A stretch of 64,000 nt of DNA from Dechloromonas sp. (GTDB lineage Bacteria > Pseudomonadota > Gammaproteobacteria > Burkholderiales > Rhodocyclaceae): contig JAQUAX010000012.1 of assembly GCA_028687035.1 (NCBI GenBank), positions 1-64,000 of the forward strand. The letters run 5' to 3'. Position numbers and translations under genes: made by a program. A model generated the notes under the pieces. That model worked only from the letters and a program-made list of their open reading frames with translations, was not told the origin of the DNA and did not search any database. Positions 1-64,000 of the stretch are shown here, one piece after another. Each line of letters starts with the position of its first letter. The stretch's first letter is position 1.

Positions 1-152
1 ACCGTGCGGCGTTAATCGGGCATTTTTATGGATGTTCATTCGGGGCCTCGGAGGTTTGTTTGGTTGGCGCCTCCAATTCTCCGGGGAGATACCCCGAGTG
101 AACAACCTACAGAGAGATCACAGCTAGCTAGCCGCCGGGCCGGGGCGGCCGC

Positions 153-479
153 CTATTTGGCGTCGGGCTTGCCGTCCATGGTCATGATCTTCAGCTTGCA
201 CAGCCCGTGACCGATGTCGCCGTCGGAGGCGACGATCCACTTGCCGTCGGCGTCGCGTTTCAGCAGCGCTATCCGTTCGCCGTCGCCGCCGACCGTGACG
301 GCCAGGCAGGCCTCGTTCGGCGCGGTCTTCACGAAGGCGCCGAAGCGGGCCGCATCCGGCTCCTTCAGGCCTTGCCGGACGGCTTTCTGCGCCGCCGCTT
401 CGTCGCCGCCGAACAGGCCGCAGCCGGCCAGCAGGCAGGTGGTCAGGAAAATCGGGATTCCGGTATAGGCGGGGCGCAT
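153..479 (-). CDS. small hypothetical lipoprotein
   Basis: Encodes a 108-aa protein with a short basic N-terminus, a hydrophobic stretch and a lipobox (LLAGC) whose Cys is about residue 17, so it should be lipidated and held in the envelope. The mature part (about 90 aa) is polar with two further Cys residues and I recognise no named family. The start chosen is the Met directly before the signal sequence; the reading frame stays open further upstream, but that extension is Arg-rich and would bury the signal peptide. The Shine-Dalgarno is weak. The gene stands alone at the left edge of an accessory patch and its G+C matches the core genome. Confidence 0.7.
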   Translation of the reverse strand: MRPAYTGIPIFLTTCLLAGCGLFGGDEAAAQKAVRQGLKEPDAARFGAFVKTAPNEACLAVTVGGDGERIALLKRDADGKWIVASDGDIGHGLCKLKIMTMDGKPDAK

Positions 480-597
480 GGGTTTTCTCGGTCGTTTCGG
501 ATAGGCGCAGGGTAGCGGCCGGCGCCGGATGGGGCAAGCCCGTCGCGCGAGCCGCAGTTCAGCGACGCGGGATGAGCGGGATCGGCAGGCGGGCACG

Positions 598-765
598 TCC
601 TGCGACGAGCTGAAAGACCTGGGAGGCTGGAAGTCGCGGCAGATGGTTGACCGCTACGCCAAGTACTTTAGCGAGCACTTGGCGGCAGCGGCTTCTCGAA
701 TCGAGAATGGCCGAGGCGGTAACGTGATCGAGATGTCACGTTTCTGTCACGGAAAGACCAGAGCC
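598..765 (+). pseudogene. tyrosine integrase remnant (C-terminal stump)
   Basis: The frame reads a segment typical of the extreme C-terminus of phage/island tyrosine recombinases: LKDLGGWKSRQMVDRYAKY followed by SEHLAAAASRIE. It includes the Tyr of the RYA motif that is the catalytic nucleophile in this family. The usual upstream Arg and HxxR motifs are missing: the preceding sequence in the frame is unrelated Arg-rich translation, and the downstream frame runs on without the expected stop. About 50 codons remain of a normal 350-420-aa protein. It lies beside a short copy of the tRNA-Ile 3' end, as expected for an element that used that tRNA as its attachment site. Confidence 0.75.
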
Positions 766-797
766 GCCTGGTGGCGGCTCATAAGTCTTTGTTTCTG

Positions 798-812
798 TGG
801 TGGGCCCGCTGG
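798..812 (+). repeat. att-like copy of the tRNA-Ile 3' end
   Basis: TGGTGGGCCCGC plus two further matching bases after one mismatch repeats, in the same orientation, the last 15 bases of the tRNA-Ile gene at 2487-2501 (CCA end and acceptor stem). It follows the integrase stump directly. The two copies bracket about 1.7 kb of AT-richer DNA, the pattern left by integration at a tRNA 3' end. The match is short, so chance is not excluded. Confidence 0.45.
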
Positions 813-1089
813 TGTCGATTGCTTTGTAACGAGCCATGGCGCCTCCCCAAATTCAACTTCAGGTTGGAGTCTTGTTGTTCCATATGGTTCACGGCACGAT
901 GACGGCATGAATACTGTTTTTCTACAGCGTCGTTAGCATGGTGGCGTAGCATCGACGAAAACCGCATGGATGCTTTTGGGGCAGCTTGGCGATATGCTAT
1001 CAGCCTATCTTTTAATAGCATTGGGCGTCGATTTGTGCTGAGCGCATTGGCGATGTTCGATAATTTTTCCATTGAAAGAATCCTGACCA

Positions 1090-1491
1090 ATGAAACTATC
1101 CGTTTTGGCCTTAGTACTTTCTGTTCTCTTTGGTGCGGCAGCGGCTGCTGAAAAAAATCAGAAATCGAACGCGGATCTAGCGGCGGATCAACCACAAATG
1201 CAGTTACTTCTCGACGAATTTTCGAAGATTTATACTTTGGTGTCTTTGTGTGATTACCGGATCGGTGCAGTTAATCGTTATTACACAGAAAAATATCGCA
1301 ATGGTATCTGGCGCGCCGCCCCCGGAAAGGTTACACGGGAAGAAACTGATCTAAGCGTGGGTGTGGCTATGGTGGTAGCTGCGACATTTGCAGAGGACGC
1401 AAAAAAAAGCGGGAAAAAACTAACAACAGCCCAATGCGCCGACATCAAGAAAGTTGTTGATGAAGAGATTCCCCGGGGTTACGATAATTAA
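1090..1491 (+). CDS. hypothetical secreted protein
   Basis: A 133-aa protein with a clear Sec signal peptide (MKLSVLALVLSVLFGAAAAA, likely cleaved near residue 20). The mature part is mainly helical by composition, with one Cys pair (about residues 55 and 117) that could form a disulphide in the periplasm. I recognise no family. Base composition is clearly lower in G+C than the neighbouring core genes, with AT-ending codons and runs of A, pointing to horizontal acquisition. The Shine-Dalgarno is weak (GAAAGAA). The roughly 280 bp between the att-like repeat and this gene hold no other gene that I can support. Confidence 0.6.
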   Translation: MKLSVLALVLSVLFGAAAAAEKNQKSNADLAADQPQMQLLLDEFSKIYTLVSLCDYRIGAVNRYYTEKYRNGIWRAAPGKVTREETDLSVGVAMVVAATFAEDAKKSGKKLTTAQCADIKKVVDEEIPRGYDN

Positions 1492-1535
1492 TTGCGCGCC
1501 AAAATCCTGATCTGTCAGAACGCCGGGAACCAGAC

Positions 1536-2300
1536 TCAATTATTCAACGCTACCTTATATTTTTTCGCGCTCTCAAGGGCTTTTTTGCGCTTCTCAAGTT
1601 GATCGTATGGTGCGCCATTCAATAGATTTTGGTTATTAAAATTCTTGGCATCCATGATTCCCAGTTCCACCCGTCGAGTCTTGGCATTTCTTACGGCCAG
1701 CGTTACCCAATCCTTGGAGAAAAACGAATCAGGTTGGAATTTTCGGGCCTTTGTTTGGCCGGCACGAAGACCATTTTCCGCATCGTAGCTGTCGTAAAAC
1801 ACAGCACGTGCCACAGGCGTGTTACCGCCCTCTAGAAAAAGTAAGGCCTCCCACTGAACTAGGGCGTAGTCAAGTTTGCTGCCATTAGTGACCTGCACGC
1901 GGACGTCGAACTGCTCGCCGAAAAAATCCTGAGATGGCCCGGCTTCAGTCACTTCCGCCTTAACTTTCAACAACTCTGCCACTATTGGGTCGTATTGAGT
2001 CCTTAGCGCCTCCAACTTGACAATATTTTCCTGGTCGGCCGATATTTCAGCATCAAGTTCAGCGAGCGCAATTTGACGAAAGGTCTTGCCCGTGTACTTG
2101 GATTTCAGCGAATCAATGGTCTGGTCACTAACGGCCCAATCGAACGCTTCGATCTCTTCTTTCGTTGCTTCGCTGGCAGCCTGAGCAATCTTCTCCTTGT
2201 ATTTTTCGACGGAGGTGAAATCTGCCGAACGGTCAAACCCCTTTCCGCAGGCAGTGAGAAAAACAACCATCAGGCAAGCAAATACACGAATTTCGTACAT
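1536..2300 (-). CDS. hypothetical lipoprotein, helical N-terminal half
   Basis: A 254-aa protein with signal peptide and lipobox (FLTAC, Cys about residue 18). Residues 30-115 are rich in Lys/Glu with heptad-like spacing and probably helical, resembling small lipoproteins of the DUF6694 type (weak recognition). Residues 120-215 contain a beta-rich segment (DVRVQVTNGSKLDYALVQWEALLF) that looks like an immunoglobulin-like fold. The C-terminal tail is basic and helical. The gene converges on the secreted-protein gene to its left, and both are AT-richer than the chromosome, so they probably arrived together. Function unknown. Confidence 0.6.
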   Translation of the reverse strand: MYEIRVFACLMVVFLTACGKGFDRSADFTSVEKYKEKIAQAASEATKEEIEAFDWAVSDQTIDSLKSKYTGKTFRQIALAELDAEISADQENIVKLEALRTQYDPIVAELLKVKAEVTEAGPSQDFFGEQFDVRVQVTNGSKLDYALVQWEALLFLEGGNTPVARAVFYDSYDAENGLRAGQTKARKFQPDSFFSKDWVTLAVRNAKTRRVELGIMDAKNFNNQNLLNGAPYDQLEKRKKALESAKKYKVALNN

Positions 2301-2442
2301 TCAAACTCTCCAGGCTGGATCCGACAGGCGCCAATGATATATGCCGTTGACGTTCCCGTCGATCTCCGTTTCCACGCGCGGGCGGACAGCTTCGGCCGAA
2401 TTGCGGGCGTTGATTTGAGTGAATTGTTTAAATTTGTCAGGC

Positions 2443-2479
2443 AAAAAGACAAAAGCCCCAACCGTTTCCGGTTGGGGCT
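2443..2479 (-). terminator. rho-independent terminator after tRNA-Ile
   Basis: A perfect 11-bp stem (AGCCCCAACCG / CGGTTGGGGCT) with a TTTC loop on the plus strand is followed, in leftward reading, by a T-rich tract (TTTTGTCTTTTT). It lies 8 bp beyond the tRNA CCA end and should end the rpoD/tRNA transcript. Confidence 0.85.
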
Positions 2480-2486
2480 CTGACTT

Positions 2487-2771
2487 TGGTGGGCCCGCAG
2501 GGACTTGAACCCTGGACCAAAGGATTCGGGTTTGTGTGACTTTCGCCACTCCCTGGACTATGCCTTCACCGTAGCTTTCGCCTTAGGTGGGTGCCGTCTA
2601 GTCTCTACACCTTCAACAATGCTTTCGCATCGAAGCTTGGCTCGGCGTTGCCATATGCGTTACCGCACTTAGGGTTCGCCGAATTTGACACCATCCCATA
2701 CGCAGTTTCCAAACGTATGGCACAACTTAACGCTATGAGTCCTCTGCTCTGACCAACTGAGCTACAGGCCC
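2487..2771 (-). tRNA. tRNA-Ile(CAT) interrupted by a group I intron
   Basis: The 5' exon is 2771-2735 (37 nt, ending in the CAT anticodon) and the 3' exon is 2526-2487 (40 nt, with encoded CCA). Joined, they make a 77-nt cloverleaf: acceptor stem GGGCCTG/CGGGCCC (one T-G pair), anticodon loop CTCATAA, and T-arm CCAGGGTTCAAGTCCCTG (5-bp stem). A CAT anticodon could mean elongator Met or lysidine-modified Ile; the Ile call follows the Azoarcus gene that carries the same intron. The gene lies just downstream of rpoD in the same orientation. I see no clear promoter of its own, so co-transcription with rpoD is possible. Confidence 0.9.
2527..2734 (-). ncRNA. group I self-splicing intron, Azoarcus tRNA-Ile type (IC3)
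   Basis: A 208-nt insertion directly after the CAT anticodon. It carries hallmarks of the Azoarcus ribozyme: the internal guide GTG at 2723-2721 that can pair with the exon CAT; a P2 hairpin (CCATACG/CGTATGG) with a GAAA loop; the conserved core blocks GGGATGGTGTCAAATTCGG, GGTGTAGAGACTAGACGG and GGCATAGTCCAGGGAGTGG; a P9 hairpin with a GAAA tetraloop; and a terminal G. P2 and P6 differ in bases from Azoarcus as I remember it, but both arms change together. There is no homing endonuclease ORF. From the guide to the end it is about 197 nt, the length of the well-studied Azoarcus ribozyme. Confidence 0.92.
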
Positions 2772-2861
2772 GAAACTACAACACCGAAAAGCCCCGAAAC
2801 AGCGACCTTGCGGTTTGCCGTTCTCTGGACCAGACATGCACCAGACAACGGTTTTACTGCT

Positions 2862-2891
2862 GGTTCAGGTGGGGTTGAAACCACCTGAACC
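2862..2891. repeat. perfect 11-bp inverted repeat between the two tRNA 5' halves
   Basis: GGTTCAGGTGG and CCACCTGAACC flank an 8-nt spacer. It lies in the 164-bp spacer separating the orphan tRNA half from the intact tRNA. There is no T-tract in either direction, so it is not an obvious terminator. The same spacer also has the short direct repeat CCAGACA (twice, 2830-2846), of the kind seen at recombinase arm sites. No gene is evident. Confidence 0.7.
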
Positions 2892-2942
2892 CTTTGAAAC
2901 TAAAACAAAACTTCCTATGCGCTTCCGAGATGCAGAAGAATT

Positions 2943-2978
2943 ATGAGTCCTCTGCTCTAACCGCTGAGCTACAGGCCC
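2943..2978 (-). pseudogene. orphan 5' half of tRNA-Ile(CAT)
   Basis: Thirty-six nucleotides match the 5' exon of the intact tRNA from the first base to the CAT anticodon, but the D-loop differs (AGCGGTTAG against AGTTGGTCAG). After CATAAT the sequence becomes unrelated, so no T-arm or acceptor 3' strand exists. It starts only 7 bp after the rpoD stop codon, the position expected for the native tRNA, and breaks exactly at the anticodon, where the other copy has its intron. It probably cannot make a functional tRNA. Confidence 0.85.
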
Positions 2979-2985
2979 GAAAAGC

Positions 2986-4956
<1,971 letters not shown>

Positions 4957-4989
4957 GAACACGATCCGTTGAATTGGAGAAAACCATAA

Positions 4990-4998
4990 ATTATACCA
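4990..4998 (-). promoter_or_regulatory. extended -10 promoter for rpoD
   Basis: Leftward TGGTATAAT is a perfect -10 hexamer with the TGn extension, in the dnaG-rpoD gap, about 33 nt before the rpoD start. No good -35 is visible, as is common for extended -10 promoters. It would let rpoD be expressed separately from the operon. Confidence 0.65.
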
Positions 4999-5002
4999 CA
5001 AC

Positions 5003-6733
5003 TTAGCTACGAATTCCCCGGTTCGACAGGAACTGGATGTAGGCCAGTTTTTCTGCCGCCGAGAGGCCGGCAACGCCGACCTGTTGCGCCTTGGTCTGCA
5101 GTTCGGCGAAGCGCCGCATCTGGGCGCCTTCGCGCAGGCGATGGACGGTGTCGCGAAATTCTTCCTCAGCCTCGGCTTCGTCAAACGGCGCGTCGAGAAG
5201 TTCCGATGCGGCGCTTTCGATCGCCTGTTCCTCGGGCAGTCCGCGCAGCTGTTCGCGCAGCACGGCGTAGCTGTCGGTGTCCCGGCTTTCGCCGAGCAGC
5301 GCATGCAGGCGGGCCAGCGCCGGGCGTTCCGGCGTATCCGGCAGCAGGTCGATCGGCAGTTCGCGGGCGAGCGCCGGCTTGTGCAGCACGATGCGCAGCA
5401 GGTTGCGGGTCAGCGACGGGGCGGTCCGCCGCGCCTTGGGCGGGGCGGGCGGCGTGTACGACTTCAATTCGCACAGGCGCTCGACCTCGGCCTGGGCGAA
5501 GCCGCTGGCCTCGGCCAGGCGCTTGACCAGTTGCAGGCGCAGCAGTGGCGTCGGCAGCTTCAGCAGCAGCGGCTTGGCTTCGTAGACGAGGCGGGCCTTG
5601 CCCTCCGAACTGGTCAGGTCGCAACGCTGGGCGAGTTCGCGCAGCAGGAAGTCGGACAGCGGCATGGCCTGGGCGACCTGACGGTCGAATTCGGCCTTGC
5701 CGTGGGCGCGGATGAAGCTGTCCGGGTCGTGTTCCTGGGGCAGGAAGACGAAGCCGACCTGCTTGTTGTCGGCGAGCGCCTCGAGCGCGTTCTCGAGCGC
5801 GCGCCAGGCGGCCTTGCGCCCGGCGTTGTCGCCGTCGAAACAGAACACGATGCGGTCGACCTGGCGCAGCAGCTTCTGCACGTGGGTCGGCGTCGTCGCG
5901 GTGCCGAGCGTCGCCACCGCGTTGCCGACGCCGTTCTGGGCCAGCGCGATGACGTCCATGTAGCCTTCGGTGACGATCGCGGTGTCGGTCTCGCGCAGCG
6001 CCTGACGCGCCTGGGGCAGACCGAACAGCTCGCGGCCCTTCTCGAACAGCGGAGTTTCCGGCGAATTCAGGTACTTGGGTTCGCCCTGGTCGATGATCCG
6101 GCCGCCGAAGGCGATGATGTCGCCCTTCGGGTTGACGATGGGGATCATCAGCCGGTCGCGGAAGCGGTCGTAGCGGCGCCCGGACTCGTTGTCGATGACC
6201 AGGCCGGCCAGCTTCAGCGCTTCGGCGTCGTAGTCGGGGAAGACGGTCTTCAGGTTCTGCCAGCCGTCGGGGGCATAGCCGATGCCGAAGCGGGCGGCGA
6301 TTTCGCCGCTCAGACCGCGCTTCTTGCAGTAGTCGATGGCGCGCGGCGAGCGCTTCAGCTGCTCCTTGTAGTAGGCCGCGGCACGCGCCATGACCTCGAC
6401 CAGGTTGCGCGTCTGGCCGTGCTTTTCCGGACTGAAACCGTCGCTTTCGGGGACGGTCATGCCGACCCGCGAGGCCAGTTCGCGGACCGCATCGACGAAA
6501 CCGATGCCCTGGTATTCCATTGCGAAGCCGATCGCCGTGCCGTGTGCGCCGCAGCCGAAGCAGTGGTAGAACTGCTTGGTCGGGCTGACCGTGAAGGACG
6601 GCGTCTTCTCGTTGTGGAAAGGGCAGCAGGCGGCGTAGTTGGCGCCGGCCTTCTTCAGCGGGACGTAGCTGTCCACCAGGTCGACAATGTCGATCCGGGC
6701 CAGCAGGTCCTGGATGAAGGACTCGGGGATCAT
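5003..6733 (-). CDS. dnaG: DNA primase
   Basis: A 576-aa primase that makes RNA primers at the replication fork. The N-terminal CHC2 zinc finger (about 40-65: CPFH ... CFGC) is intact, followed by the DHBP-like catalytic core and a Toprim domain with EGYMDV (about 257) and DGDNAGRKA (about 305). The C-terminal third (about 430-576) is the more variable DnaB-interacting region. Length is normal for betaproteobacteria. The start is 5 bp after the yqeY stop, in the classical macromolecular-synthesis operon order. Confidence 0.97.
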
Positions 6734-6738
6734 GGGGC

Positions 6739-7185
6739 TCAGCCGGCCAGTGCCGCCTTGACCAGTCGGGAGACCTCGGCCATGTCGGCCTTGCCGGCCA
6801 GACGCGGCTTCAGCGCACCCATCAGCTTGCCCATGTCGGCCGGGCCCTTGGCGCCGGTTTCGGCGACGGCGGCGGCAACGGCAGTTGCGATCTCGTCGCT
6901 GCCCATCTTTTCCGGCAGGTAGGCGGACAGTACGCCGATCTCGAACTGTTCGGCGTCGGCCAGTTCCTGGCGGCCGGCGGCAAGATATTGCGCGACGCTG
7001 TCCTTGCGTTGCTTGACCAGTTTTTCGATGACGGCGGTTACCGCGGCGTCGTCGAGTTCGATGCGTTCATCGACCTCGCGCTGCTTGATTGCGGCCAGCA
7101 GCAGGCGGGTTGCGGCCAGGCGGGCGCTGTCCTTGGCCTTCATGGCCGTCTTCATGTCTTCGGTAATGCGGGCTTTGAGACTCAT
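6739..7185 (-). CDS. GatB/YqeY domain protein
   Basis: A 148-aa cytoplasmic protein of the YqeY family: N-terminal helical part (MSLKARITEDMKTAMKAKD) and a tail like the GatB C-terminal domain (MGKLMGALKPRLAGKADMAEVSRLVKAAL). The tail domain binds tRNA in amidotransferases, but the role of stand-alone YqeY is unclear. It lies between rpsU and dnaG, a conserved betaproteobacterial arrangement, and 5 bp before dnaG, so it is presumably co-transcribed. Confidence 0.92.
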   Translation of the reverse strand: MSLKARITEDMKTAMKAKDSARLAATRLLLAAIKQREVDERIELDDAAVTAVIEKLVKQRKDSVAQYLAAGRQELADAEQFEIGVLSAYLPEKMGSDEIATAVAAAVAETGAKGPADMGKLMGALKPRLAGKADMAEVSRLVKAALAG

Positions 7186-7203
7186 TTCGGGCTTTCTGAA
7201 ACG

Positions 7204-7233
7204 AAAAAGCCGCCTGCGGGTTAGGCGGGCGGC
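7204..7233 (-). terminator. intra-operon terminator/attenuator after rpsU
   Basis: Leftward, GCCGCC and GGCGGC pair around a GC-rich loop and are followed by TTTTT. It lies between rpsU and yqeY. A terminator at the same place in the E. coli operon lowers dnaG expression relative to S21, and the same role is likely here. Confidence 0.75.
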
Positions 7234-7258
7234 TCCTTGTGCAACTGAAGGTACTCGA

Positions 7259-7471
7259 TCAGTACAGCTTCGGCGGCAGGGTCATGCTGCGGATGCGTTT
7301 GTGGTGACGCTTGACGGCGGCAGCCAGCTTGCGCTTGCGCTCGGCCGTGGGCTTCTCGTAGAACTCACGGGCGCGCAGCTCGGTCAGGAGACCCGTCTTT
7401 TCGACAGTACGCTTGAAGCGGCGGATGGCCACTTCGAACGGCTCGTTTTCCTTGACACGAATGTTCGGCAT
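7259..7471 (-). CDS. rpsU: 30S ribosomal protein S21
   Basis: A 70-aa basic protein of normal S21 length ([21 protein letters not shown]). The start is set by a strong purine-rich Shine-Dalgarno (AAGGGGGTGA) about 8 nt before the ATG; an in-frame GTG three codons earlier overlaps that site and is rejected. It is the first gene of the operon and should be its most strongly translated member. Confidence 0.96.
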
Positions 7472-7592
7472 ATAAATCACCCCCTTCCGTCAGGCGCCTG
7501 CCAGGTCAAGTAAACGGCAGTGCGCGCAAAATTTGTTCCGCAGGTTTGCGGGTAGCCGAGCATTCTATGCGAGAAAAGCTTTGCCGATCAAG

Positions 7593-7601
7593 TGCTAAAA
7601 T
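7593..7601 (+). promoter_or_regulatory. extended -10 promoter, likely leaderless tsaD transcript
   Basis: TGCTAAAAT is a TGn-extended -10 whose last base lies only 8 nt before the tsaD ATG. No Shine-Dalgarno is present in those 8 nt (GCGCCCCC), so transcription should begin at or next to the start codon. Confidence 0.6.
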
Positions 7602-7609
7602 GCGCCCCC

Positions 7610-8638
7610 ATGTTAGTCCTCGGTATTGAATCTTCCTGCGACGAGACCGGCATCGCGCTCTACGACAGTGCTGCCGGCCTGCTTTCCCATGCCCTGCATT
7701 CGCAGGTGGCGATGCATGCCGAGTACGGCGGCGTCGTTCCCGAGCTGGCGTCGCGCGACCATATCCGGCGCGTCGTGCCGCTGCTGCGCGACGCGCTGGC
7801 CCGTGCCGGGCGGACGCTGGCCGACGTCGATGCGGTGGCCTACACCCGCGGCCCCGGTCTGGCCGGCGCGCTGCTGGTCGGCTGCGCCTTCGCCGAGGCA
7901 CTGGCGCTGGCGCTCGACAAGCCGACGATGCCCGTGCATCACCTCGAAGGCCACCTGCTGTCGCCGCTGCTGTCGGCCGATCCACCGGAATTCCCGTTCA
8001 TCGCGCTGCTCGTGTCCGGCGGCCACACGCAGCTGATGAAGGTCACCGGCGTCGGCGAATACGAACTGCTCGGCGAAACGCTGGACGACGCAGCCGGCGA
8101 AGCCTTCGACAAGAGCGCCAAGCTGCTCGGCCTGCCTTACCCGGGCGGCGCGCTGCTGTCGAAACTGGCCGAGTCCGGCGATCCCGGCCGCTACGAGCTG
8201 CCGCGGCCGATGCTGCATTCGGGCGACCTGAACTTCAGCTTTTCCGGCCTGAAAACGGCGGTGCTGACGCTGGTCCGGGAGCAGGGCGAGACCTTGACCG
8301 AACAGTTCCGGGCCGACGCGGCGCGTGCCTTCCAGGAGGCGATCGTCGAGGTGCTGGTCAAAAAATCGATGAAGGCGATGAAGCAGACCGGCCTGCGCCG
8401 CCTGGTCGTCGCCGGCGGCGTCGGCGCCAACCGCCAGTTGCGGTCGACGCTCGATGCCGAGGCAAAACGCCGGCGGCTGCGCGTCCATTATCCGGAACTC
8501 GAGTTCTGTACCGACAACGGCGCGATGATCGCGCTGGCCGGCGCGTTGCGCCTGGCGGCGGGCAGCCCGGTGAAACCGGCCGGGGCGTTTGCGGTGCAGC
8601 CGCGCTGGCCGCTGGAATTTGCGCAACGAAGTTGTTAA
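7610..8638 (+). CDS. tsaD: tRNA N6-threonylcarbamoyladenosine synthase subunit TsaD
   Basis: A 342-aa ASKHA-fold protein that transfers the threonylcarbamoyl group to A37 of ANN-decoding tRNAs together with TsaB/TsaE. It shows the nucleotide-binding start [16 protein letters not shown], the metal-binding HHLEGH motif (about 110), VSGGHTQL (about 135) and the C-terminal [13 protein letters not shown]. The ATG chosen gives the family N-terminus; the frame is open 6 codons further upstream. It is divergent from rpsU, a usual neighbour in betaproteobacteria. Confidence 0.96.
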
Positions 8639-8677
8639 AATAGAAAATATGTAAAAAACGTACACTGGAGGTGCGCG

Positions 8678-9895
8678 ATGAGTCCCCTGATCCTGATCGT
8701 CGACGATTGCGATTTCACCGCGATCTATCTGGAGGGCCTGATCGGCGACCAATACCGGATACGCCACTGCGCCGACGGCGAGAGCGGTGTGGCCGCGGCG
8801 CTCGCCGAACTCCCGTCCGTCGTGCTGATGGACGTCGAGATGCCCGGCATGGACGGCTACATGGCCTGCCGCCTGCTCAAGGAGAACCCGGTCACCCGCG
8901 ACGTGCCGGTGATCTTCCTGTCGGCCCGCGTCGAACCCGCCGACCGGCTGGCCGGCTACGAGGCCGGCGGCGAGGATTACATCGCCAAGCCTTTCGAGCC
9001 GGACGAACTGACCCGCAAGATCGACGTCCTGCTGCGCAACCACCAAAAGAACCGTGAACTGACCCAGCGCGTCCAGTGGGCGACCGATGCCGCGATGACC
9101 GCGATGTCCAACGTCGGCGACAGCGGCATCATCATGCGCCTGCTTGCCGAAATGATGGCCAGCCTCGATTTCCGCTCGGTTGCCGACTGCATCATGCGCG
9201 CGATGGAGGCTTTCGAACTCGACGTGTCGCTGCAGCTGCGCGGCGGCGACGAAACGCTGTCGTGGTCCCGCGAGGGCGTTTGCTCCCCGCTCGAGGAGTC
9301 GGTGCTCGGCAACATGGCCAGTTGTGCCCGGATCGTCGATCTCGGCGCACGCTCGGCCTTCAACTATCCGCGGGTCAGCATCATTGTCCGCAACATGCCG
9401 CGCACGAACCCGGAGCACTATGGCCGGGTCAAGGACAACCTAGCCAAAGTCGCCGAGGCCGTCGATGTCCACCTGCAGTCGCTGGGCCGGGTCAAGTCGG
9501 CGTTGCGCCGCGGCGACAAGCTGCTCGACCTGTTGCAGCGCAACATGGACCGCCTGCAGGAAATCGAATCCCGCTACCGGACGCAGCGTGCCGCCAGTTC
9601 GCAGATCCTGAACAGCCTGGTTGAGGACATCGAGCGTTCCTTCGTCAGCCTCGGGCTGACCGAGGCGCAGGAGCGCGATCTGCAGGAGCGCGTCCGCAAT
9701 GCGATCGACGAAGCCCAGTCGCTTTACGACCAGGAGGTTGAGGCCGACGGGGCGATGCGTTCGCTGACCGAGGAATTCAATGCGGTGCTCGCCGAGGAAA
9801 GCCGCGAGCGCGAGGCGCTGCGCGCGGCGAGCGCTGCGGTGCCGCAGGCCGTTGCCGCGGCAGATTCCGGCGACAGCTCGATCGAGCTGTTCTGA
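8678..9895 (+). CDS. receiver-domain protein with helical C-terminal output
   Basis: A 405-aa cytoplasmic protein. Residues 1-125 are a canonical receiver: acidic pair DD about 9-10, phospho-acceptor in LMDVEMPGMDG (about 52), S/T switch in FLSARV and Lys in AKPFEPDEL. Residues 135-280 form a GAF-like alpha/beta region without clear ligand residues. Residues 280-385 are strongly helical (RYRTQRAASSQILNSLVEDIE) and likely a coiled coil. There is no DNA-binding or known enzymatic domain. A good Shine-Dalgarno (GGAGGTG) sets the start. The gene is 57 bp before a hybrid histidine kinase that probably acts with it. Confidence 0.85.
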   Translation: MSPLILIVDDCDFTAIYLEGLIGDQYRIRHCADGESGVAAALAELPSVVLMDVEMPGMDGYMACRLLKENPVTRDVPVIFLSARVEPADRLAGYEAGGEDYIAKPFEPDELTRKIDVLLRNHQKNRELTQRVQWATDAAMTAMSNVGDSGIIMRLLAEMMASLDFRSVADCIMRAMEAFELDVSLQLRGGDETLSWSREGVCSPLEESVLGNMASCARIVDLGARSAFNYPRVSIIVRNMPRTNPEHYGRVKDNLAKVAEAVDVHLQSLGRVKSALRRGDKLLDLLQRNMDRLQEIESRYRTQRAASSQILNSLVEDIERSFVSLGLTEAQERDLQERVRNAIDEAQSLYDQEVEADGAMRSLTEEFNAVLAEESREREALRAASAAVPQAVAAADSGDSSIELF

Positions 9896-9908
9896 TTTTT
9901 CCAGACCG

Positions 9909-9938
9909 CGGACAGGTTGCCGTCCGGCGGCCTGTCCG
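9909..9938 (+). repeat. 8-bp inverted repeat between receiver gene and hybrid kinase
   Basis: CGGACAGG and CCTGTCCG flank a 14-nt GC-rich loop in the short gap before the kinase start. There is no T-tract, so it may be an mRNA-processing or partial attenuator hairpin. Confidence 0.45.
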
Positions 9939-9952
9939 GACGAGGTTTCGTC

Positions 9953-14098
<4,146 letters not shown>

Positions 14099-14101
14099 CG
14101 G

Positions 14102-14698
14102 CTAGCCCTTCTTCTTGGCGCCGATCTTCGATTCCTGGCCGGCGAGCAGCCGCTGGATGTTCTGCCAGTGCTTGCCGATCAGCGCCAGCGCCAGCAGGCC
14201 GACGACGACGACCTGGCCGCCGGCGCCGTGCATCAGTACCGAGAACAGCGGCGCCGCGGCGGCGGCGGCGATCGCGGCGAGCGACGAATAGCGCGACGCA
14301 AAGGCGACGAACAGCCAGGTCGCCAGCACGGCCAGGCCGAGCAGCGGGTCGAGCGCGAGCAGCACGCCGGCGGCGGTGGCGACGCCCTTGCCGCCCTTGA
14401 ACTTCAGGAAGACCGGGAACAGGTGGCCGGCGAACACGGCGAGCGCGACCAGGCCGACCTGGAGGTCGGACAGGCCGAGTTTCTGCGCGACGATCACGGC
14501 GACGGCGCCTTTGGCGGCATCGCCGATCAGTGTGAAGAGCGCGGCCTTCTTGTTGCCGCTGCGCAGCACGTTGGTTGCGCCGGGGTTGCCCGAGCCGTAG
14601 CTGCGGGGATCGGCCAGGCCGAACAGTTTGGACGCGACCATCGCGAAGGGAACGGAGCCGAGCAGGTAGGCGGCGACGAGAGCGAACAGGGTTTCCAT
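14102..14698 (-). CDS. plsY: glycerol-3-phosphate acyltransferase PlsY
   Basis: A 198-aa polytopic inner-membrane enzyme that acylates glycerol-3-phosphate with acyl-phosphate. The conserved motifs are present: GSVPFAMV near the start, [15 protein letters not shown] (about 33-47), [18 protein letters not shown] (about 92-110) and [10 protein letters not shown] near the C-terminus. Length fits the family. The ATG is preferred over an in-frame TTG two codons earlier. It diverges from folB and converges on the hybrid kinase, with only 3 bp between the stops. Confidence 0.95.
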
Positions 14699-14718
14699 GG
14701 GCAAGCGGGACCTTGGGG

Positions 14719-14724
14719 TACAAT
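14719..14724 (+). promoter_or_regulatory. -10 element for folB
   Basis: TACAAT lies 40 nt before the folB ATG in the plsY-folB divergent gap. No good -35 is visible. Confidence 0.4.
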
Positions 14725-14764
14725 CGCGGCGGATTTTACACCCCGGACCCCGGTCGACCGCCCC

Positions 14765-15115
14765 ATGGACATCATTTTCATCGAAGAACTGCGCGCCGAG
14801 ACGTGGATAGGCATCTATCCGCGCGAGAAGGCGATGCCGCAGACGGTCGAGATTTCACTGCAGATCGGGGTGTCCACCGCGTCGGCCGGCGCCAGCGACG
14901 ACATCCGCGACACCGTCGATTACGCGGTCGTCGTCGAGCGCCTGCGCCGCGACCTGTCGGCCAGCCACTTCAACCTGCTCGAGAAGCTGACCGAGCACAT
15001 CGCGACCTACCTGCTCGAGAACTTCGCCGCCCACTGGGTCCGCGTGTCGGTCGCCAAGCTGGGCATGATGCCCGGCGTCAAGCGGGTCGGCGTCGTCATC
15101 GAGCGTTCCGTCTAG
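14765..15115 (+). CDS. folB: dihydroneopterin aldolase
   Basis: A 116-aa enzyme of the tetrahydrofolate pathway that splits dihydroneopterin to hydroxymethyl-dihydropterin. FolB-family features include the N-terminal strand [19 protein letters not shown], the substrate region [13 protein letters not shown] and the catalytic Lys of [19 protein letters not shown]. Its 3' end overlaps the convergent ZIP transporter gene by 4 bp. The G+C-rich upstream gap has a -10 but no clear Shine-Dalgarno. Confidence 0.93.
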
Positions 15116-15987
15116 ACCGCTGCCGCGAGCAGCGCCATCACCGCGAAGCCGGCGGCCAGGCCGGCCGTGCCGGCCGCCTCGCGGCCCGGCCGGTGCGAGG
15201 CCGGGATCAGTTCGTGGCTGACCACCCAGAGCATCGCCCCGGCCGCCGCGGCGAGCGCCAGCGGCAGCGCGGCGCCGGCGACGCTGCCGGCGATCACCCC
15301 GAACAGGCCGCCGACCGGCTCGACCAGCCCGGTGCCCAGCGCGAGCGCCGCGGCGCGCAGCGGGCCGGCGCCGAGTGCGACCATCGCGCTGGCGACGATC
15401 CAGCCTTCCGGAATGTTCTGCAACGCGATGCCCAGGCTCATCCCGTGGTCGGCACCGGCAGCCCCGGCGACGCCGACGGCGAGGCCTTCCGGCACGTTGT
15501 GCAGCGCGATTGCGGCGACCACCAGCGCGACCTGCGGCTGGCCGCCGTTGCGCTCGACGGTCTCGACGTGCTCGTGCGGCAGGCGGCGGTCCATGCGCTG
15601 CATCACCGCGGCGCCGGCGAGCAGGGCGCCGGCGGTGGCGATGCCGAGCAGCCACGGCGATCCGCTGGCGGCGACCGTCTGCACGGCCGGCACGAGCAGC
15701 GAGAACAGGCTGGCGGCGAGCATCATGCCGCCGGCCAGGCCGAGCATCGGCGCCATCAGGCGTTCCGACGGCCGGCGCAGGAAGAGCAGCGGGAGCGCGC
15801 CGAGTCCGGTGGCGAGGCCGGCGAACAGGCTGGCCTGCAGCCCCTGGGCGGCCATCGGGTGGGCGGCCAGCCAGATCGCCGCCTGTTCGATGCCGAAGGC
15901 CAGGGCGACGACGGCCATCGCGAGGCCGATCCACAAGTGGCGGCGGGTGGCGGGGCGGGCGTAGTGCCGGGCGACGAGCTGGGTCAT
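15112..15987 (-). CDS. ZIP-family metal transporter
   Basis: A 291-aa inner-membrane protein with about eight hydrophobic helices. TM4 and TM5 carry the metal-site signatures IALHNVPEGLAVG (about 161-173) and IALQNIPEGWIVAS (about 187-200), typical of ZIP carriers of Zn2+ or related divalent metals. A charged loop HEHVE (about 138-142) precedes TM4. The substrate cannot be read from sequence. AAGGAG lies 7 nt before the ATG but within an 8-bp hairpin. Confidence 0.9.
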   Translation of the reverse strand: MTQLVARHYARPATRRHLWIGLAMAVVALAFGIEQAAIWLAAHPMAAQGLQASLFAGLATGLGALPLLFLRRPSERLMAPMLGLAGGMMLAASLFSLLVPAVQTVAASGSPWLLGIATAGALLAGAAVMQRMDRRLPHEHVETVERNGGQPQVALVVAAIALHNVPEGLAVGVAGAAGADHGMSLGIALQNIPEGWIVASAMVALGAGPLRAAALALGTGLVEPVGGLFGVIAGSVAGAALPLALAAAAGAMLWVVSHELIPASHRPGREAAGTAGLAAGFAVMALLAAAV

Positions 15988-15990
15988 GGC

Positions 15991-16014
15991 GTTTCTCCTT
16001 GGTGACGGAGAAAC
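15991..16014 (-). promoter_or_regulatory. hairpin enclosing the ribosome-binding site of the ZIP gene
   Basis: In the mRNA sense, GTTTCTCC and GGAGAAAC form a perfect 8-bp stem around an 8-nt loop; the second arm contains the GGAG of the Shine-Dalgarno, which ends 7 nt before the ATG. Folding would hide the ribosome site. Confidence 0.6.
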
Positions 16015-16032
16015 TTTAATGATCGCGGCTCG

Positions 16033-16049
16033 ATAGCTCCAATCGATTG
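16033..16049. promoter_or_regulatory. dyad upstream of the ZIP gene, possible LysR/OxyR-type site
   Basis: ATAGCTCCAATCGAT has the ATAG-N7-(C/G)AT layout of OxyR-like half sites and overlaps the perfect palindrome CAATCGATTG. It lies in the AT-rich 90-bp gap between ybaK and the ZIP gene. The assignment rests on pattern resemblance only. Confidence 0.3.
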
Positions 16050-16077
16050 ATTAAATCAGTTCGATTGTTTTTAAGAA

Positions 16078-16569
16078 TCAGTCGGCCAGTGCGGCGCTGA
16101 CCTGCTGCGGTGCCAGCGTGCGCAGGATGTCGTGCGGGTGGATGCCGACCAGGTAGCCGCGCCGGCCGCCGTTGATGTAGATCAGCGGCAGGTCGAGGAT
16201 GCTTTTCTCGATATAGACCGGCATCTTCTTCTTCGTGCCGAACGGGCTGGTGCCGCCGACCAGGAAGCCGGTATGGCGGTTGGCGACTTCCGGCTTGCAC
16301 GGCTCGACCTTCTTGCAGCCGATCTGGCGGGCGAGTTCCTTGGTCGATACCTTGCGGTCGCCGTGCATCAGCACGACCAGTGGCCGGGCGGCCTCGTCCT
16401 CGAAGATCAGCGTCTTGACCACCGCGTGCTCGTCGACATTCAGCTCGCGGGCGGAAACCTTCGTGCCGCCGTGTTCCTCGTAGGCGTACAGGTGGCTGGA
16501 ATAGGGCACCTTGTTCGCCTTCAGGAACTTGGTGGCCGGGGTTTCGGGGGCGTGTTCGTTCTTGCTCAT
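16078..16569 (-). CDS. ybaK: Cys-tRNA(Pro)/Cys-tRNA(Cys) deacylase YbaK
   Basis: A 163-aa member of the YbaK/EbsC editing-domain family, which hydrolyses mischarged Cys-tRNA(Pro) in trans. Visible signatures are TPATKFLKANKVPYSSHLY at the N-terminus, the catalytic-pocket segment VVKTLIF, the Lys in VSTKELAR, and TGFLVGGTSPFGTKKKMPVYIEKS. Length is normal. It follows xerD by 10 bp, but a -10 hexamer begins in the xerD stop codon and ends 7 nt before this ATG, so it may be leaderless and separately expressed. Confidence 0.92.
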   Translation of the reverse strand: MSKNEHAPETPATKFLKANKVPYSSHLYAYEEHGGTKVSARELNVDEHAVVKTLIFEDEAARPLVVLMHGDRKVSTKELARQIGCKKVEPCKPEVANRHTGFLVGGTSPFGTKKKMPVYIEKSILDLPLIYINGGRRGYLVGIHPHDILRTLAPQQVSAALAD

Positions 16570-16576
16570 GGACGGA

Positions 16577-16582
16577 ATTCTA
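16577..16582 (-). promoter_or_regulatory. -10 element for ybaK, likely leaderless
   Basis: Leftward TAGAAT starts with the TAG stop codon of xerD and is separated by 7 nt from the ybaK ATG. No Shine-Dalgarno is present in that interval. Confidence 0.45.
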
Positions 16583-17488
16583 CCCGCGCGGGTGGTGCAC
16601 CGCGTGCAGCGCCTTCAGCCGCTCGCGGGCGACGTGGGTGTAGATCTGCGTGGTCGTGATGTCGGCGTGGCCGAGCAGCAGCTGGACGACGCGCAGGTCG
16701 GCGCCGTGGTTCAGCAGGTGGGTCGCGAAGGCGTGGCGCAGCACGTGCGGCGACAGCCGGGCGGCGTCGATGCCGGCCACCGGCGCATAACGCTTGACCA
16801 GCTGCCAGAAGGCCTGGCGCGTCATCGCGTCGCCGCGCCCGGTGACGAACACCGCGTCGCTGTGCCGGCCTCGCAGCAGCGCGACGCGGCCTTCCTTCAG
16901 GTAGTCGGCGATCCAGGCGATGGCCGTCTGGCCGAGCGGTACCAGGCGTTCCTTGCTGCCCTTGCCGAGCACGCGCAGCACGCCGTCGGCCAGCGAGATC
17001 TCGTGCAGCTTCAGGCCGACCAGTTCGGAGACGCGCAGCCCGGTCGCGTACAGGGTTTCCAGCATCGCGCGGTCGCGCTGGCCGAGCGGCGTCGCGACGT
17101 CGGGCGCGGCAAGCAGCGCCTCGACCTGCTTTTCCGAAACGACCTTGGGCAGGCGCGACGGGCGGCCCGGATTGGCCAGCGCCAGCGTCGGGTCGGCGGC
17201 GAGCCGGCCGCGCGCCAGCTGCCAGCGGAAGAAGCGGCGCAGCGTCGCCAGGTAGCGGGCCTGCGACGCCGGGCGGGTGTTCCGGGCGAGGTGGGCGACG
17301 AAGGCGGCCAGGGTTTCCGGCCGGGCGTCGAGCAGCGCCTCGTGCCCGTGCTCGGCGAGCCAGGCGGCGCAGCGCGCGAGGTCGGAGCGGTAGCTCGCCA
17401 GCGTCGCCTTGGCCAGGCCGTCTTCCAGCCACAGCGCGTCGCAGAAGGCGTCAGCCTCGGCGAGGTCAGCGGGGGAGGCTGCCTTCAT
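16580..17488 (-). CDS. xerD: site-specific tyrosine recombinase XerD
   Basis: A 302-aa recombinase acting with XerC at dif to resolve chromosome dimers. The N-terminal SAM-like core-binding domain covers about 10-100. The catalytic residues are all present: Arg in ATGLRVSELVGL, Lys in GKGSKER, HVLRH (His-x-x-Arg), GH in LLGHADITTTQ and the Tyr nucleophile in IYTHV. The start overlaps the end of ogt by 23 bp, so it is translated within the proA-acd-ogt-xerD operon. Standard length favours XerD over an island integrase. Confidence 0.93.
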   Translation of the reverse strand: MKAASPADLAEADAFCDALWLEDGLAKATLASYRSDLARCAAWLAEHGHEALLDARPETLAAFVAHLARNTRPASQARYLATLRRFFRWQLARGRLAADPTLALANPGRPSRLPKVVSEKQVEALLAAPDVATPLGQRDRAMLETLYATGLRVSELVGLKLHEISLADGVLRVLGKGSKERLVPLGQTAIAWIADYLKEGRVALLRGRHSDAVFVTGRGDAMTRQAFWQLVKRYAPVAGIDAARLSPHVLRHAFATHLLNHGADLRVVQLLLGHADITTTQIYTHVARERLKALHAVHHPRG

Positions 17489-17945
17489 GGCGCAGCAGCC
17501 AGCGCTTGACCTCGAGCAGGAAGCCGCCGCCGTGGCGGTTGAAGCCGCCGAGGCCGCCGCCGGCGGCGACGACGCGGTGGCACGGGACGACCAGCGGGTA
17601 GGGGTTGGCGCCGCAGGCCTGGCCGACGGCGCGCGGCGCGTTGTTCAGCGACTGCGCGAGTTCGCCGTAGGTGCGCGTGGCGCCGGTCGGAATCGCCGCG
17701 ATCTGCGCCCAGACGCGGCGCTGGAACGCGGTGCCGGCCGGCTTCAGCGGCAGGCCGAAGACGAAGGCCGGGTCGGCCAGCCAGGCGTGCAGCTGGCGCG
17801 CCGCCTCGGCGGCGAGCGGGCCGTCCGCGGCGCGTTCGGCCTGCGGCTCGAGGAACTCGATCAGGCTGATCTCGTCGTCGTCACACTGCACGCCGAGCGC
17901 GAAGCCGGGGGCGGCGACGATGGCCTGATAATCCGCGGTCGACAT
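17466..17945 (-). CDS. ogt: methylated-DNA--protein-cysteine methyltransferase
   Basis: A 159-aa suicide repair protein that removes alkyl groups from O6-guanine. The acceptor motif is intact (NPYPLVVPCHRVVAAGGGLGGF; Cys about 123), preceded by the DNA-binding helix-turn-helix (GATRTYGELAQSLNNAPRAVGQACGANP). The N-terminal domain is short. The start is 2 bp after the acyl-CoA dehydrogenase stop, within the packed operon. Confidence 0.94.
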   Translation of the reverse strand: MSTADYQAIVAAPGFALGVQCDDDEISLIEFLEPQAERAADGPLAAEAARQLHAWLADPAFVFGLPLKPAGTAFQRRVWAQIAAIPTGATRTYGELAQSLNNAPRAVGQACGANPYPLVVPCHRVVAAGGGLGGFNRHGGGFLLEVKRWLLRHEGSLPR

Positions 17946-17947
17946 GC

Positions 17948-19123
17948 TCAGAAGGCCGAAATCCCGGTCTGCGCCCGGCCGAGGATCAGCGCATGGACGT
18001 CGTGCGTTCCCTCGTAGGTGGTGACCGACTCCAGGTTGACCATGTGCCGGATGATGCCGAATTCGTCCGAAATGCCGTTGCCGCCCAGCATGTCGCGGGC
18101 GTGGCGGGCGATTTCCAGCGCCTTGCCGGTGCTGTTGCGCTTGAGCAGCGAAACGAGTTCCGGCGTCGCGCTGCCGTCGTCCATCATGCGGCCGAGGCGC
18201 AGCGCGCCCTGGATGCCGAGGGCGATCTCGGCCTGCATGTCGACCAGCTTCTTCTGGATCAGCTGCGTGGCCGCGAGCGGCCGGCCGAACTGCTGGCGAT
18301 CCAGCGTGTATTGCCGTGCGGTGTGCCAGCAGCTTTCGGCGGCGCCGAGGGCGCCCCAGGCGATGCCGTAGCGCGCGCTGTTCAGGCAGGTGAACGGCCC
18401 CTTCAGGCCGCTGGCGCCGGGCAGCTGGTTTTCGGTGGGAACGAAGACCTCGTCCATGACGATGTCGCCGGTCACCGACGCGCGCAGGCTGACCTTGCCG
18501 TGGATCACCGGCGCGCTCAGGCCGGGCATGCCCTTTTCGAGGATGAAGCCGCGCAAGGCGCCTTCGTCGTCCTTGGCCCAGACGATGAAGACGTCGGCGA
18601 TCGGCGAATGGGTGATCCAGTTCTTGCGGCCCGACAGCTTCCAGCCGCCGGCCACGCTGCGCGCACGCGTGGTCGCGCTGGACGGGTCGGAGCCGGAATC
18701 CGGTTCGGTCAGGCCGAAGCAGCCGATCAGCTCGCCCTTGCCGAGTTTCGGCAGGTATTTCTGCTTCTGCGCCTCGCTGCCGAATTCGTGAATCGGCACC
18801 ATGGTCAGCGAGGATTGCACGCTGAGCAGCGTGCGGTAGGCCGAATCGACGTATTCCATCTCGCGCGCGATCAGGCCGTAGGACACGTAGTTCAGCCCGG
18901 CGCCGCCGTATTGCGGCGGCAGCGTCGCGCCGAGCAGGCCCATGTCGCCCATCTCGCGGAAAATGGCCGAATCCGTGCGTTCACCGCGGAAGGCCTCGAG
19001 AATGCGCGGCGCCAGCGCCTTCTGCGCGAAGCTGCGCGCCGCGTCGCGGACCAGCCGCTCGTCGGCGGCCAGCTGGCTGTCGAGCAGGAAGGGATCGGCC
19101 CAGTCGAAGGCGGGCTTAGCCAC
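17948..19123 (-). CDS. acyl-CoA dehydrogenase, glutaryl-CoA dehydrogenase type
   Basis: A 391-aa flavoprotein of acyl-CoA dehydrogenase fold. FAD/substrate signatures are [16 protein letters not shown] and [15 protein letters not shown]; the catalytic Glu lies in [18 protein letters not shown] (about 370). Overall order and tail (QTGISAF) match glutaryl-CoA dehydrogenases, which convert glutaryl-CoA to crotonyl-CoA in lysine, tryptophan and benzoyl-CoA breakdown. Its start overlaps the proA stop by 8 bp, an unusual operon partner. Confidence 0.9.
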
Positions 19124-20372
19124 GGACGTGTCCGTCGCCGAGAACGACCCACTTCTGGCTGGTCAGCCCCTCGAGGCCGACCGGGCCGCGGGCGTGGATC
19201 TTGTCGGTCGAGATGCCGATCTCGGCGCCCAGGCCGTACTCGAAACCGTCGGCGAAACGCGTCGAGGCGTTGATCATCACCGAGCTCGAATCGACCTCGC
19301 GCAGGAAGCGCATCGCCTTCGGATGGTTCTCGGTGACGATGGCCTCGCTGTGGTGCGACGAGTAGTGGTTGATGTGGGCGATCGCCTCGTCGATGCCGGA
19401 TACGACCTTGACCGAGATGATCGGCGCCAGGTATTCGGTGTGGTAATCCTCTTCCGTCGCGGCGACGGCGTTCGGTACCAGTGCCTGCGTTTCGGCGCAG
19501 CCGCGGATCTCGACGCCCTTCGCGGTCAGCATCGCGGCGACCGGCGGCAGCAGCGTCGCGGCGACCGCGCGGTCGACGAGCAGCGACTCGGCGGTATTGC
19601 AGGTCCCGTAGCGCTGGGTCTTGGCGTTCTCGACGATCTTCAGCGCCTTGGCCGGATCGGCCTCGCTTTCCAGGTAGACGTGGCAGTTGCCGTCCAGGTG
19701 CTGGATCATCGGCACGCGCGATTCGGCGAGCAGGCGCGCGATCAGGCCCTTGCCGCCGCGCGGCACGATGACGTCGACGAATTCGCGCATGGTGATCAGT
19801 TCGCCGACCGCGGCGCGGTCGGTGGTGTCGATGACCTGCACGCATTCGGCGGGCAGGCCGGCAGCCTGCAGGCCTTCCTGGACCAGTGCGGCGATCGCGC
19901 GGTTGGAACGGATCGCTTCCGAGCCGCCGCGCAGGATCGCCGCGTTGCCGGATTTCAGGCACAGCGCCGCGGCGTCCGCGGTGACGTTCGGGCGGGCTTC
20001 GTAAATGATGCCGATGACGCCGAGCGGCACGCGCATCTTGCCGACCTGGATGCCGGACGGACGGAACTTGATGTCGTTCATCTCGCCGATCGGGTCGGGC
20101 AGCTTGGCGACCTGTTCGACGCCTTCGGCCATGCCGTCGACGCCCTTGTCGGACAGCGTCAGGCGGTCGAGCATCGCGGCTTCCAGCCCGGCAGCGCGGG
20201 CGGCGGCGAGGTCTTCCTGGTTGGCGGCGATCAGCGCCGCCTTGTCGCGGCGGATCGCGGCGGCGATGTGCAGCAGCGCGGCGTTCTTCTCGGCGGTCGT
20301 CGCCATCGCCAGCCGGCGCGAGGCGGCACGGGCCTGGCGGCCGACGGTCTGCATGTAGTCCTTGATATCCAT
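19116..20372 (-). CDS. proA: gamma-glutamyl phosphate reductase
   Basis: A 418-aa NADPH-dependent enzyme that reduces gamma-glutamyl phosphate to glutamate semialdehyde in proline synthesis. It is aldehyde-dehydrogenase-like, with the cofactor region [33 protein letters not shown] (about 108-140), the nucleophilic Cys in [14 protein letters not shown] (about 255) and the C-terminal [28 protein letters not shown]. The start MDIKDYM fits the family; the frame is open 30 codons upstream without support. First gene of a five-gene leftward operon. Confidence 0.96.
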
Positions 20373-20399
20373 GGCGTTTCGGGGCTTGCGAAAAGACCG

Positions 20400-20405
20400 A
20401 TTATA
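20400..20405 (-). promoter_or_regulatory. -10 element for the proA operon
   Basis: A perfect TATAAT in leftward reading, 27 nt before the proA ATG. The -35 region is weak (AAGTTC at about 18 bp). Confidence 0.5.
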
Positions 20406-20485
20406 GCCAGCTAATTCAGCGGGAACTTCCGGAAGCGGGTAAACTCTTATCCGCAACGACAACAGGGGTTTCCATCGAGGAACAG

Positions 20486-20719
20486 ATGGCCGAAAAACTG
20501 ATACTGCCGACCGAAGTCAAGGTCTGCGCAACCTGCAGCTACTGGGACGGCGAACGTCGCGTGGATGCGGAAATGAAGGTGGTGGTGGTCTCCGAGGAGT
20601 GCTCCGGCGAGTGCCTCGCCCAGGAAGCGGTCAAACCCGGCCTGCACGACGTGCGCCGCGAATGCACCTGCATCTGGGAAGACCTGAACCCCGATGCGCC
20701 GGCCGACAAGGCCGCCTAG
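20486..20719 (+). CDS. small cysteine-rich hypothetical protein
   Basis: A 77-aa acidic protein with six Cys arranged as CATC (14-17), CSGEC (39-43) and CTC (59-61). This suggests a metal-binding (Zn or Fe) or redox fold; I do not recognise a named family. The start has a good GAGGAA. It is convergent with holA, with stop codons overlapping by 4 bp. A -10 (TAAACT) lies about 40 nt upstream. Codon use matches the core genome, so it is probably a lineage-specific native gene. Confidence 0.75.
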
Positions 20720-21726
20720 ACCCTGATCGCGGCGAGGCGCAGGCCGAGCCGCAGGAATTCTTCCCAGATATTGCCCTGGCCGATACCCTTGGCCAGACGG
20801 TCGACGCGGCCGGCGTGGCGCAGCGCTTCTTCCAGCGCCGCGGTGGACAACCGCTGCACGGCCTTTTTGACCGGCCCCTGGCGCGGTCCCCAGACCTTCG
20901 CATCCTTCAGCAGCTGGTCGAGAGGCCGTCCTGCGTCCAGGCCGAAGCGGATGCCGGCCAGCGCGCGGATTTCCTCGCTCATCGCCCACAGTACCAGCGG
21001 CGGCGCTTCGCCTTCCTGCATCAGCCCGTTCAGCGTCCGGGTCAGGCGGGCGACGTCGCCGGACAGCAGTGCGTCGCGCAGTCCCTCGATATCGTAGCGG
21101 GCGACGTTGAGCACCGCATCGCGGACCTGGGCCAGGCTGAGCGGGCCGGCCGGGTAGAGCAGCGCGAGTTTCTGGATTTCCTGGTGCGCGGCGAGCAGGT
21201 TGCCTTCGACGCGCTCGGCGACGAACTTCAGGCTCTCCATGTCGGCCGACTGCTGCTGGCGGCGCAGCCGGCCGGCGATCCAGCCGGGCAGCTCGGCGAG
21301 CGGCGGCGCGTTCAGCTTGACCGCGACGCCGGCATTGACCAGGGTCGTGAACCAGGCCGCCTTTTCCTCGCGCCAGTCGAGTTCCGGCAGCGTGACCAGC
21401 AGCAGGTTGTCCGGCGACAGGTTCTGGCACCAGGCCTGCAGCGCCGCGCCGCCATCCTTGCCCGGCTTGCCGTTGGGGATGCGCAGCTCGATCAGCTTGC
21501 GGTCGCCGAACAGCGACAGGTTGCCGCCGGCGGCGAGCAGCTGGCCCCAGTCGAACTGCGGCAGCACGGTCAGCACCTCGCGTTCGCCGTAGCCGGCGGC
21601 GCGCGCCCGGGCACGGATCGCGTCGGCCGCCTCCAGCACGAGCAGCGGCTCGTCGCCGTACAGCACGTAGAGCGGACGCAACTCGCGCTCGAGATGCGCC
21701 GCGAGCTGTTCGCCCTTCAGCAGCAT
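20716..21726 (-). CDS. holA: DNA polymerase III subunit delta
   Basis: A 336-aa clamp-loader subunit that opens the beta clamp. The N-terminal start MLLKGEQLAAHLERELRPLYVLYGDEPLLVLEAADAIR is typical of HolA, followed by AAA+-like domains and a C-terminal helical collar domain (LVLWAMSEEIRALAGIRF). The start codon shares a base with the lptE stop (ATGA-type overlap). The order leuS-lptE-holA is conserved across proteobacteria. Confidence 0.94.
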   Translation of the reverse strand: MLLKGEQLAAHLERELRPLYVLYGDEPLLVLEAADAIRARARAAGYGEREVLTVLPQFDWGQLLAAGGNLSLFGDRKLIELRIPNGKPGKDGGAALQAWCQNLSPDNLLLVTLPELDWREEKAAWFTTLVNAGVAVKLNAPPLAELPGWIAGRLRRQQQSADMESLKFVAERVEGNLLAAHQEIQKLALLYPAGPLSLAQVRDAVLNVARYDIEGLRDALLSGDVARLTRTLNGLMQEGEAPPLVLWAMSEEIRALAGIRFGLDAGRPLDQLLKDAKVWGPRQGPVKKAVQRLSTAALEEALRHAGRVDRLAKGIGQGNIWEEFLRLGLRLAAIRV

Positions 21727-22238
21727 CAGTCGGCGTCTTCCCTGTTCGGGTCGAGCGGCTTGACGACGCTGAGCCGGCGCATGATCTGGCCGACCAGGTC
21801 GGTGTGCATGTCGCGCCAGAGCAGGTTTTCCTCGATGTCCTTGGCGAGCACCTTGGAGTCGTCGTGGGTCACGTCGCGGACCAGCGTGATTTCGTTGGGC
21901 GGCACCAGCACCTTGCCCTCCGGCGTGATCACGCGGAACGTGTAGGTCAGCGTCAGCCGGTATTCGCGGACGCGGCCCAGCGAGTTGATGCTGAGGATGG
22001 ACTTCTGGCGCTGGTCGCCGAGCTGCTGGAAGACCGCCTCGGCGGCCTTCGGCTCATCGACGATCTCGGTCGATCCGGTCGCCTTGATGTGGCGCTGCAG
22101 CCAGACGTTGACGTCGGCGGTCTCGGGCAGCGCGATGAACATCGTCTTGTAGGGAAGCTGGGCGCTTGCCGCTCCGCGCAGCTGGAAGCCGCAGCCGGCG
22201 ACGGCCGCGGCGAGGATCAGGGCGAACAGGAAGCGCAT
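21726..22238 (-). CDS. lptE: LPS-assembly lipoprotein LptE
   Basis: A 170-aa outer-membrane lipoprotein that plugs LptD during lipopolysaccharide export. It has a signal peptide with lipobox (VAGCGFQLRG; Cys about 16), the LptE start GFQLRG and the strand pattern REYRLTLTYTFRVITPEGKVL. It starts 9 bp after leuS and overlaps holA by one base. Confidence 0.93.
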   Translation of the reverse strand: MRFLFALILAAAVAGCGFQLRGAASAQLPYKTMFIALPETADVNVWLQRHIKATGSTEIVDEPKAAEAVFQQLGDQRQKSILSINSLGRVREYRLTLTYTFRVITPEGKVLVPPNEITLVRDVTHDDSKVLAKDIEENLLWRDMHTDLVGQIMRRLSVVKPLDPNREDAD

Positions 22239-22247
22239 CGGGGCTCC

Positions 22248-24881
<2,634 letters not shown>

Positions 24882-24892
24882 TCAAAGCGCGG

Positions 24893-24898
24893 ATTATA
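24893..24898 (-). promoter_or_regulatory. -10 element for leuS-lptE-holA
   Basis: Leftward TATAAT, 35 nt before the leuS ATG. The -35 region is not recognisable. Confidence 0.5.
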
Positions 24899-24936
24899 CC
24901 GGTTGGCAGGCCCCGGAGACGGGGCGGACCGACGAT

Positions 24937-24973
24937 AAAAACCCGGCCGGACGGCATTCCGTCGGGCCGGGTT
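24937..24973 (-). terminator. terminator after the 117-aa hypothetical gene
   Basis: AACCCGGCC and GGCCGGGTT with an inner GACGG/CCGTC stem and a 4-nt loop; leftward it runs into TTTTTAT. Strong rho-independent form. Confidence 0.85.
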
Positions 24974-25085
24974 GGCGGGCGCCTCGCTGACAGGCGACCG
25001 GGCGCGCGGCGCGTGTCGGGCCGGCCGGCCGGCGGGGTGCCTGCACGCACTCCCGCCGGCGCTTGCCGGTCCTAGCGTCGCCCGG

Positions 25086-25439
25086 TCACGCGGCTTTTTT
25101 TTGCGTGCAGAGGCTTTCCCAGGTGTTCTGCCAGAACAGGTAGGCGTTCTGTGCAGCCATCAGCGAGAGCAGCGACATCCGGGTCTGGTGGTGCCACATC
25201 CAGGACAGCCGGGGAGCGGGGCTCAGGCCGTATTCCGGGGTGTTGCCGACTTCGTCCTCGACGATGGCGAGGAAGCGCTCGACGGCGAGACCCCAGTAGT
25301 TGGAACCTTCTGCGCGGCCGACCAGGTACTCGGCCTCGGAGATGGCGCGCCGCCAGAGTTTCAGCGCCAGTTCGTCGCTGATGCCGGCCTTGCGCGCGAT
25401 CCAGGGCAGGATCTTGGGCGCCTTCATGCTGTTTTTCAT
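25086..25439 (-). CDS. conserved-looking hypothetical protein, Trp-rich
   Basis: A 117-aa soluble protein with an excellent Shine-Dalgarno (AAAGGAG, 7 nt before the first of two close ATGs). It reads as mostly helical, with seven Trp and the segment ISDELALKLWRRAISEAEYLVGRAEGSNYWGLAVERFLAIVEDE. I cannot name a family. It has its own terminator, a plausible promoter and a 240-bp upstream region that is unusually AT-rich for this genome, so it is likely a well-regulated single-gene unit. A TGC/GCA-rich stretch upstream resembles operators of polyhydroxybutyrate-granule genes, a weak hint only. Confidence 0.7.
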   Translation of the reverse strand: MKNSMKAPKILPWIARKAGISDELALKLWRRAISEAEYLVGRAEGSNYWGLAVERFLAIVEDEVGNTPEYGLSPAPRLSWMWHHQTRMSLLSLMAAQNAYLFWQNTWESLCTQKKAA

Positions 25440-25532
25440 GCTGTTGCTCCTTTTACTGCGTGGCGGTGACCACTTGTTCGTATGAGTGCCTTGTGGGCAA
25501 ATAGTTTTGTGCGCTGCAATATTTTTTTGGGA

Positions 25533-25562
25533 AGTATACTTCTCTCGTTTTTGCGGCGTCCA
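25533..25562 (-). promoter_or_regulatory. promoter of the 117-aa hypothetical gene
   Basis: Leftward -35 TGGACG (25557-25562), 18-bp spacer, -10 TATACT (25533-25538). It leaves a 5' leader of about 87 nt. Confidence 0.5.
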
Positions 25563-25604
25563 GAATTAAGTCTGTACTGAAAATGCTGCGTTGCACAAAA
25601 GCAA

Positions 25605-25625
25605 CAAATTGGTATGACCAATTTG
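25605..25625. promoter_or_regulatory. GntR/FadR-subfamily operator-like palindrome
   Basis: CAAATTGG-TATGA-CCAATTTG is a perfect 8-bp inverted repeat with a 5-nt centre. The core ATTGGTATGACCAAT equals the classic PdhR/LldR/FCD-type GntR operator form (TGGT-N3-ACCA). It lies 57 bp before uvrD and 166 bp before the divergent 117-aa gene. No GntR regulator gene is in the window. Confidence 0.65.
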
Positions 25626-25681
25626 CCTCGAGCGGATCGAAGTCGCGATTCTACGCCTTAAGTAATAGTTTGAGTTGACCT

Positions 25682-27826
25682 ATGTCAGACCTTCTCGCCA
25701 ATCTGAACGCCCCGCAACTGCAGTCGGTGACCCTGCCGCCGGTCCATGCGCTGATCCTGGCCGGCGCCGGCAGCGGCAAGACCCGCGTGCTGACCACGCG
25801 CATCGCGTGGCTGATCTCGACCGGCCAGGTCGGACCGCAGGGCGTGCTCGCCGTGACCTTCACCAACAAGGCGGCGAAGGAAATGACGGCGCGCCTGGCT
25901 TCGCTGGTCCCGATCAATGTCCGCGGCATGTGGATCGGCACCTTCCACGGCCTGTGCAACCGGCTGCTCCGCGCGCACTACCGCGAGGCCGGGCTGCCGC
26001 AGAGCTTCCAGATCCTCGACAGCGCCGACCAGCTGGCGATGGTCAAGCGCCTGCTGAAGAATCTCGGCATCGACGACGAGAAATATCCGCCGCGCGAGCT
26101 GTGCCATTTCATCAATGCGCACAAGGAACAGGGCGTGCGCGCCGGACAGGCCGAGGCCTACGACCATTACACGCAGAAGCGCGTCGAGATCTACGCCGAA
26201 TACGAAGCCCAGTGCAATCGCGAAGGCGTCTGCGATTTCGCCGAACTGCTGCTGCGCTGCCATGAATTGCTGCAGCGCAACGAACCGCTGCGCAGCCATT
26301 ACCAGCAGCGCTTCCGCCACATCCTGGTCGACGAGTTCCAGGACACCAACCGGCTGCAGTACGCCTGGCTGCAACTGCTCGCCGGCGGCGGCGCCAAGGT
26401 CTTTGCGGTCGGCGACGACGACCAGTCGATCTACCGCTTCCGCGGCGCCGAGGTCGGCAACATGCGCGAATTCGAGCGCGACTACGCCGGCGACAACGTG
26501 ATCCGGCTGGAGCAGAACTACCGCTCGCACGGCAATATCCTGGCCGCCGCCAACGCGATCATCAAGCACAACAGCGACCGCCTGGGCAAGAACCTGTGGA
26601 CCGACGCCGGCGAAGGCGAGCCGATCCGCTGCTTCGAGGGCTATTCCGACCTCGACGAGGCGCGCTTCGTCATCGACGAGATCCGCGAACTGATCCGCGA
26701 CGGCGTCGTCGAGTCGCAGATCGCGATCCTTTACCGCTCCAACGCGCAGTCGCGCGTGCTCGAGCACGAGCTGTTCACGAAGGGCGTGCCGTACAAGGTC
26801 TATGGCGGCCTGCGCTTCTTCGAGCGCCAGGAAATCAAGCACGCGCTGGCCTACCTGCGGCTGCTGGGCAACCCGGACGACGACACCGCCTTCCTGCGCG
26901 TCGTCAATTTCCCGACCCGCGGCATCGGCGCCCGTTCGCTGGAAAACCTGCAGGCCGCCGCGCACCAGACCAATTCCAGCCTGTACAACGCCGCCGCGTC
27001 GCTGACCGGCAAGGCCGGCCAGACGGTCGGCGCCTTCATCCGCATCATCGAGACGCTGCGCCAGGAAACGGACAAGCTGCCGCTGCCCGAAATCATCGAG
27101 CACATGCTGGAAAAATCCGGCCTGCTGCAGCACTACCGGACCGACAAGGAAGGCCAGGAGCGCCTGGAGAACCTCGACGAACTGATCAACGCCGCGGCGA
27201 CCTTCATCGACGACGAAGGAGCGATCGGCGAAGGCGGCGCGCTCGCCTCCTTCCTCGCCCACGCGTCGCTGGAGGCCGGCGAGCACCAGGCCGGCGAAGG
27301 CCAGGAAGCGGTGCAGCTGATGACGGTGCACGCCGCCAAGGGACTCGAATTCGACGTCGTCTTCATCACCGGCCTGGAGCAGGGGCTGTTCCCGCACGAG
27401 AATTCGGTCAACGAGGGCAAGGACGGCATGGAGGAGGAGCGGCGGCTGATGTACGTCGCGGTGACCCGCGCCCGCCGCCGGCTCTACCTGGCCTGCGCGC
27501 AGACCCGGATGCTGCACGGCCAGACGCGCTACTGCACGCCGTCGTCCTTCCTCGACGAAATCCCGGAAGCCCTGCTGAAGAAACTGAACAAGAAGGCGGC
27601 GCCGGCCCCGTCCTATGGCGGCGGTTACGGCGGCGGCAGCGCCTACGCGCCCGAGCCGGTCGCCGGCGGCCTGCGCATCGGCCAGACCGTCGAGCACGCC
27701 AAGTTCGGCATCGGCGTCATCGTCTCGACCGAGGGGCGCGGCGCCGACGCGCGCGTCCAGGTCAATTTTGGCGGCAGCGGCATGAAGTGGCTGGCGCTCG
27801 AGTATGCGAAATTGACGCCGGTCTGA
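25682..27826 (+). CDS. uvrD: UvrD-type DNA helicase
   Basis: A 714-aa superfamily 1A 3'-5' helicase of nucleotide-excision and mismatch repair. Motif I AGAGSGKTRVL (about 27), Ia TFTNKAAKEM, II ILVDEFQDTN, III GDDDQSIYRFRGA, IV RLEQNYRS, V VQLMTVHAAKGLEFDVVFITGLE and VI EERRLMYVAVTRARRRLYL are all present. The tail (GLRIGQTVEHAKFGIGVIV) is the UvrD/PcrA C-terminal tudor-like domain that contacts RNA polymerase or partners. No strong Shine-Dalgarno is seen. Confidence 0.93.
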   Translation: MSDLLANLNAPQLQSVTLPPVHALILAGAGSGKTRVLTTRIAWLISTGQVGPQGVLAVTFTNKAAKEMTARLASLVPINVRGMWIGTFHGLCNRLLRAHYREAGLPQSFQILDSADQLAMVKRLLKNLGIDDEKYPPRELCHFINAHKEQGVRAGQAEAYDHYTQKRVEIYAEYEAQCNREGVCDFAELLLRCHELLQRNEPLRSHYQQRFRHILVDEFQDTNRLQYAWLQLLAGGGAKVFAVGDDDQSIYRFRGAEVGNMREFERDYAGDNVIRLEQNYRSHGNILAAANAIIKHNSDRLGKNLWTDAGEGEPIRCFEGYSDLDEARFVIDEIRELIRDGVVESQIAILYRSNAQSRVLEHELFTKGVPYKVYGGLRFFERQEIKHALAYLRLLGNPDDDTAFLRVVNFPTRGIGARSLENLQAAAHQTNSSLYNAAASLTGKAGQTVGAFIRIIETLRQETDKLPLPEIIEHMLEKSGLLQHYRTDKEGQERLENLDELINAAATFIDDEGAIGEGGALASFLAHASLEAGEHQAGEGQEAVQLMTVHAAKGLEFDVVFITGLEQGLFPHENSVNEGKDGMEEERRLMYVAVTRARRRLYLACAQTRMLHGQTRYCTPSSFLDEIPEALLKKLNKKAAPAPSYGGGYGGGSAYAPEPVAGGLRIGQTVEHAKFGIGVIVSTEGRGADARVQVNFGGSGMKWLALEYAKLTPV

Positions 27827-27841
27827 AAAATCCGCTCCTGC

Positions 27842-27855
27842 CGCGGTCGACCGCG
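27842..27855. repeat. GCGGTCGACCGC-type palindrome, copy 1
   Basis: CGCGGTCGACCGCG, perfect 14-bp palindrome just after uvrD. The 12-bp core recurs between genes at 39485-39496 and 41878-41889, each time at a gene 3' end, and once inside a coding region (50037-50048). Confidence 0.6.
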
Positions 27856-27944
27856 CAGCGGCGGGCTTTTCCGGCCGGCGCGGTAGATCGCCGGGCGGCG
27901 CGGTGATAATCTCGGCCTCTTGTTGAAAAACGACGGGGAGCGCC

Positions 27945-27992
27945 ATGCCGAACGCCCTTTACATCGTGACCCGCCCGGCCAGTCGCACATGA
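27945..27992 (+). CDS. possible 15-codon leader ORF coupled to the TAXI gene
   Basis: MPNALYIVTRPASRT starts 5 nt after GGGGAG, the only good ribosome site in the region, and its TGA overlaps the next gene's ATG as ATGATG/TGATG. The following gene has no Shine-Dalgarno of its own, so translation is probably coupled. No regulatory meaning is evident in the peptide. Confidence 0.45.
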   Translation: MPNALYIVTRPASRT

Positions 27993-29314
27993 TGGCGAAA
28001 ATCCGGGCTGGCCTGCTTTCCCTGCGCGACCTGTTCGCGACGGCCTGGTGGATCTTCCTGATCGCCGGCCTCGGTTTCGTCGTCGCCTACCAGTTCGTCG
28101 AGCCGGCGCCGCCGAAGCGCATGGTGATCACCACCGGCGGCGAATCCGGCGCCTATTACCAGTTCGCGCAGCGCTACGCGGCGATCCTGGCGCGCGACGG
28201 CATCGAGCTCGAGGTCCGCGTATCGGCCGGTTCGCTGGAAAACATCGAGCGCCTGAAGAACGACGAGGCCGACATCGGTTTCGTGCAGGGTGGCGTGATC
28301 GCGTTGCCGGAAGGCGACGAGGCGCCGGAGGACAGCGGGCTGCGTTCGCTGGGCAGCATGTTCTACGAGCCGGCCTGGGTCTTCTACCGCGGCGAGCGGC
28401 GCTTGAGCCGCCTGACCGACCTGCAGGGCAAGCGCATCGCGATCGGCCAGGAGGGCTCCGGCGTCCGCCAGCTGGCCGAACAGCTGCTCGACGCCAACGA
28501 GATTCCGCTCGGCCGCAACCTGGTCCCGATGTCCGGCCTGAATGCCGCCGAGGAACTGCAGCAGGGACGGATCGACGCCGCCTTCATCATCGCCGCCGAA
28601 AATGCGCCGGTCGTCCAGGTGCTGCTGCGCTCGCCGGGCATCCGGGTCATGAGCTTCGCGCAGTCGGCCGCCTACCAGCGCCGCTTCCCCTTCCTGACCC
28701 GGCTGACCTTCCCGCAGGGCGTCGCCGACCTGGTCCGCAACTTTCCGCCGGCCGACATCCGGCTGCTCGCGCCGACCGCCAACCTGATCGTCCGCGACGA
28801 CCTGCACCCGGCGCTGCAGGCGCTGCTGCTGCAGGCCGCCAGCGAGGTGCACGGCAAGTCTGGCTTCTTCCAGGATGCCGGCGAATTCCCGGCCTACAAG
28901 GACCCGATGCTGCCGCTGTCGTCCGAGGCCGCGCGCTACTACAAGTCCGGCCCGCCCTTCCTGCAGCGCTACCTGCCGTTCTGGATGGCGGTGCTGGCCG
29001 ACCGGCTGATCGTCATGCTGGTCCCGATCTTCGCGCTGCTGATCCCGCTGCTCAAGGTGGCGCCGGCCGTCTACAACTGGCGGGTGCGCTCCAAGGTGTT
29101 CCGCTGCTACGGCGAGCTGAAGTTCCTCGAGGACGATCTCCGCCACCATTTCGACCCGGCCCGGCTGGCCGACTACCGCGACCGCCTCGACGCGCTCGAC
29201 GAGGAGGCCAGCCAGCTGCACGTGCCGCTCACCTTCACCGATCTCGTCTACACGCTGCGCGAACACGTCAATCTGGTTCGCCACATCCTCGACAAACGGG
29301 AGTCCCAGGCATGA
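27992..29314 (+). CDS. membrane-anchored TAXI-family TRAP solute-binding protein
   Basis: A 440-aa protein with an N-terminal TM helix (about 14-36), then a TAXI/NMT1-like ligand-binding domain: RMVITTGGESGAYYQFAQRYA, SAGSLENIERLKNDEADIGFVQGG and DLQGKRIAIGQEGSGVRQLAEQLL. A second TM (about 335-358: LIVMLVPIFALLIPLLKV) and an approximately 75-aa cytoplasmic helical tail follow. TAXI proteins normally bind substrates for TRAP permeases, but no permease gene is near. Two membrane anchors and the tail suggest a sensor or permease-independent role. Its stop overlaps the ParA start. Confidence 0.85.
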   Translation: MAKIRAGLLSLRDLFATAWWIFLIAGLGFVVAYQFVEPAPPKRMVITTGGESGAYYQFAQRYAAILARDGIELEVRVSAGSLENIERLKNDEADIGFVQGGVIALPEGDEAPEDSGLRSLGSMFYEPAWVFYRGERRLSRLTDLQGKRIAIGQEGSGVRQLAEQLLDANEIPLGRNLVPMSGLNAAEELQQGRIDAAFIIAAENAPVVQVLLRSPGIRVMSFAQSAAYQRRFPFLTRLTFPQGVADLVRNFPPADIRLLAPTANLIVRDDLHPALQALLLQAASEVHGKSGFFQDAGEFPAYKDPMLPLSSEAARYYKSGPPFLQRYLPFWMAVLADRLIVMLVPIFALLIPLLKVAPAVYNWRVRSKVFRCYGELKFLEDDLRHHFDPARLADYRDRLDALDEEASQLHVPLTFTDLVYTLREHVNLVRHILDKRESQA

Positions 29315-29937
29315 AAGCCTTCCTCGTCGCCAATCCCAAGGGCGGTTCCGGCAAGAGCACGCTGGCCACCAACCTGGCCGGCTACTTCGCGACGCAGGGG
29401 CGCGAGGTGATGCTCGGCGACATCGACCGCCAGCAGTCGTCGCGCGAATGGCTGGCGATCCGCCCCTTCGCGCTGCCGACCATCGACACCTGGGACATCG
29501 GCCCGGACGACATCGCGCGGCCGCCGAAGGGGACCAGCCACGTCGTGCTCGACACTCCTGCCGGCCTGCACGGCAAGATGCTCGAGCGCGTGCTGAAGCT
29601 GTCGACGCGGGTCATCGTTCCGGTCCAGCCGTCGATGTTCGACATGCTGGCGACCCGCCATTTCCTGACCGAGCTGCTGGCCGAAAAGGCCGTCCGCAAG
29701 GGCCGCGCCGACGTCGCGGTGATCGGCATGCGGGTCGATGCGCGGACCCGCGCCGCAGCCGAGCTCGAACGTTTTTTCGCCGGCTTCGACCTGCCGGTGC
29801 TGGCCTACCTGCGCGACACCCAGGTCTATGTCCAGGCGACGGCCGCCGGCATGACGCTGTTCGACCTGCCGCCGTCGCGCGCCGAGCGCGACCTCGAGCA
29901 ATGGCGGGCGATCATCGACTGGGTCGAGGCGGGCTGA
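29311..29937 (+). CDS. ParA-family ATPase
   Basis: A 208-aa P-loop ATPase with the deviant Walker A NPKGGSGKSTLATNLA (about 8-23) and a Walker B-like HVVLDTPAGLHG (about 77-88). It is small and has no N-terminal DNA-binding domain, so it is of the type that positions protein assemblies rather than chromosomal ParA. There is no parB or parS nearby. The ATGA overlap with the TAXI gene implies co-translation, with an own GGGAG upstream. Confidence 0.88.
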   Translation: MKAFLVANPKGGSGKSTLATNLAGYFATQGREVMLGDIDRQQSSREWLAIRPFALPTIDTWDIGPDDIARPPKGTSHVVLDTPAGLHGKMLERVLKLSTRVIVPVQPSMFDMLATRHFLTELLAEKAVRKGRADVAVIGMRVDARTRAAAELERFFAGFDLPVLAYLRDTQVYVQATAAGMTLFDLPPSRAERDLEQWRAIIDWVEAG

Positions 29938-30151
29938 CGGCCGGATCGGGACGGCGGCTGACCGGCGCCATGATCCAGTCGCCGTCCCGCTTCAGGTAAA
30001 TCTTGCTCCACCGGCTGTTCACCGCGGATCGTAGAGGTGTCGGCAGGGCGGGCGGATGATCAGGCTGCCGGTTCGCGGTGGACGGCCTGGAATCGCGACA
30101 ATCGATGCGGCGACCTTCGTCCGATAACCGCCCCGGTCGGCCCGGACGCGA

Positions 30152-30160
30152 TGCTATAGT
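30152..30160 (+). promoter_or_regulatory. extended -10 promoter for the two-receiver gene
   Basis: TGCTATAGT, 32 nt before the start codon. The 255-bp gap upstream contains no supported gene. Confidence 0.5.
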
Positions 30161-30192
30161 GCGTTCATCCCCCGTTTCCGGAGCGACCGCCG

Positions 30193-30990
30193 ATGGCGCT
30201 GACCACCACGCTTGCCGACCTGTCCGTGCTGCTCGTCGAACCTTCGCACATGCAGGCCGGACTGGCCGCGCGGATGCTCGGGCACCAGGGCGTGGCTGCG
30301 GTGCGTACGGTGTCGACCGGCGCCGAGGCGCTCGCCGCGTTGCGGGCGGGCGGCTGCCAGGTTGTCGTCAGCGCCCTCTACCTGCCGGACATGGCCGGCA
30401 CCGACCTGGTCGCCGCGATGCGCGCCGACCCGGAACTGGAAGCGCTGCCCTTCATCCTGATTTCCAGCGAGACGCGCCCGCAGCTGCTCGAGCCGGTCCG
30501 CCAGTCCGGCGCGTGCAGCATCGTCGCCAAGCCCTTCACCGAGCAGCAGCTGTCGCGCGCGCTGTATGCCGCGGCCGACTACCTGAGCCCGCCGGAAGAG
30601 GTCGATGCCGCCGAGATCGAGGGTCTGCGCGTGCTGCTCGTCGACGACAGCCTCGCATCGCGCCGCCACCTGCGCCGCCTGCTCGAGGAACTGGGCATCC
30701 GGCGCATCGTCGAGGCGGTCGATGGTCGCGAGGCGGTCGCGCTGCTGCAGGACACGCTGGTCGATCTGGTCATCACCGACTACAACATGCCGGAAATGGA
30801 CGGCCGCGAGCTGACCGAGTACATCCGCACGCAGAGCTGGCAGAACAGCGTGCCGGTGCTGATGGTGACCAGCGAACAGAACAAGGGGCGGCTGGCCGCC
30901 GTCGAGCGGGCCGGCGTTTCGGCGATCTGCGACAAGCCTTTCGAGGCCGGCAGCATCCGCCGGCTGATCAGCGAAGCCTTGCTGCGCTGA
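30193..30990 (+). CDS. tandem-receiver response regulator with a degenerate first domain
   Basis: A 265-aa protein made of two CheY-like domains and nothing else. Domain 1 (about 8-130) lacks key residues: the acidic pair reads EP (LLVEPSHMQ) and the phospho-acceptor position reads Ser (VVVSALYLPDMAG), though the KPF lysine is kept. Domain 2 (about 142-262) is canonical: LLVDDSLASR, VITDYNMPEMDG, MVTSEQ and CDKPFEA. Output must be through protein contacts. Its 3' end overlaps the convergent membrane-protein gene by 23 bp. Good Shine-Dalgarno (CGGAGC). Confidence 0.87.
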   Translation: MALTTTLADLSVLLVEPSHMQAGLAARMLGHQGVAAVRTVSTGAEALAALRAGGCQVVVSALYLPDMAGTDLVAAMRADPELEALPFILISSETRPQLLEPVRQSGACSIVAKPFTEQQLSRALYAAADYLSPPEEVDAAEIEGLRVLLVDDSLASRRHLRRLLEELGIRRIVEAVDGREAVALLQDTLVDLVITDYNMPEMDGRELTEYIRTQSWQNSVPVLMVTSEQNKGRLAAVERAGVSAICDKPFEAGSIRRLISEALLR

Positions 30991-31516
30991 GCCGGGCGAG
31001 CCCGCGCCGGAGCAGCACGGCGCCGGCGAGCAGTGCCAGCAGCGGGTCGAGCAGCGCATCCCAGAGGTTCGCGTAAAGGCCGCCGGCATAGGCGGCGAGA
31101 TCGATCGCGATCAGCAGCAGCCAGTCGTCGCGGCGGCGCCACCACAGCGCCAGGCCGACCGGCAGCAGCGCGGCGAGCAGCGGCAGCGGCCGGTAGCCCA
31201 GCGCGTAAGCGTCGACCGGCAGCCAGCCGGCGATCCCGGCGTACAGCGGCAGCGCGACCAGCAGCACGCCGAGCGCGGCGCGTCCGTCGAGCGGCGAGGG
31301 TTCGCGCCCGGCCAGCTGCAGCAGCGCGAGCGACAGCAGCGTCGGCGACGGCGGTCCGAAGGCGCCGTGCATCGCCGGCGCGAGGCCGATCAGCATGGCC
31401 AGCGTCGTCGCCGCCAGCGCGACCCGCGCGCGCAGCGCGCCGAAAGGCAGCAGCGCGGCCAGCGCGCCGAAGATCAGGCCGTGGGCGAGCAGTCCGTAGG
31501 CGGCCAGTCCGTTCAT
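30968..31516 (-). CDS. hypothetical polytopic membrane protein
   Basis: A 182-aa very hydrophobic protein with about five or six TM helices (MNGLAAYGLLAHGLIFGALAALLPFG; LGVLLVALPLYAGIAGW; LLPVGLALWW; LLLIAIDLAAYAGGLYANLWDALLDPLLALLAG). I recognise no family. The ATG overlaps the stop of the sialidase-like gene as ATGA, so the two are co-translated and probably work together at the inner membrane. Confidence 0.75.
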   Translation of the reverse strand: MNGLAAYGLLAHGLIFGALAALLPFGALRARVALAATTLAMLIGLAPAMHGAFGPPSPTLLSLALLQLAGREPSPLDGRAALGVLLVALPLYAGIAGWLPVDAYALGYRPLPLLAALLPVGLALWWRRRDDWLLLIAIDLAAYAGGLYANLWDALLDPLLALLAGAVLLRRGLARLSAARLR

Positions 31517-32460
31517 CGCTCGGTCTCCAGGGCCCAGTCCAGCGCGAAGGCGAGGTGGCGGATTTCCCGGCCGCCGCTGCCGGCGTAGGCCAGATGGATG
31601 CGGCCGTCGCGGCCGAGCAGCAGTGCCGGGGGGGCGTCGCCGGCCGGCCCCAGGCTGCGTCCGGCCCGCCAGGTCCGGCCGTCGTCGTCCGACAGCCACA
31701 GGCGCAGCGCCGGGCTGTCGCCGCGGCCGGCCAGCAGCAGGCGGCCGTCCGGCAGGCGCAGCGGCGCACCGTCGGGACTCGGCCAGCCGGTCGTGTCGCC
31801 GCTTGCCGCGATCCGGTCGACGACGCGGCCGGTCGAATCGAGGTGCAGCCAGGCGCCGCCGGCATCGGCCGGACGTGAGCCGAGCGGCAGCGCGATCCCG
31901 CCGTCGGTCAGCGCCCGGGGGGCGCCCAGTCCGGGAATGCCGCGCTCGGGCCAGCGTTGCGGCCTGGACCAGTGCCGACCGTCGTCGGTCGACAGGCTGT
32001 AATGCACCGAATCGCCGACCATCTCGCCGAGATACCAGAAATGCAGCCAGCTGCCCTCGGCATGCAGCACCGGCTGACCGATGCGACGGACGTGGGCGAA
32101 GCTGCCGCCGGCCGTGCTCGGCCGGTTGGCGATCGCGACCGGCGCCCGCCAGCCGCCGGCGTCGAGCACGCTGAACCACACGGCTGCGTCTTCGTCTTCA
32201 CCGCCCAGCCAGGCCGCGGCGATCCGGCCGTCGGCGAGCAACGCCAGCGCGGGGCGGGCCACCGGCCGCGGACTGACCGGCAGCGGGCCGCCCTCGGTGG
32301 GGAGCGCGGCGGACAGGCTGGCCGCCGGCGCCGCGAATCCGGCCGGCGCCGGCTGCGGCATCTGCCACCAGGCGCCGGCCAGCGCGGCGGCGAAGGCGGC
32401 CAGCGCCAGGCCGTGGCGCAGTGCGGGCGGGAGTCGGTCGACGGCGAACGGGAGAGTCAT
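31513..32460 (-). CDS. BNR-repeat (sialidase-like) membrane-anchored protein
   Basis: A 315-aa protein: one N-terminal TM/signal segment (about 14-31), then a beta-propeller-like domain with Asp-box style repeats (STDDGRHWSRPQRW, SDDDGRTWRAGRSLGP, GRDGRIHLAYAGSGG) as in exo-alpha-sialidase/neuraminidase-fold proteins. Catalytic residues cannot be confirmed, so enzymatic activity is uncertain. The start chosen lies 8 nt after a TACAAT hexamer; an alternative start 21 codons upstream is in frame but has no ribosome site. Coupled to the downstream membrane protein. Confidence 0.72.
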   Translation of the reverse strand: MTLPFAVDRLPPALRHGLALAAFAAALAGAWWQMPQPAPAGFAAPAASLSAALPTEGGPLPVSPRPVARPALALLADGRIAAAWLGGEDEDAAVWFSVLDAGGWRAPVAIANRPSTAGGSFAHVRRIGQPVLHAEGSWLHFWYLGEMVGDSVHYSLSTDDGRHWSRPQRWPERGIPGLGAPRALTDGGIALPLGSRPADAGGAWLHLDSTGRVVDRIAASGDTTGWPSPDGAPLRLPDGRLLLAGRGDSPALRLWLSDDDGRTWRAGRSLGPAGDAPPALLLGRDGRIHLAYAGSGGREIRHLAFALDWALETER

Positions 32461-32468
32461 CGGGGCGG

Positions 32469-32474
32469 ATTGTA
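32469..32474 (-). promoter_or_regulatory. -10 element, possible leaderless start of the BNR gene
   Basis: Leftward TACAAT followed by 8 nt (CCGCCCCG) and the ATG; no Shine-Dalgarno. Confidence 0.4.
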
Positions 32475-32577
32475 GCCTGCCTGCATCGGACGCTGGGGTT
32501 TCGCTTTTCGCCATATTTATCATTTGTTTGTCTTAAATTGATTTTTTTGAGTAATAATCTGCGGCCAGGGAGGGGGC

Positions 32578-35136
32578 ATGAAAATAAAGCATTTCATACT
32601 GGCGACCTCGACCGTCGTCGCCGCACTGTTCTTCACTGGCGCCTACTGGTCGCTGGACCGGGTCATCGACGGCATCGTCCGCGCCAATGCCAACCGGATT
32701 TCCGAGGCGGCGACCCGGATCACCTTCAGCGCGATGTACCAGCTGATGAGTTCCGGCTGGAGCCGTAAGCAGGCCGACGCCTTCCTGCGCGGCATGGCCG
32801 GCGCCGGCGAGGGCAGCGGCATGACCGTGCAGATCTACCGCGGACCGAGCGTCGTCGAGCTGTACGGCGAAATCGACCAGCCGCCGCTCGACGAGGAACT
32901 GCGCGCGGTCTTCGACAGCGGCGAAGCGCTGCGCCGCGACGACGCGGCCTACGCCCGCCACGTCTATCCGCTGCTCGCCGAGGAGCGCTGCCTGGGCTGC
33001 CACACCAATGTCCGGCCGGGCGCCGTGCTCGGCACGATCGCGGTGCAGCAGGACTACGCCGGCCTGGTTGCCGACGCCCGCCGCGAACTGCTGCTCGCCT
33101 TCGCGCTGCTCGTGCCGCTGGCCGCGCTGCTGGCCGGGGCGGCCGTCTGGTGGGTCGGGCGGCGGATCGAGGGAGCGGTCGGCCAGTTGCAGGAGGATTT
33201 CGACCAGATCGCCACGGTTTCCGACCTCAAGGCGCTGGCCGTCGCCGAGCGCAACCTCGGCTTCGTCGAACTGAACCGCATCGACGACGCCTTGCGCGGT
33301 CTGCTCGACAAGCTGCGCGGCATCGCCGTCGACAAGGAAATCCTGACCTTCGAGATCGGGCTGCTCGAGAAATTCGTCATCACGTCCGACGTCGTCCGCG
33401 ACTGGCGAGACTACGTCGGCCGGCTGCTCGTCGAGATCAACGGCGTGCTGCCGGCGCACACGCTGTTCTCGATCTTCAAGATCGACGACGAACTGTTCGA
33501 CCTCGAGGTCTTCTGGTTCGGCCCGGCCTCGGCCGAGACCAAGGCGCAGATGGAGCATTACATCCGCCAGGAACTCACCGACCTGGCGGTATTCGCCGAT
33601 CCCGGCGGCTGCAACATCCACCATCACGTCGCCAACCCGGACGGGGCGCGCATCGAGCTGACCGAAGCCGAGGTCGCGCTGCGTGTGAAGTCCTTCTTTG
33701 TCGACAAGCCGAAGATCGGCGGCATCGTCGGCATCGGCGTCCATGCCGGCGTGCTCGACGACGAGACGCGCTACCTGGTCGTCGAGAGCGTGCTGTCGAC
33801 GCTGCTGAACGTCGTCGGCTCGGTGAAGGCGATCTACAAATACACGCGCGACCTCGAGTACTACGCGACGCGCGACCCGCTGACCGACCTGTTCAACCAG
33901 CGCGTGTTCTGGGAACTGTCGGCCTACGAGATCGGCCGCGCCCAGCGCCACGGCTACAGCTTCGGCCTGCTGCTGATCGACCTCGACAATTTCAAGCTGA
34001 TCAACGACAACTACGGCCACACCGTCGGCGACACCTACCTGCAGCGCTTCGCGCGCCAGGTCCAGGGCGCGCTGCGCGACGGCGACATCCTGGCGCGCTA
34101 CGGCGGCGACGAATTCGTCGCGGTGCTGCCGGAGGCCGGCCAGGAGGCCGTGGTCGGCATTGCCGAGCGGGTCCGCCGGGCGATCGAGGGGCTCGAGCTG
34201 ATCACGCCGGACGGCACCCGGCTGCATGCCACCGCGTCGATCGGCGTCGCCGTCTACCCGGACCATGCCGACAGTGCCAAGGATCTGCTGATGTTCGCCG
34301 ACAACATGATGTACCGCGCCAAGGCGGCGGGTAAGGATCAGGTCGCGATCCCGTCGCAGGAGGACGTCGTCGACATCTTCCGCGACATCTCGCAGAAGAG
34401 CGTCATGGTGCTCGAGGCGATCGAGAACCGCCGCGTCCGGCCGTATTTCCAGCCCATTCTCGACGTCGAGACCCGGCGCATCGTCGCCTACGAGGTGCTG
34501 TCGCGCATCGACCTCGACGGCCAGATCATCCGCGCCGACGAATTCGTCGAGATCGCCGAGAAGATCGGCGTCATCCACCGCATCGACATGCTGGTCCTCG
34601 AGCAGGCGCTGGCGACGATCGCCGCGTCGGACCATGCCGGCGAAGTTTTCGTTAACCTGTCGCCGCGCGCGCTGGTATTCAGCGAATTCGCCCGCGACCT
34701 GCGCCGCATCGTCGCGGCCAGCGGCGTGCCGCCGCAGAACGTCGTGTTCGAGATCACCGAGCGCGATACCGTGAAGAACCTCGGCCTGCTCGAACGCTTC
34801 CTGAACGACCTGAAGGCCGACGGCTTCAAGCTGGCGATCGACGACTTCGGCTCCGGCTTCTCGTCCTTCCACTACCTGCGCCGCTTCCCGATCGACTACC
34901 TGAAGATCGAGGGCGACTTCATCGCCAACATGCTGAACAACTCGAAGGACAAGACCTTCGTGACCAGCATCCGCTCGCTGGCGCGCGAGATGGGCATCAC
35001 GGTCGTCGCCGAGTTCGTCGAATCGGCCGAGGTGCTGGCCGAACTCGAAGCGCTCGAGGTGCACCGGGCCCAGGGCTATTACATCGGCCGTCCGGGACCG
35101 GGGCTGCTGCCCGCCGACTGGGCGCCGGCGGGCTGA
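32578..35136 (+). CDS. heme-motif sensor GGDEF-EAL protein (c-di-GMP turnover)
   Basis: An 852-aa inner-membrane protein. TM1 about 7-26; a periplasmic domain (about 27-180) with RCLGCHTN, a c-type heme-binding CxxCH at about 139-143, as in DUF3365/Tll0287-like sensors; TM2 about 183-202; then a HAMP-like and GAF-like stretch. The GGDEF domain has the intact active site RYGGDEF (about 508-514) with an RDGD inhibitory I-site just upstream. The EAL domain reads EVL in place of EAL (about 638) but keeps NLSPRAL, EITERD, DDFGSGFSS, LKIEG and AEFVES. It may both make and degrade c-di-GMP. Start fixed by GGAGGGGG. Confidence 0.92.
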   Translation: MKIKHFILATSTVVAALFFTGAYWSLDRVIDGIVRANANRISEAATRITFSAMYQLMSSGWSRKQADAFLRGMAGAGEGSGMTVQIYRGPSVVELYGEIDQPPLDEELRAVFDSGEALRRDDAAYARHVYPLLAEERCLGCHTNVRPGAVLGTIAVQQDYAGLVADARRELLLAFALLVPLAALLAGAAVWWVGRRIEGAVGQLQEDFDQIATVSDLKALAVAERNLGFVELNRIDDALRGLLDKLRGIAVDKEILTFEIGLLEKFVITSDVVRDWRDYVGRLLVEINGVLPAHTLFSIFKIDDELFDLEVFWFGPASAETKAQMEHYIRQELTDLAVFADPGGCNIHHHVANPDGARIELTEAEVALRVKSFFVDKPKIGGIVGIGVHAGVLDDETRYLVVESVLSTLLNVVGSVKAIYKYTRDLEYYATRDPLTDLFNQRVFWELSAYEIGRAQRHGYSFGLLLIDLDNFKLINDNYGHTVGDTYLQRFARQVQGALRDGDILARYGGDEFVAVLPEAGQEAVVGIAERVRRAIEGLELITPDGTRLHATASIGVAVYPDHADSAKDLLMFADNMMYRAKAAGKDQVAIPSQEDVVDIFRDISQKSVMVLEAIENRRVRPYFQPILDVETRRIVAYEVLSRIDLDGQIIRADEFVEIAEKIGVIHRIDMLVLEQALATIAASDHAGEVFVNLSPRALVFSEFARDLRRIVAASGVPPQNVVFEITERDTVKNLGLLERFLNDLKADGFKLAIDDFGSGFSSFHYLRRFPIDYLKIEGDFIANMLNNSKDKTFVTSIRSLAREMGITVVAEFVESAEVLAELEALEVHRAQGYYIGRPGPGLLPADWAPAG

Positions 35137-35140
35137 GGGC

Positions 35141-35929
35141 TCAGCGCCCCGCGTAGTTCGGGGCGCGCTTCTGCATGAAGGCGTCGATGCCCTCGCCTGC
35201 ATCCTCGCTCATCATGTTGCAGGCCATGACCCCGGCGGCGTAGTCGTAGGCCTCCTCCAGCCCCATTTCGAGCTGGCGGTAGAACATGCCCTTGCCCATG
35301 CGCACGGCGACCGCGCTCTTGGCCAGGATGGAGCCGGCCAGGCGGTCGATCTCGGCGTCCAGCGCGTCGGCCGGCACCACGCGGTTGATCAGTCCGCGGC
35401 TCTTCGCTTCCTGGGCGTCGATGAAATCCCCGGTCAGCAGCATCTCGAGCGCCGCCTTGCGGCCGAGGTTGCGGGCCAGGCCGACGGCCGGCGTCGAGCA
35501 GAACAGCCCGACGTTGATGCCGGACACCGCGAATTTCGCGACCTCGGCGGCGACCGCCAGGTCGCACATCGACACCAGCTGGCAGCCGGCGGCGGTCGCG
35601 ATGCCGTGCACGCGGGCGATCACCGGCTGCGGCATCCGGGTGATCGTCAGCATCAGCCGGCCGCACTGGCGGAACAGCGCCTGCATGAATTCCTGGTCGT
35701 GATTGGCGCGCATTTCCTTCAGGTCGTGGCCGGCGCAGAAGGCCTTGCCGGCACCCGCGACAACGACGACGCGCACCGCCGGATCGGCCGCGATGGCGTC
35801 CAGTTCGGCCTGCAGCGCGGTCAACATCGCCTGCGACAGCGAATTGAATTGCGCCGGGCGGTTCAGCGTCAGCGTCGTCAGTCCGTCGGCGCGGTCGGCG
35901 CGCAGGACCAGGGCTTCTTCATGGGGCAT
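35141..35929 (-). CDS. enoyl-CoA hydratase/isomerase family protein
   Basis: A 262-aa crotonase-fold protein. The oxyanion-hole segments are GKAFCAGHDLKEM (about 61-73) and HGIATAAGCQLVSMCDLAVAAE (about 108-130). The second catalytic Glu of hydratases is replaced in the region SGINVGLFCSTPAVGLAR, as in ECHDC3-like relatives, so hydratase activity is uncertain. Good Shine-Dalgarno (GGAGACACCC). It is divergent from dnaE and convergent on the GGDEF-EAL gene, with 4 bp between them. Confidence 0.88.
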   Translation of the reverse strand: MPHEEALVLRADRADGLTTLTLNRPAQFNSLSQAMLTALQAELDAIAADPAVRVVVVAGAGKAFCAGHDLKEMRANHDQEFMQALFRQCGRLMLTITRMPQPVIARVHGIATAAGCQLVSMCDLAVAAEVAKFAVSGINVGLFCSTPAVGLARNLGRKAALEMLLTGDFIDAQEAKSRGLINRVVPADALDAEIDRLAGSILAKSAVAVRMGKGMFYRQLEMGLEEAYDYAAGVMACNMMSEDAGEGIDAFMQKRAPNYAGR

Positions 35930-35987
35930 GGGTGTCTCCGTATCGGTTTATTCGAACCCGGAAATCTAGCCGATGCGGCCGGCGCGG

Positions 35988-35993
35988 TAAAAT
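35988..35993 (+). promoter_or_regulatory. -10 element, likely leaderless dnaE transcript
   Basis: TAAAAT followed by GCCGCCG and the dnaE ATG (7 nt). There is no Shine-Dalgarno. Confidence 0.5.
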
Positions 35994-36000
35994 GCCGCCG

Positions 36001-39000
36001 ATGAACTCCCCGCGCTACGTCCACCTCCGCCTCCATTCCGAATACTCCGTGACCGACGGCATCGTCCGCGTCGGCGACGCCGTCAAGCGCGCTGCCGGCG
36101 ACGGCATGCCGGCGCTGGCCCTGACCGACCTCGCCAACCTGTTCGGCCTGGTCAAGTTCTACTCGGGGGCGCGCGGCAAGGGCGTCAAGCCGATCGCCGG
36201 GGCCGACGTCTGGATCGCGAATCCGGACGCGCCGGATTCGCCTTACCGGCTGCTGCTGCTGGTCCGCAACCATCCGGGCTACCTGCAGCTGTGCGAGCTG
36301 CTGACCCGCGCCTACACCGTCGAAGGCCGGCGCGACCGCGCCGAGATCCGCCGCGAATGGCTGCGCGAGATCGGCTGCGACGGACTGATCGCGCTGTCCG
36401 GCGCGCATCTCGGCGACGTCGGCGAGGCCCTGGTCAATGGCAATTTCGATCTCGCCGGCGAACGGGCGCAGGCCTGGGAAGCGCTTTTCCCCGGCGCCTT
36501 CTATCTGGAGGTGCAGCGCTACGGCCAGCCGCAGCAGGAGGCCATGGTCCAGCAGACGGCCGACCTGGCCGGCGAGACCGGCATCCCGCTGGTCGCGACG
36601 CACCCGATCCAGTTCCTGAACCGCGACGACTTCCGGGCGCACGAGGCGCGCGTCTGCATCGCCGAGGGCTATGTGCTGGGCGACCACCGGCGGCCGAAGA
36701 TCTACACCGAGGAACAGTATTTCAAGAGCCAGGACGAGATGGCGGAACTGTTCGCCGACCTGCCCGAGGCGCTCGACAACACACTGGAAATCGCCAAGCG
36801 CTGCAACATCGAACTGACGCTGGGCAAGAACTTCCTGCCCAACTTCCCGATCCCGCCGGGAATGACCATCGACGAGTACCTCGTCGACGAGGCGAAGAAG
36901 GGGCTGGAAGTCCGCCTGGCCGAGCTCTATCCCGATCCCGCCGAGCGCGAGAAGCGCCGGCCGGAGTACGACGAGCGCCTGGCCTTCGAGTGCAACACCA
37001 TCGTCCAGATGGGCTTTCCCGGCTACTTCCTGATCGTTGCCGACTTCATCAACTGGGCCAAGCAGAACGGCGTTCCGGTCGGCCCCGGCCGGGGTTCCGG
37101 CGCCGGCTCGCTGGTCGCCTACTCGCTGCGCATCACCGACCTCGATCCGCTGGCCTACGCGCTGCTGTTCGAGCGCTTCCTGAACCCCGAGCGGGTGTCG
37201 ATGCCCGACTTCGACGTCGACTTCTGCCAGGACAACCGCTGGCGCGTCATCGAGTACGTCCGCGAGCATTACGGCACCGATGCGGTCAGCCAGATCGCGA
37301 CCTTCGGCACGATGTCGTCGAAGGCGGTGATCCGCGACGTCGGCCGCGTGTTCGGCCTGCCGTACTCGATGTGCGACCGCATCTCGAAGCTGATCCCGGT
37401 CGTCCAGAACAAGCCGGTGTCGCTGGCCGAGGCGCTGGAGCAGGAACCGCAGCTCAGGGAGATGATGGAAGGCGACGGCGACGGCGAAACCATCCGCGAA
37501 CTGTTCGACCTGGCCAGCCGCCTCGAGGACCTGACCCGCAACGTCGGCATGCACGCCGGCGGCGTGCTGATCGCGCCGGGCAAGATCACCGACTTCTGCC
37601 CGATCTACCAGGCGACCGGCGCCGACGCGTCGCCGGTCTCGCAGTTCGACAAGGACGACGTCGAGAAGGCCGGCCTCGTCAAGTTCGACTTCCTCGGCCT
37701 GCGCAACCTGACCATCATCGAACTGGCGCTGAAATACATCGAGCGCATGACCGGCGAGAAGCTCGACCTGATGTCGCTCGGCTTCGAGGACCCGGGCGCC
37801 TACCAGATCCTGAAGGAAGCCAACACGACGGCGATCTTCCAGGTCGAATCGGAAGGCATGAAGAAGCTGTTGAAGAAGCTCGCGCCCGACCGTTTCGAAG
37901 ACATCATCGCCGTGCTCGCGCTCTATCGTCCCGGCCCGCTCGGCTCCGGCATGGTCGACGACTTCATCCTGCGGAAAAAGGGCCAGCAGGCCATCGACTA
38001 CTTCCACCCCGACCTGACCGCCTGCCTGGCGCCGACCTACGGCGTCATCGTGTACCAGGAACAGGTCATGCAGATCTCGCAGATCATCGGCGGCTACACG
38101 CTCGGTGGCGCCGACATGCTGCGCCGCGCGATGGGCAAGAAGAAGCCCGAGGAAATGGCCAAGCACCGCGAGACCATCGCCGCCGGTGCGAAGGAGAAGG
38201 GCTACGACCCGGCGCTCGCCGAGCAGCTGTTCGACCTGATGACCAAGTTCGCGGAATACGGCTTCAACAAGTCGCACACCGCCGCCTACGCGGTCGTCAC
38301 TTACCACACGGCCTGGCTCAAGCGTTACCACTGTGCGGCGTTCATGGCGGCGACGATGTCGTCCGACATGGACAACACCGACACCGTGAAGATCTTCTAC
38401 GAGGACACCCTCGCCAACAAGATCAAGGTACTCGGCCCGGACGTCAATGCGTCGAATTACCGCTTCGAGCCGGTCGACCGCGAAACCATCCGCTACGGCC
38501 TGGGCGCCGTCAAGGGCACCGGCGAGCAGGCGGTCAACGTGATCCTGAAGGCGCGCGCCGAGGGCGGCCCGTTCAAGGACCTGTTCGACTTCTGCCAGCG
38601 CTGCGACAAGCGCATGGTCAATCGCCGGACGATCGAGGCGCTGATCAAGGCCGGCGCTTTCGACAGCATCGAGGCCGACCGCCACAAGCTGATCGCGTCG
38701 GTCGGCATCGCGATGGAATTCGCCGAGCAGGCCGAGCGCAATGCGCTGCAGACCAGCCTGTTCGACCTGGCCGACGTCGCCGACGAGCACGCGCCGGAAT
38801 ACGCGACGGTCCGCCCGTGGGACGAGAAGACCCGGCTGATGGAGGAAAAGACCGCGCTCGGCTTCTTCTTCTCGGGCCACCCGTACAACACCTGCAAGAA
38901 GGAGCTGTCGCGCTTCGTCCGCCGGCCGCTGAACCGGCTGGAGCCGGCCAAGGAACTGACGACGCTGGCCGGCATCGTGGTCGGCATCCGGACGCAGATG

Positions 39001-39444
39001 ACCCGGCGCGGCAAGATGCTGTTCGTCCAGATCGACGACGGCACCGGGATGATCGAGGTCTCGGTGTTCAACGAGCTGTTCGAGGCCGAACGCCACAAGA
39101 TCGTCACCGACGAGGTGCTGGTCGTCCAGGGCAAGGTCAGTTACGACGACTTCTCCGGCGGCAACCGCGTCGTCGCCGACAAGCTGATGACGATGGGCGA
39201 GGCGCGCGCCGGCTTCGCCAAGCACCTGCTGCTGAAGATGAACGGCCAGTCCGACGCGCGCAAGCTGAAGTCGCTGCTCGTGCCGTTCGCGCCGGGGCCG
39301 GCCCCGGTCCGGATCCGCTACCGCAACGCGGTCGCCGAATGCGAACTGCTGCTCGGCGAAGCCCTGCGCGTGCGCCTCGACGACGCGCTGCTCGAGGCGC
39401 TCGGCGAGTGGCTGCAGCCGGACAACGTCGAGATCGTCTACTGA
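36001..39444 (+). CDS. dnaE: DNA polymerase III subunit alpha
   Basis: A 1147-aa replicative polymerase. The PHP domain (about 5-200: YVHLRLHSEYSVTDG) keeps only part of its metal ligands, as usual. The catalytic Asp residues lie in PDFDVDFC (about 402-408) and the palm region around GPGRGSGAGSLVAY. Helix-hairpin-helix (DFCQRCDKRMVNRRTIEALIKAGAFD), the OB-fold (LAGIVVGIRTQMTRRGKMLFVQIDDGTG, about 995) and the tau-binding tail follow. The frame is open 23 codons upstream, but this ATG gives the family start. Confidence 0.97.
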   Translation: MNSPRYVHLRLHSEYSVTDGIVRVGDAVKRAAGDGMPALALTDLANLFGLVKFYSGARGKGVKPIAGADVWIANPDAPDSPYRLLLLVRNHPGYLQLCELLTRAYTVEGRRDRAEIRREWLREIGCDGLIALSGAHLGDVGEALVNGNFDLAGERAQAWEALFPGAFYLEVQRYGQPQQEAMVQQTADLAGETGIPLVATHPIQFLNRDDFRAHEARVCIAEGYVLGDHRRPKIYTEEQYFKSQDEMAELFADLPEALDNTLEIAKRCNIELTLGKNFLPNFPIPPGMTIDEYLVDEAKKGLEVRLAELYPDPAEREKRRPEYDERLAFECNTIVQMGFPGYFLIVADFINWAKQNGVPVGPGRGSGAGSLVAYSLRITDLDPLAYALLFERFLNPERVSMPDFDVDFCQDNRWRVIEYVREHYGTDAVSQIATFGTMSSKAVIRDVGRVFGLPYSMCDRISKLIPVVQNKPVSLAEALEQEPQLREMMEGDGDGETIRELFDLASRLEDLTRNVGMHAGGVLIAPGKITDFCPIYQATGADASPVSQFDKDDVEKAGLVKFDFLGLRNLTIIELALKYIERMTGEKLDLMSLGFEDPGAYQILKEANTTAIFQVESEGMKKLLKKLAPDRFEDIIAVLALYRPGPLGSGMVDDFILRKKGQQAIDYFHPDLTACLAPTYGVIVYQEQVMQISQIIGGYTLGGADMLRRAMGKKKPEEMAKHRETIAAGAKEKGYDPALAEQLFDLMTKFAEYGFNKSHTAAYAVVTYHTAWLKRYHCAAFMAATMSSDMDNTDTVKIFYEDTLANKIKVLGPDVNASNYRFEPVDRETIRYGLGAVKGTGEQAVNVILKARAEGGPFKDLFDFCQRCDKRMVNRRTIEALIKAGAFDSIEADRHKLIASVGIAMEFAEQAERNALQTSLFDLADVADEHAPEYATVRPWDEKTRLMEEKTALGFFFSGHPYNTCKKELSRFVRRPLNRLEPAKELTTLAGIVVGIRTQMTRRGKMLFVQIDDGTGMIEVSVFNELFEAERHKIVTDEVLVVQGKVSYDDFSGGNRVVADKLMTMGEARAGFAKHLLLKMNGQSDARKLKSLLVPFAPGPAPVRIRYRNAVAECELLLGEALRVRLDDALLEALGEWLQPDNVEIVY

Positions 39445-39446
39445 AA

Positions 39447-39466
39447 GCGGCGCCCGCGGGCGCCGC
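39447..39466 (+). terminator. GC palindrome at the end of dnaE
   Basis: GCGGCGCCCGCGGGCGCCGC is a 20-bp perfect palindrome 3 bp after the dnaE stop, followed by CATTTCT. Likely an mRNA-end hairpin; the T-tract is poor. Confidence 0.55.
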
Positions 39467-39481
39467 CATTTCTGCCGCCGG

Positions 39482-39499
39482 AACGCGGTCGACCGCGTT
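39482..39499. repeat. GCGGTCGACCGC-type palindrome, copy 2
   Basis: AACGCGGTCGACCGCGTT, an 18-bp perfect palindrome between the convergent dnaE and chemoreceptor genes, touching the chemoreceptor stop codon. Its 14-bp core is identical to the copy after uvrD. Confidence 0.6.
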
Positions 39500-41016
39500 T
39501 ACATCACGGTTTCCGTCTTGAAGCCGATGCGCACCGCGCCCCAGTGGCGGCCGTTGATGACGACCGGCATCGACAGGTCGTTGAGGATCTCGCCGGTGTC
39601 GCGCACGTAGGTCTGGAACAGCGACGGCTTCTGGTTCTTGGCCAGCTTGATGCCGACCGGGTCGTTGAAGATGCGCTTGTGCCGGCACTTGGCCAGGTCG
39701 ACGGCGGGGTCGCCGCTCGGTGCGTTCGAGAACTGGCTGTTGTGGGCCGGCGCGTAGCCGTTGCTGTCGACGGCCAGCGAATAGACGAGGCCGGACATCC
39801 CGCGCAGCAGTTCGTCGTAGATGCCGGTCAGCTCGACGTCGCACTGGCCGTCGTAGGCGGTCGTGAAGCGCTTCGGGTTGGAACCGGCGATTTCCTTGTA
39901 CGACTGGTCGAAGACATTGACGCCGCGGTCGGCCAGGCGCTGCAGCACGCCGGCGACGCGGTCGCGGAACGCGATGCAGTTGTCGTGCAGGCGGTCGAAG
40001 GCGCTGTTGCCGGTACGGAAGTCGGCCAGCGTGCACTGCAGGTCCTCGGTCGACTCGCGCAGCGTCTTCGACGAATCCAGGCACTGTTTCATGCGCCCGG
40101 AGATGTCGACCGCGTGGTTGCGGATGGATTCGACCTCGCGGTGGATCGCCTGGTTGCTCTCGCGCAGGTTGTAGATCGCGCCGGAGATGGTCGTCAGCTG
40201 CTCGGTGGTCCGCTTGAAGTCGCCGACCATGGTGCCGAGGTCGGCGGCCGACGTCTCGATGTAGCCGTTGGCGCGGGTCACCTCGCCGACGATGGTCTGC
40301 GTCTTTTCCGACGTGTCGGAGACCAGGTTGATCATCGACTGCGTGTTCTGGCCGATCACCTGGGTCGCCGTCTTGACCTTCTCGGCCAGTTTCCTGACCT
40401 CGTCGGCGACCACCGCGAAGCCGCGCCCGGCCTCGCCGGCGCGTGCCGCCTCGATCGCCGCGTTCAGCGCGAGCAGGTTGGTCTGGTCGGAAATGTCGTT
40501 GATCAGCGAAACGATCTCGTTGATCTTCATCGAGCTGCTGTGCAGTTCGCCGACCGTCGAGGAAAAGTGCTCGATGTGCTGGTTGGTCGAGCGCATCGTC
40601 GCGGCGACGGTTTCCATCTGTTCCAGCGAGCGTTGCGCGAGATCGAGGTTGTTCTGCGTCGAGGACTGGATCGCGTCGGCGTTGGTCGCCACCTCGGACA
40701 CGGCGACGTTCACCCGGTTGCTTGACTCGAACACGTCGGCGGCCAGCGCTTCCTGGCGGCGCACCGCGTCGTCGGTCTGCTGCACCAGGTGGTTCATGCG
40801 CGCCGCGTCGGCGGCGATGCTGACGCTGCGCTCGCGGGCGTGCGAGATCAGGCCGCGGACGCGGTCGAAGAAGCGGTTGATGTTGCCGGAAATGCGTCCC
40901 TCGGTGTCGGCGCCGGGGGTGCCGATCTTCAGCGAGAGGTCGGCATCTCCGTCGGCGATCGCCGAGAGGTCGCGGTCGATCTTCTTCAGCGCGGCGCTGC
41001 TGCCAAACAAAGCCAT
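39499..41016 (-). CDS. soluble methyl-accepting chemotaxis protein
   Basis: A 505-aa chemoreceptor without TM segments or signal peptide. An N-terminal HAMP-like part (about 1-60) leads into the signalling domain, whose hairpin tip reads [48 protein letters not shown] (about 170-220). The C-terminal 150 residues form a separate domain with conserved-looking [18 protein letters not shown] and [32 protein letters not shown], similar in form to cache-type sensory tails. It should sense a cytoplasmic cue and pass it to CheA/CheW. Start set by GGAGACACTC before MALFGSS. Confidence 0.9.
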
Positions 41017-41113
41017 GAGTGTCTCCGATATATTTTTTATGCGGCCCGCCGCGGGCCGCGGGTGGGCGTGATCATACGATGCCGCGCCGACGATTGCCAG
41101 ACGGCGCCGGACC

Positions 41114-41153
41114 AAAGAAAACGCCCCGGGGCCGCAGGGCGGCGCCGGGGCGT
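41114..41153 (-). terminator. terminator of the HTH-receiver gene
   Basis: ACGCCCCGG and CCGGGGCGT around a GC loop; leftward the stem is followed by TTTTCTTT. Confidence 0.85.
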
Positions 41154-41172
41154 CCGGGATCGGAGCGGGCGG

Positions 41173-41760
41173 TCAGACGACGCGCTGGCGGGCGGCCAGG
41201 CGGCCGAGCATGAAGCCCTTCAGTTCGTGGAAGGGAACCGGCTTGCCGAAGATCGTGACGTCGGACGGCAGGCCGCGGCGCCGGATTTCCTCGGGGTCGA
41301 TCGCGCTGACGACGATGATGTCCATGCGGGCGAGGTCGGGATTGGCGCGCAGGCGCTTGATCATCTCGAAGCCGTCGAGGCCGGGCATCATCAGGTCGGC
41401 GACCAGCACGTCCGGGATGCGCTGGCCGACCTGGTACAGGCCGTCGAAGCCGTTGGCGACCATGCGGATGCGCAGCGGCAGGCCCCAGCTCTCGATGGTC
41501 ATCTGGTACAGGCCCTGCAGCGTCGGGTCGTCTTCGGCGATCAGGATCTCGAGCTGGCTGTTGGCTTCCTGGGCGCTCGGCGTCTGCGTCCGGCGGCGGG
41601 CGAGCAGCGCCTCGACGGAGGCGACCGGGATGCGGCGGTGGCCGCCGGCGGTCTTCCAAGCCTCGAGAGCCCCGCTCTCGACCATGTTCTGCACGGTGCC
41701 GAGGGATACCCCCAGGCGCAGTGCGGCCTGACGGGTACTGAGGAACTGGGGATCGGTCAT
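41173..41760 (-). CDS. excisionase-type HTH plus receiver protein
   Basis: A 195-aa protein with the reverse of the usual regulator order. Residues 5-58 are a MerR/excisionase-like helix-turn-helix (FLSTRQAALRLGVSLGTVQNMVESGALEAWKTAGGHRRIP). Residues 70-190 are a receiver: IAEDDPTLQG, VLVADLMMPGLDGFEM, VVSAIDPEE and a GKPVPFHELKG lysine motif. It may be a DNA-binding response regulator in which phosphorylation controls a winged-helix-like domain. It has its own terminator and lies alone between the chemoreceptor and the peroxiredoxin. Confidence 0.88.
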   Translation of the reverse strand: MTDPQFLSTRQAALRLGVSLGTVQNMVESGALEAWKTAGGHRRIPVASVEALLARRRTQTPSAQEANSQLEILIAEDDPTLQGLYQMTIESWGLPLRIRMVANGFDGLYQVGQRIPDVLVADLMMPGLDGFEMIKRLRANPDLARMDIIVVSAIDPEEIRRRGLPSDVTIFGKPVPFHELKGFMLGRLAARQRVV

Positions 41761-41839
41761 GATCTAGGGCTCACCAATGAAATCGCAAATTCGGCAAATT
41801 CTATCCCGTAACTACCCTACCTTACAACGGGCTGACAGC

Positions 41840-41877
41840 AAAAACCCCGATATCCCTGGGGAAAATCGGGGTTTTTT
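41840..41877 (-). terminator. strong bidirectional terminator after the peroxiredoxin gene
   Basis: A perfect 12-bp stem AAAAACCCCGAT / ATCGGGGTTTTT around a 13-nt loop, with T-runs in both directions. Directly next to it is a third GCGGTCGACCGC palindrome (41878-41889). Confidence 0.9.
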
Positions 41878-41905
41878 GCGGTCGACCGCCGGCGGCGGCC
41901 GGCTT

Positions 41906-42505
41906 TCAGAGCTTCTTGGCGTTCTTCGCCAGGTAGTCGGCGACGCCGTCCGGCGTGGCCGTCATGCCGGGCTTGCCGCGCTGCCAGCCGGCCGGGCAGA
42001 CTTCGCCGTGCTCTTCGAAGAACTGCAGCGCGTCGACCATGCGCAGCATTTCGTCGATGTTGCGGCCGAGCGGCAGCATGTTGACGACCTGGTGCATGAC
42101 GATGCCATTTTTGTCGATCAGGAAGGAACCGCGCAGCGCGACGCCGGCCGCCTCGAGTTCGACGTCGTAGGCGCGGCAGATCTCGTGCTTGAGGTCGGCG
42201 ACCAGCGGGTAGCCGACCTGGCCGATGCCGCCGGACTTGACCGGGGTGTTCTTCCAGGCCAGGTGGGTGTATTGCGAGTCGATCGACACGCCGACGACTT
42301 CGACGCCGCGCTGCTTGAATTCCTCGAGGCGGTGGTCGAAGGCGATCAGCTCGGACGGGCAGACGAAGGTGAAGTCGAGCGGGTAGAAGAACAGCACGAC
42401 CGGCTTGCCCTTGAACTGCGACAGCGACAGCGGCTTGATCTCGTTGTTGCCGTAGACGGCGGTGGCGGTGAAATCGGGGGCGGGTTTGCCGACGAGGACG
42501 GCCAT
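41906..42505 (-). CDS. typical 2-Cys peroxiredoxin (AhpC/TSA family)
   Basis: A 199-aa thiol peroxidase that reduces peroxides in the cytoplasm. The peroxidatic Cys is in FYPLDFTFVCPSE (about 49) and the resolving Cys in HGEVCPAGWQ (about 170); RGSFLIDKNGIV is also family-typical. The form is closest to Prx1/AhpC-like proteins with the C-terminal WQRGKPGMTATPDGVADYL. A very good Shine-Dalgarno (AAAAGGAGATC) suggests strong expression. No ahpF or oxyR is adjacent. Confidence 0.94.
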   Translation of the reverse strand: MAVLVGKPAPDFTATAVYGNNEIKPLSLSQFKGKPVVLFFYPLDFTFVCPSELIAFDHRLEEFKQRGVEVVGVSIDSQYTHLAWKNTPVKSGGIGQVGYPLVADLKHEICRAYDVELEAAGVALRGSFLIDKNGIVMHQVVNMLPLGRNIDEMLRMVDALQFFEEHGEVCPAGWQRGKPGMTATPDGVADYLAKNAKKL

Positions 42506-42614
42506 GGGGATCTCCTTTTGCGGATTGTTCAGGTTGGGGAAAGAACGGAATCTAGCCAGCCGCGGTCCCGGCTGTCAAACCGGGCGCTCGCCGTGCCCGG
42601 AACGCGATGCACGC

Positions 42615-42623
42615 TGGCATAAT
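42615..42623 (+). promoter_or_regulatory. extended -10 promoter of the dab-like operon
   Basis: TGGCATAAT ends 6 nt before the ATG of a 16-codon ORF and about 50 nt before the first NuoM-like gene. It is the only good promoter signal in the gap after the divergent peroxiredoxin gene. Confidence 0.55.
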
Positions 42624-42629
42624 CCGCGC

Positions 42630-42680
42630 ATGATTAAAAATTACGGGGCATGCCGGGCAGGAGGGTGCGGCGCATGCTGA
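42630..42680 (+). CDS. possible leaderless 16-codon Cys-containing upstream ORF
   Basis: MIKNYGACRAGGCGAC starts 6 nt after the -10 hexamer, so it may be translated from a leaderless mRNA. It runs through the AGGAGG of the next gene, and its TGA overlaps that gene's first codons (ATGCTGA) in another frame. Three of 16 codons are Cys, including the last. It could be a leader peptide whose translation affects the operon, or accidental. Confidence 0.4.
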   Translation: MIKNYGACRAGGCGAC

Positions 42681-44116
42681 AGATACTGGTCTTCCTGCCG
42701 GTAGCCGGGGCGGCGCTCGTCGCGCTGCTGCCGGCGCGGGGGCAGCGCCTGTGGCAGGCGGCGATGGCCTGCGCGGTCGGGGCGCTCGGCCTCGCGCTGT
42801 GGCTGGCCGCGGCGTTCGATCCGGCCGGCCCGGCCTTCCAGATGGTCGACAGCCGGGCCTGGAACGTCCGCCTCGGCTCGTCCTTCGCGCTCGGCGTCGA
42901 CGGCGTGTCGCTGGCCATGGTGCTGCTCGCCGCGCTGCTCAGCCTGGTCGCCGTGCTGGTGTCGCGGCGGATGACCGACGGCGCGCGTCTCTATTTCGTG
43001 CTGGTGCTGCTGCTCGAATCGGCGATGTTCGGCGTGTTCACCGCGCGCGACTGGTCGCTGTTCTACGTGTTCTGGGAAGCGACGCTGCTCCCGCTGTTCT
43101 TCCTGATCGACCGCCTGGGCGGGCCGGACAGGCAGCGGGCGGCGCTGAACTTCTTCCTCTACACGCTGGGCGGCTCGGTGTTCATGCTGGTCGCGCTGCT
43201 CTTCCTGTACGACGCGGCGCCCGGTCACAGCTTCGCGATGGCCGACATGGCGGCCGGCGGCCGCGGCCTGCCGCGCGACATGCAGCTGCTGATCTTTGCC
43301 GGGCTGTTCATCGGCTTCGGCGTCAAGATGCCGGTCTTCCCGCTGCACGGCTGGCTGCCGCTGGCCCACGTCGAGGCGCCCAGCCCGGTTTCCATCCTGC
43401 TCTCCGGCGTGCTGCTGAAAATGGGCGCCTACGGCCTGATCCGCGCCGCCGAGACGCTGCCCGACGCCTTCGTCGCGGCGCAGGACGGCCTGGCGCTGCT
43501 CGCCTTCGCCAGCCTGCTGTACGGCGGCATCCTGGCCTGGCGCCAGCAGGACCTGAAGGCGATGGTCGCCTATTCGTCGATTTCGCACATGGGCGTCGTG
43601 CTGCTCGGCATCGCGTCGCTGAATCCGGTCGGGCTGACCGGCGCCGTGCTGCAGATGGTCGCCCACGGCTTCGGCGCCGGCCTGCTGTTCCTGGTCGTCG
43701 GCCTGCTCTACCAGCGCACGCACAGCCGGGACCTCGCCGACTACGGTGCGCTGACCGGCGTCGCGCCGCGCTTCGCGTTCTTCGTCGCCTTCGGCCTGCT
43801 CGCGGCGAGCGGCCTGCCCGGCGGCGCCGCATTCGTCGCCGAAGTCCATGCGCTGCTCGGCGGCTACGTCCGCTGGGGCGGCTGGGTCGTGCTGCTCGGC
43901 GTCGCGATGCTGGTCGGCGCCGCCTGGGCGCTGCGCGTCGTCGGCCGCCTGTGCTTGCCCGGCCCGGGCCGGCCGCTGGCCGACATGACGAAGACCGAGA
44001 GCGCTGCGGCCGGGCTGCTCGCCGCCTGCATCGTCGGCCTCGGCGTCTGGCCGGCGCCGCTGATCGACCTCGTCGCCGGCAGCGTCGGCCAGGTCGCCCG
44101 GCTGTTCGGAGGCTGA
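42674..44116 (+). CDS. NuoM-like proton-translocating antiporter subunit
   Basis: A 480-aa protein with about 13-14 TM helices of the Mrp/NDH-1 antiporter family. The charged residues needed for proton transfer are kept: Glu135 in FYVFWEATLLPLFFL, Lys218 in GFGVKMPVFPLHGWLP and the Lys of SGVLLKMGAYGLIRA. No peripheral complex I genes are nearby. AGGAGGG lies 9 nt before the ATG; the frame opens 8 codons earlier without support. Its stop abuts the DabA start with no gap. First gene of the five-gene cluster. Confidence 0.93.
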   Translation: MLKILVFLPVAGAALVALLPARGQRLWQAAMACAVGALGLALWLAAAFDPAGPAFQMVDSRAWNVRLGSSFALGVDGVSLAMVLLAALLSLVAVLVSRRMTDGARLYFVLVLLLESAMFGVFTARDWSLFYVFWEATLLPLFFLIDRLGGPDRQRAALNFFLYTLGGSVFMLVALLFLYDAAPGHSFAMADMAAGGRGLPRDMQLLIFAGLFIGFGVKMPVFPLHGWLPLAHVEAPSPVSILLSGVLLKMGAYGLIRAAETLPDAFVAAQDGLALLAFASLLYGGILAWRQQDLKAMVAYSSISHMGVVLLGIASLNPVGLTGAVLQMVAHGFGAGLLFLVVGLLYQRTHSRDLADYGALTGVAPRFAFFVAFGLLAASGLPGGAAFVAEVHALLGGYVRWGGWVVLLGVAMLVGAAWALRVVGRLCLPGPGRPLADMTKTESAAAGLLAACIVGLGVWPAPLIDLVAGSVGQVARLFGG

Positions 44117-47100
44117 ATGGACGCCCGCGACCGCCTGCGCGAACGCCTGGCCGGCTGGCTCGATCACCTGGCACATACCTTGCCCGCGCAGGCGCCGATC
44201 CGCGACTTCGTCCATCACAACACGCTGCACGGCTTCCAGCACCTGCCTTTCCCGGACGCGCTGCAGGCCGCCGCGGCGCTGACCGGCGCCCGGCCGTACT
44301 GGCCGGAGGCGCGCTTCCGGGCCTGTTTCGCCGCCGGGCGCATCGACCGCGACGACCTCGCCGCGGCGCTGGCCGACGCCGGTGAAGCCGGTCTCGACGC
44401 GCCGGTGCGGCGCGGCCTGAGCCGCCGCGACGTGCTGGTCGCCGCGCTGATCGCCGATCCCGACGTGCCCGGCCCGGCCCGGCGCGACTGGCTGCGCCGC
44501 GAAGCCGGCCTCGATGCCGATCCGCTTTTCGCCGCCGGCGCGGCGTTGACCGCGACCGACCCGGCGCCGGCGGCCGACTGGCGCGCGCTCGCCGCGGCCC
44601 GGCGGGACGCGCTGTTCGACCGGCTCGGCCGCGACCTGAGCTGGCGCGGCCTGCTCGAACACCTGTCCGGCGAGGACGTGCTGGAAACCGTGCGCAGCGT
44701 GCTGCAGCGCCACCTGGCCGCGCATCTCGACCTCGGCGTCGCCGCCTGGCGCAATCCGGCGCGGACGCAGGGCTTCTACGTGGCGTGGAAGGCCAGCGCC
44801 GGACGCGACCTGCAGTGGGAAATGGACGAACTGCCCGACGTCCGCGACGCCATCCAGGGCCTGCCGGACGACCCGCTGGCCGTGCTGGCCGATGCGCTGG
44901 CCGCGCTGCTGCCCGACCCGGCGCGGTGGTACGGCTACCTCGAGCGCCTGTGCCTCGAGCTGCCCGGCTGGTCCGGCATGTTCCTGCGCCGCCAAGGCGC
45001 GCCCGGCGACGCGCCGGTCGCGATGGCCGACTACCTGGCCGTGCGCGTGCTGCTCGAGCGCCTGCTCTGTACCGACCTGGCCGGCCGGCTGGCCGGGAAG
45101 CCGCTCGATGCGGCCGGGCTGCGTGCCCATTATGCGACGGCCGCCGGCGAATTCCTGGTCCGCGACGCGGTTCACCGCGGCGAACTGCCCGAGGCGCTGC
45201 AGCACCGCGCCGCCGCCTGTCTGGCCGCCGAGTCGGGCGAGTCGGGTGCCTGGGACGGGCTGGCCGCCGATATCGCCGCGGCGGAAAGCGCCGATGCGTC
45301 CTTCGCCGCGGCCTGGCGGCTGGCCGGGCTGGCCCGCGCGCTCGGCCTGGGGTCGGCCGACCTGGCGACGCTGGCCCCGGCCGATCCCCGGGCGCTGCTC
45401 GACACCGCCGGCAGCCTGGCGCCGGCCCGCCGCAGCGAACTCTGGCTGCTCGCCTACGAAGGGCACTACCGCGAGCAGCTGTTCGCGGCGCTCGCCGCCA
45501 ACCGCCGGCGGCGCCGGGCCGGCGGCGGCCGGCCGGCCGCGCAGGTCGTCGCCTGCATGGACGACCGCGAGGAGGGCACGCGCCGCCATCTCGAGGAAAT
45601 CGCGCCGGACATCGAGACCTACGGCGCCGCCGGCTTTCTGGGCATCGCGATGTACTGGCAGGGCATCGACGACGCGGCGCCGAGCGCGCTCTGTCCGGTC
45701 GTCGTCAAGCCGCGCCACCTGGTCCGCGAGCGGGCGGCGCCCGGCGCCGAGGCGGCACTGGCGCGCCATGCGGCGCGGCGCGAACGCCGGTTGCGCTGGC
45801 GCGAGCGCCTGTACCAGGCGACGCGCCGCCACGCCGTCGCCGGCACGCTGCTCGGCGCGCTGGCCGGCCTGCCGGCGCTGGCCGCGCTCGGGGCGGCGAT
45901 GCTGGCGCCCGCCGCGTTCGGCCGCACGCTGCGCCGCTGGCGCCAGGCCTGCGACGGCCGGGTGGCGACCGCCGCGGCCATCTGCGCCGAGGCGGTGGCG
46001 GGCGACGGCGACGCGGGGCGCGGGGCAGGGAGCGAAGCCGGGAGCGAAGCGCAGACCGGTTTTACCGATGTCGAGCAGGTCGACCGCGTCGAGGCGCTGC
46101 TGCGCACCATCGGCCTCGTCGACGGCTTCGCGCCGCTGGTGCTGCTGCTCGGCCACGGTTCGAGCAGCGCCAACAATCCGCACCGCTCGGCCTACGACTG
46201 CGGCGCCTGCGCCGGCCGGCACGGCGGCCCGAACGCCCGGGTCGGCGCGGCGATGGCCAACCGGCCGGCGGTACGCGCCGGGCTGGCGGCGCGCGGCATC
46301 GCGATTCCCGACGACACTTGGTTCGTCGCCGCCGAGCACGACACCTGCGACGATTCCGTCGAGTGGTACGACCTGGCGGCGGTGCCGGCGCGTTTCCAGC
46401 CGGCCCTCGACCGGCTGGTCGGCCAGGTCGCCGAGGCCTGCCGGGCGCATGCGGTCGAGCGCTGCCGGCGGCTTGCGTCGGCGCCGGTCCGGCCGACCCC
46501 GTGGCGGGCGCTGCGCCACCTGGCCGGGCGGGCCGCCGACATTTCCCAGGCGCGGCCGGAACTCGGCCACGCGACCAACGCGGCCGCCTTCATCGGCCGG
46601 CGCGCGATGAGCCGCGGCCTGTTCCTCGACCGCCGGGTCTTCCTGATCTCCTACGATCCGGCGCAGGACGACGCGGCCGGCCGCGTCGTCGAGGCCACGC
46701 TGCTGTCGACGGCGCCGGTCGGCGCCGGCATTTCGCTCGAATACTATTTCTCGACCGTCGATAACGAGCGTTTCGGCTGCGGTTCGAAGATCACGCACAA
46801 TCTCGCCGGCCTGTTCGGCGTCATGGAAGGCGCCGATTCCGACCTGCGCACCGGCCTGCCGCTGCAGATGGTCGAGATCCACGAGCCGATGCGCCTGCTG
46901 GTTGTCGTCGAGCAGCGCACCGCGGTGCTCGACGCGATCGTCGCCCGCCAGTCGGGGCTGCGCGAACTGATCGGCCATGCCTGGATCAACCTCGCCGCGC
47001 AGCATCCGGAAAGCGGCGAGATCCACCGCTACTGTCCCCGCCGCGGCTGGCTGCCGTGGTCCGGGGCCGGCGCGCTGCCGCAGGTGGCGCGCTCGATCGA

Positions 47101-47161
47101 CTGGTTCGCCGGCGAGTGCGACGCGCTGCCGCCGGCCCTGCTGCTCGGAGGAAACGCATGA
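44117..47161 (+). CDS. dabA: DUF2309/DabA-type putative inorganic carbon transport subunit
   Basis: A 1014-aa soluble, membrane-peripheral protein of the DUF2309 family, characterised as the carbonic-anhydrase-like subunit of DabAB/MpsAB bicarbonate/CO2 accumulation systems. The zinc-site residues line up: Cys480 and Asp482 in VVACMDDRE, His680 in LLLGHGSSS and Cys695 in YDCGAC (His-Cys spacing of 15, as in Halothiobacillus DabA2 H524/C539). The family start IRDFVHHNTLHGFQHLPF and LEYYFSTVDNERFGCGSKITHNLAGLFGVMEG near the end are clear. It is longer than the approximately 830-aa DabA2. It has no TM helices, and overlaps the next gene by ATGA. Confidence 0.93.
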   Translation: MDARDRLRERLAGWLDHLAHTLPAQAPIRDFVHHNTLHGFQHLPFPDALQAAAALTGARPYWPEARFRACFAAGRIDRDDLAAALADAGEAGLDAPVRRGLSRRDVLVAALIADPDVPGPARRDWLRREAGLDADPLFAAGAALTATDPAPAADWRALAAARRDALFDRLGRDLSWRGLLEHLSGEDVLETVRSVLQRHLAAHLDLGVAAWRNPARTQGFYVAWKASAGRDLQWEMDELPDVRDAIQGLPDDPLAVLADALAALLPDPARWYGYLERLCLELPGWSGMFLRRQGAPGDAPVAMADYLAVRVLLERLLCTDLAGRLAGKPLDAAGLRAHYATAAGEFLVRDAVHRGELPEALQHRAAACLAAESGESGAWDGLAADIAAAESADASFAAAWRLAGLARALGLGSADLATLAPADPRALLDTAGSLAPARRSELWLLAYEGHYREQLFAALAANRRRRRAGGGRPAAQVVACMDDREEGTRRHLEEIAPDIETYGAAGFLGIAMYWQGIDDAAPSALCPVVVKPRHLVRERAAPGAEAALARHAARRERRLRWRERLYQATRRHAVAGTLLGALAGLPALAALGAAMLAPAAFGRTLRRWRQACDGRVATAAAICAEAVAGDGDAGRGAGSEAGSEAQTGFTDVEQVDRVEALLRTIGLVDGFAPLVLLLGHGSSSANNPHRSAYDCGACAGRHGGPNARVGAAMANRPAVRAGLAARGIAIPDDTWFVAAEHDTCDDSVEWYDLAAVPARFQPALDRLVGQVAEACRAHAVERCRRLASAPVRPTPWRALRHLAGRAADISQARPELGHATNAAAFIGRRAMSRGLFLDRRVFLISYDPAQDDAAGRVVEATLLSTAPVGAGISLEYYFSTVDNERFGCGSKITHNLAGLFGVMEGADSDLRTGLPLQMVEIHEPMRLLVVVEQRTAVLDAIVARQSGLRELIGHAWINLAAQHPESGEIHRYCPRRGWLPWSGAGALPQVARSIDWFAGECDALPPALLLGGNA

Positions 47162-48681
47162 ACGCCGTCGCCGACGACCTGCTCCGCCTGGTCTGGCTGA
47201 TCCCGGTGCTGCCGCTGCTCGCCGTCGTCGTCACCGCGGCCCGCGTGCTGCTCGGCCGGGCGCAGGGCGACGCCGCCGAAGGGCCGACCGCCCGCCTGCT
47301 GTCGCTGGCGGCCTTCGGCAGCCTGGCGCTGCTCCTCGCCATCGATGCGCTGGCGCTGCAGCAGGGCGTGCCGGGCCACCGTATTCTCGGTGTGTGGTTC
47401 GCGACCGACGAATGGCAGGCCAGCTTCTCCTTCCTGCTCGACGCGCTGTCGCTGCCGGTCGCGACGCTGGCCGCGGCGATCGGCTGGCTGGTCGTCCGCT
47501 TCTCGGCCAACTATCTGCACCGCGAGGCGGGCTTCCACCGCTTCTTCATGGTCCTCGGCTTCTTCCTGTCCGGCCTGCAGCTGGTGCTGCTCGCCGGCAA
47601 CGGCGTGCTCGCCTTCGTCGGCTGGGAAATGTGCGGCGTCGCGTCCTTCCTGCTGATCGGCTACGCGTGGCAGCGCCCGGTCGCGATCGGCAACGCGCTG
47701 TACGCCTTCGCTGTCAACCGCACCGGCGACGCCGGTCTGCTGTTTGCGCTCGGCCTGTCCGCGGCCTGGGTCGGCAGCTTCGAGTGGCCGGCGCTGGCCG
47801 CCGCCGAGCTGACGCTGGTCGAGGCGCGCGTGCTGCTGCTCGGCTTCGTCGTCGCGGCGCTGGTCAAGTCGGCGCAGCTGCCCTTCACGCCGTGGATCGC
47901 CCGGGCGCTCGAGGGGCCGACGCCGTCGTCGGCAATCTTCTACGGCGCGCTGCTGGTCCATGCCGGCGTCTATCTGCTGCTGCGCATCGAGCCGCTGCTC
48001 GCCCAGGTCCCCGACCTGATGCTGGCGCTGGTCGTTGCCGGCGCGGCGACCGCGGCCTACGCGTGGCTGTGCGGGCTGGTTCAGACCGACGTGAAGTCGG
48101 CGCTGATTTTCGCGACGGTGTTCCAGGTCGGGCTGATGTTCGTCGAGATCGGCCTCGGCTGGAGTACTGCGGCGACCGTCCACCTGGTGCTGCACGCGGC
48201 GTGGCGCACCTGGCATTTCCTGCTGGCGCCGTCGTGGCTGGCCGTCACGCGGGAGCGGCCGGCGCCGCCGCCGGCCTGGCTGGCGCGCAGCCAGACCCTG
48301 TATACCGCGGCGCTGCAGCGCTTCTGGCTGGACCGCCTGGCCCAGGTGCTGTTCGTGCAGCCGACCGAGTCCTTCGCCCGCGACCTGCGCCGCTTCGAGG
48401 AGGGGTTCGTCGACCGCGCGCTGGGCGAGCCGGGGCGCGGCCGGGCGGTCCAGCCGGAGCGCCCGCTGGTCTGCGCCGACGGCCTGCCCGGGACGGCGCT
48501 GGCGGCGGTGGCCGGCGTGCTGCAGCGGGTCGAGAACCGGCTGCTGTTGCGCGGCCGGGGCGGCGCCGCCGAGCGGCTGCTGGTCCGTGCCGGCGACTGG
48601 CTGCAGACGCTGGAGGGCCTGCTCGAGCAGCCGCGCTACCTGATGATGGCCGTGATGGCGACTTTCGTGGTGATCCTGTGA
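47158..48681 (+). CDS. dabB: NuoL/DabB-like membrane subunit
   Basis: A 507-aa NuoL-type antiporter subunit with signatures FSANYLHREAGFHRFF, FVGWEMCGVASFLLIGY (Glu157) and ALVKSAQLPFTPWIARALEGPTPSSAIFYGALLVHAGVYLL (Lys237). It lacks the long lateral helix and last TM helices of complex I NuoL. About residues 370-480 form a soluble Arg-rich stretch before a final TM. Among the four membrane subunits it is the best candidate for the direct DabA partner, being adjacent and NuoL-like. Its start overlaps the dabA stop; GGAGG lies 7 nt upstream. Confidence 0.88.
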   Translation: MNAVADDLLRLVWLIPVLPLLAVVVTAARVLLGRAQGDAAEGPTARLLSLAAFGSLALLLAIDALALQQGVPGHRILGVWFATDEWQASFSFLLDALSLPVATLAAAIGWLVVRFSANYLHREAGFHRFFMVLGFFLSGLQLVLLAGNGVLAFVGWEMCGVASFLLIGYAWQRPVAIGNALYAFAVNRTGDAGLLFALGLSAAWVGSFEWPALAAAELTLVEARVLLLGFVVAALVKSAQLPFTPWIARALEGPTPSSAIFYGALLVHAGVYLLLRIEPLLAQVPDLMLALVVAGAATAAYAWLCGLVQTDVKSALIFATVFQVGLMFVEIGLGWSTAATVHLVLHAAWRTWHFLLAPSWLAVTRERPAPPPAWLARSQTLYTAALQRFWLDRLAQVLFVQPTESFARDLRRFEEGFVDRALGEPGRGRAVQPERPLVCADGLPGTALAAVAGVLQRVENRLLLRGRGGAAERLLVRAGDWLQTLEGLLEQPRYLMMAVMATFVVIL

Positions 48682-50180
48682 ACGGCGAACTGACCGAAAT
48701 CCTCTGGACGCGGCAGGCCGGCCTGCCGCTGCTGACCCTGCTGCAGCTGCTGCCGCTGGCCGGCGCGGCGCTCGTCCATGCGCTCGGCGAGCGGCGTTCG
48801 GCCGTGCTGTCCGGCAAGCTGTTCGCGTTCGCCGAACTGGCGCTCGCCATCGTCGCGGCCAGCCGCATCGACCCGACCTCGCCGGCGCTGCAGCTGGCCG
48901 AGCGTTTCGCGCCGATCGCGTGGCACGCCGCGGTCGACGGCATCAGCGTGATCTTTTTGCTGCTCGCCGCGCTGCTGACCTTCCTGATGACGCTGTACGG
49001 CATGAGCCGCGGCATGATCTCGCCGGGCCGGCTGTTCGCGGTGCTGCTGGTCGCCGAGGCCGGGCTGGTCGCGATGCTGGTCTCGGTCAATATCGCGTGG
49101 TTCGCGGCCGGTTCGGCGCTGGAGTTGTGGGCCGTCGTCTACCTGCTGCGCCGCTGGGCGACGTCGCGCGCCGAGATCCAGGCGCTGGCGCGCTTCGTCC
49201 AGTACCAGGCCTTCGGCTGGGCGCTGTTCGCGGCCGGCTGCCTGGTGCTCGGCTGGGGCCACGCCGAGGCGACCGGCGGACGCTGGAGCTTCGACCTGTT
49301 CGAGCTGGCCGGCACGCTGCCGGCCGGCAAGTTCCAGACCGCCGCCTTCTACCTGCTGTTCTACGGGCTGGCCGTGCGTACGCCGCTGTTCCCGCTGCAC
49401 GGCTGGCTGCCCAACATGGCGCAGCACGGCCTGATCGCCGTCGCGCCGGCGCTGATGGTCGGCGTCAAGGTCGGCATCTACGGCATGCTGCGCTTCGTGC
49501 TGCCGCTGACGCCGGCCGCGGTCGAGACCTGGCAGCCCTACGTCGTCGGCTTCGCGATGGCCGGCGTCTTCTTCACCGCGGCGCTCGCCTTCCGGCAGAC
49601 CAACCTGCGCCGGCTGCTCGCCTTCGCCGTGGTCAGCCACACCAGCCTGCTGGTGATCGGCCTGTTCAGCCTGCACGAGTCGGGCATCCAGGGCACCGTG
49701 CTGCTCGCCGCGAACTTCGGCCTGGCGGTGACCGGCATGTGGTTCATCGTCGGCTTCGTTTTCCGGCGCACGCGGACCACCGAACTGGGCGAGCTGTCCG
49801 GCCTGTTCGAGCGCATTCCCTTCCTCGCCGTCGCCTTCCTGGCCTTCGGCCTGGCCATCGTCGGCATGCCGGGCACGCCGGGCTTCGACGCCGCCCACCT
49901 GGTGCTCGAAGCGTCGATCGACCAGTTCGGCGCGCTGTCGACGGTGGCCACCGCGCTCGGCAACGTGGCCGCCGCCGGCTTCCTGCTGTGGGCCTTCCAG
50001 AAGGCCTTCCTGTCGCAGGGAAGGCCGGGCGGCGCCGCGGTCGACCGCACGCTGAGCATGGAATACGTGGTCTGCGGCATCGCGCTGGCCGCGATGCTGG
50101 CCATCGGCTTCTTCACCGAGCCCTGGCTGTTCCTGACCGAAACGGCCAGCCGGGCCGCGGCCGGGAGGTTCGCGTCATGA
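48678..50180 (+). CDS. NuoM-like antiporter subunit with Lys-to-Arg change
   Basis: A 500-aa NDH-1 antiporter-type protein. It starts with GTG within a GTGA overlap with the previous stop and has no strong ribosome site, so it relies on coupling. The TM5 Glu is kept (SALELWAVVYLL, Glu149), but the first central Lys is Arg234 (YGLAVRTPLFPLHGWLP); the second Lys is present (ALMVGVKVGIYGMLRF). Additional signatures are RQTNLRRLLAFAVVSHTSLLVIGL and GMPGTPGFDAAHL. The Arg may alter or block proton passage through this module. Confidence 0.88.
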   Translation: MNGELTEILWTRQAGLPLLTLLQLLPLAGAALVHALGERRSAVLSGKLFAFAELALAIVAASRIDPTSPALQLAERFAPIAWHAAVDGISVIFLLLAALLTFLMTLYGMSRGMISPGRLFAVLLVAEAGLVAMLVSVNIAWFAAGSALELWAVVYLLRRWATSRAEIQALARFVQYQAFGWALFAAGCLVLGWGHAEATGGRWSFDLFELAGTLPAGKFQTAAFYLLFYGLAVRTPLFPLHGWLPNMAQHGLIAVAPALMVGVKVGIYGMLRFVLPLTPAAVETWQPYVVGFAMAGVFFTAALAFRQTNLRRLLAFAVVSHTSLLVIGLFSLHESGIQGTVLLAANFGLAVTGMWFIVGFVFRRTRTTELGELSGLFERIPFLAVAFLAFGLAIVGMPGTPGFDAAHLVLEASIDQFGALSTVATALGNVAAAGFLLWAFQKAFLSQGRPGGAAVDRTLSMEYVVCGIALAAMLAIGFFTEPWLFLTETASRAAAGRFAS

Positions 50181-51634
50181 GCCTGCCGCTGCTCTCGCTG
50201 GTCGTCTGGCTGCCCGCCGCTGCGGCGCTGCTGCTCTGGGGGCTGCCGGCCCGCCGGGCCCGCGGGCTGGCCGCCGCGGCGATGCTGGCGACGCTGCTGC
50301 TGTCCACGGCGGCGCTGCTCGCCTACGATCCGGCCGGCGTGCGCTTCCAGCTGGTCGAGCGGGCGCCGTGGATCACCAGCCTGAACGTGCATTACCTGCT
50401 CGCGGTCGACGGCCTGTCCGTGCTGTTTTTGCCGGCCACGGCGCTGCTCTTCATCGGCGCGCTGGTCGCCGCCTGGAACGCGGTGCGCGACGCCGCACGG
50501 CTGCACTACAGCCTGCTGCTGCTGTTGCAGTCGGCGACGCTGGGCATTTTCTGCGCCCTCGACGGCGTGCTGTTCTTCGCCTTCTGGGAACTGACGCTGG
50601 TCCCGCTGTATTTCCTGCTCGGCCGCTGGGGGGCGAACGCCGGTGCGCCGGCCGCGGCGACCCGCTATTTCCTGCTGATGCTGGCCGGCGGCGTGCCGGT
50701 GCTGCTCGCCTTCGTCGTGCTTGCCGCCAGCCAGGCGGCGCCGACCTTCGACCTGATCGCGCTGTTCGACGTGTCGCTGCCGCGCCCGGTGCAGCTCGCC
50801 GTCTTCCTGCTGATGCTGCTCGGCTTCGGGCTCAAGGTGCCGCTGGTTCCGCTGCATACCTGGCTGCCGCAGTTCGCGCTGGCCGCGCCGGGCTCGCTGA
50901 CCGCGCTGCTGGTCGGCCTGAAGCTCGGCGCCTACGGCCTGCTGCGCTTCGCCATCCCGCTTGCGCCGGAGATCGCCCGGGAACTGCACTGGCTGGTCGC
51001 CGGCCTCGGCACGCTGGCCATCCTGTACGGGGCGGTCGGCATGCTGGCGCAGACCAACCTGCGCGTCGCGCTGGCCTACGCCAGCGTCTGCCACGTCGGG
51101 CTGGCGGTGCTCGGGCTGGCGGCCTACACCGCGTCCGGCGTGCAGGGGGCGGTGTCGCTGCTGCTCAGCTTCTCGGTGGCGACCGGCGGCGCGCTGGTGC
51201 TGCTCGAATTCCTGCGCCAGCGCACCGGGACGACCGACGTCGGGGCGCTCGGCGGCGCGGCGCGGACGATGCCGCTGCTGGCGTCGGGGATTTTCGTCTG
51301 CGGCCTGGCCGGCGTCGGCATGCCGGGGACCAGCAGTTTTCCCGGCGAATTCCTGCTGCTGATCGCGGCGCTGGAAACCCATACGGGCGCCGGCATGGCC
51401 GCGCTGTTCGGCCTGTCGATCGCGGCCGGGACCTTCCTGTTCCTGTTCAAGCGCGCCTTCCTCGGCCCGGCGACCCGGCCGGCGGTGCTGCAGGCGAGCG
51501 ACCTGCGGCCGCGCGAATGGGCGGTGCTGGTCGCGCTGATCGCGATGATCGTCGGCATCGGCGTCCATCCGGAGCCGTGGTTCGACCTCGTTCGTCCCGC
51601 CGCCCGGGCGTGGGCGGCCGGCCTGCTGCGCTGA
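50177..51634 (+). CDS. NuoM-like antiporter subunit, third copy
   Basis: A 485-aa, about 13-TM protein with all key charges: Glu138 in FAFWELTLVPLYFLLGRW, Lys220 in GFGLKVPLVPLHTWLPQ and Lys in LLVGLKLGAYGLLRF. FPGEFLLLIAALETH resembles the complex I NuoM segment more than copy 2 does. ATGA overlap with the previous gene and GGGAGG upstream. Last gene of the cluster; no terminator is seen in the 68 bp before the next gene. Confidence 0.9.
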   Translation: MSLPLLSLVVWLPAAAALLLWGLPARRARGLAAAAMLATLLLSTAALLAYDPAGVRFQLVERAPWITSLNVHYLLAVDGLSVLFLPATALLFIGALVAAWNAVRDAARLHYSLLLLLQSATLGIFCALDGVLFFAFWELTLVPLYFLLGRWGANAGAPAAATRYFLLMLAGGVPVLLAFVVLAASQAAPTFDLIALFDVSLPRPVQLAVFLLMLLGFGLKVPLVPLHTWLPQFALAAPGSLTALLVGLKLGAYGLLRFAIPLAPEIARELHWLVAGLGTLAILYGAVGMLAQTNLRVALAYASVCHVGLAVLGLAAYTASGVQGAVSLLLSFSVATGGALVLLEFLRQRTGTTDVGALGGAARTMPLLASGIFVCGLAGVGMPGTSSFPGEFLLLIAALETHTGAGMAALFGLSIAAGTFLFLFKRAFLGPATRPAVLQASDLRPREWAVLVALIAMIVGIGVHPEPWFDLVRPAARAWAAGLLR

Positions 51635-51663
51635 CGCCGCATCTGTCGCGCCGGGCCGGGCGC

Positions 51664-51672
51664 TGGCATACT
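51664..51672 (+). promoter_or_regulatory. extended -10 promoter for the receiver-TPR gene
   Basis: TGGCATACT, 30 nt before the start codon, in the gap after the last NuoM-like gene. Confidence 0.45.
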
Positions 51673-51702
51673 TGAAACTTCTGTCATTCCAAGCAAAGCG
51701 CC

Positions 51703-53322
51703 ATGGCCCTGCTGACGCCCTACCGCGACAAGTCCGTGCTGATCGTCGATGACCTGCCGGAGATGCGTACTTCGCTGCGCACCCAGGTCGGCACGCTGGG
51801 CTGCGAGCAGGTCGTCGCGGTCGGCACCGTCAAGGACGCGCTCGAGCAGCTGGCGCAGAAGCGCTTTGACGTGATCCTGTGCGACTACTACCTGTCGGGC
51901 GGCACCGACGGCCAGCAGTTCCTCGAATTCCTGCGCACCCGCCGGCTGATCAGCCGCAGCACGCTGTTCGTCATGGTTACCGCCGAGAAGGGCTACGAGA
52001 GCGTCGTCACGGTCGCCGAATGTCTGCCCGACGACTACCTGCTGAAGCCGTTCACGGCCGACGCGCTGCGCCTGCGCCTGGAGCGCCTGCTCGAAAAGAA
52101 GGCGCGGCTGGCCAAGGTCGACGCGATGCAGGACAAGGGGGCGTGGCCGGAAGTGATCGCCGCCTGCGACGAGATCATCGTCGCCAAGGACCGCTATCTG
52201 GTCGATGCGCTGCGCATCAAGGGCAACGCGCTGCTGCTGGCCGGCCGCGCTGAAGCGGCCATCGATTTCTACGAATACGTGCTGACCATGCGCCCGCTGC
52301 CCTGGGCCAAGCTCGGGCTGGCCCGCGCGCTGAAGGAAGTCGGCGAGCATGCGCGCTGCAAGGACACGCTGGGCGGCCTGATCGCCGAGTCGCCGAAGCT
52401 GATGGCGGCCTACGACCTGCTCGGCCACGTGCATATGGAGACCGGCGAACCGGAGGCGGCGCTGGCCGTGCTCGACAACGCCTGCCTGATCTCGCCCAAC
52501 TCGCTGGCCCGGCACCGCGCCATCGCCGGCGTCGCCGAGCGTCAGGGCGACTACGCGCGCGTCGAGCAGGCGCTGAGCAGCGTCGTCCAGCGCACGCGCA
52601 ATTCGCCGCTGCGCGAGACCGGCGACTTCGCCCGCCTCGGCGTCGCGCTGACCGAACTGGGCGAGCCGGCGAAGGCGGTCAGCCTGCTCGAGGAAGCGCG
52701 CAAGACCTTCAAGCAGGACGCCGAAGACCCGTTGCTGGCCGCCGTCGAGGCGATCGCGCAGCACAAGGCCGGCCATCCGGAACAGGCCGATGCGGCGCTC
52801 GAGCGTGCGCTGCAGGGTGATCCGGGCAAGCTGCCGGAGCGGGTCGCGATGACGCTGGCCAAGGCCTGCCTGACCACCGGCCGCCATGCCGACGGCGAGG
52901 CAGTGCTGAAGACGCTGGTCCAGACCAATCCGGAGGCCGGGCAACTGCACGAGCAGGTGTCGGGCATGCTGCGCGAGCACGGCGTCGCCGAGCGCGCCGA
53001 ATCGCTGGTCGCCGAGAGCATCCGCGAGATCATCCAGCTGAACAACGAGGCGGTGCGCCGCGCCCAGGCCGCCGAGCTGGCCGAGGCGGCGGCGATGCTG
53101 ACCGACGCCGCGCAGCGCCTGCCGGGCAACGTGCAGATCGTCACCAACGCGGCCTACGCGCTGCTTTTCGATGTCTATACCAACGGCCTCGACCCGGCCA
53201 AGCTGCGCGCCGCGCAGCAGTTCCAGCAGGCGGCCGCGGCGCAGAACCCGCAGCACCCGAAGCTGGCCGACATCGCCGACCTGCTCGGCCGCATCCGCCA
53301 GAAATACGCGGCGAAGAAGTAG
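51703..53322 (+). CDS. receiver-TPR response regulator
   Basis: A 539-aa cytoplasmic protein. Residues 8-130 form a receiver (LIVDDLPEMRTS, phospho-acceptor in VILCDYYLSGGTDG, VTAEKGYES and LKPFTADAL). Residues 145-535 contain tetratricopeptide-like helical repeats (ALRIKGNALLLAGRAEAAIDFYEYVL, AAYDLLGHVHMETGEPEAALAVLD, ADAALERALQGDPGKLPERVA). There is no DNA-binding or enzyme domain, so signalling is by protein binding. It is followed after 2 bp by a minimal histidine kinase, its probable partner. Confidence 0.9.
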   Translation: MALLTPYRDKSVLIVDDLPEMRTSLRTQVGTLGCEQVVAVGTVKDALEQLAQKRFDVILCDYYLSGGTDGQQFLEFLRTRRLISRSTLFVMVTAEKGYESVVTVAECLPDDYLLKPFTADALRLRLERLLEKKARLAKVDAMQDKGAWPEVIAACDEIIVAKDRYLVDALRIKGNALLLAGRAEAAIDFYEYVLTMRPLPWAKLGLARALKEVGEHARCKDTLGGLIAESPKLMAAYDLLGHVHMETGEPEAALAVLDNACLISPNSLARHRAIAGVAERQGDYARVEQALSSVVQRTRNSPLRETGDFARLGVALTELGEPAKAVSLLEEARKTFKQDAEDPLLAAVEAIAQHKAGHPEQADAALERALQGDPGKLPERVAMTLAKACLTTGRHADGEAVLKTLVQTNPEAGQLHEQVSGMLREHGVAERAESLVAESIREIIQLNNEAVRRAQAAELAEAAAMLTDAAQRLPGNVQIVTNAAYALLFDVYTNGLDPAKLRAAQQFQQAAAAQNPQHPKLADIADLLGRIRQKYAAKK

Positions 53323-53324
53323 CC

Positions 53325-53936
53325 ATGGATTTCGTCGACCTCGCCGCGCTGACCATCCACGACGTCAAGAACCGGCTGGCGCTGGTCGCCCGCCGCGCCG
53401 AAGCCGGCGGCGATCCGGAAACGCTGCGCGGCGTGCTCGAATCGGCCGCCGAGCTGACCCGGCTGCTCGCCTTCTACAAGGCGGAACGGGGCGGCCTCGA
53501 GCCGCAGATCGACGCGCGCGTGCCGGCCGACGTCGTCGAGGAGGTCGTCGCCGAAACCGGCCGCCAGACGGCGTTGACCGTGGTGGCCGAGTTGTCCGGC
53601 GCGCCGGTGCTGGGTTTCTACGACGAGTCGCTGGTCCGCATGGTGCTGGTCGATGCGGTGTACAACGCGCTGCGCCATGCCAGGCAGCGCGTCGTCGTCG
53701 GCGCGACGCAGCGCGACGGCTGGCTGGTCTTCTACGTCCGCGACGATGGTCCCGGCTATCCGCCGGAAATGCTCGCCGCGCCGGCCGAGATGCGGCCGCT
53801 CGGCCGCCACGGCACCGGGCTGGGGCTGGTGCTGGCCGCCCGGGTCGCCGCCGCGCACGCGAATGCCGGCCTGACCGGCCAGACCCTGCTGAGCAACGAC
53901 GGCGGCGCGGTGTTCAGCCTGCTGCTGCCGGCCTGA
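53325..53936 (+). CDS. minimal soluble histidine kinase
   Basis: A 203-aa protein with only an H-box-like helix (LTIHDVKNRLALVARR, His about 12) and an HATPase domain: N-box VDAVYNALRHAR (about 110), VRDDGPGYPPEM and GRHGTGLGL. It has no sensor domain or TM helix, so input probably comes from a partner such as the neighbouring receiver-TPR protein. The layout resembles HPt-like/HisKA-reduced kinases. A phosphatase or anti-sigma-type ATPase role is also possible. Confidence 0.82.
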   Translation: MDFVDLAALTIHDVKNRLALVARRAEAGGDPETLRGVLESAAELTRLLAFYKAERGGLEPQIDARVPADVVEEVVAETGRQTALTVVAELSGAPVLGFYDESLVRMVLVDAVYNALRHARQRVVVGATQRDGWLVFYVRDDGPGYPPEMLAAPAEMRPLGRHGTGLGLVLAARVAAAHANAGLTGQTLLSNDGGAVFSLLLPA

Positions 53937-53942
53937 GCCGGG

Positions 53943-55631
53943 TCAGTATTCCTCGTCGCCGCCCATCAGGCTGGGAAGCAGCACCCAGGCGCGGCGCAGC
54001 GCCTGCGTCAGGTCGGCACAGACGTTGTCGTCGCCGAGCTGGTCGATGAAGCCGGAGCGGAACAGCAGCGAGCCCGGCTGCGAATTCAGTCCGCACAGGA
54101 TCAGCCTGCAGCCGCGCTTGGCCAGCTTGTCGCGCAGGTTTTCCAGGCCCTCGAGGCCGGTCGTGTCGAGCTGGATCAGCCGGGTCATGTCGAGGATCAC
54201 GACTTCCGGATGGCCTTCGCGCGGATCGAGCAGTTCCTCGAGCTTGTTCACCGCGCCGAAGAACAGCGAGCCGAACAGCTGCCAGGTGGCCACGCGCATC
54301 GTGCCGTCCGGGTACAGGAAGCGCGGATCGTGCGCCTCCTCCTTCATCGGCAGGCGCTCGATGCGGGTCAGTTCGGACATCCGGTAGATGAAGAACAGGC
54401 TGGCCAGCACCATGCCCAGCTCGACCGCGATGGTCAGGTCGAACAGCACGGTGACGAAGAACGTGGCGAGCAGGATGACCCGGTAGTTCCACGAATAGCG
54501 GCGCAGTTCCTTGAATTCGTGCCATTCGCCCATGTTGACCGCGACCACCATGACGATCGCCGACAGCGTCGCCAGCGGCACGTAGGAGGCGAGCGGCGCG
54601 GCGATCAGCACGATGCCGAGCAGCACGACGGCGTGCACCATGCCGGCGACCGGCGTGCGGCCGCCGGACTTGACGTTGGTCGAGGTCCGCGCGATCGCGC
54701 CGGTCGCCGCGAAGCCGCCGAACAGCGGCGCCGCGATGTTGGCCAGCCCCTGGGCGATCAGTTCCTGGTTGGGGTCGTGGCGGTCGTCGATCTGGCTGTC
54801 GGCGACGCGCGCCGACAGCAGCGACTCGATGGCGCCGAGCAGGGCGATGGTGATCGCCGGCGAGATCAGCTTGCCGAAATCGTGGATCGACAGGTTGGGC
54901 AGCCCGAAGCCCGGGAATTCCTGCGGGATGCCGTTGAAGCGGCTGCCGATGGTTTCGACCGGCAGTTCGAGCAGCCACGCGGCCAGCGTGCCGACGACCA
55001 GCACGGCGAGCGGCCCCGGTGCCCGGCGCAGCGGGGGCAGGCTCTGGGCCAGCCGGTTGTAGGACAGCAGGAAGACCAGGCAGGCGACGGAAAGCGCCAG
55101 CGTCGGCAGGTCGACCGTGTGCGCGTGCGCGGCCAGTACCTTGATCCGGGCGAAGAACTCGGCCGGCACGTGGTCGATCGTCAGGCCGAAGAAATCCTTG
55201 ATCTGGGCCATGAAGATCACGACGGCGATGCCGTTCGTGAAGCCGATGACGACGGTCACCGGGATGAAGCGGATCAGCTGGCCCATGCGGGCGATGCCCA
55301 TGGCCAGCAGCATGACGCCGGCCAGCATCGTCGCGCCGAGCAGGTTGCCGAAACCGTGCGCGGCGACGATGCCGTAGACGATGGGGATGAAGGCGCCGGT
55401 CGGCCCGCCGATCTGCACGCGCGAGCCGCCCAGCGCCGCCGTGACGAAGCCGGCGACGATCGCGGTCCAGATGCCGGCTGCCGGCGACGCGCCGGAGGCG
55501 ATCGCGAAGGCCATCGCCAGCGGCAGCGCCAGCACGCCGATCGTGATGCCCGCCGCGAGGTCCTTGCCGAACTGGATGCGGTCGTAGGTGCTCAGGCAAT
55601 CCAGCAGCTTGGGGCGGAAGGCGATTTTCAT
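53943..55631 (-). CDS. SulP-family anion transporter with STAS domain
   Basis: A 562-aa inner-membrane carrier with 14 predicted TM segments in the inverted-repeat SLC26/SulP fold and a C-terminal STAS domain (about 440-550: PEVVILDMTRLIQLDTTGLEGLENL). SulP signatures are GVLALPLAMAFAIASGASPAAGIW, GSRVQIGGPTGAF and ELIAQGLANIAAPLFGGFAATGAIARTSTN. SulP proteins carry sulfate, dicarboxylates or bicarbonate (BicA); the substrate cannot be read here, but the nearby dab-like operon makes bicarbonate attractive. Convergent with the histidine kinase gene. Confidence 0.9.
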   Translation of the reverse strand: MKIAFRPKLLDCLSTYDRIQFGKDLAAGITIGVLALPLAMAFAIASGASPAAGIWTAIVAGFVTAALGGSRVQIGGPTGAFIPIVYGIVAAHGFGNLLGATMLAGVMLLAMGIARMGQLIRFIPVTVVIGFTNGIAVVIFMAQIKDFFGLTIDHVPAEFFARIKVLAAHAHTVDLPTLALSVACLVFLLSYNRLAQSLPPLRRAPGPLAVLVVGTLAAWLLELPVETIGSRFNGIPQEFPGFGLPNLSIHDFGKLISPAITIALLGAIESLLSARVADSQIDDRHDPNQELIAQGLANIAAPLFGGFAATGAIARTSTNVKSGGRTPVAGMVHAVVLLGIVLIAAPLASYVPLATLSAIVMVVAVNMGEWHEFKELRRYSWNYRVILLATFFVTVLFDLTIAVELGMVLASLFFIYRMSELTRIERLPMKEEAHDPRFLYPDGTMRVATWQLFGSLFFGAVNKLEELLDPREGHPEVVILDMTRLIQLDTTGLEGLENLRDKLAKRGCRLILCGLNSQPGSLLFRSGFIDQLGDDNVCADLTQALRRAWVLLPSLMGGDEEY

Positions 55632-55675
55632 GGCGCGGGCTCGTAAGGTAAGCGGACGATTATATGAACACCCTA

Positions 55676-55710
55676 TTAATCGTCAATGTTAATCGTATGT
55701 TAATATGATG
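55676..55710 (+). repeat. TTAATCGT direct repeats in the RHH-gene promoter
   Basis: TTAATCGT at 55676 and 55689, and a related TTAATATG at 55700, in the AT-rich region between the divergent SulP and RHH genes. They look like operator half sites for an autoregulating ribbon-helix-helix protein. Confidence 0.55.
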
Positions 55711-55733
55711 CGATAAGAATACCGGAGCAAATC

Positions 55734-55925
55734 ATGGAGAACCGCACCGCCCGACTGACGCTGCTGATCGATCCGCAGAAGAAGAAGATTTTCGAGGAAA
55801 TCTGCGCCGCGCAGGACCTGACGCCGTCCCAGGTCGTCCGCCGGCTGATCCGTCAGTACGTCATCGACAATGCCGGCGGCCGCGAGCTGCCGGAATGGCT
55901 GAAGGCGGCGGCGAAGGGCGACTAG
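55734..55925 (+). CDS. ribbon-helix-helix (CopG/Arc-type) DNA-binding protein
   Basis: A 63-aa protein with a beta strand TARLTLLIDPQ and two helices (KKIFEEICAAQ, TPSQVVRRLIRQYV), the MetJ/Arc/CopG fold. CGGAG lies 8 nt upstream. Such proteins are antitoxins or small regulators. No toxin gene follows: the next gene is on the other strand and encodes a small membrane protein. The promoter repeats suggest autoregulation and possibly control of the divergent SulP gene. Confidence 0.85.
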   Translation: MENRTARLTLLIDPQKKKIFEEICAAQDLTPSQVVRRLIRQYVIDNAGGRELPEWLKAAAKGD

Positions 55926-56242
55926 TCGCCGGCCGGCGGCCGGTGTTCCGGGTGGCGGGCGGCGATGTAGGCATCGTAGCGGGCCTGCATTTCCGGTCCC
56001 TGGCGGGCGATTTCCCGCAGGATGCGGGTCACCGACCAGAACATCACCGCGACGCCGCCGGCGGTGCAGGCGACGGCCTCGACCGCCGAGGTCGGGAAGT
56101 CGGGCAGCAGGCCGCCCTGGCCGGTGGCGAACCAGCTGGCGCCGATCGCGACGCAGGCCAGTCCGAAGACATCGGCCAGGGCGTAGGCAAGGATGCGGGC
56201 GGTGAGGCGGGGGCGGGGCGGGCGGTTCGGCGAGATCATCAT
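55922..56242 (-). CDS. small hypothetical membrane protein
   Basis: A 106-aa protein with two hydrophobic segments (about 16-34: RILAYALADVFGLACVAIGASWF; about 55-72: AVEAVACTAGGVAVMFWSV) and a charged C-terminal tail. I recognise no family. The tail-to-tail overlap with the RHH gene is 4 bp. The start at the Met pair before the first TM is chosen; the open frame continues 23 codons upstream into a palindrome-rich region. Confidence 0.6.
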   Translation of the reverse strand: MMISPNRPPRPRLTARILAYALADVFGLACVAIGASWFATGQGGLLPDFPTSAVEAVACTAGGVAVMFWSVTRILREIARQGPEMQARYDAYIAARHPEHRPPAGD

Positions 56243-56491
56243 GGGCGGGCCTGGGGGATTCCGGATGGGGGCGGGGTGAAAAAAATGTCTGTCAAGACTT
56301 GACTTGTGCACAACGCGAGTCTAGCCCGGAACCCGGTCCGGTTCGTCGTCGATATATTTAATGAATTTTATTGACAAGCTTTAATTTCTTTTGAATCAAT
56401 GGCTTGCGCGGTCGCCCAAGATTCGGGCAAGGTAGGGAAAATCCTTGCCCCACGGCCACTTAGCGCATTCGCCAAGGATTGATTCACAGAC

Positions 56492-56514
56492 TTATCCACA
56501 GCTTTTGTGGATAG
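56492..56514. promoter_or_regulatory. inverted pair of DnaA-box-like sequences
   Basis: TTATCCACA (perfect R1-type DnaA box) and TGTGGATAG (one mismatch to the reverse box) face each other across 5 nt, also forming a hairpin. They lie about 100 bp from an AT-rich stretch. Confidence 0.55.
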
Positions 56515-56602
56515 TTCGAAAAGCCCGAATCGGCACCCCGGATTGGGGGAACAACTTAAAGCGTTACTTGAGGTTCGGGGCCGGGTTTGCTGCGGTGCAG
56601 CA

Positions 56603-56631
56603 GCGGAAACCGGGGTCGGCCCGGTTTCCGC
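56603..56631 (-). terminator. hairpin at the end of metG
   Basis: GCGGAAACCGGG and CCCGGTTTCCGC form a perfect 12-bp stem with a 5-nt loop, 9 bp after the metG stop. There is no T-run, so it is a weak intrinsic terminator or an mRNA-stabilising end. Confidence 0.55.
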
Positions 56632-56640
56632 GGGGCGCGC

Positions 56641-58719
56641 CTACTTGACGCGCATGCCCGGCTGGGCGCCGCTGTCCGGCGACAGGATGTAGAGGCCGCC
56701 GGTCTTGCCGTCCGGGTCGGAGGCGGCGAGCACCATGCCCTCGGACAGGCCGAACTTCATCTTGCGCGGCGCCAGGTTGGCGACCATCACGGTCAGCCGG
56801 CCGACCAGCTGCGCCGGGTCGTAGGCCGACTTGATGCCGGCGAACACGTTGCGCGTCTTCTCCTCGCCGATGTCCAGCGTCAGCCGGACCAGCTTGTCGG
56901 CGCCCTCGACGTGGGCGGCGTCGGCGATGCGCGCGATGCGCAGGTCGACCTTCATGAAGTCGTCGATGCTGCAGAATTCGCCGGCCGGCGCTTCGGCCGC
57001 CTTCTGCTGGTGCTCGGCGTGGCGCTGCTGCGATTGCTGTTCCGGTGCCGGGGCCAGCGATTCCCGGTTGGCCTCGACCAGCTTTTCGATCAGCTTGGGA
57101 TCGACGCGGGTCATCAGGTGCTCGTAGGCGTTGATCGCATGGCCGGCGGCGAGCAGGCTGCCGGTATCGGCCCAGGTCAGCGGCGCGATGTTCAGGAAGG
57201 CCTCGACCTTGCCGGCGACCACCGGCAGGATGGGCTTGAGCAGCACGGTGAGCAGGCGGAACAGGTTCAGCGCGTTGGTACAGGCGGCGTGCAGGTCGGC
57301 ATCGCGGCCTTCCTGCTTGGCCAGTTCCCACGGCTTGACGCTATCGACGTACTGGTTTGCGCCGTCGGCCAGCGCCATGACTTCGCGCATCGCCTTGCCG
57401 AATTCGCGGGCCTCGTACAGTTCGGCGATGCGCGGCGCGGCGTCCTGGATCGCGCGGATCGCCGGCAGGCTGCCGTCGGCCGGCGCCAGCTGGCCGTTGA
57501 AGCGCTTGGCGATGAAACCGGCCGAGCGGCTGGCGATATTGACGTACTTGCCGACCAGGTCGGCATTGACGCGGGCGACGAAGTCCTCGAGGTTGAGGTC
57601 GATGTCCTCCATCGTCGCCGACAGCTTGGCGGCGTAGTAGTAGCGCAGCCATTCCGGATTCAGGCCGGTCTTCAGGAAGCTGTCGGCGGTGATGAAGGTG
57701 CCGCGCGATTTCGACATCTTGGCGCCGTCGACCGTCAGGAAGCCGTGCGCGAAGATTTTCGTCGGCGTCCGGTAGCCGGCGTGGGCCAGTTCGGCCGGCC
57801 AGAACAGCGCGTGGAAGTACAGGATGTCCTTGCCGATGAAGTGGTACAGCTCGGTCGTCGACTCCGGCTTGAAGAACTCGTCGAAGTCGAGGCCCTTCTG
57901 CGCGCACAGGTTCCGGAACGAGCCCATGTAGCCGATCGGCGCGTCGAGCCACACGTAGAAGTACTTGCCCGGGGCGTCCGGGATCTCGAAGCCGAAGTAG
58001 GGCGCGTCGCGCGAGATGTCCCAGTCGGTCAGCTTGTTGTCGCCGGGCTCGCCCAGCCATTCCTGCATCTTGTTGGCGGCTTCGTTCTGCAGCACGCCAC
58101 TGCTCGTGTAGGCGCGCAGGAAGGCCTCGCAGCGCGGGTCGGACAGCTTGAAGAAGTAATGCTCGGAATTGCGCAGTTCCGGCTTGGCGCCGGACACCGC
58201 GGAATAGGGCTCGATCAGGTCGGTCGGCGCGTAGGCGGCGCCGCAGGCCTCGCAGTTGTCGCCGTACTGGTCCTTGGCGTGGCACTTCGGGCATTCGCCC
58301 TTGATGAAGCGGTCGGGCAGGAACAGCTGCTTGACCGGGTCGAAGTACTGCTCGATGGTCCGCACCTCGATCAGCCCGGCGTCGCGCAGGCGTCCGTAGA
58401 TGGTGTTGGCGCAGTCGCGGGTCTCCGGCGAGTGCGTCGTGTAGTAGTTGTCGAAGCCGACCAGGAAGCCGGAAAAGTCGCGGTAGTGCTCGCCGTGCAC
58501 GCGCTCGATCAGCTGTTCCGGCGTGATGCCCTCCTTCTCGGCGCGCAGCATGATCGGCGTGCCGTGCGTGTCGTCGGCGCAGACGTACCAGCATTCGTTG
58601 CCGGCCATCTTCTGGAAACGCACCCAGATGTCGGTCTGGATGTACTCGACCAGGTGGCCGAGGTGAATGGCGCCGTTGGCGTAGGGCAGGGCGGAGGTGA
58701 CGAGGATTTTGCGCGTCAT
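56641..58719 (-). CDS. metG: methionyl-tRNA synthetase
   Basis: A 692-aa class I synthetase. HIGH-type motif [19 protein letters not shown] (about 12-30), a zinc knuckle ([17 protein letters not shown], about 145-161), KMSKSRGTF (about 335) and a C-terminal tRNA-binding OB-fold ([33 protein letters not shown], about 592-625) that dimerises the enzyme. Full length for the proteobacterial long form. A -10 lies about 30 nt upstream. Confidence 0.97.
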
Positions 58720-58749
58720 GGCGAATCGGCTGCGAAAGGATAAACGCGG

Positions 58750-58755
58750 ATTCTA
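58750..58755 (-). promoter_or_regulatory. -10 element for metG
   Basis: Leftward TAGAAT, 30 nt before the metG ATG. Confidence 0.4.
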
Positions 58756-58868
58756 CCGCGGGCGGCCGCTGCGGCGGCCAAAATGCCCGTCGGCGGGCGG
58801 CTGGATTTGATTGTCATCAAAATTAAGGGATTGTGTTTACGTGCCAAAAATGGCAATCTTACATCTTG

Positions 58869-58883
58869 CTCAACATTGTTGAG
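58869..58883. promoter_or_regulatory. palindrome upstream of the OmpR-type regulator
   Basis: CTCAACA-T-TGTTGAG is a perfect 7-bp inverted repeat adjoining GATAAT (58883-58888), a likely -10 about 25 nt before the start. The placement suits an operator for repression or autoregulation. Confidence 0.5.
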
Positions 58884-58913
58884 ATAATCCGGTTTTGTGG
58901 GAAGGAAAAGTTC

Positions 58914-59600
58914 ATGATTTTCGCCGTCGTCGAGGACAGTCGCAGCCAGGCTGAAGTTCTCAAGGCCCTCCTGAAGAGCGAAGGCCATCAGGTCGAGGTC
59001 TTTCTGGAAGGCGGGGACTGCCTCGAAGCGATGAAGACGCAGACCTTCGATTTCTTCATCATCGACTGGACCTTGCCCGACATGGGCGGCGACGAGGTGC
59101 TGAAGCATGTCCGCGAGAAGTGCGGCTGGGACGTCCCGGTGGTCTTCTGCACCGCGCGCACCGAGGAAGAGGCCGCGGCCGACATCCTGCGCCTGGGTGC
59201 CGACGATTTCATCCCGAAGCCGATCCGCTACATGGAATTCCTGGCCCGCATCCAGGCGCTGCTGCGCCGGCTGCAGGGCGGACGCCCGTCGTCGATGCGC
59301 CACGGCAACATCGAGGTCGACCTGAAGGGGCGGCGGATCCGCGTCGGCGGCAACGACATCGACCTGACCCAGCGCGAATTCGATCTCGCCGTGATCTTCC
59401 TGCGCAACGTCGGCCGCGTGCTGTCGCGCGAGGAGCTGCTGTCCAGCGTCTGGGCCCGCGACAGCGAGGTCGATACGCGCACCGTCGACACGCACGCCAG
59501 CCGTCTGCGCAAGAAGCTCGGCCTGGGGGGCGAGAGCGGCCTGATGCTGACCTCGGTCTACGGCCAGGGCTACCGGCTCGACACCGTCCAGCAGGGCTGA
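58914..59600 (+). CDS. OmpR/PhoB-family response regulator
   Basis: A 228-aa regulator: receiver (AVVEDSRSQ, phospho-acceptor in FIIDWTLPDMGGDE, CTARTEEE, KPIRYMEF) and a winged-helix DNA-binding domain (DLTQREFDLAVIFLRNVGRVLSREELLSSVW, TRTVDTHASRLRKKL, TSVYGQGYRL). No cognate kinase is adjacent. It sits between metG and apbC, which are often direct neighbours in betaproteobacteria, so it may be an insertion. Start set by GGAAGG. Confidence 0.93.
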   Translation: MIFAVVEDSRSQAEVLKALLKSEGHQVEVFLEGGDCLEAMKTQTFDFFIIDWTLPDMGGDEVLKHVREKCGWDVPVVFCTARTEEEAAADILRLGADDFIPKPIRYMEFLARIQALLRRLQGGRPSSMRHGNIEVDLKGRRIRVGGNDIDLTQREFDLAVIFLRNVGRVLSREELLSSVWARDSEVDTRTVDTHASRLRKKLGLGGESGLMLTSVYGQGYRLDTVQQG

Positions 59601-59621
59601 TCCCGGCGCGGTCGTTTCGGT

Positions 59622-59627
59622 TATACT
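59622..59627 (+). promoter_or_regulatory. -10 element for apbC
   Basis: TATACT, 52 nt before the apbC start and 22 bp after the regulator stop. Confidence 0.45.
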
Positions 59628-59678
59628 CTACAAAATCGCTCGGGTATTGGCCGGGCGTCCCTTCCGACCGGAGCCCCC

Positions 59679-60770
59679 ATGAGTCTCAGCGAACAGCAAA
59701 TCAGGACCGCGTTGTCTGGCGCGGTCGACCCCAATACCGGCAAGGATTTCGTCGCCGGCAAGACCTTGAAGAACCTGCGCATCGACGGCGCCGACGTGTC
59801 CTTCGACATCGAGCTCGGCTACCCGGCGAAGAGCCAGATCGACGCGATCCGCAAGCAGGTGATCGCCGCCGTGCGCACGCTGCCGGGCGTTGGCAACGTG
59901 TCGGCCAACGTCTATTCGAAGATCGTCGCGCATTCGGTGCAGATGGGCGTCAAGCTGCTGCCCGGCGTCAAGAACATCATCGCCGTCGCGTCCGGCAAGG
60001 GCGGCGTCGGCAAGAGCACGACCGCGGTCAACCTGGCACTCGCGCTGGCCCAGGAAGGCGCCAGCGTCGGCATCCTCGACGCCGACATCTACGGTCCGTC
60101 GCAGCCGCAGATGCTCGGCCTGGCCGGCCGTCAGCCGGAATCGACCGACGGCCAGAGCATGGAGCCGCTGGAGGCCTACGGCGTGCAGGCGATGTCGATC
60201 GGCTTCATGGTCGATGTCGAGACGCCGATGGTCTGGCGCGGCCCGATGGTCGCCCAGGCGCTCGACCAGCTGCTGAACCAGACCAACTGGCGCGACGTCG
60301 ATTACCTGGTGGTCGACATGCCGCCGGGCACCGGCGACACCCAGTTGTCGCTGGCGCAGAAGGTGCCGGTGACCGGCGCGGTGATCGTCACGACGCCGCA
60401 GGACATCGCGTTGATCGACGCGCGCAAGGGCCTGAAGATGTTCGAGAAGGTCAATATCCCCATCCTCGGCATCGTCGAGAACATGAGCATCCACGTCTGC
60501 ACGAACTGTGGCCACGCCGAGCACATCTTCGGCGAAGGCGGCGGCGAGAAGATGTGCGCCGACTACGACACCGAATTCCTGGGCAGCCTGCCGCTCGAGA
60601 TGGCGATCCGCCAGATGGCCGACGGCGGCAAGCCGACCGTGGTCGGCGCGCCGGATTCGAAGGCGGCCGAAATCTACCGCGCGATCGCCCGCCGCATCGC
60701 GGTGAAGATCGCCGAGAAGGCCAAGGACATGACGTCGAAGTTCCCCAACATCGTCGTGCAGAACACCTGA
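59679..60770 (+). CDS. apbC: Mrp/NBP35-family iron-sulfur carrier ATPase
   Basis: A 363-aa P-loop protein that delivers Fe-S clusters. An N-terminal MIP18/DUF59 domain (about 1-90), deviant Walker A IAVASGKGGVGKSTTAVNLA (about 102-121), Walker B VVDMPPGTGDTQL (about 212) and the cluster-binding CxxC in HVCTNCGH (about 273-277). It lies upstream of dcd, separated by a strong terminator. Confidence 0.95.
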   Translation: MSLSEQQIRTALSGAVDPNTGKDFVAGKTLKNLRIDGADVSFDIELGYPAKSQIDAIRKQVIAAVRTLPGVGNVSANVYSKIVAHSVQMGVKLLPGVKNIIAVASGKGGVGKSTTAVNLALALAQEGASVGILDADIYGPSQPQMLGLAGRQPESTDGQSMEPLEAYGVQAMSIGFMVDVETPMVWRGPMVAQALDQLLNQTNWRDVDYLVVDMPPGTGDTQLSLAQKVPVTGAVIVTTPQDIALIDARKGLKMFEKVNIPILGIVENMSIHVCTNCGHAEHIFGEGGGEKMCADYDTEFLGSLPLEMAIRQMADGGKPTVVGAPDSKAAEIYRAIARRIAVKIAEKAKDMTSKFPNIVVQNT

Positions 60771-60791
60771 AAATTTCCCCTGTTTTCAAGG

Positions 60792-60823
60792 ATAAAGGCG
60801 GGTAGAATCCCGCCTTTATTTTT
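60792..60823 (+). terminator. rho-independent terminator of apbC
   Basis: ATAAAGGCGGG and CCCGCCTTTAT make a perfect 11-bp stem with a 6-nt loop, followed by TTTTT. It lies 21 bp after apbC and ends 21 bp before dcd. Confidence 0.9.
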
Positions 60824-60843
60824 GGTTGACCGCAGGAACCCAG

Positions 60844-61410
60844 ATGGCCATCAAATCGGACAAGTGGATACGCCGCATGGCGGAAGAGCACGGCATGATC
60901 GAGCCCTTCGAGCCGAATCTCGTCCGCGAGGTGAACGGTCACAAGATCGTGTCATACGGCACCTCGAGCTACGGCTACGACATCCGCTGCGCCCGCGAAT
61001 TCAAGGTGTTCACGAACATCAATTCGACGGTCGTCGACCCGAAGAACTTCGATCCGAAGTCCTTCGTCGAGATCGAGTCGGACGTCTGCATCATCCCGCC
61101 GAACTCCTTCGCGCTGGCCCGGACCATGGAGTATTTCCGCATCCCGCGCTCGGTGCTGACCGTCTGTCTCGGCAAATCGACCTACGCGCGCTGCGGCATC
61201 ATCGTCAATGTGACGCCCTTCGAGCCGGAATGGGAAGGCCACGTGACGCTGGAGTTCTCGAACACGACGCCGCTGCCGGCCAAGATCTACGCTGGCGAAG
61301 GCTGCGCCCAGGTGCTGTTCTTCGAGTCCGACGAAGTCTGCGAGACCTCGTACAAGGACAGAGGCGGCAAGTACCAGGGGCAGGAAGGCGTCACCCTGCC
61401 CAAGATCTGA
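60844..61410 (+). CDS. dcd: dCTP deaminase
   Basis: A 188-aa enzyme converting dCTP to dUTP for thymidylate synthesis. The family motifs are [22 protein letters not shown] at the start, the catalytic-Glu segment [38 protein letters not shown] (about 125-162) and [14 protein letters not shown] at the end. AGGA precedes the ATG chosen; an in-frame Met 6 codons upstream lies nearer the terminator. Confidence 0.96.
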
Positions 61411-61455
61411 CGCCGCGCCTTTTCGTCAGCTCGTAACGTACCCGTCTTATTCTGT

Positions 61456-61473
61456 GACCCGCTGCGGCGGGTC
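61456..61473 (+). repeat. hairpin in the leader of the decarboxylase gene
   Basis: GACCCGC-TGCG-GCGGGTC followed by GTCGCTTTT. It could be a terminator for dcd or a leader hairpin, 22 bp before the next start. Confidence 0.5.
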
Positions 61474-61494
61474 GTCGCTTTTCAAGGAAACACA

Positions 61495-63723
61495 ATGCGC
61501 TTCCACTTCCCCGTCATCATCATCGACGAAGACTTCCGCTCGGAGAACACCTCCGGTCTCGGCATCCGGGCGCTGGCCGAAGCCATCGAGAAGGAAGGCC
61601 TGGAAGTGCTCGGCGTCACCAGCTACGGCGACCTGACCTCGTTCGCGCAGCAGCAGAGCCGCGCCTCGGCCTTCATCCTGTCGATCGACGACGAGGAGCT
61701 GGCACTCGAGCCGGAAGAAACGCTGGCCGAACTGCGCGCCTTCGTCACCGAAATCCGCAACCGCAATGCCGAGATCCCGATCTTCCTGCACGGCGAGACG
61801 CGGACTTCGCGCCATATCCCGAACGACGTGCTGCGCGAGCTGCATGGCTTCATCCACATGTTCGAGGACACGCCGGAGTTCATCGCCCGCAACGTCAAGC
61901 GCGAAGCCAAGGCCTACCTCGCGTCGCTGCCGCCGCCGTTCTTCCGCGCGCTGGTGCATTACGCCGCCGACGGTTCGTATTCCTGGCACTGTCCGGGCCA
62001 CTCGGGCGGCGTCGCCTTCCTGAAGTCGCCGGTCGGCCAGATGTTCCACCAGTTCTTCGGCGAGAACATGCTGCGCGCCGACGTCTGCAACGCCGTCGAG
62101 GAACTCGGCCAGCTGCTCGACCACACCGGCCCGGTCGCCGCTTCCGAGCGCAATGCGGCGCGCATCTTCAACTCGGATCACCTGTATTTCGTCACCAACG
62201 GCACCTCGACGTCGAACAAGATCGTCTGGCACTCGACGGTCGCGCCGGGCGACATCGTCGTCGTCGACCGCAACTGCCACAAGTCCATCCTGCACGCGAT
62301 CATGATGACCGGCGCGATCCCGGTCTTCCTGATGCCGACGCGCAACAACTTCGGCATCATCGGCCCGATCCCGAAGAGCGAGTTCGCCTGGGAAAGCATC
62401 CAGAAGAAGATCGCCGCCAACCCCTTCATCGCCGACAAGAGCGCCAAGCCGCGTGTGCTGACCATCACGCAATCCACCTACGACGGCATCCTCTACAACG
62501 TCGAGGACATCAAGGAAGAGCTGGACGGCCGCATCGACACGCTGCATTTCGACGAGGCCTGGCTGCCGCACGCCGCCTTCCACGACTTCTACGGCGACTA
62601 CCACGCGATCGGCGCCGATCGCCCGCGCTGCAAGGAGTCGATGGTCTTCTCGACGCAATCGACGCACAAGCTGCTGGCCGGCCTGAGCCAAGCCTCGCAG
62701 ATCCTGGTCCAGGACTGCGAAAACCGCCAGCTCGACCGCGACCTGTTCAACGAGGCTTACCTGATGCATACCTCGACCTCGCCGCAATACTCGATCATCG
62801 CCTCGTGCGACGTCGCGGCGGCGATGATGGAAGCGCCGGGCGGCACGGCATTGGTGGAAGAATCGATTACCGAGGCGCTCGATTTCCGCCGCGCGATGCG
62901 CAAGGTGGACGAGGAGTGGGGCGCCGACTGGTGGTTCAAGGTCTGGGGGCCGGACGACCTGTCCGAGGAAGGTATCGAGGAGCGCGACGCGTGGATGCTG
63001 AAGCCGGGCGAGCGCTGGCACGGCTTCAACAACCTGGCCGACGGCTTCAACATGCTCGACCCGATCAAGGCGACGATCATCACCCCGGGCCTCGACGTCG
63101 ATGGCGATTTCGCCGACGAATTCGGCATTCCGGCGGCGATCGTCACCAAGTACCTGGCCGAGCACGGCGTCATCGTCGAGAAGTGCGGCCTGTACAGCTT
63201 CTTCATCATGTTCACGATCGGCATCACCAAGGGCCGCTGGAACACGCTGGTCACCGCGCTGCAGCAGTTCAAGGACGACTACGACAAGAACCAGCCGCTG
63301 TGGCGTGTGCTGCCGGAATTCGTGCAGAAGAACCCGCGCTACGAGCGCGTCGGCCTGCGCGACCTGTGCACGCAGATCCACAACGTCTACAAGCAGAACG
63401 ACGTCGCCCGCCTGACCACCGAGATGTACCTGTCGGACATGGTGCCGGCGATGCGCCCGGCCGACGCCTTCGCCAAGATGGCGCACCGCGAGATCGAGCG
63501 CGTGCCGGTCGACGAACTCGAGGGCCGCGTCACCGCGGTGCTGCTGACGCCGTATCCGCCGGGCATCCCGCTGCTGATCCCGGGCGAGCGTTTCAACCGG
63601 ACGATCTGCAGCTACCTGAAATTCGCCCGTGAATTCAATGCGCGCTTCCCCGGCTTCGAAACCGACGTGCATGGCCTGGTCAAGGGCGCCGACGGCCGCT
63701 ACTACGTCGACTGCGTGCGCTGA
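61495..63723 (+). CDS. arginine/lysine/ornithine decarboxylase family protein
   Basis: A 742-aa fold-type I PLP decarboxylase with the N-terminal wing domain (about 1-125), the large PLP domain (WHCPGHSGGVAF at about 162-173, PLP-Lys392 in STQSTHKLLAGLSQ, HFDEAWL) and the C-terminal domain (LTPYPPGIPLLIPGE). This is the group that includes inducible lysine, ornithine and arginine decarboxylases. Substrate preference cannot be decided by eye. No paired antiporter gene is nearby, so a polyamine-biosynthetic role is more likely than acid resistance. AAGGA precedes the ATG. Confidence 0.93.
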   Translation: MRFHFPVIIIDEDFRSENTSGLGIRALAEAIEKEGLEVLGVTSYGDLTSFAQQQSRASAFILSIDDEELALEPEETLAELRAFVTEIRNRNAEIPIFLHGETRTSRHIPNDVLRELHGFIHMFEDTPEFIARNVKREAKAYLASLPPPFFRALVHYAADGSYSWHCPGHSGGVAFLKSPVGQMFHQFFGENMLRADVCNAVEELGQLLDHTGPVAASERNAARIFNSDHLYFVTNGTSTSNKIVWHSTVAPGDIVVVDRNCHKSILHAIMMTGAIPVFLMPTRNNFGIIGPIPKSEFAWESIQKKIAANPFIADKSAKPRVLTITQSTYDGILYNVEDIKEELDGRIDTLHFDEAWLPHAAFHDFYGDYHAIGADRPRCKESMVFSTQSTHKLLAGLSQASQILVQDCENRQLDRDLFNEAYLMHTSTSPQYSIIASCDVAAAMMEAPGGTALVEESITEALDFRRAMRKVDEEWGADWWFKVWGPDDLSEEGIEERDAWMLKPGERWHGFNNLADGFNMLDPIKATIITPGLDVDGDFADEFGIPAAIVTKYLAEHGVIVEKCGLYSFFIMFTIGITKGRWNTLVTALQQFKDDYDKNQPLWRVLPEFVQKNPRYERVGLRDLCTQIHNVYKQNDVARLTTEMYLSDMVPAMRPADAFAKMAHREIERVPVDELEGRVTAVLLTPYPPGIPLLIPGERFNRTICSYLKFAREFNARFPGFETDVHGLVKGADGRYYVDCVR

Positions 63724-63771
63724 CCGGCAGGCGGCCGGGGCAGCGCTCCGACCGCGCCCCGGGCCGGCGCT

Positions 63772-64000
63772 TCAGGCCGCGTGCTGCCGGCCGAGCCGGA
63801 CGCGAACGCTGAAGGTGCTGCCGCTGCCCGGCCGGCTGCTGACCGCGATGTCGCCGCCCATCAGCCGGGCCAGCTGGCGGCACAGCGCGAGGCCGAGACC
63901 GGTGCCGCCGTACTTGCGGGTCGACGAGCCGTCGATCTGCTCGAACAGCGTGAACAGGCGGCTGCAGTCGTCGGCGGAGATGCCGATGCCCGTATCGGCG
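63772..64000 (-). CDS. histidine kinase, C-terminal end (cut by window edge)
   Basis: Only the last 76 residues are present: [44 protein letters not shown] and [13 protein letters not shown]. They contain the G1 and G2 boxes of a HATPase domain as in hybrid/PAS-type histidine kinases, and then stop. The protein has no receiver after the kinase core. It converges on the decarboxylase gene with a gap of 48 bp. Confidence 0.85.

Follow-up and report, generated by a model that had tools for sequence, protein, structure and literature searches.

A conserved five-gene cluster of Dechloromonas sp. joining one DabA protein to four complex I-like membrane subunits: a candidate proton-driven carbonic anhydrase

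The gene organization found in Dechloromonas sp. between positions 42674 and 51634 of the window (the whole analysed stretch of 64,000 nucleotides) comprises five tightly packed genes, all on the + strand and in the order M1 (NuoM), DabA, L (NuoL), M2 (NuoM), and M3 (NuoM). It constitutes a fixed architecture, and its products would, with a probability of roughly 0.56, assemble into a single membrane complex for the hydration of CO2 to bicarbonate, driven by inward proton flow. The evidence consists of gene order, co-occurrence, residue pattern, the truncation of L, and the predicted folds of L and DabA. A complex I-like membrane arm, as already suggested in an earlier reading of the letters (hereafter the sequence-only reading), is the most natural interpretation of one DabA accompanied by four NDH-1-type subunits.

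The first gene, M1 (42674..44116, 480 aa), encodes a NuoM-like antiporter subunit, as identified by TIGR01972 (NDH_I_M) and by residue columns; its start at 42674 is preferred over 42650, since AGGAGG lies upstream (judged by eye). M1 directly abuts the long-type DabA (44117..47161, 1014 aa; PF10070 and zinc-site residues) with zero overlap, whereas the junctions DabA/L, L/M2, and M2/M3 are 4-nt ATGA/GTGA overlaps, such that the locking of all genes by start/stop overlaps, as formerly claimed, holds for three of the junctions but not for this first one. L (47158..48681, 507 aa) is a NuoL/DabB-like protein with NuoL TM1-11 and a C-terminal helix region, M2 (48678..50180, GTG start, 500 aa) is a rewired NuoM-like subunit, and M3 (50177..51634, 485 aa) is likewise NuoM-like, an antiporter subunit that retains the core Glu-Lys-Lys-Glu set; M1, L, M2, and M3 all match PF00361 in the Pfam search. 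The contiguous five genes include neither other complex I genes (NuoA-K, redox and quinone modules), as the sequence-only reading had correctly stated, nor genes of small Mrp subunits, and leave no room for them. The host genome's own NuoL/M/N are situated on another contig (C5).

All 81 related loci with a complete set of the five genes share the order M1-DabA-L-M2-M3 (73 distinct DabA sequences), and in a sample of 397 Pseudomonadota genomes the long DabA and the M2-type subunit occur in exactly the same 27 genomes. Chance clustering is ruled out by this conserved order together with the identical presence sets. The synteny proposed as a check in the sequence-only reading was also found in 16 of the 18 long-DabA regions drawn from the 397-genome sample; in the remaining two, all parts are present in the genome, but unlinked. 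In L224 and L225, DabA is separated from the antiporter genes, which run M1-M3-L-M2 in the former and M1-L-M2-M3 in the latter, and the named loci L116 and L125 contain, as far as the locus itself is concerned, a long DabA without the other four genes. Two-gene control loci form a separate class, with DabB upstream of DabA in 21/21 and nothing else of these families. Among the fetched loci, hosts of the five-gene cluster are Azonexus/Dechloromonas, Accumulibacter, Thiobacillus, methanotrophs, Thiothrix, and Magnetococcales. Carriage on plasmids was rejected, because 123 plasmid records match, but none with one place covering 80% of the query. A link to Calvin-cycle autotrophy is likewise not supported: within the genus, the presence of DabA shows no relation to that of RuBisCO (22/31 vs 6/10 good genomes, p 0.70), and none was found near 119 loci with this genome's RuBisCO as the only query, which distant forms may escape. 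A beta-carbonic anhydrase (beta-CA) is found in 59 of 60 genus genomes.

Concerning DabA, the protein matches PF10070 (DUF2309) with 788.7 bits, above the gathering score (residues 16-957; profile positions 2-747 of 747), and clearly matches DabA2 by sequence. DabA2 belongs to DAB2 (DabA2-DabB2) of Halothiobacillus neapolitanus, the structure of which was solved in 2026 (PDB 9rd0; PMC13144422) and which its authors call the prototype of a proton-driven carbonic anhydrase family. The zinc site (C480, H680, and C695) and the dyad D482-R484, whose counterparts in DAB2 cannot be lost without impairment (PMC13144422), are kept in 101/101 long-type rows, which bears out the presence of C480, D482, H680, and C695 as previously noticed. 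At the position of DAB2 Leu658, by contrast, His818 is found, a residue that is His in all 101 long-type rows and Leu in 20/20 two-gene DabA proteins, and that occupies the position of Gln/His in ordinary beta-CAs. The finger helices span residues 545-613, with A581 at the position of DAB2 Glu444; the long-type proteins never have Glu in this column (0/101; Asp in 7, Asn in 10), whereas the two-gene DabA proteins have it in 20/20 (read from the alignment). For the predicted DabA model, no PDB fold match was obtained at E<=0.001, and DAB2 is absent among the matches listed (the best 50); as the library ends in April 2026, this absence carries no information.

L groups with NuoL in the tree (96/92) and aligns clearly to it over residues 11-366, where the profile match stops. 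The label NuoL given in the sequence-only reading needs a correction, as NuoL TM12-15 are absent: L ends after TM11 plus the C-terminal helix region, the TM12 Lys/Asp columns of NuoL being gapped in 91/91 rows, whereas DabB2 of DAB2 possesses 15 transmembrane helices. The complex I Glu of TM5 (Glu157) is found in 90 of 91 L rows, but in 0/21 two-gene DabB proteins, and R188, D191, and K237 are kept in all 91. Where DabB of DAB2 has Ile151, H260, and K347, L has Glu, Tyr, and Arg, the latter two in 91/91 rows each, while the two-gene DabB proteins retain His and Lys in these two columns in 21/21; S316 of DAB2 DabB is kept in only 22/91 L rows. In DAB2, the finger Glu444 is essential, and Ala changes at Glu444 and at DabB H260/K347 abolished or impaired function (PMC13144422). 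Since Glu444 is absent, H260/K347 are replaced, and S316 is mostly lost, a conduit of the DAB2 type cannot be assumed.

The three M subunits differ in their antiporter residues. M1 equals the genome's own NuoM at 7/7 checked positions (E135, K218, K249, K295, H305, H331, and E390), and its core (TM5 E135, TM7 K218, TM8 K249, and TM12 E390) is kept in 94/94 rows. M3 keeps the core Glu-Lys-Lys-Glu (E138, K220, K249, and E391) in 80/80 rows, but departs from NuoM at two of the seven checked positions, with Arg296 for Lys (79/80) and Phe332 for His (80/80), and can therefore not be regarded as a complete NuoM. In M2 (where numbering begins with the residue that follows the GTG start), three canonical residues are gone, the TM5 Glu being replaced by A146, the TM7 Lys by R233, and the TM12 Glu by A405, with a conserved Asp, His, and Glu close by in their stead; it is nevertheless not dead, as D403, H406, and R233 are conserved in 87/87 rows and E410 in 86/87. 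The four ion channels envisaged in the sequence-only reading are thus too simple and not supported in that form, and four equal channels are rejected, since the core set is confined to M1 and M3, M2 lacks key residues, and L stops after TM11.

These patterns also bear on the simplest alternative, namely that DabA and L act as an ordinary DabAB pump in the manner of DAB2, with the three NuoM-like subunits confined to a stabilising, scaffolding, or regulatory role. The intact active site of DabA, the sufficiency of one membrane subunit in DAB2 (PMC13144422), and the losses in M2 and two departures in M3 would fit such a pump; however, the replacement of the finger Glu444 and of DabB H260/K347, the absence of TM12-15, and a Glu-Lys-Lys-Glu core kept without exception in M1 and M3, which is not expected of mere scaffolds, render it unlikely.

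Concerning the affiliation of the M subunits, M1 (451.7 bits) and M3 (389.2 bits) exceed the NDH_I_M (TIGR01972) cut-off of 263.8 bits, and M2 (257.4 bits) falls just below it. M1-M3 group with NuoM in the tree (92/86, not a starred fork), and the NCBIfam scores favour NuoM far above the Mrp-type D families (451.7 vs 139.6 bits for M1). These scores give no support to coupling to a second ion, which had been considered earlier, and together with a contiguous cluster without space for Mrp small subunits they argue against an Mrp-like antiporter or a bicarbonate transporter coupled to Na+, in which DabA would bind bicarbonate or have a regulatory function. Such a system, suggested by the Na+/HCO3- symport proposed for MpsAB of Staphylococcus aureus (PMC13144422) and by a SulP transporter often situated nearby, appears quite improbable, also because DAB2 seems, according to the same source, to need no Na+. 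The SulP-family anion transporter with STAS domain (53943..55631, - strand) has its best structure-library match in 5da0, another SulP, and matches 6ki1 (BicA) with an E of 4.2e-50; of the 49 named loci of at least 18 kb, 27 contain a SulP match. It is a possible functional partner and not part of the complex.

The energy released by bicarbonate dehydration is too small for ion pumping, which makes it very doubtful that DabA runs backwards or acts on a different substrate, with an exergonic reaction driving ion export through the arm, even if the His at the Gln/His position of beta-CAs may allow the site to operate without being gated by protons. Ion export is proposed for the whole family in PMC5700660, whereas CO2 uptake is the activity of DAB2, the homologue that has been characterised (PMC13144422).

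Concerning complex formation, direction, stoichiometry, ion, and substrate of the proposed proton-driven complex, we infer the following arrangement. CO2 would be converted into bicarbonate in the cytoplasm at a zinc site of beta-carbonic-anhydrase type in DabA, powered by protons flowing inward, with DabA docking on L via its hydrophobic finger and a complex I-like arm taking the place of the single conduit of DAB2. Because L retains TM1-11 of NuoL, with its channel half and the ion-pair residues of complex I, it could relay signals of conformation or charge laterally, much as complex I does. Most protons would flow through M1 and M3, which carry the core proton-pathway residues, at perhaps two H+ per CO2, and M2 may serve as a rewired linker or adaptor. 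The complex probably uses more protons per CO2 than DAB2, which could constitute a low gear, useful where the proton gradient is weak; the two departures of M3 from NuoM lower the confidence in both the five-subunit and the low-gear reading. Only tentatively do we suggest that vectorial carbonic anhydrases comprise a second mechanistic class, with His at the beta-CA Gln/His position, the proton switch of DAB2 gone, and a complex I-like arm with two core-residue pumps that would use about two or more H+ per CO2 as a low gear for weak gradients. If true, complex I antiporters could drive a non-redox reaction without an electron-transfer module, long-range coupling in complex I would become testable without redox chemistry, and a higher-gain bicarbonate pump would be at hand for carbon-capture engineering.

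The system is incompletely described, as the sequence-only reading had put it, but not undescribed: a 2017 study (PMC5700660) had already published the association of these genes as well as the idea of more ions with more subunits. For a 'clade C', it reports that NuoM and a SulP permease neighbour ybcC where the latter lies upstream of nuoL, and it suggests that the number of subunits reflects the number of ions. The present cluster exhibits this pattern (L preceded by DabA, with three NuoM and a SulP nearby) and probably belongs to the same gene group as these ybcC-nuoL-nuoM operons. The accessible text of that study contains no subunit count, NuoL truncation, antiporter residues, or co-occurrence test, all of which are given here; in the literature searched, ybcC together with NuoM was met only in this source, and no earlier account of the residue, L-truncation, and co-occurrence evidence was found.

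Among better-known systems, MpsAB of S. aureus shares with the cluster a NuoL-like and a DUF2309 protein and supplies bicarbonate (PMC6689103), but the described pair is without NuoM and Na+ coupling is proposed for it; a NuoL-DUF2309 operon is also reported for Leptospirillum (PMC9080137), and mpsA adjoins COG3002 (PMC13399641). Unlike Mrp antiporters, the M subunits score as NuoM, and small Mrp subunits are absent from the five genes. With the membrane arm of complex I (NuoL/M/N), the cluster has in common a string of antiporter subunits, L and M1-M3 grouping with NuoL and NuoM, but it is without NuoA-K and redox module, and DabA replaces the electron-transfer arm; for a Nitrospira Nuo complex with duplicated NuoM, use of the proton motive force for an uphill reaction has been suggested (PMC7784846). 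The organization is like DAB2 in the DabA family, the zinc ligands, the Asp-Arg dyad, the hydrophobic finger, and a NuoL-related partner. Despite this general similarity, DAB2 consists of two subunits with one DabB, whereas the cluster has four antiporter genes with L downstream of DabA. It looks like a natural rewiring of DAB2.

The five-gene cluster of the window lies on the forward strand and comprises a NuoM-like gene (M1, 42674-44116), the DabA gene (A, 44117-47161; match to PF10070 across its entire length), a NuoL/DabB-like gene (L, 47158-48681), and two further NuoM-like genes (M2, 48678-50180, and M3, 50177-51634); M1, L, M2, and M3 all match PF00361. Start/stop overlaps, which the sequence-only reading had extended to all five genes, exist at three junctions (4 nt each), whereas M1 and DabA abut. 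The source genome possesses a single DabA and seven PF00361 proteins, four of them in the cluster and its own NuoL, NuoM, and NuoN on a separate contig.

The cluster is real and conserved. Among 100 fetched loci (20 same-genus regions and the best 80 of at least 564 related loci in named genomes, certain genomes occurring in both sets), 81 contain all five proteins (63/80 named, 18/20 same-genus; some clipped by a contig end), and the synteny for which a search had been proposed was found in each of them, with the order M1-A-L-M2-M3 in 81/81. Distinct DabA sequences number 91 in the 100 loci and 73 in the 81 complete ones, and five-protein records include Accumulibacter, Thiobacillus, Sulfurimicrobium, Methylobacter, Methylomonas, and Magnetococcales. 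By reading of the locus tables, 14 of the 19 incomplete loci end at a contig end; two (L092, L123) show a run of N at the unextracted gene, pieces of which are present in tblastn, and two (L116, L125) hold a DabA of this type (long DabA) without other cluster genes at the locus. In the remaining one (L099, a Thiothrix MAG), a duplicated DabA-L pair has pushed M2 and M3 beyond the search range; the tandem lies inside the cluster (8448-23135, M1-A-L-A-L-M2-M3) and suggests that DabA-L can duplicate as one unit.

In an independent sample of 397 Pseudomonadota genomes, DabA was matched in 72 and long DabA (best piece > 500 bits) in 27, the other 45 reaching at most 226 bits, save G357 (420) and G115 (363). 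When M2 was used as the query instead (E <= 1e-55), 27 genomes were hit, a set identical to the former; these span 14 genera, and shared descent contributes to the co-occurrence. Of 18 long-DabA neighbourhoods fetched from the 27, 16 are M1-A-L-M2-M3, and in two (L169, L185) DabA stands alone, the four antiporters of these genomes being grouped elsewhere as M1-M3-L-M2 (L224) and M1-L-M2-M3 (L225). Because DabA and the four antiporters share a genome even when unlinked, this co-retention is good evidence that the parts act together. In the lower-scoring controls (L187-L207, 21 of the 45 genomes), DabB is followed by DabA in 21/21, and an M-type match at E 1e-5 is found in 0/21.

The zinc ligands and the Asp-Arg dyad of DAB2, the solved DabA2-DabB2 pump of Halothiobacillus neapolitanus, are retained in 101/101 rows of the long DabA alignment (window plus 100 loci), in agreement with the DabA-like active-site residues noticed earlier. 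Leu658 of DAB2 is reported to stand where ordinary beta-carbonic anhydrases have Gln/His, with strict conservation across 150 homologues (PMC13144422). Its counterpart, located by counting along the DabA alignment to DAB2, is Leu in 20/20 two-gene (DabB-DabA) controls (L194 omitted, its DabA being split), whereas it is His in 101/101 long rows (His818 in the window). By analogy, this His by itself need not free the enzyme, because DAB2 with Leu658 changed to Gln is described as still inactive in vitro (PMC13144422). Finger residue Glu444, reportedly essential in DAB2 (PMC13144422), is read from the alignment as Glu in 20/20 controls, whereas none of the 101 long rows has Glu at the aligned position (A581 in the window), where 7 carry Asp and 10 carry Asn; methanotroph records account for all Asp rows and 9/10 Asn rows, the tenth being a proteobacterium (L138). 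Asp or Glu occurs anywhere within residues 571-598 in 22/101 long rows, including the 7 Asp rows. The DabA model places the finger helices at 545-571, 573-596, and 598-613. Residues 24-35 and 889-919 (44186-44221 and 46781-46873) have low confidence when modelled alone (block means about 31-52) and are rich in conserved residues (around 25-38 and 902-918), as if they folded only against a partner.

Residue counts for the membrane subunits were confined to rows of 400-700 aa, which excluded 2 of M1, 2 of M2, 5 of M3, and 1 of L and left 94 (M1), 87 (M2), 80 (M3), and 91 (L). With NuoM helix numbers and key-residue names as in the complex I literature, TM5 Glu, TM7 Lys, TM8 Lys, and TM12 Glu are invariant in M1 (94/94) and M3 (80/80). 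M1 also retains three further checked positions, a single row deviating at one, and M3 departs with Arg for Lys (79/80) and Phe for His (80/80). M2 retains TM8 Lys, has Arg for TM7 Lys (87/87), no longer carries the Glu of TM5 or TM12, and possesses a conserved set of its own (D403, H406, E410).

The TM5 Glu of complex I is found in 90/91 L rows, whereas it is found in 0/21 two-gene DabB. A profile alignment places L 11-366 on NuoL 4-365 (probability 100%) and, weakly, L 371-420 on NuoL 578-629 (E 0.002, probability 13%). As the match skips from NuoL 365 to 578, it suggests that L is a NuoL lacking TM12-15 with part of the C-terminal lateral-helix region retained. The L model (pLDDT 84, pTM 0.81) shows the helices of NuoL and a helix of 32 residues (391-422), with low confidence past about residue 400; in the PDB it is matched best by E. 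coli NuoL (query TM-score about 0.7, large whole-chain rmsd). A 66-row tree joins L to NuoL as its sister (96/92), leaving two-gene DabB outside, and groups M1-M3 with NuoM (92/86), M2 and M3 being sisters (98/98). Beside a DabB-DabA pair, G357 contains a separate three-gene cluster (L186, 65-5716) of DabA, L, and one weak NuoM-like protein, whose residues are of the long type, including the TM5 Glu and a His where DAB2 has Leu658; it is possibly an evolutionary intermediate.

Within the genus, DabA occurs in 42/60 genomes, RuBisCO in 42/60, and both in 30/60; no association with RuBisCO was found among good genomes (22/31 vs 6/10, p 0.70), and beta-CA is present in 59/60. Without such tracking, bicarbonate from the system probably supplies carboxylation reactions generally and not just the Calvin cycle. 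A SulP transporter is situated nearby in the window and in 27/49 named loci of at least 18 kb; the window protein matches 6ki1 (BicA) at E 4.2e-50 and is closer to another SulP protein, 5da0. Between M3 and SulP lie a receiver-TPR and a HATPase protein (51703-53936, forward strand), found by tblastn (E 1e-10) in 0/20 same-genus regions, several of which are clipped by contig ends. Directly upstream, on the opposite strand (41173-42505), a response regulator with an HTH_17 domain and a peroxiredoxin recur in 18/20 and 15/20 of these regions, respectively. Positions 1-4000 have a G+C of 0.54-0.57 (0.63-0.78 in the remaining 2-kb blocks) and are possibly an acquired segment.

The bare gene association and the stoichiometry idea are not new, since a 2017 study describes ybcC upstream of nuoL as often accompanied by NuoM and SulP genes and proposes that the number of subunits tracks the number of ions (PMC5700660). 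The view of an incompletely described system holds: searches of open-access literature (without preprints and with few subscription papers) found neither the fixed five-part set and its unlinked co-occurrence nor the exchange of Leu for His and the loss of Glu444, the shortened L, or the rewired M2.

In the most likely mechanism, CO2 would be bound by DabA at its zinc site, with DabA seated on L via the finger. The DAB2 conduit is incomplete here, because L lacks TM12-15 and the finger lacks Glu444; an M1/M2/M3 arm, together with the ion-pair residues of L, would be the obvious substitute. Protons passing inward via M1 and M3 would switch DabA through sideways coupling of the complex I type. 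Two or more protons per CO2 would act as a low gear: at 60 mV, by arithmetic and not from data, one proton can support about tenfold accumulation and two about hundredfold. We give such proton-driven CO2 hydration slightly better than even odds (roughly 0.56), its direction and stoichiometry, like the existence of the complex, being inferences.

Within the Dab family, the five-gene system is a variant in its own right and not DAB2 with spare parts. The zinc site and the Asp-Arg dyad are common to both, whereas DAB2 possesses Leu658 and Glu444 where long DabA has His and never Glu. Equally, H260 and K347 of the DAB2 DabB, each impairing the pump when changed to Ala, are Tyr (91/91) and Arg (91/91) in L, with S316 kept as Ser in 22/91; the TM5 Glu, absent from two-gene DabB and present in L, is reported to halve growth yield when restored in DAB2 (PMC13144422).
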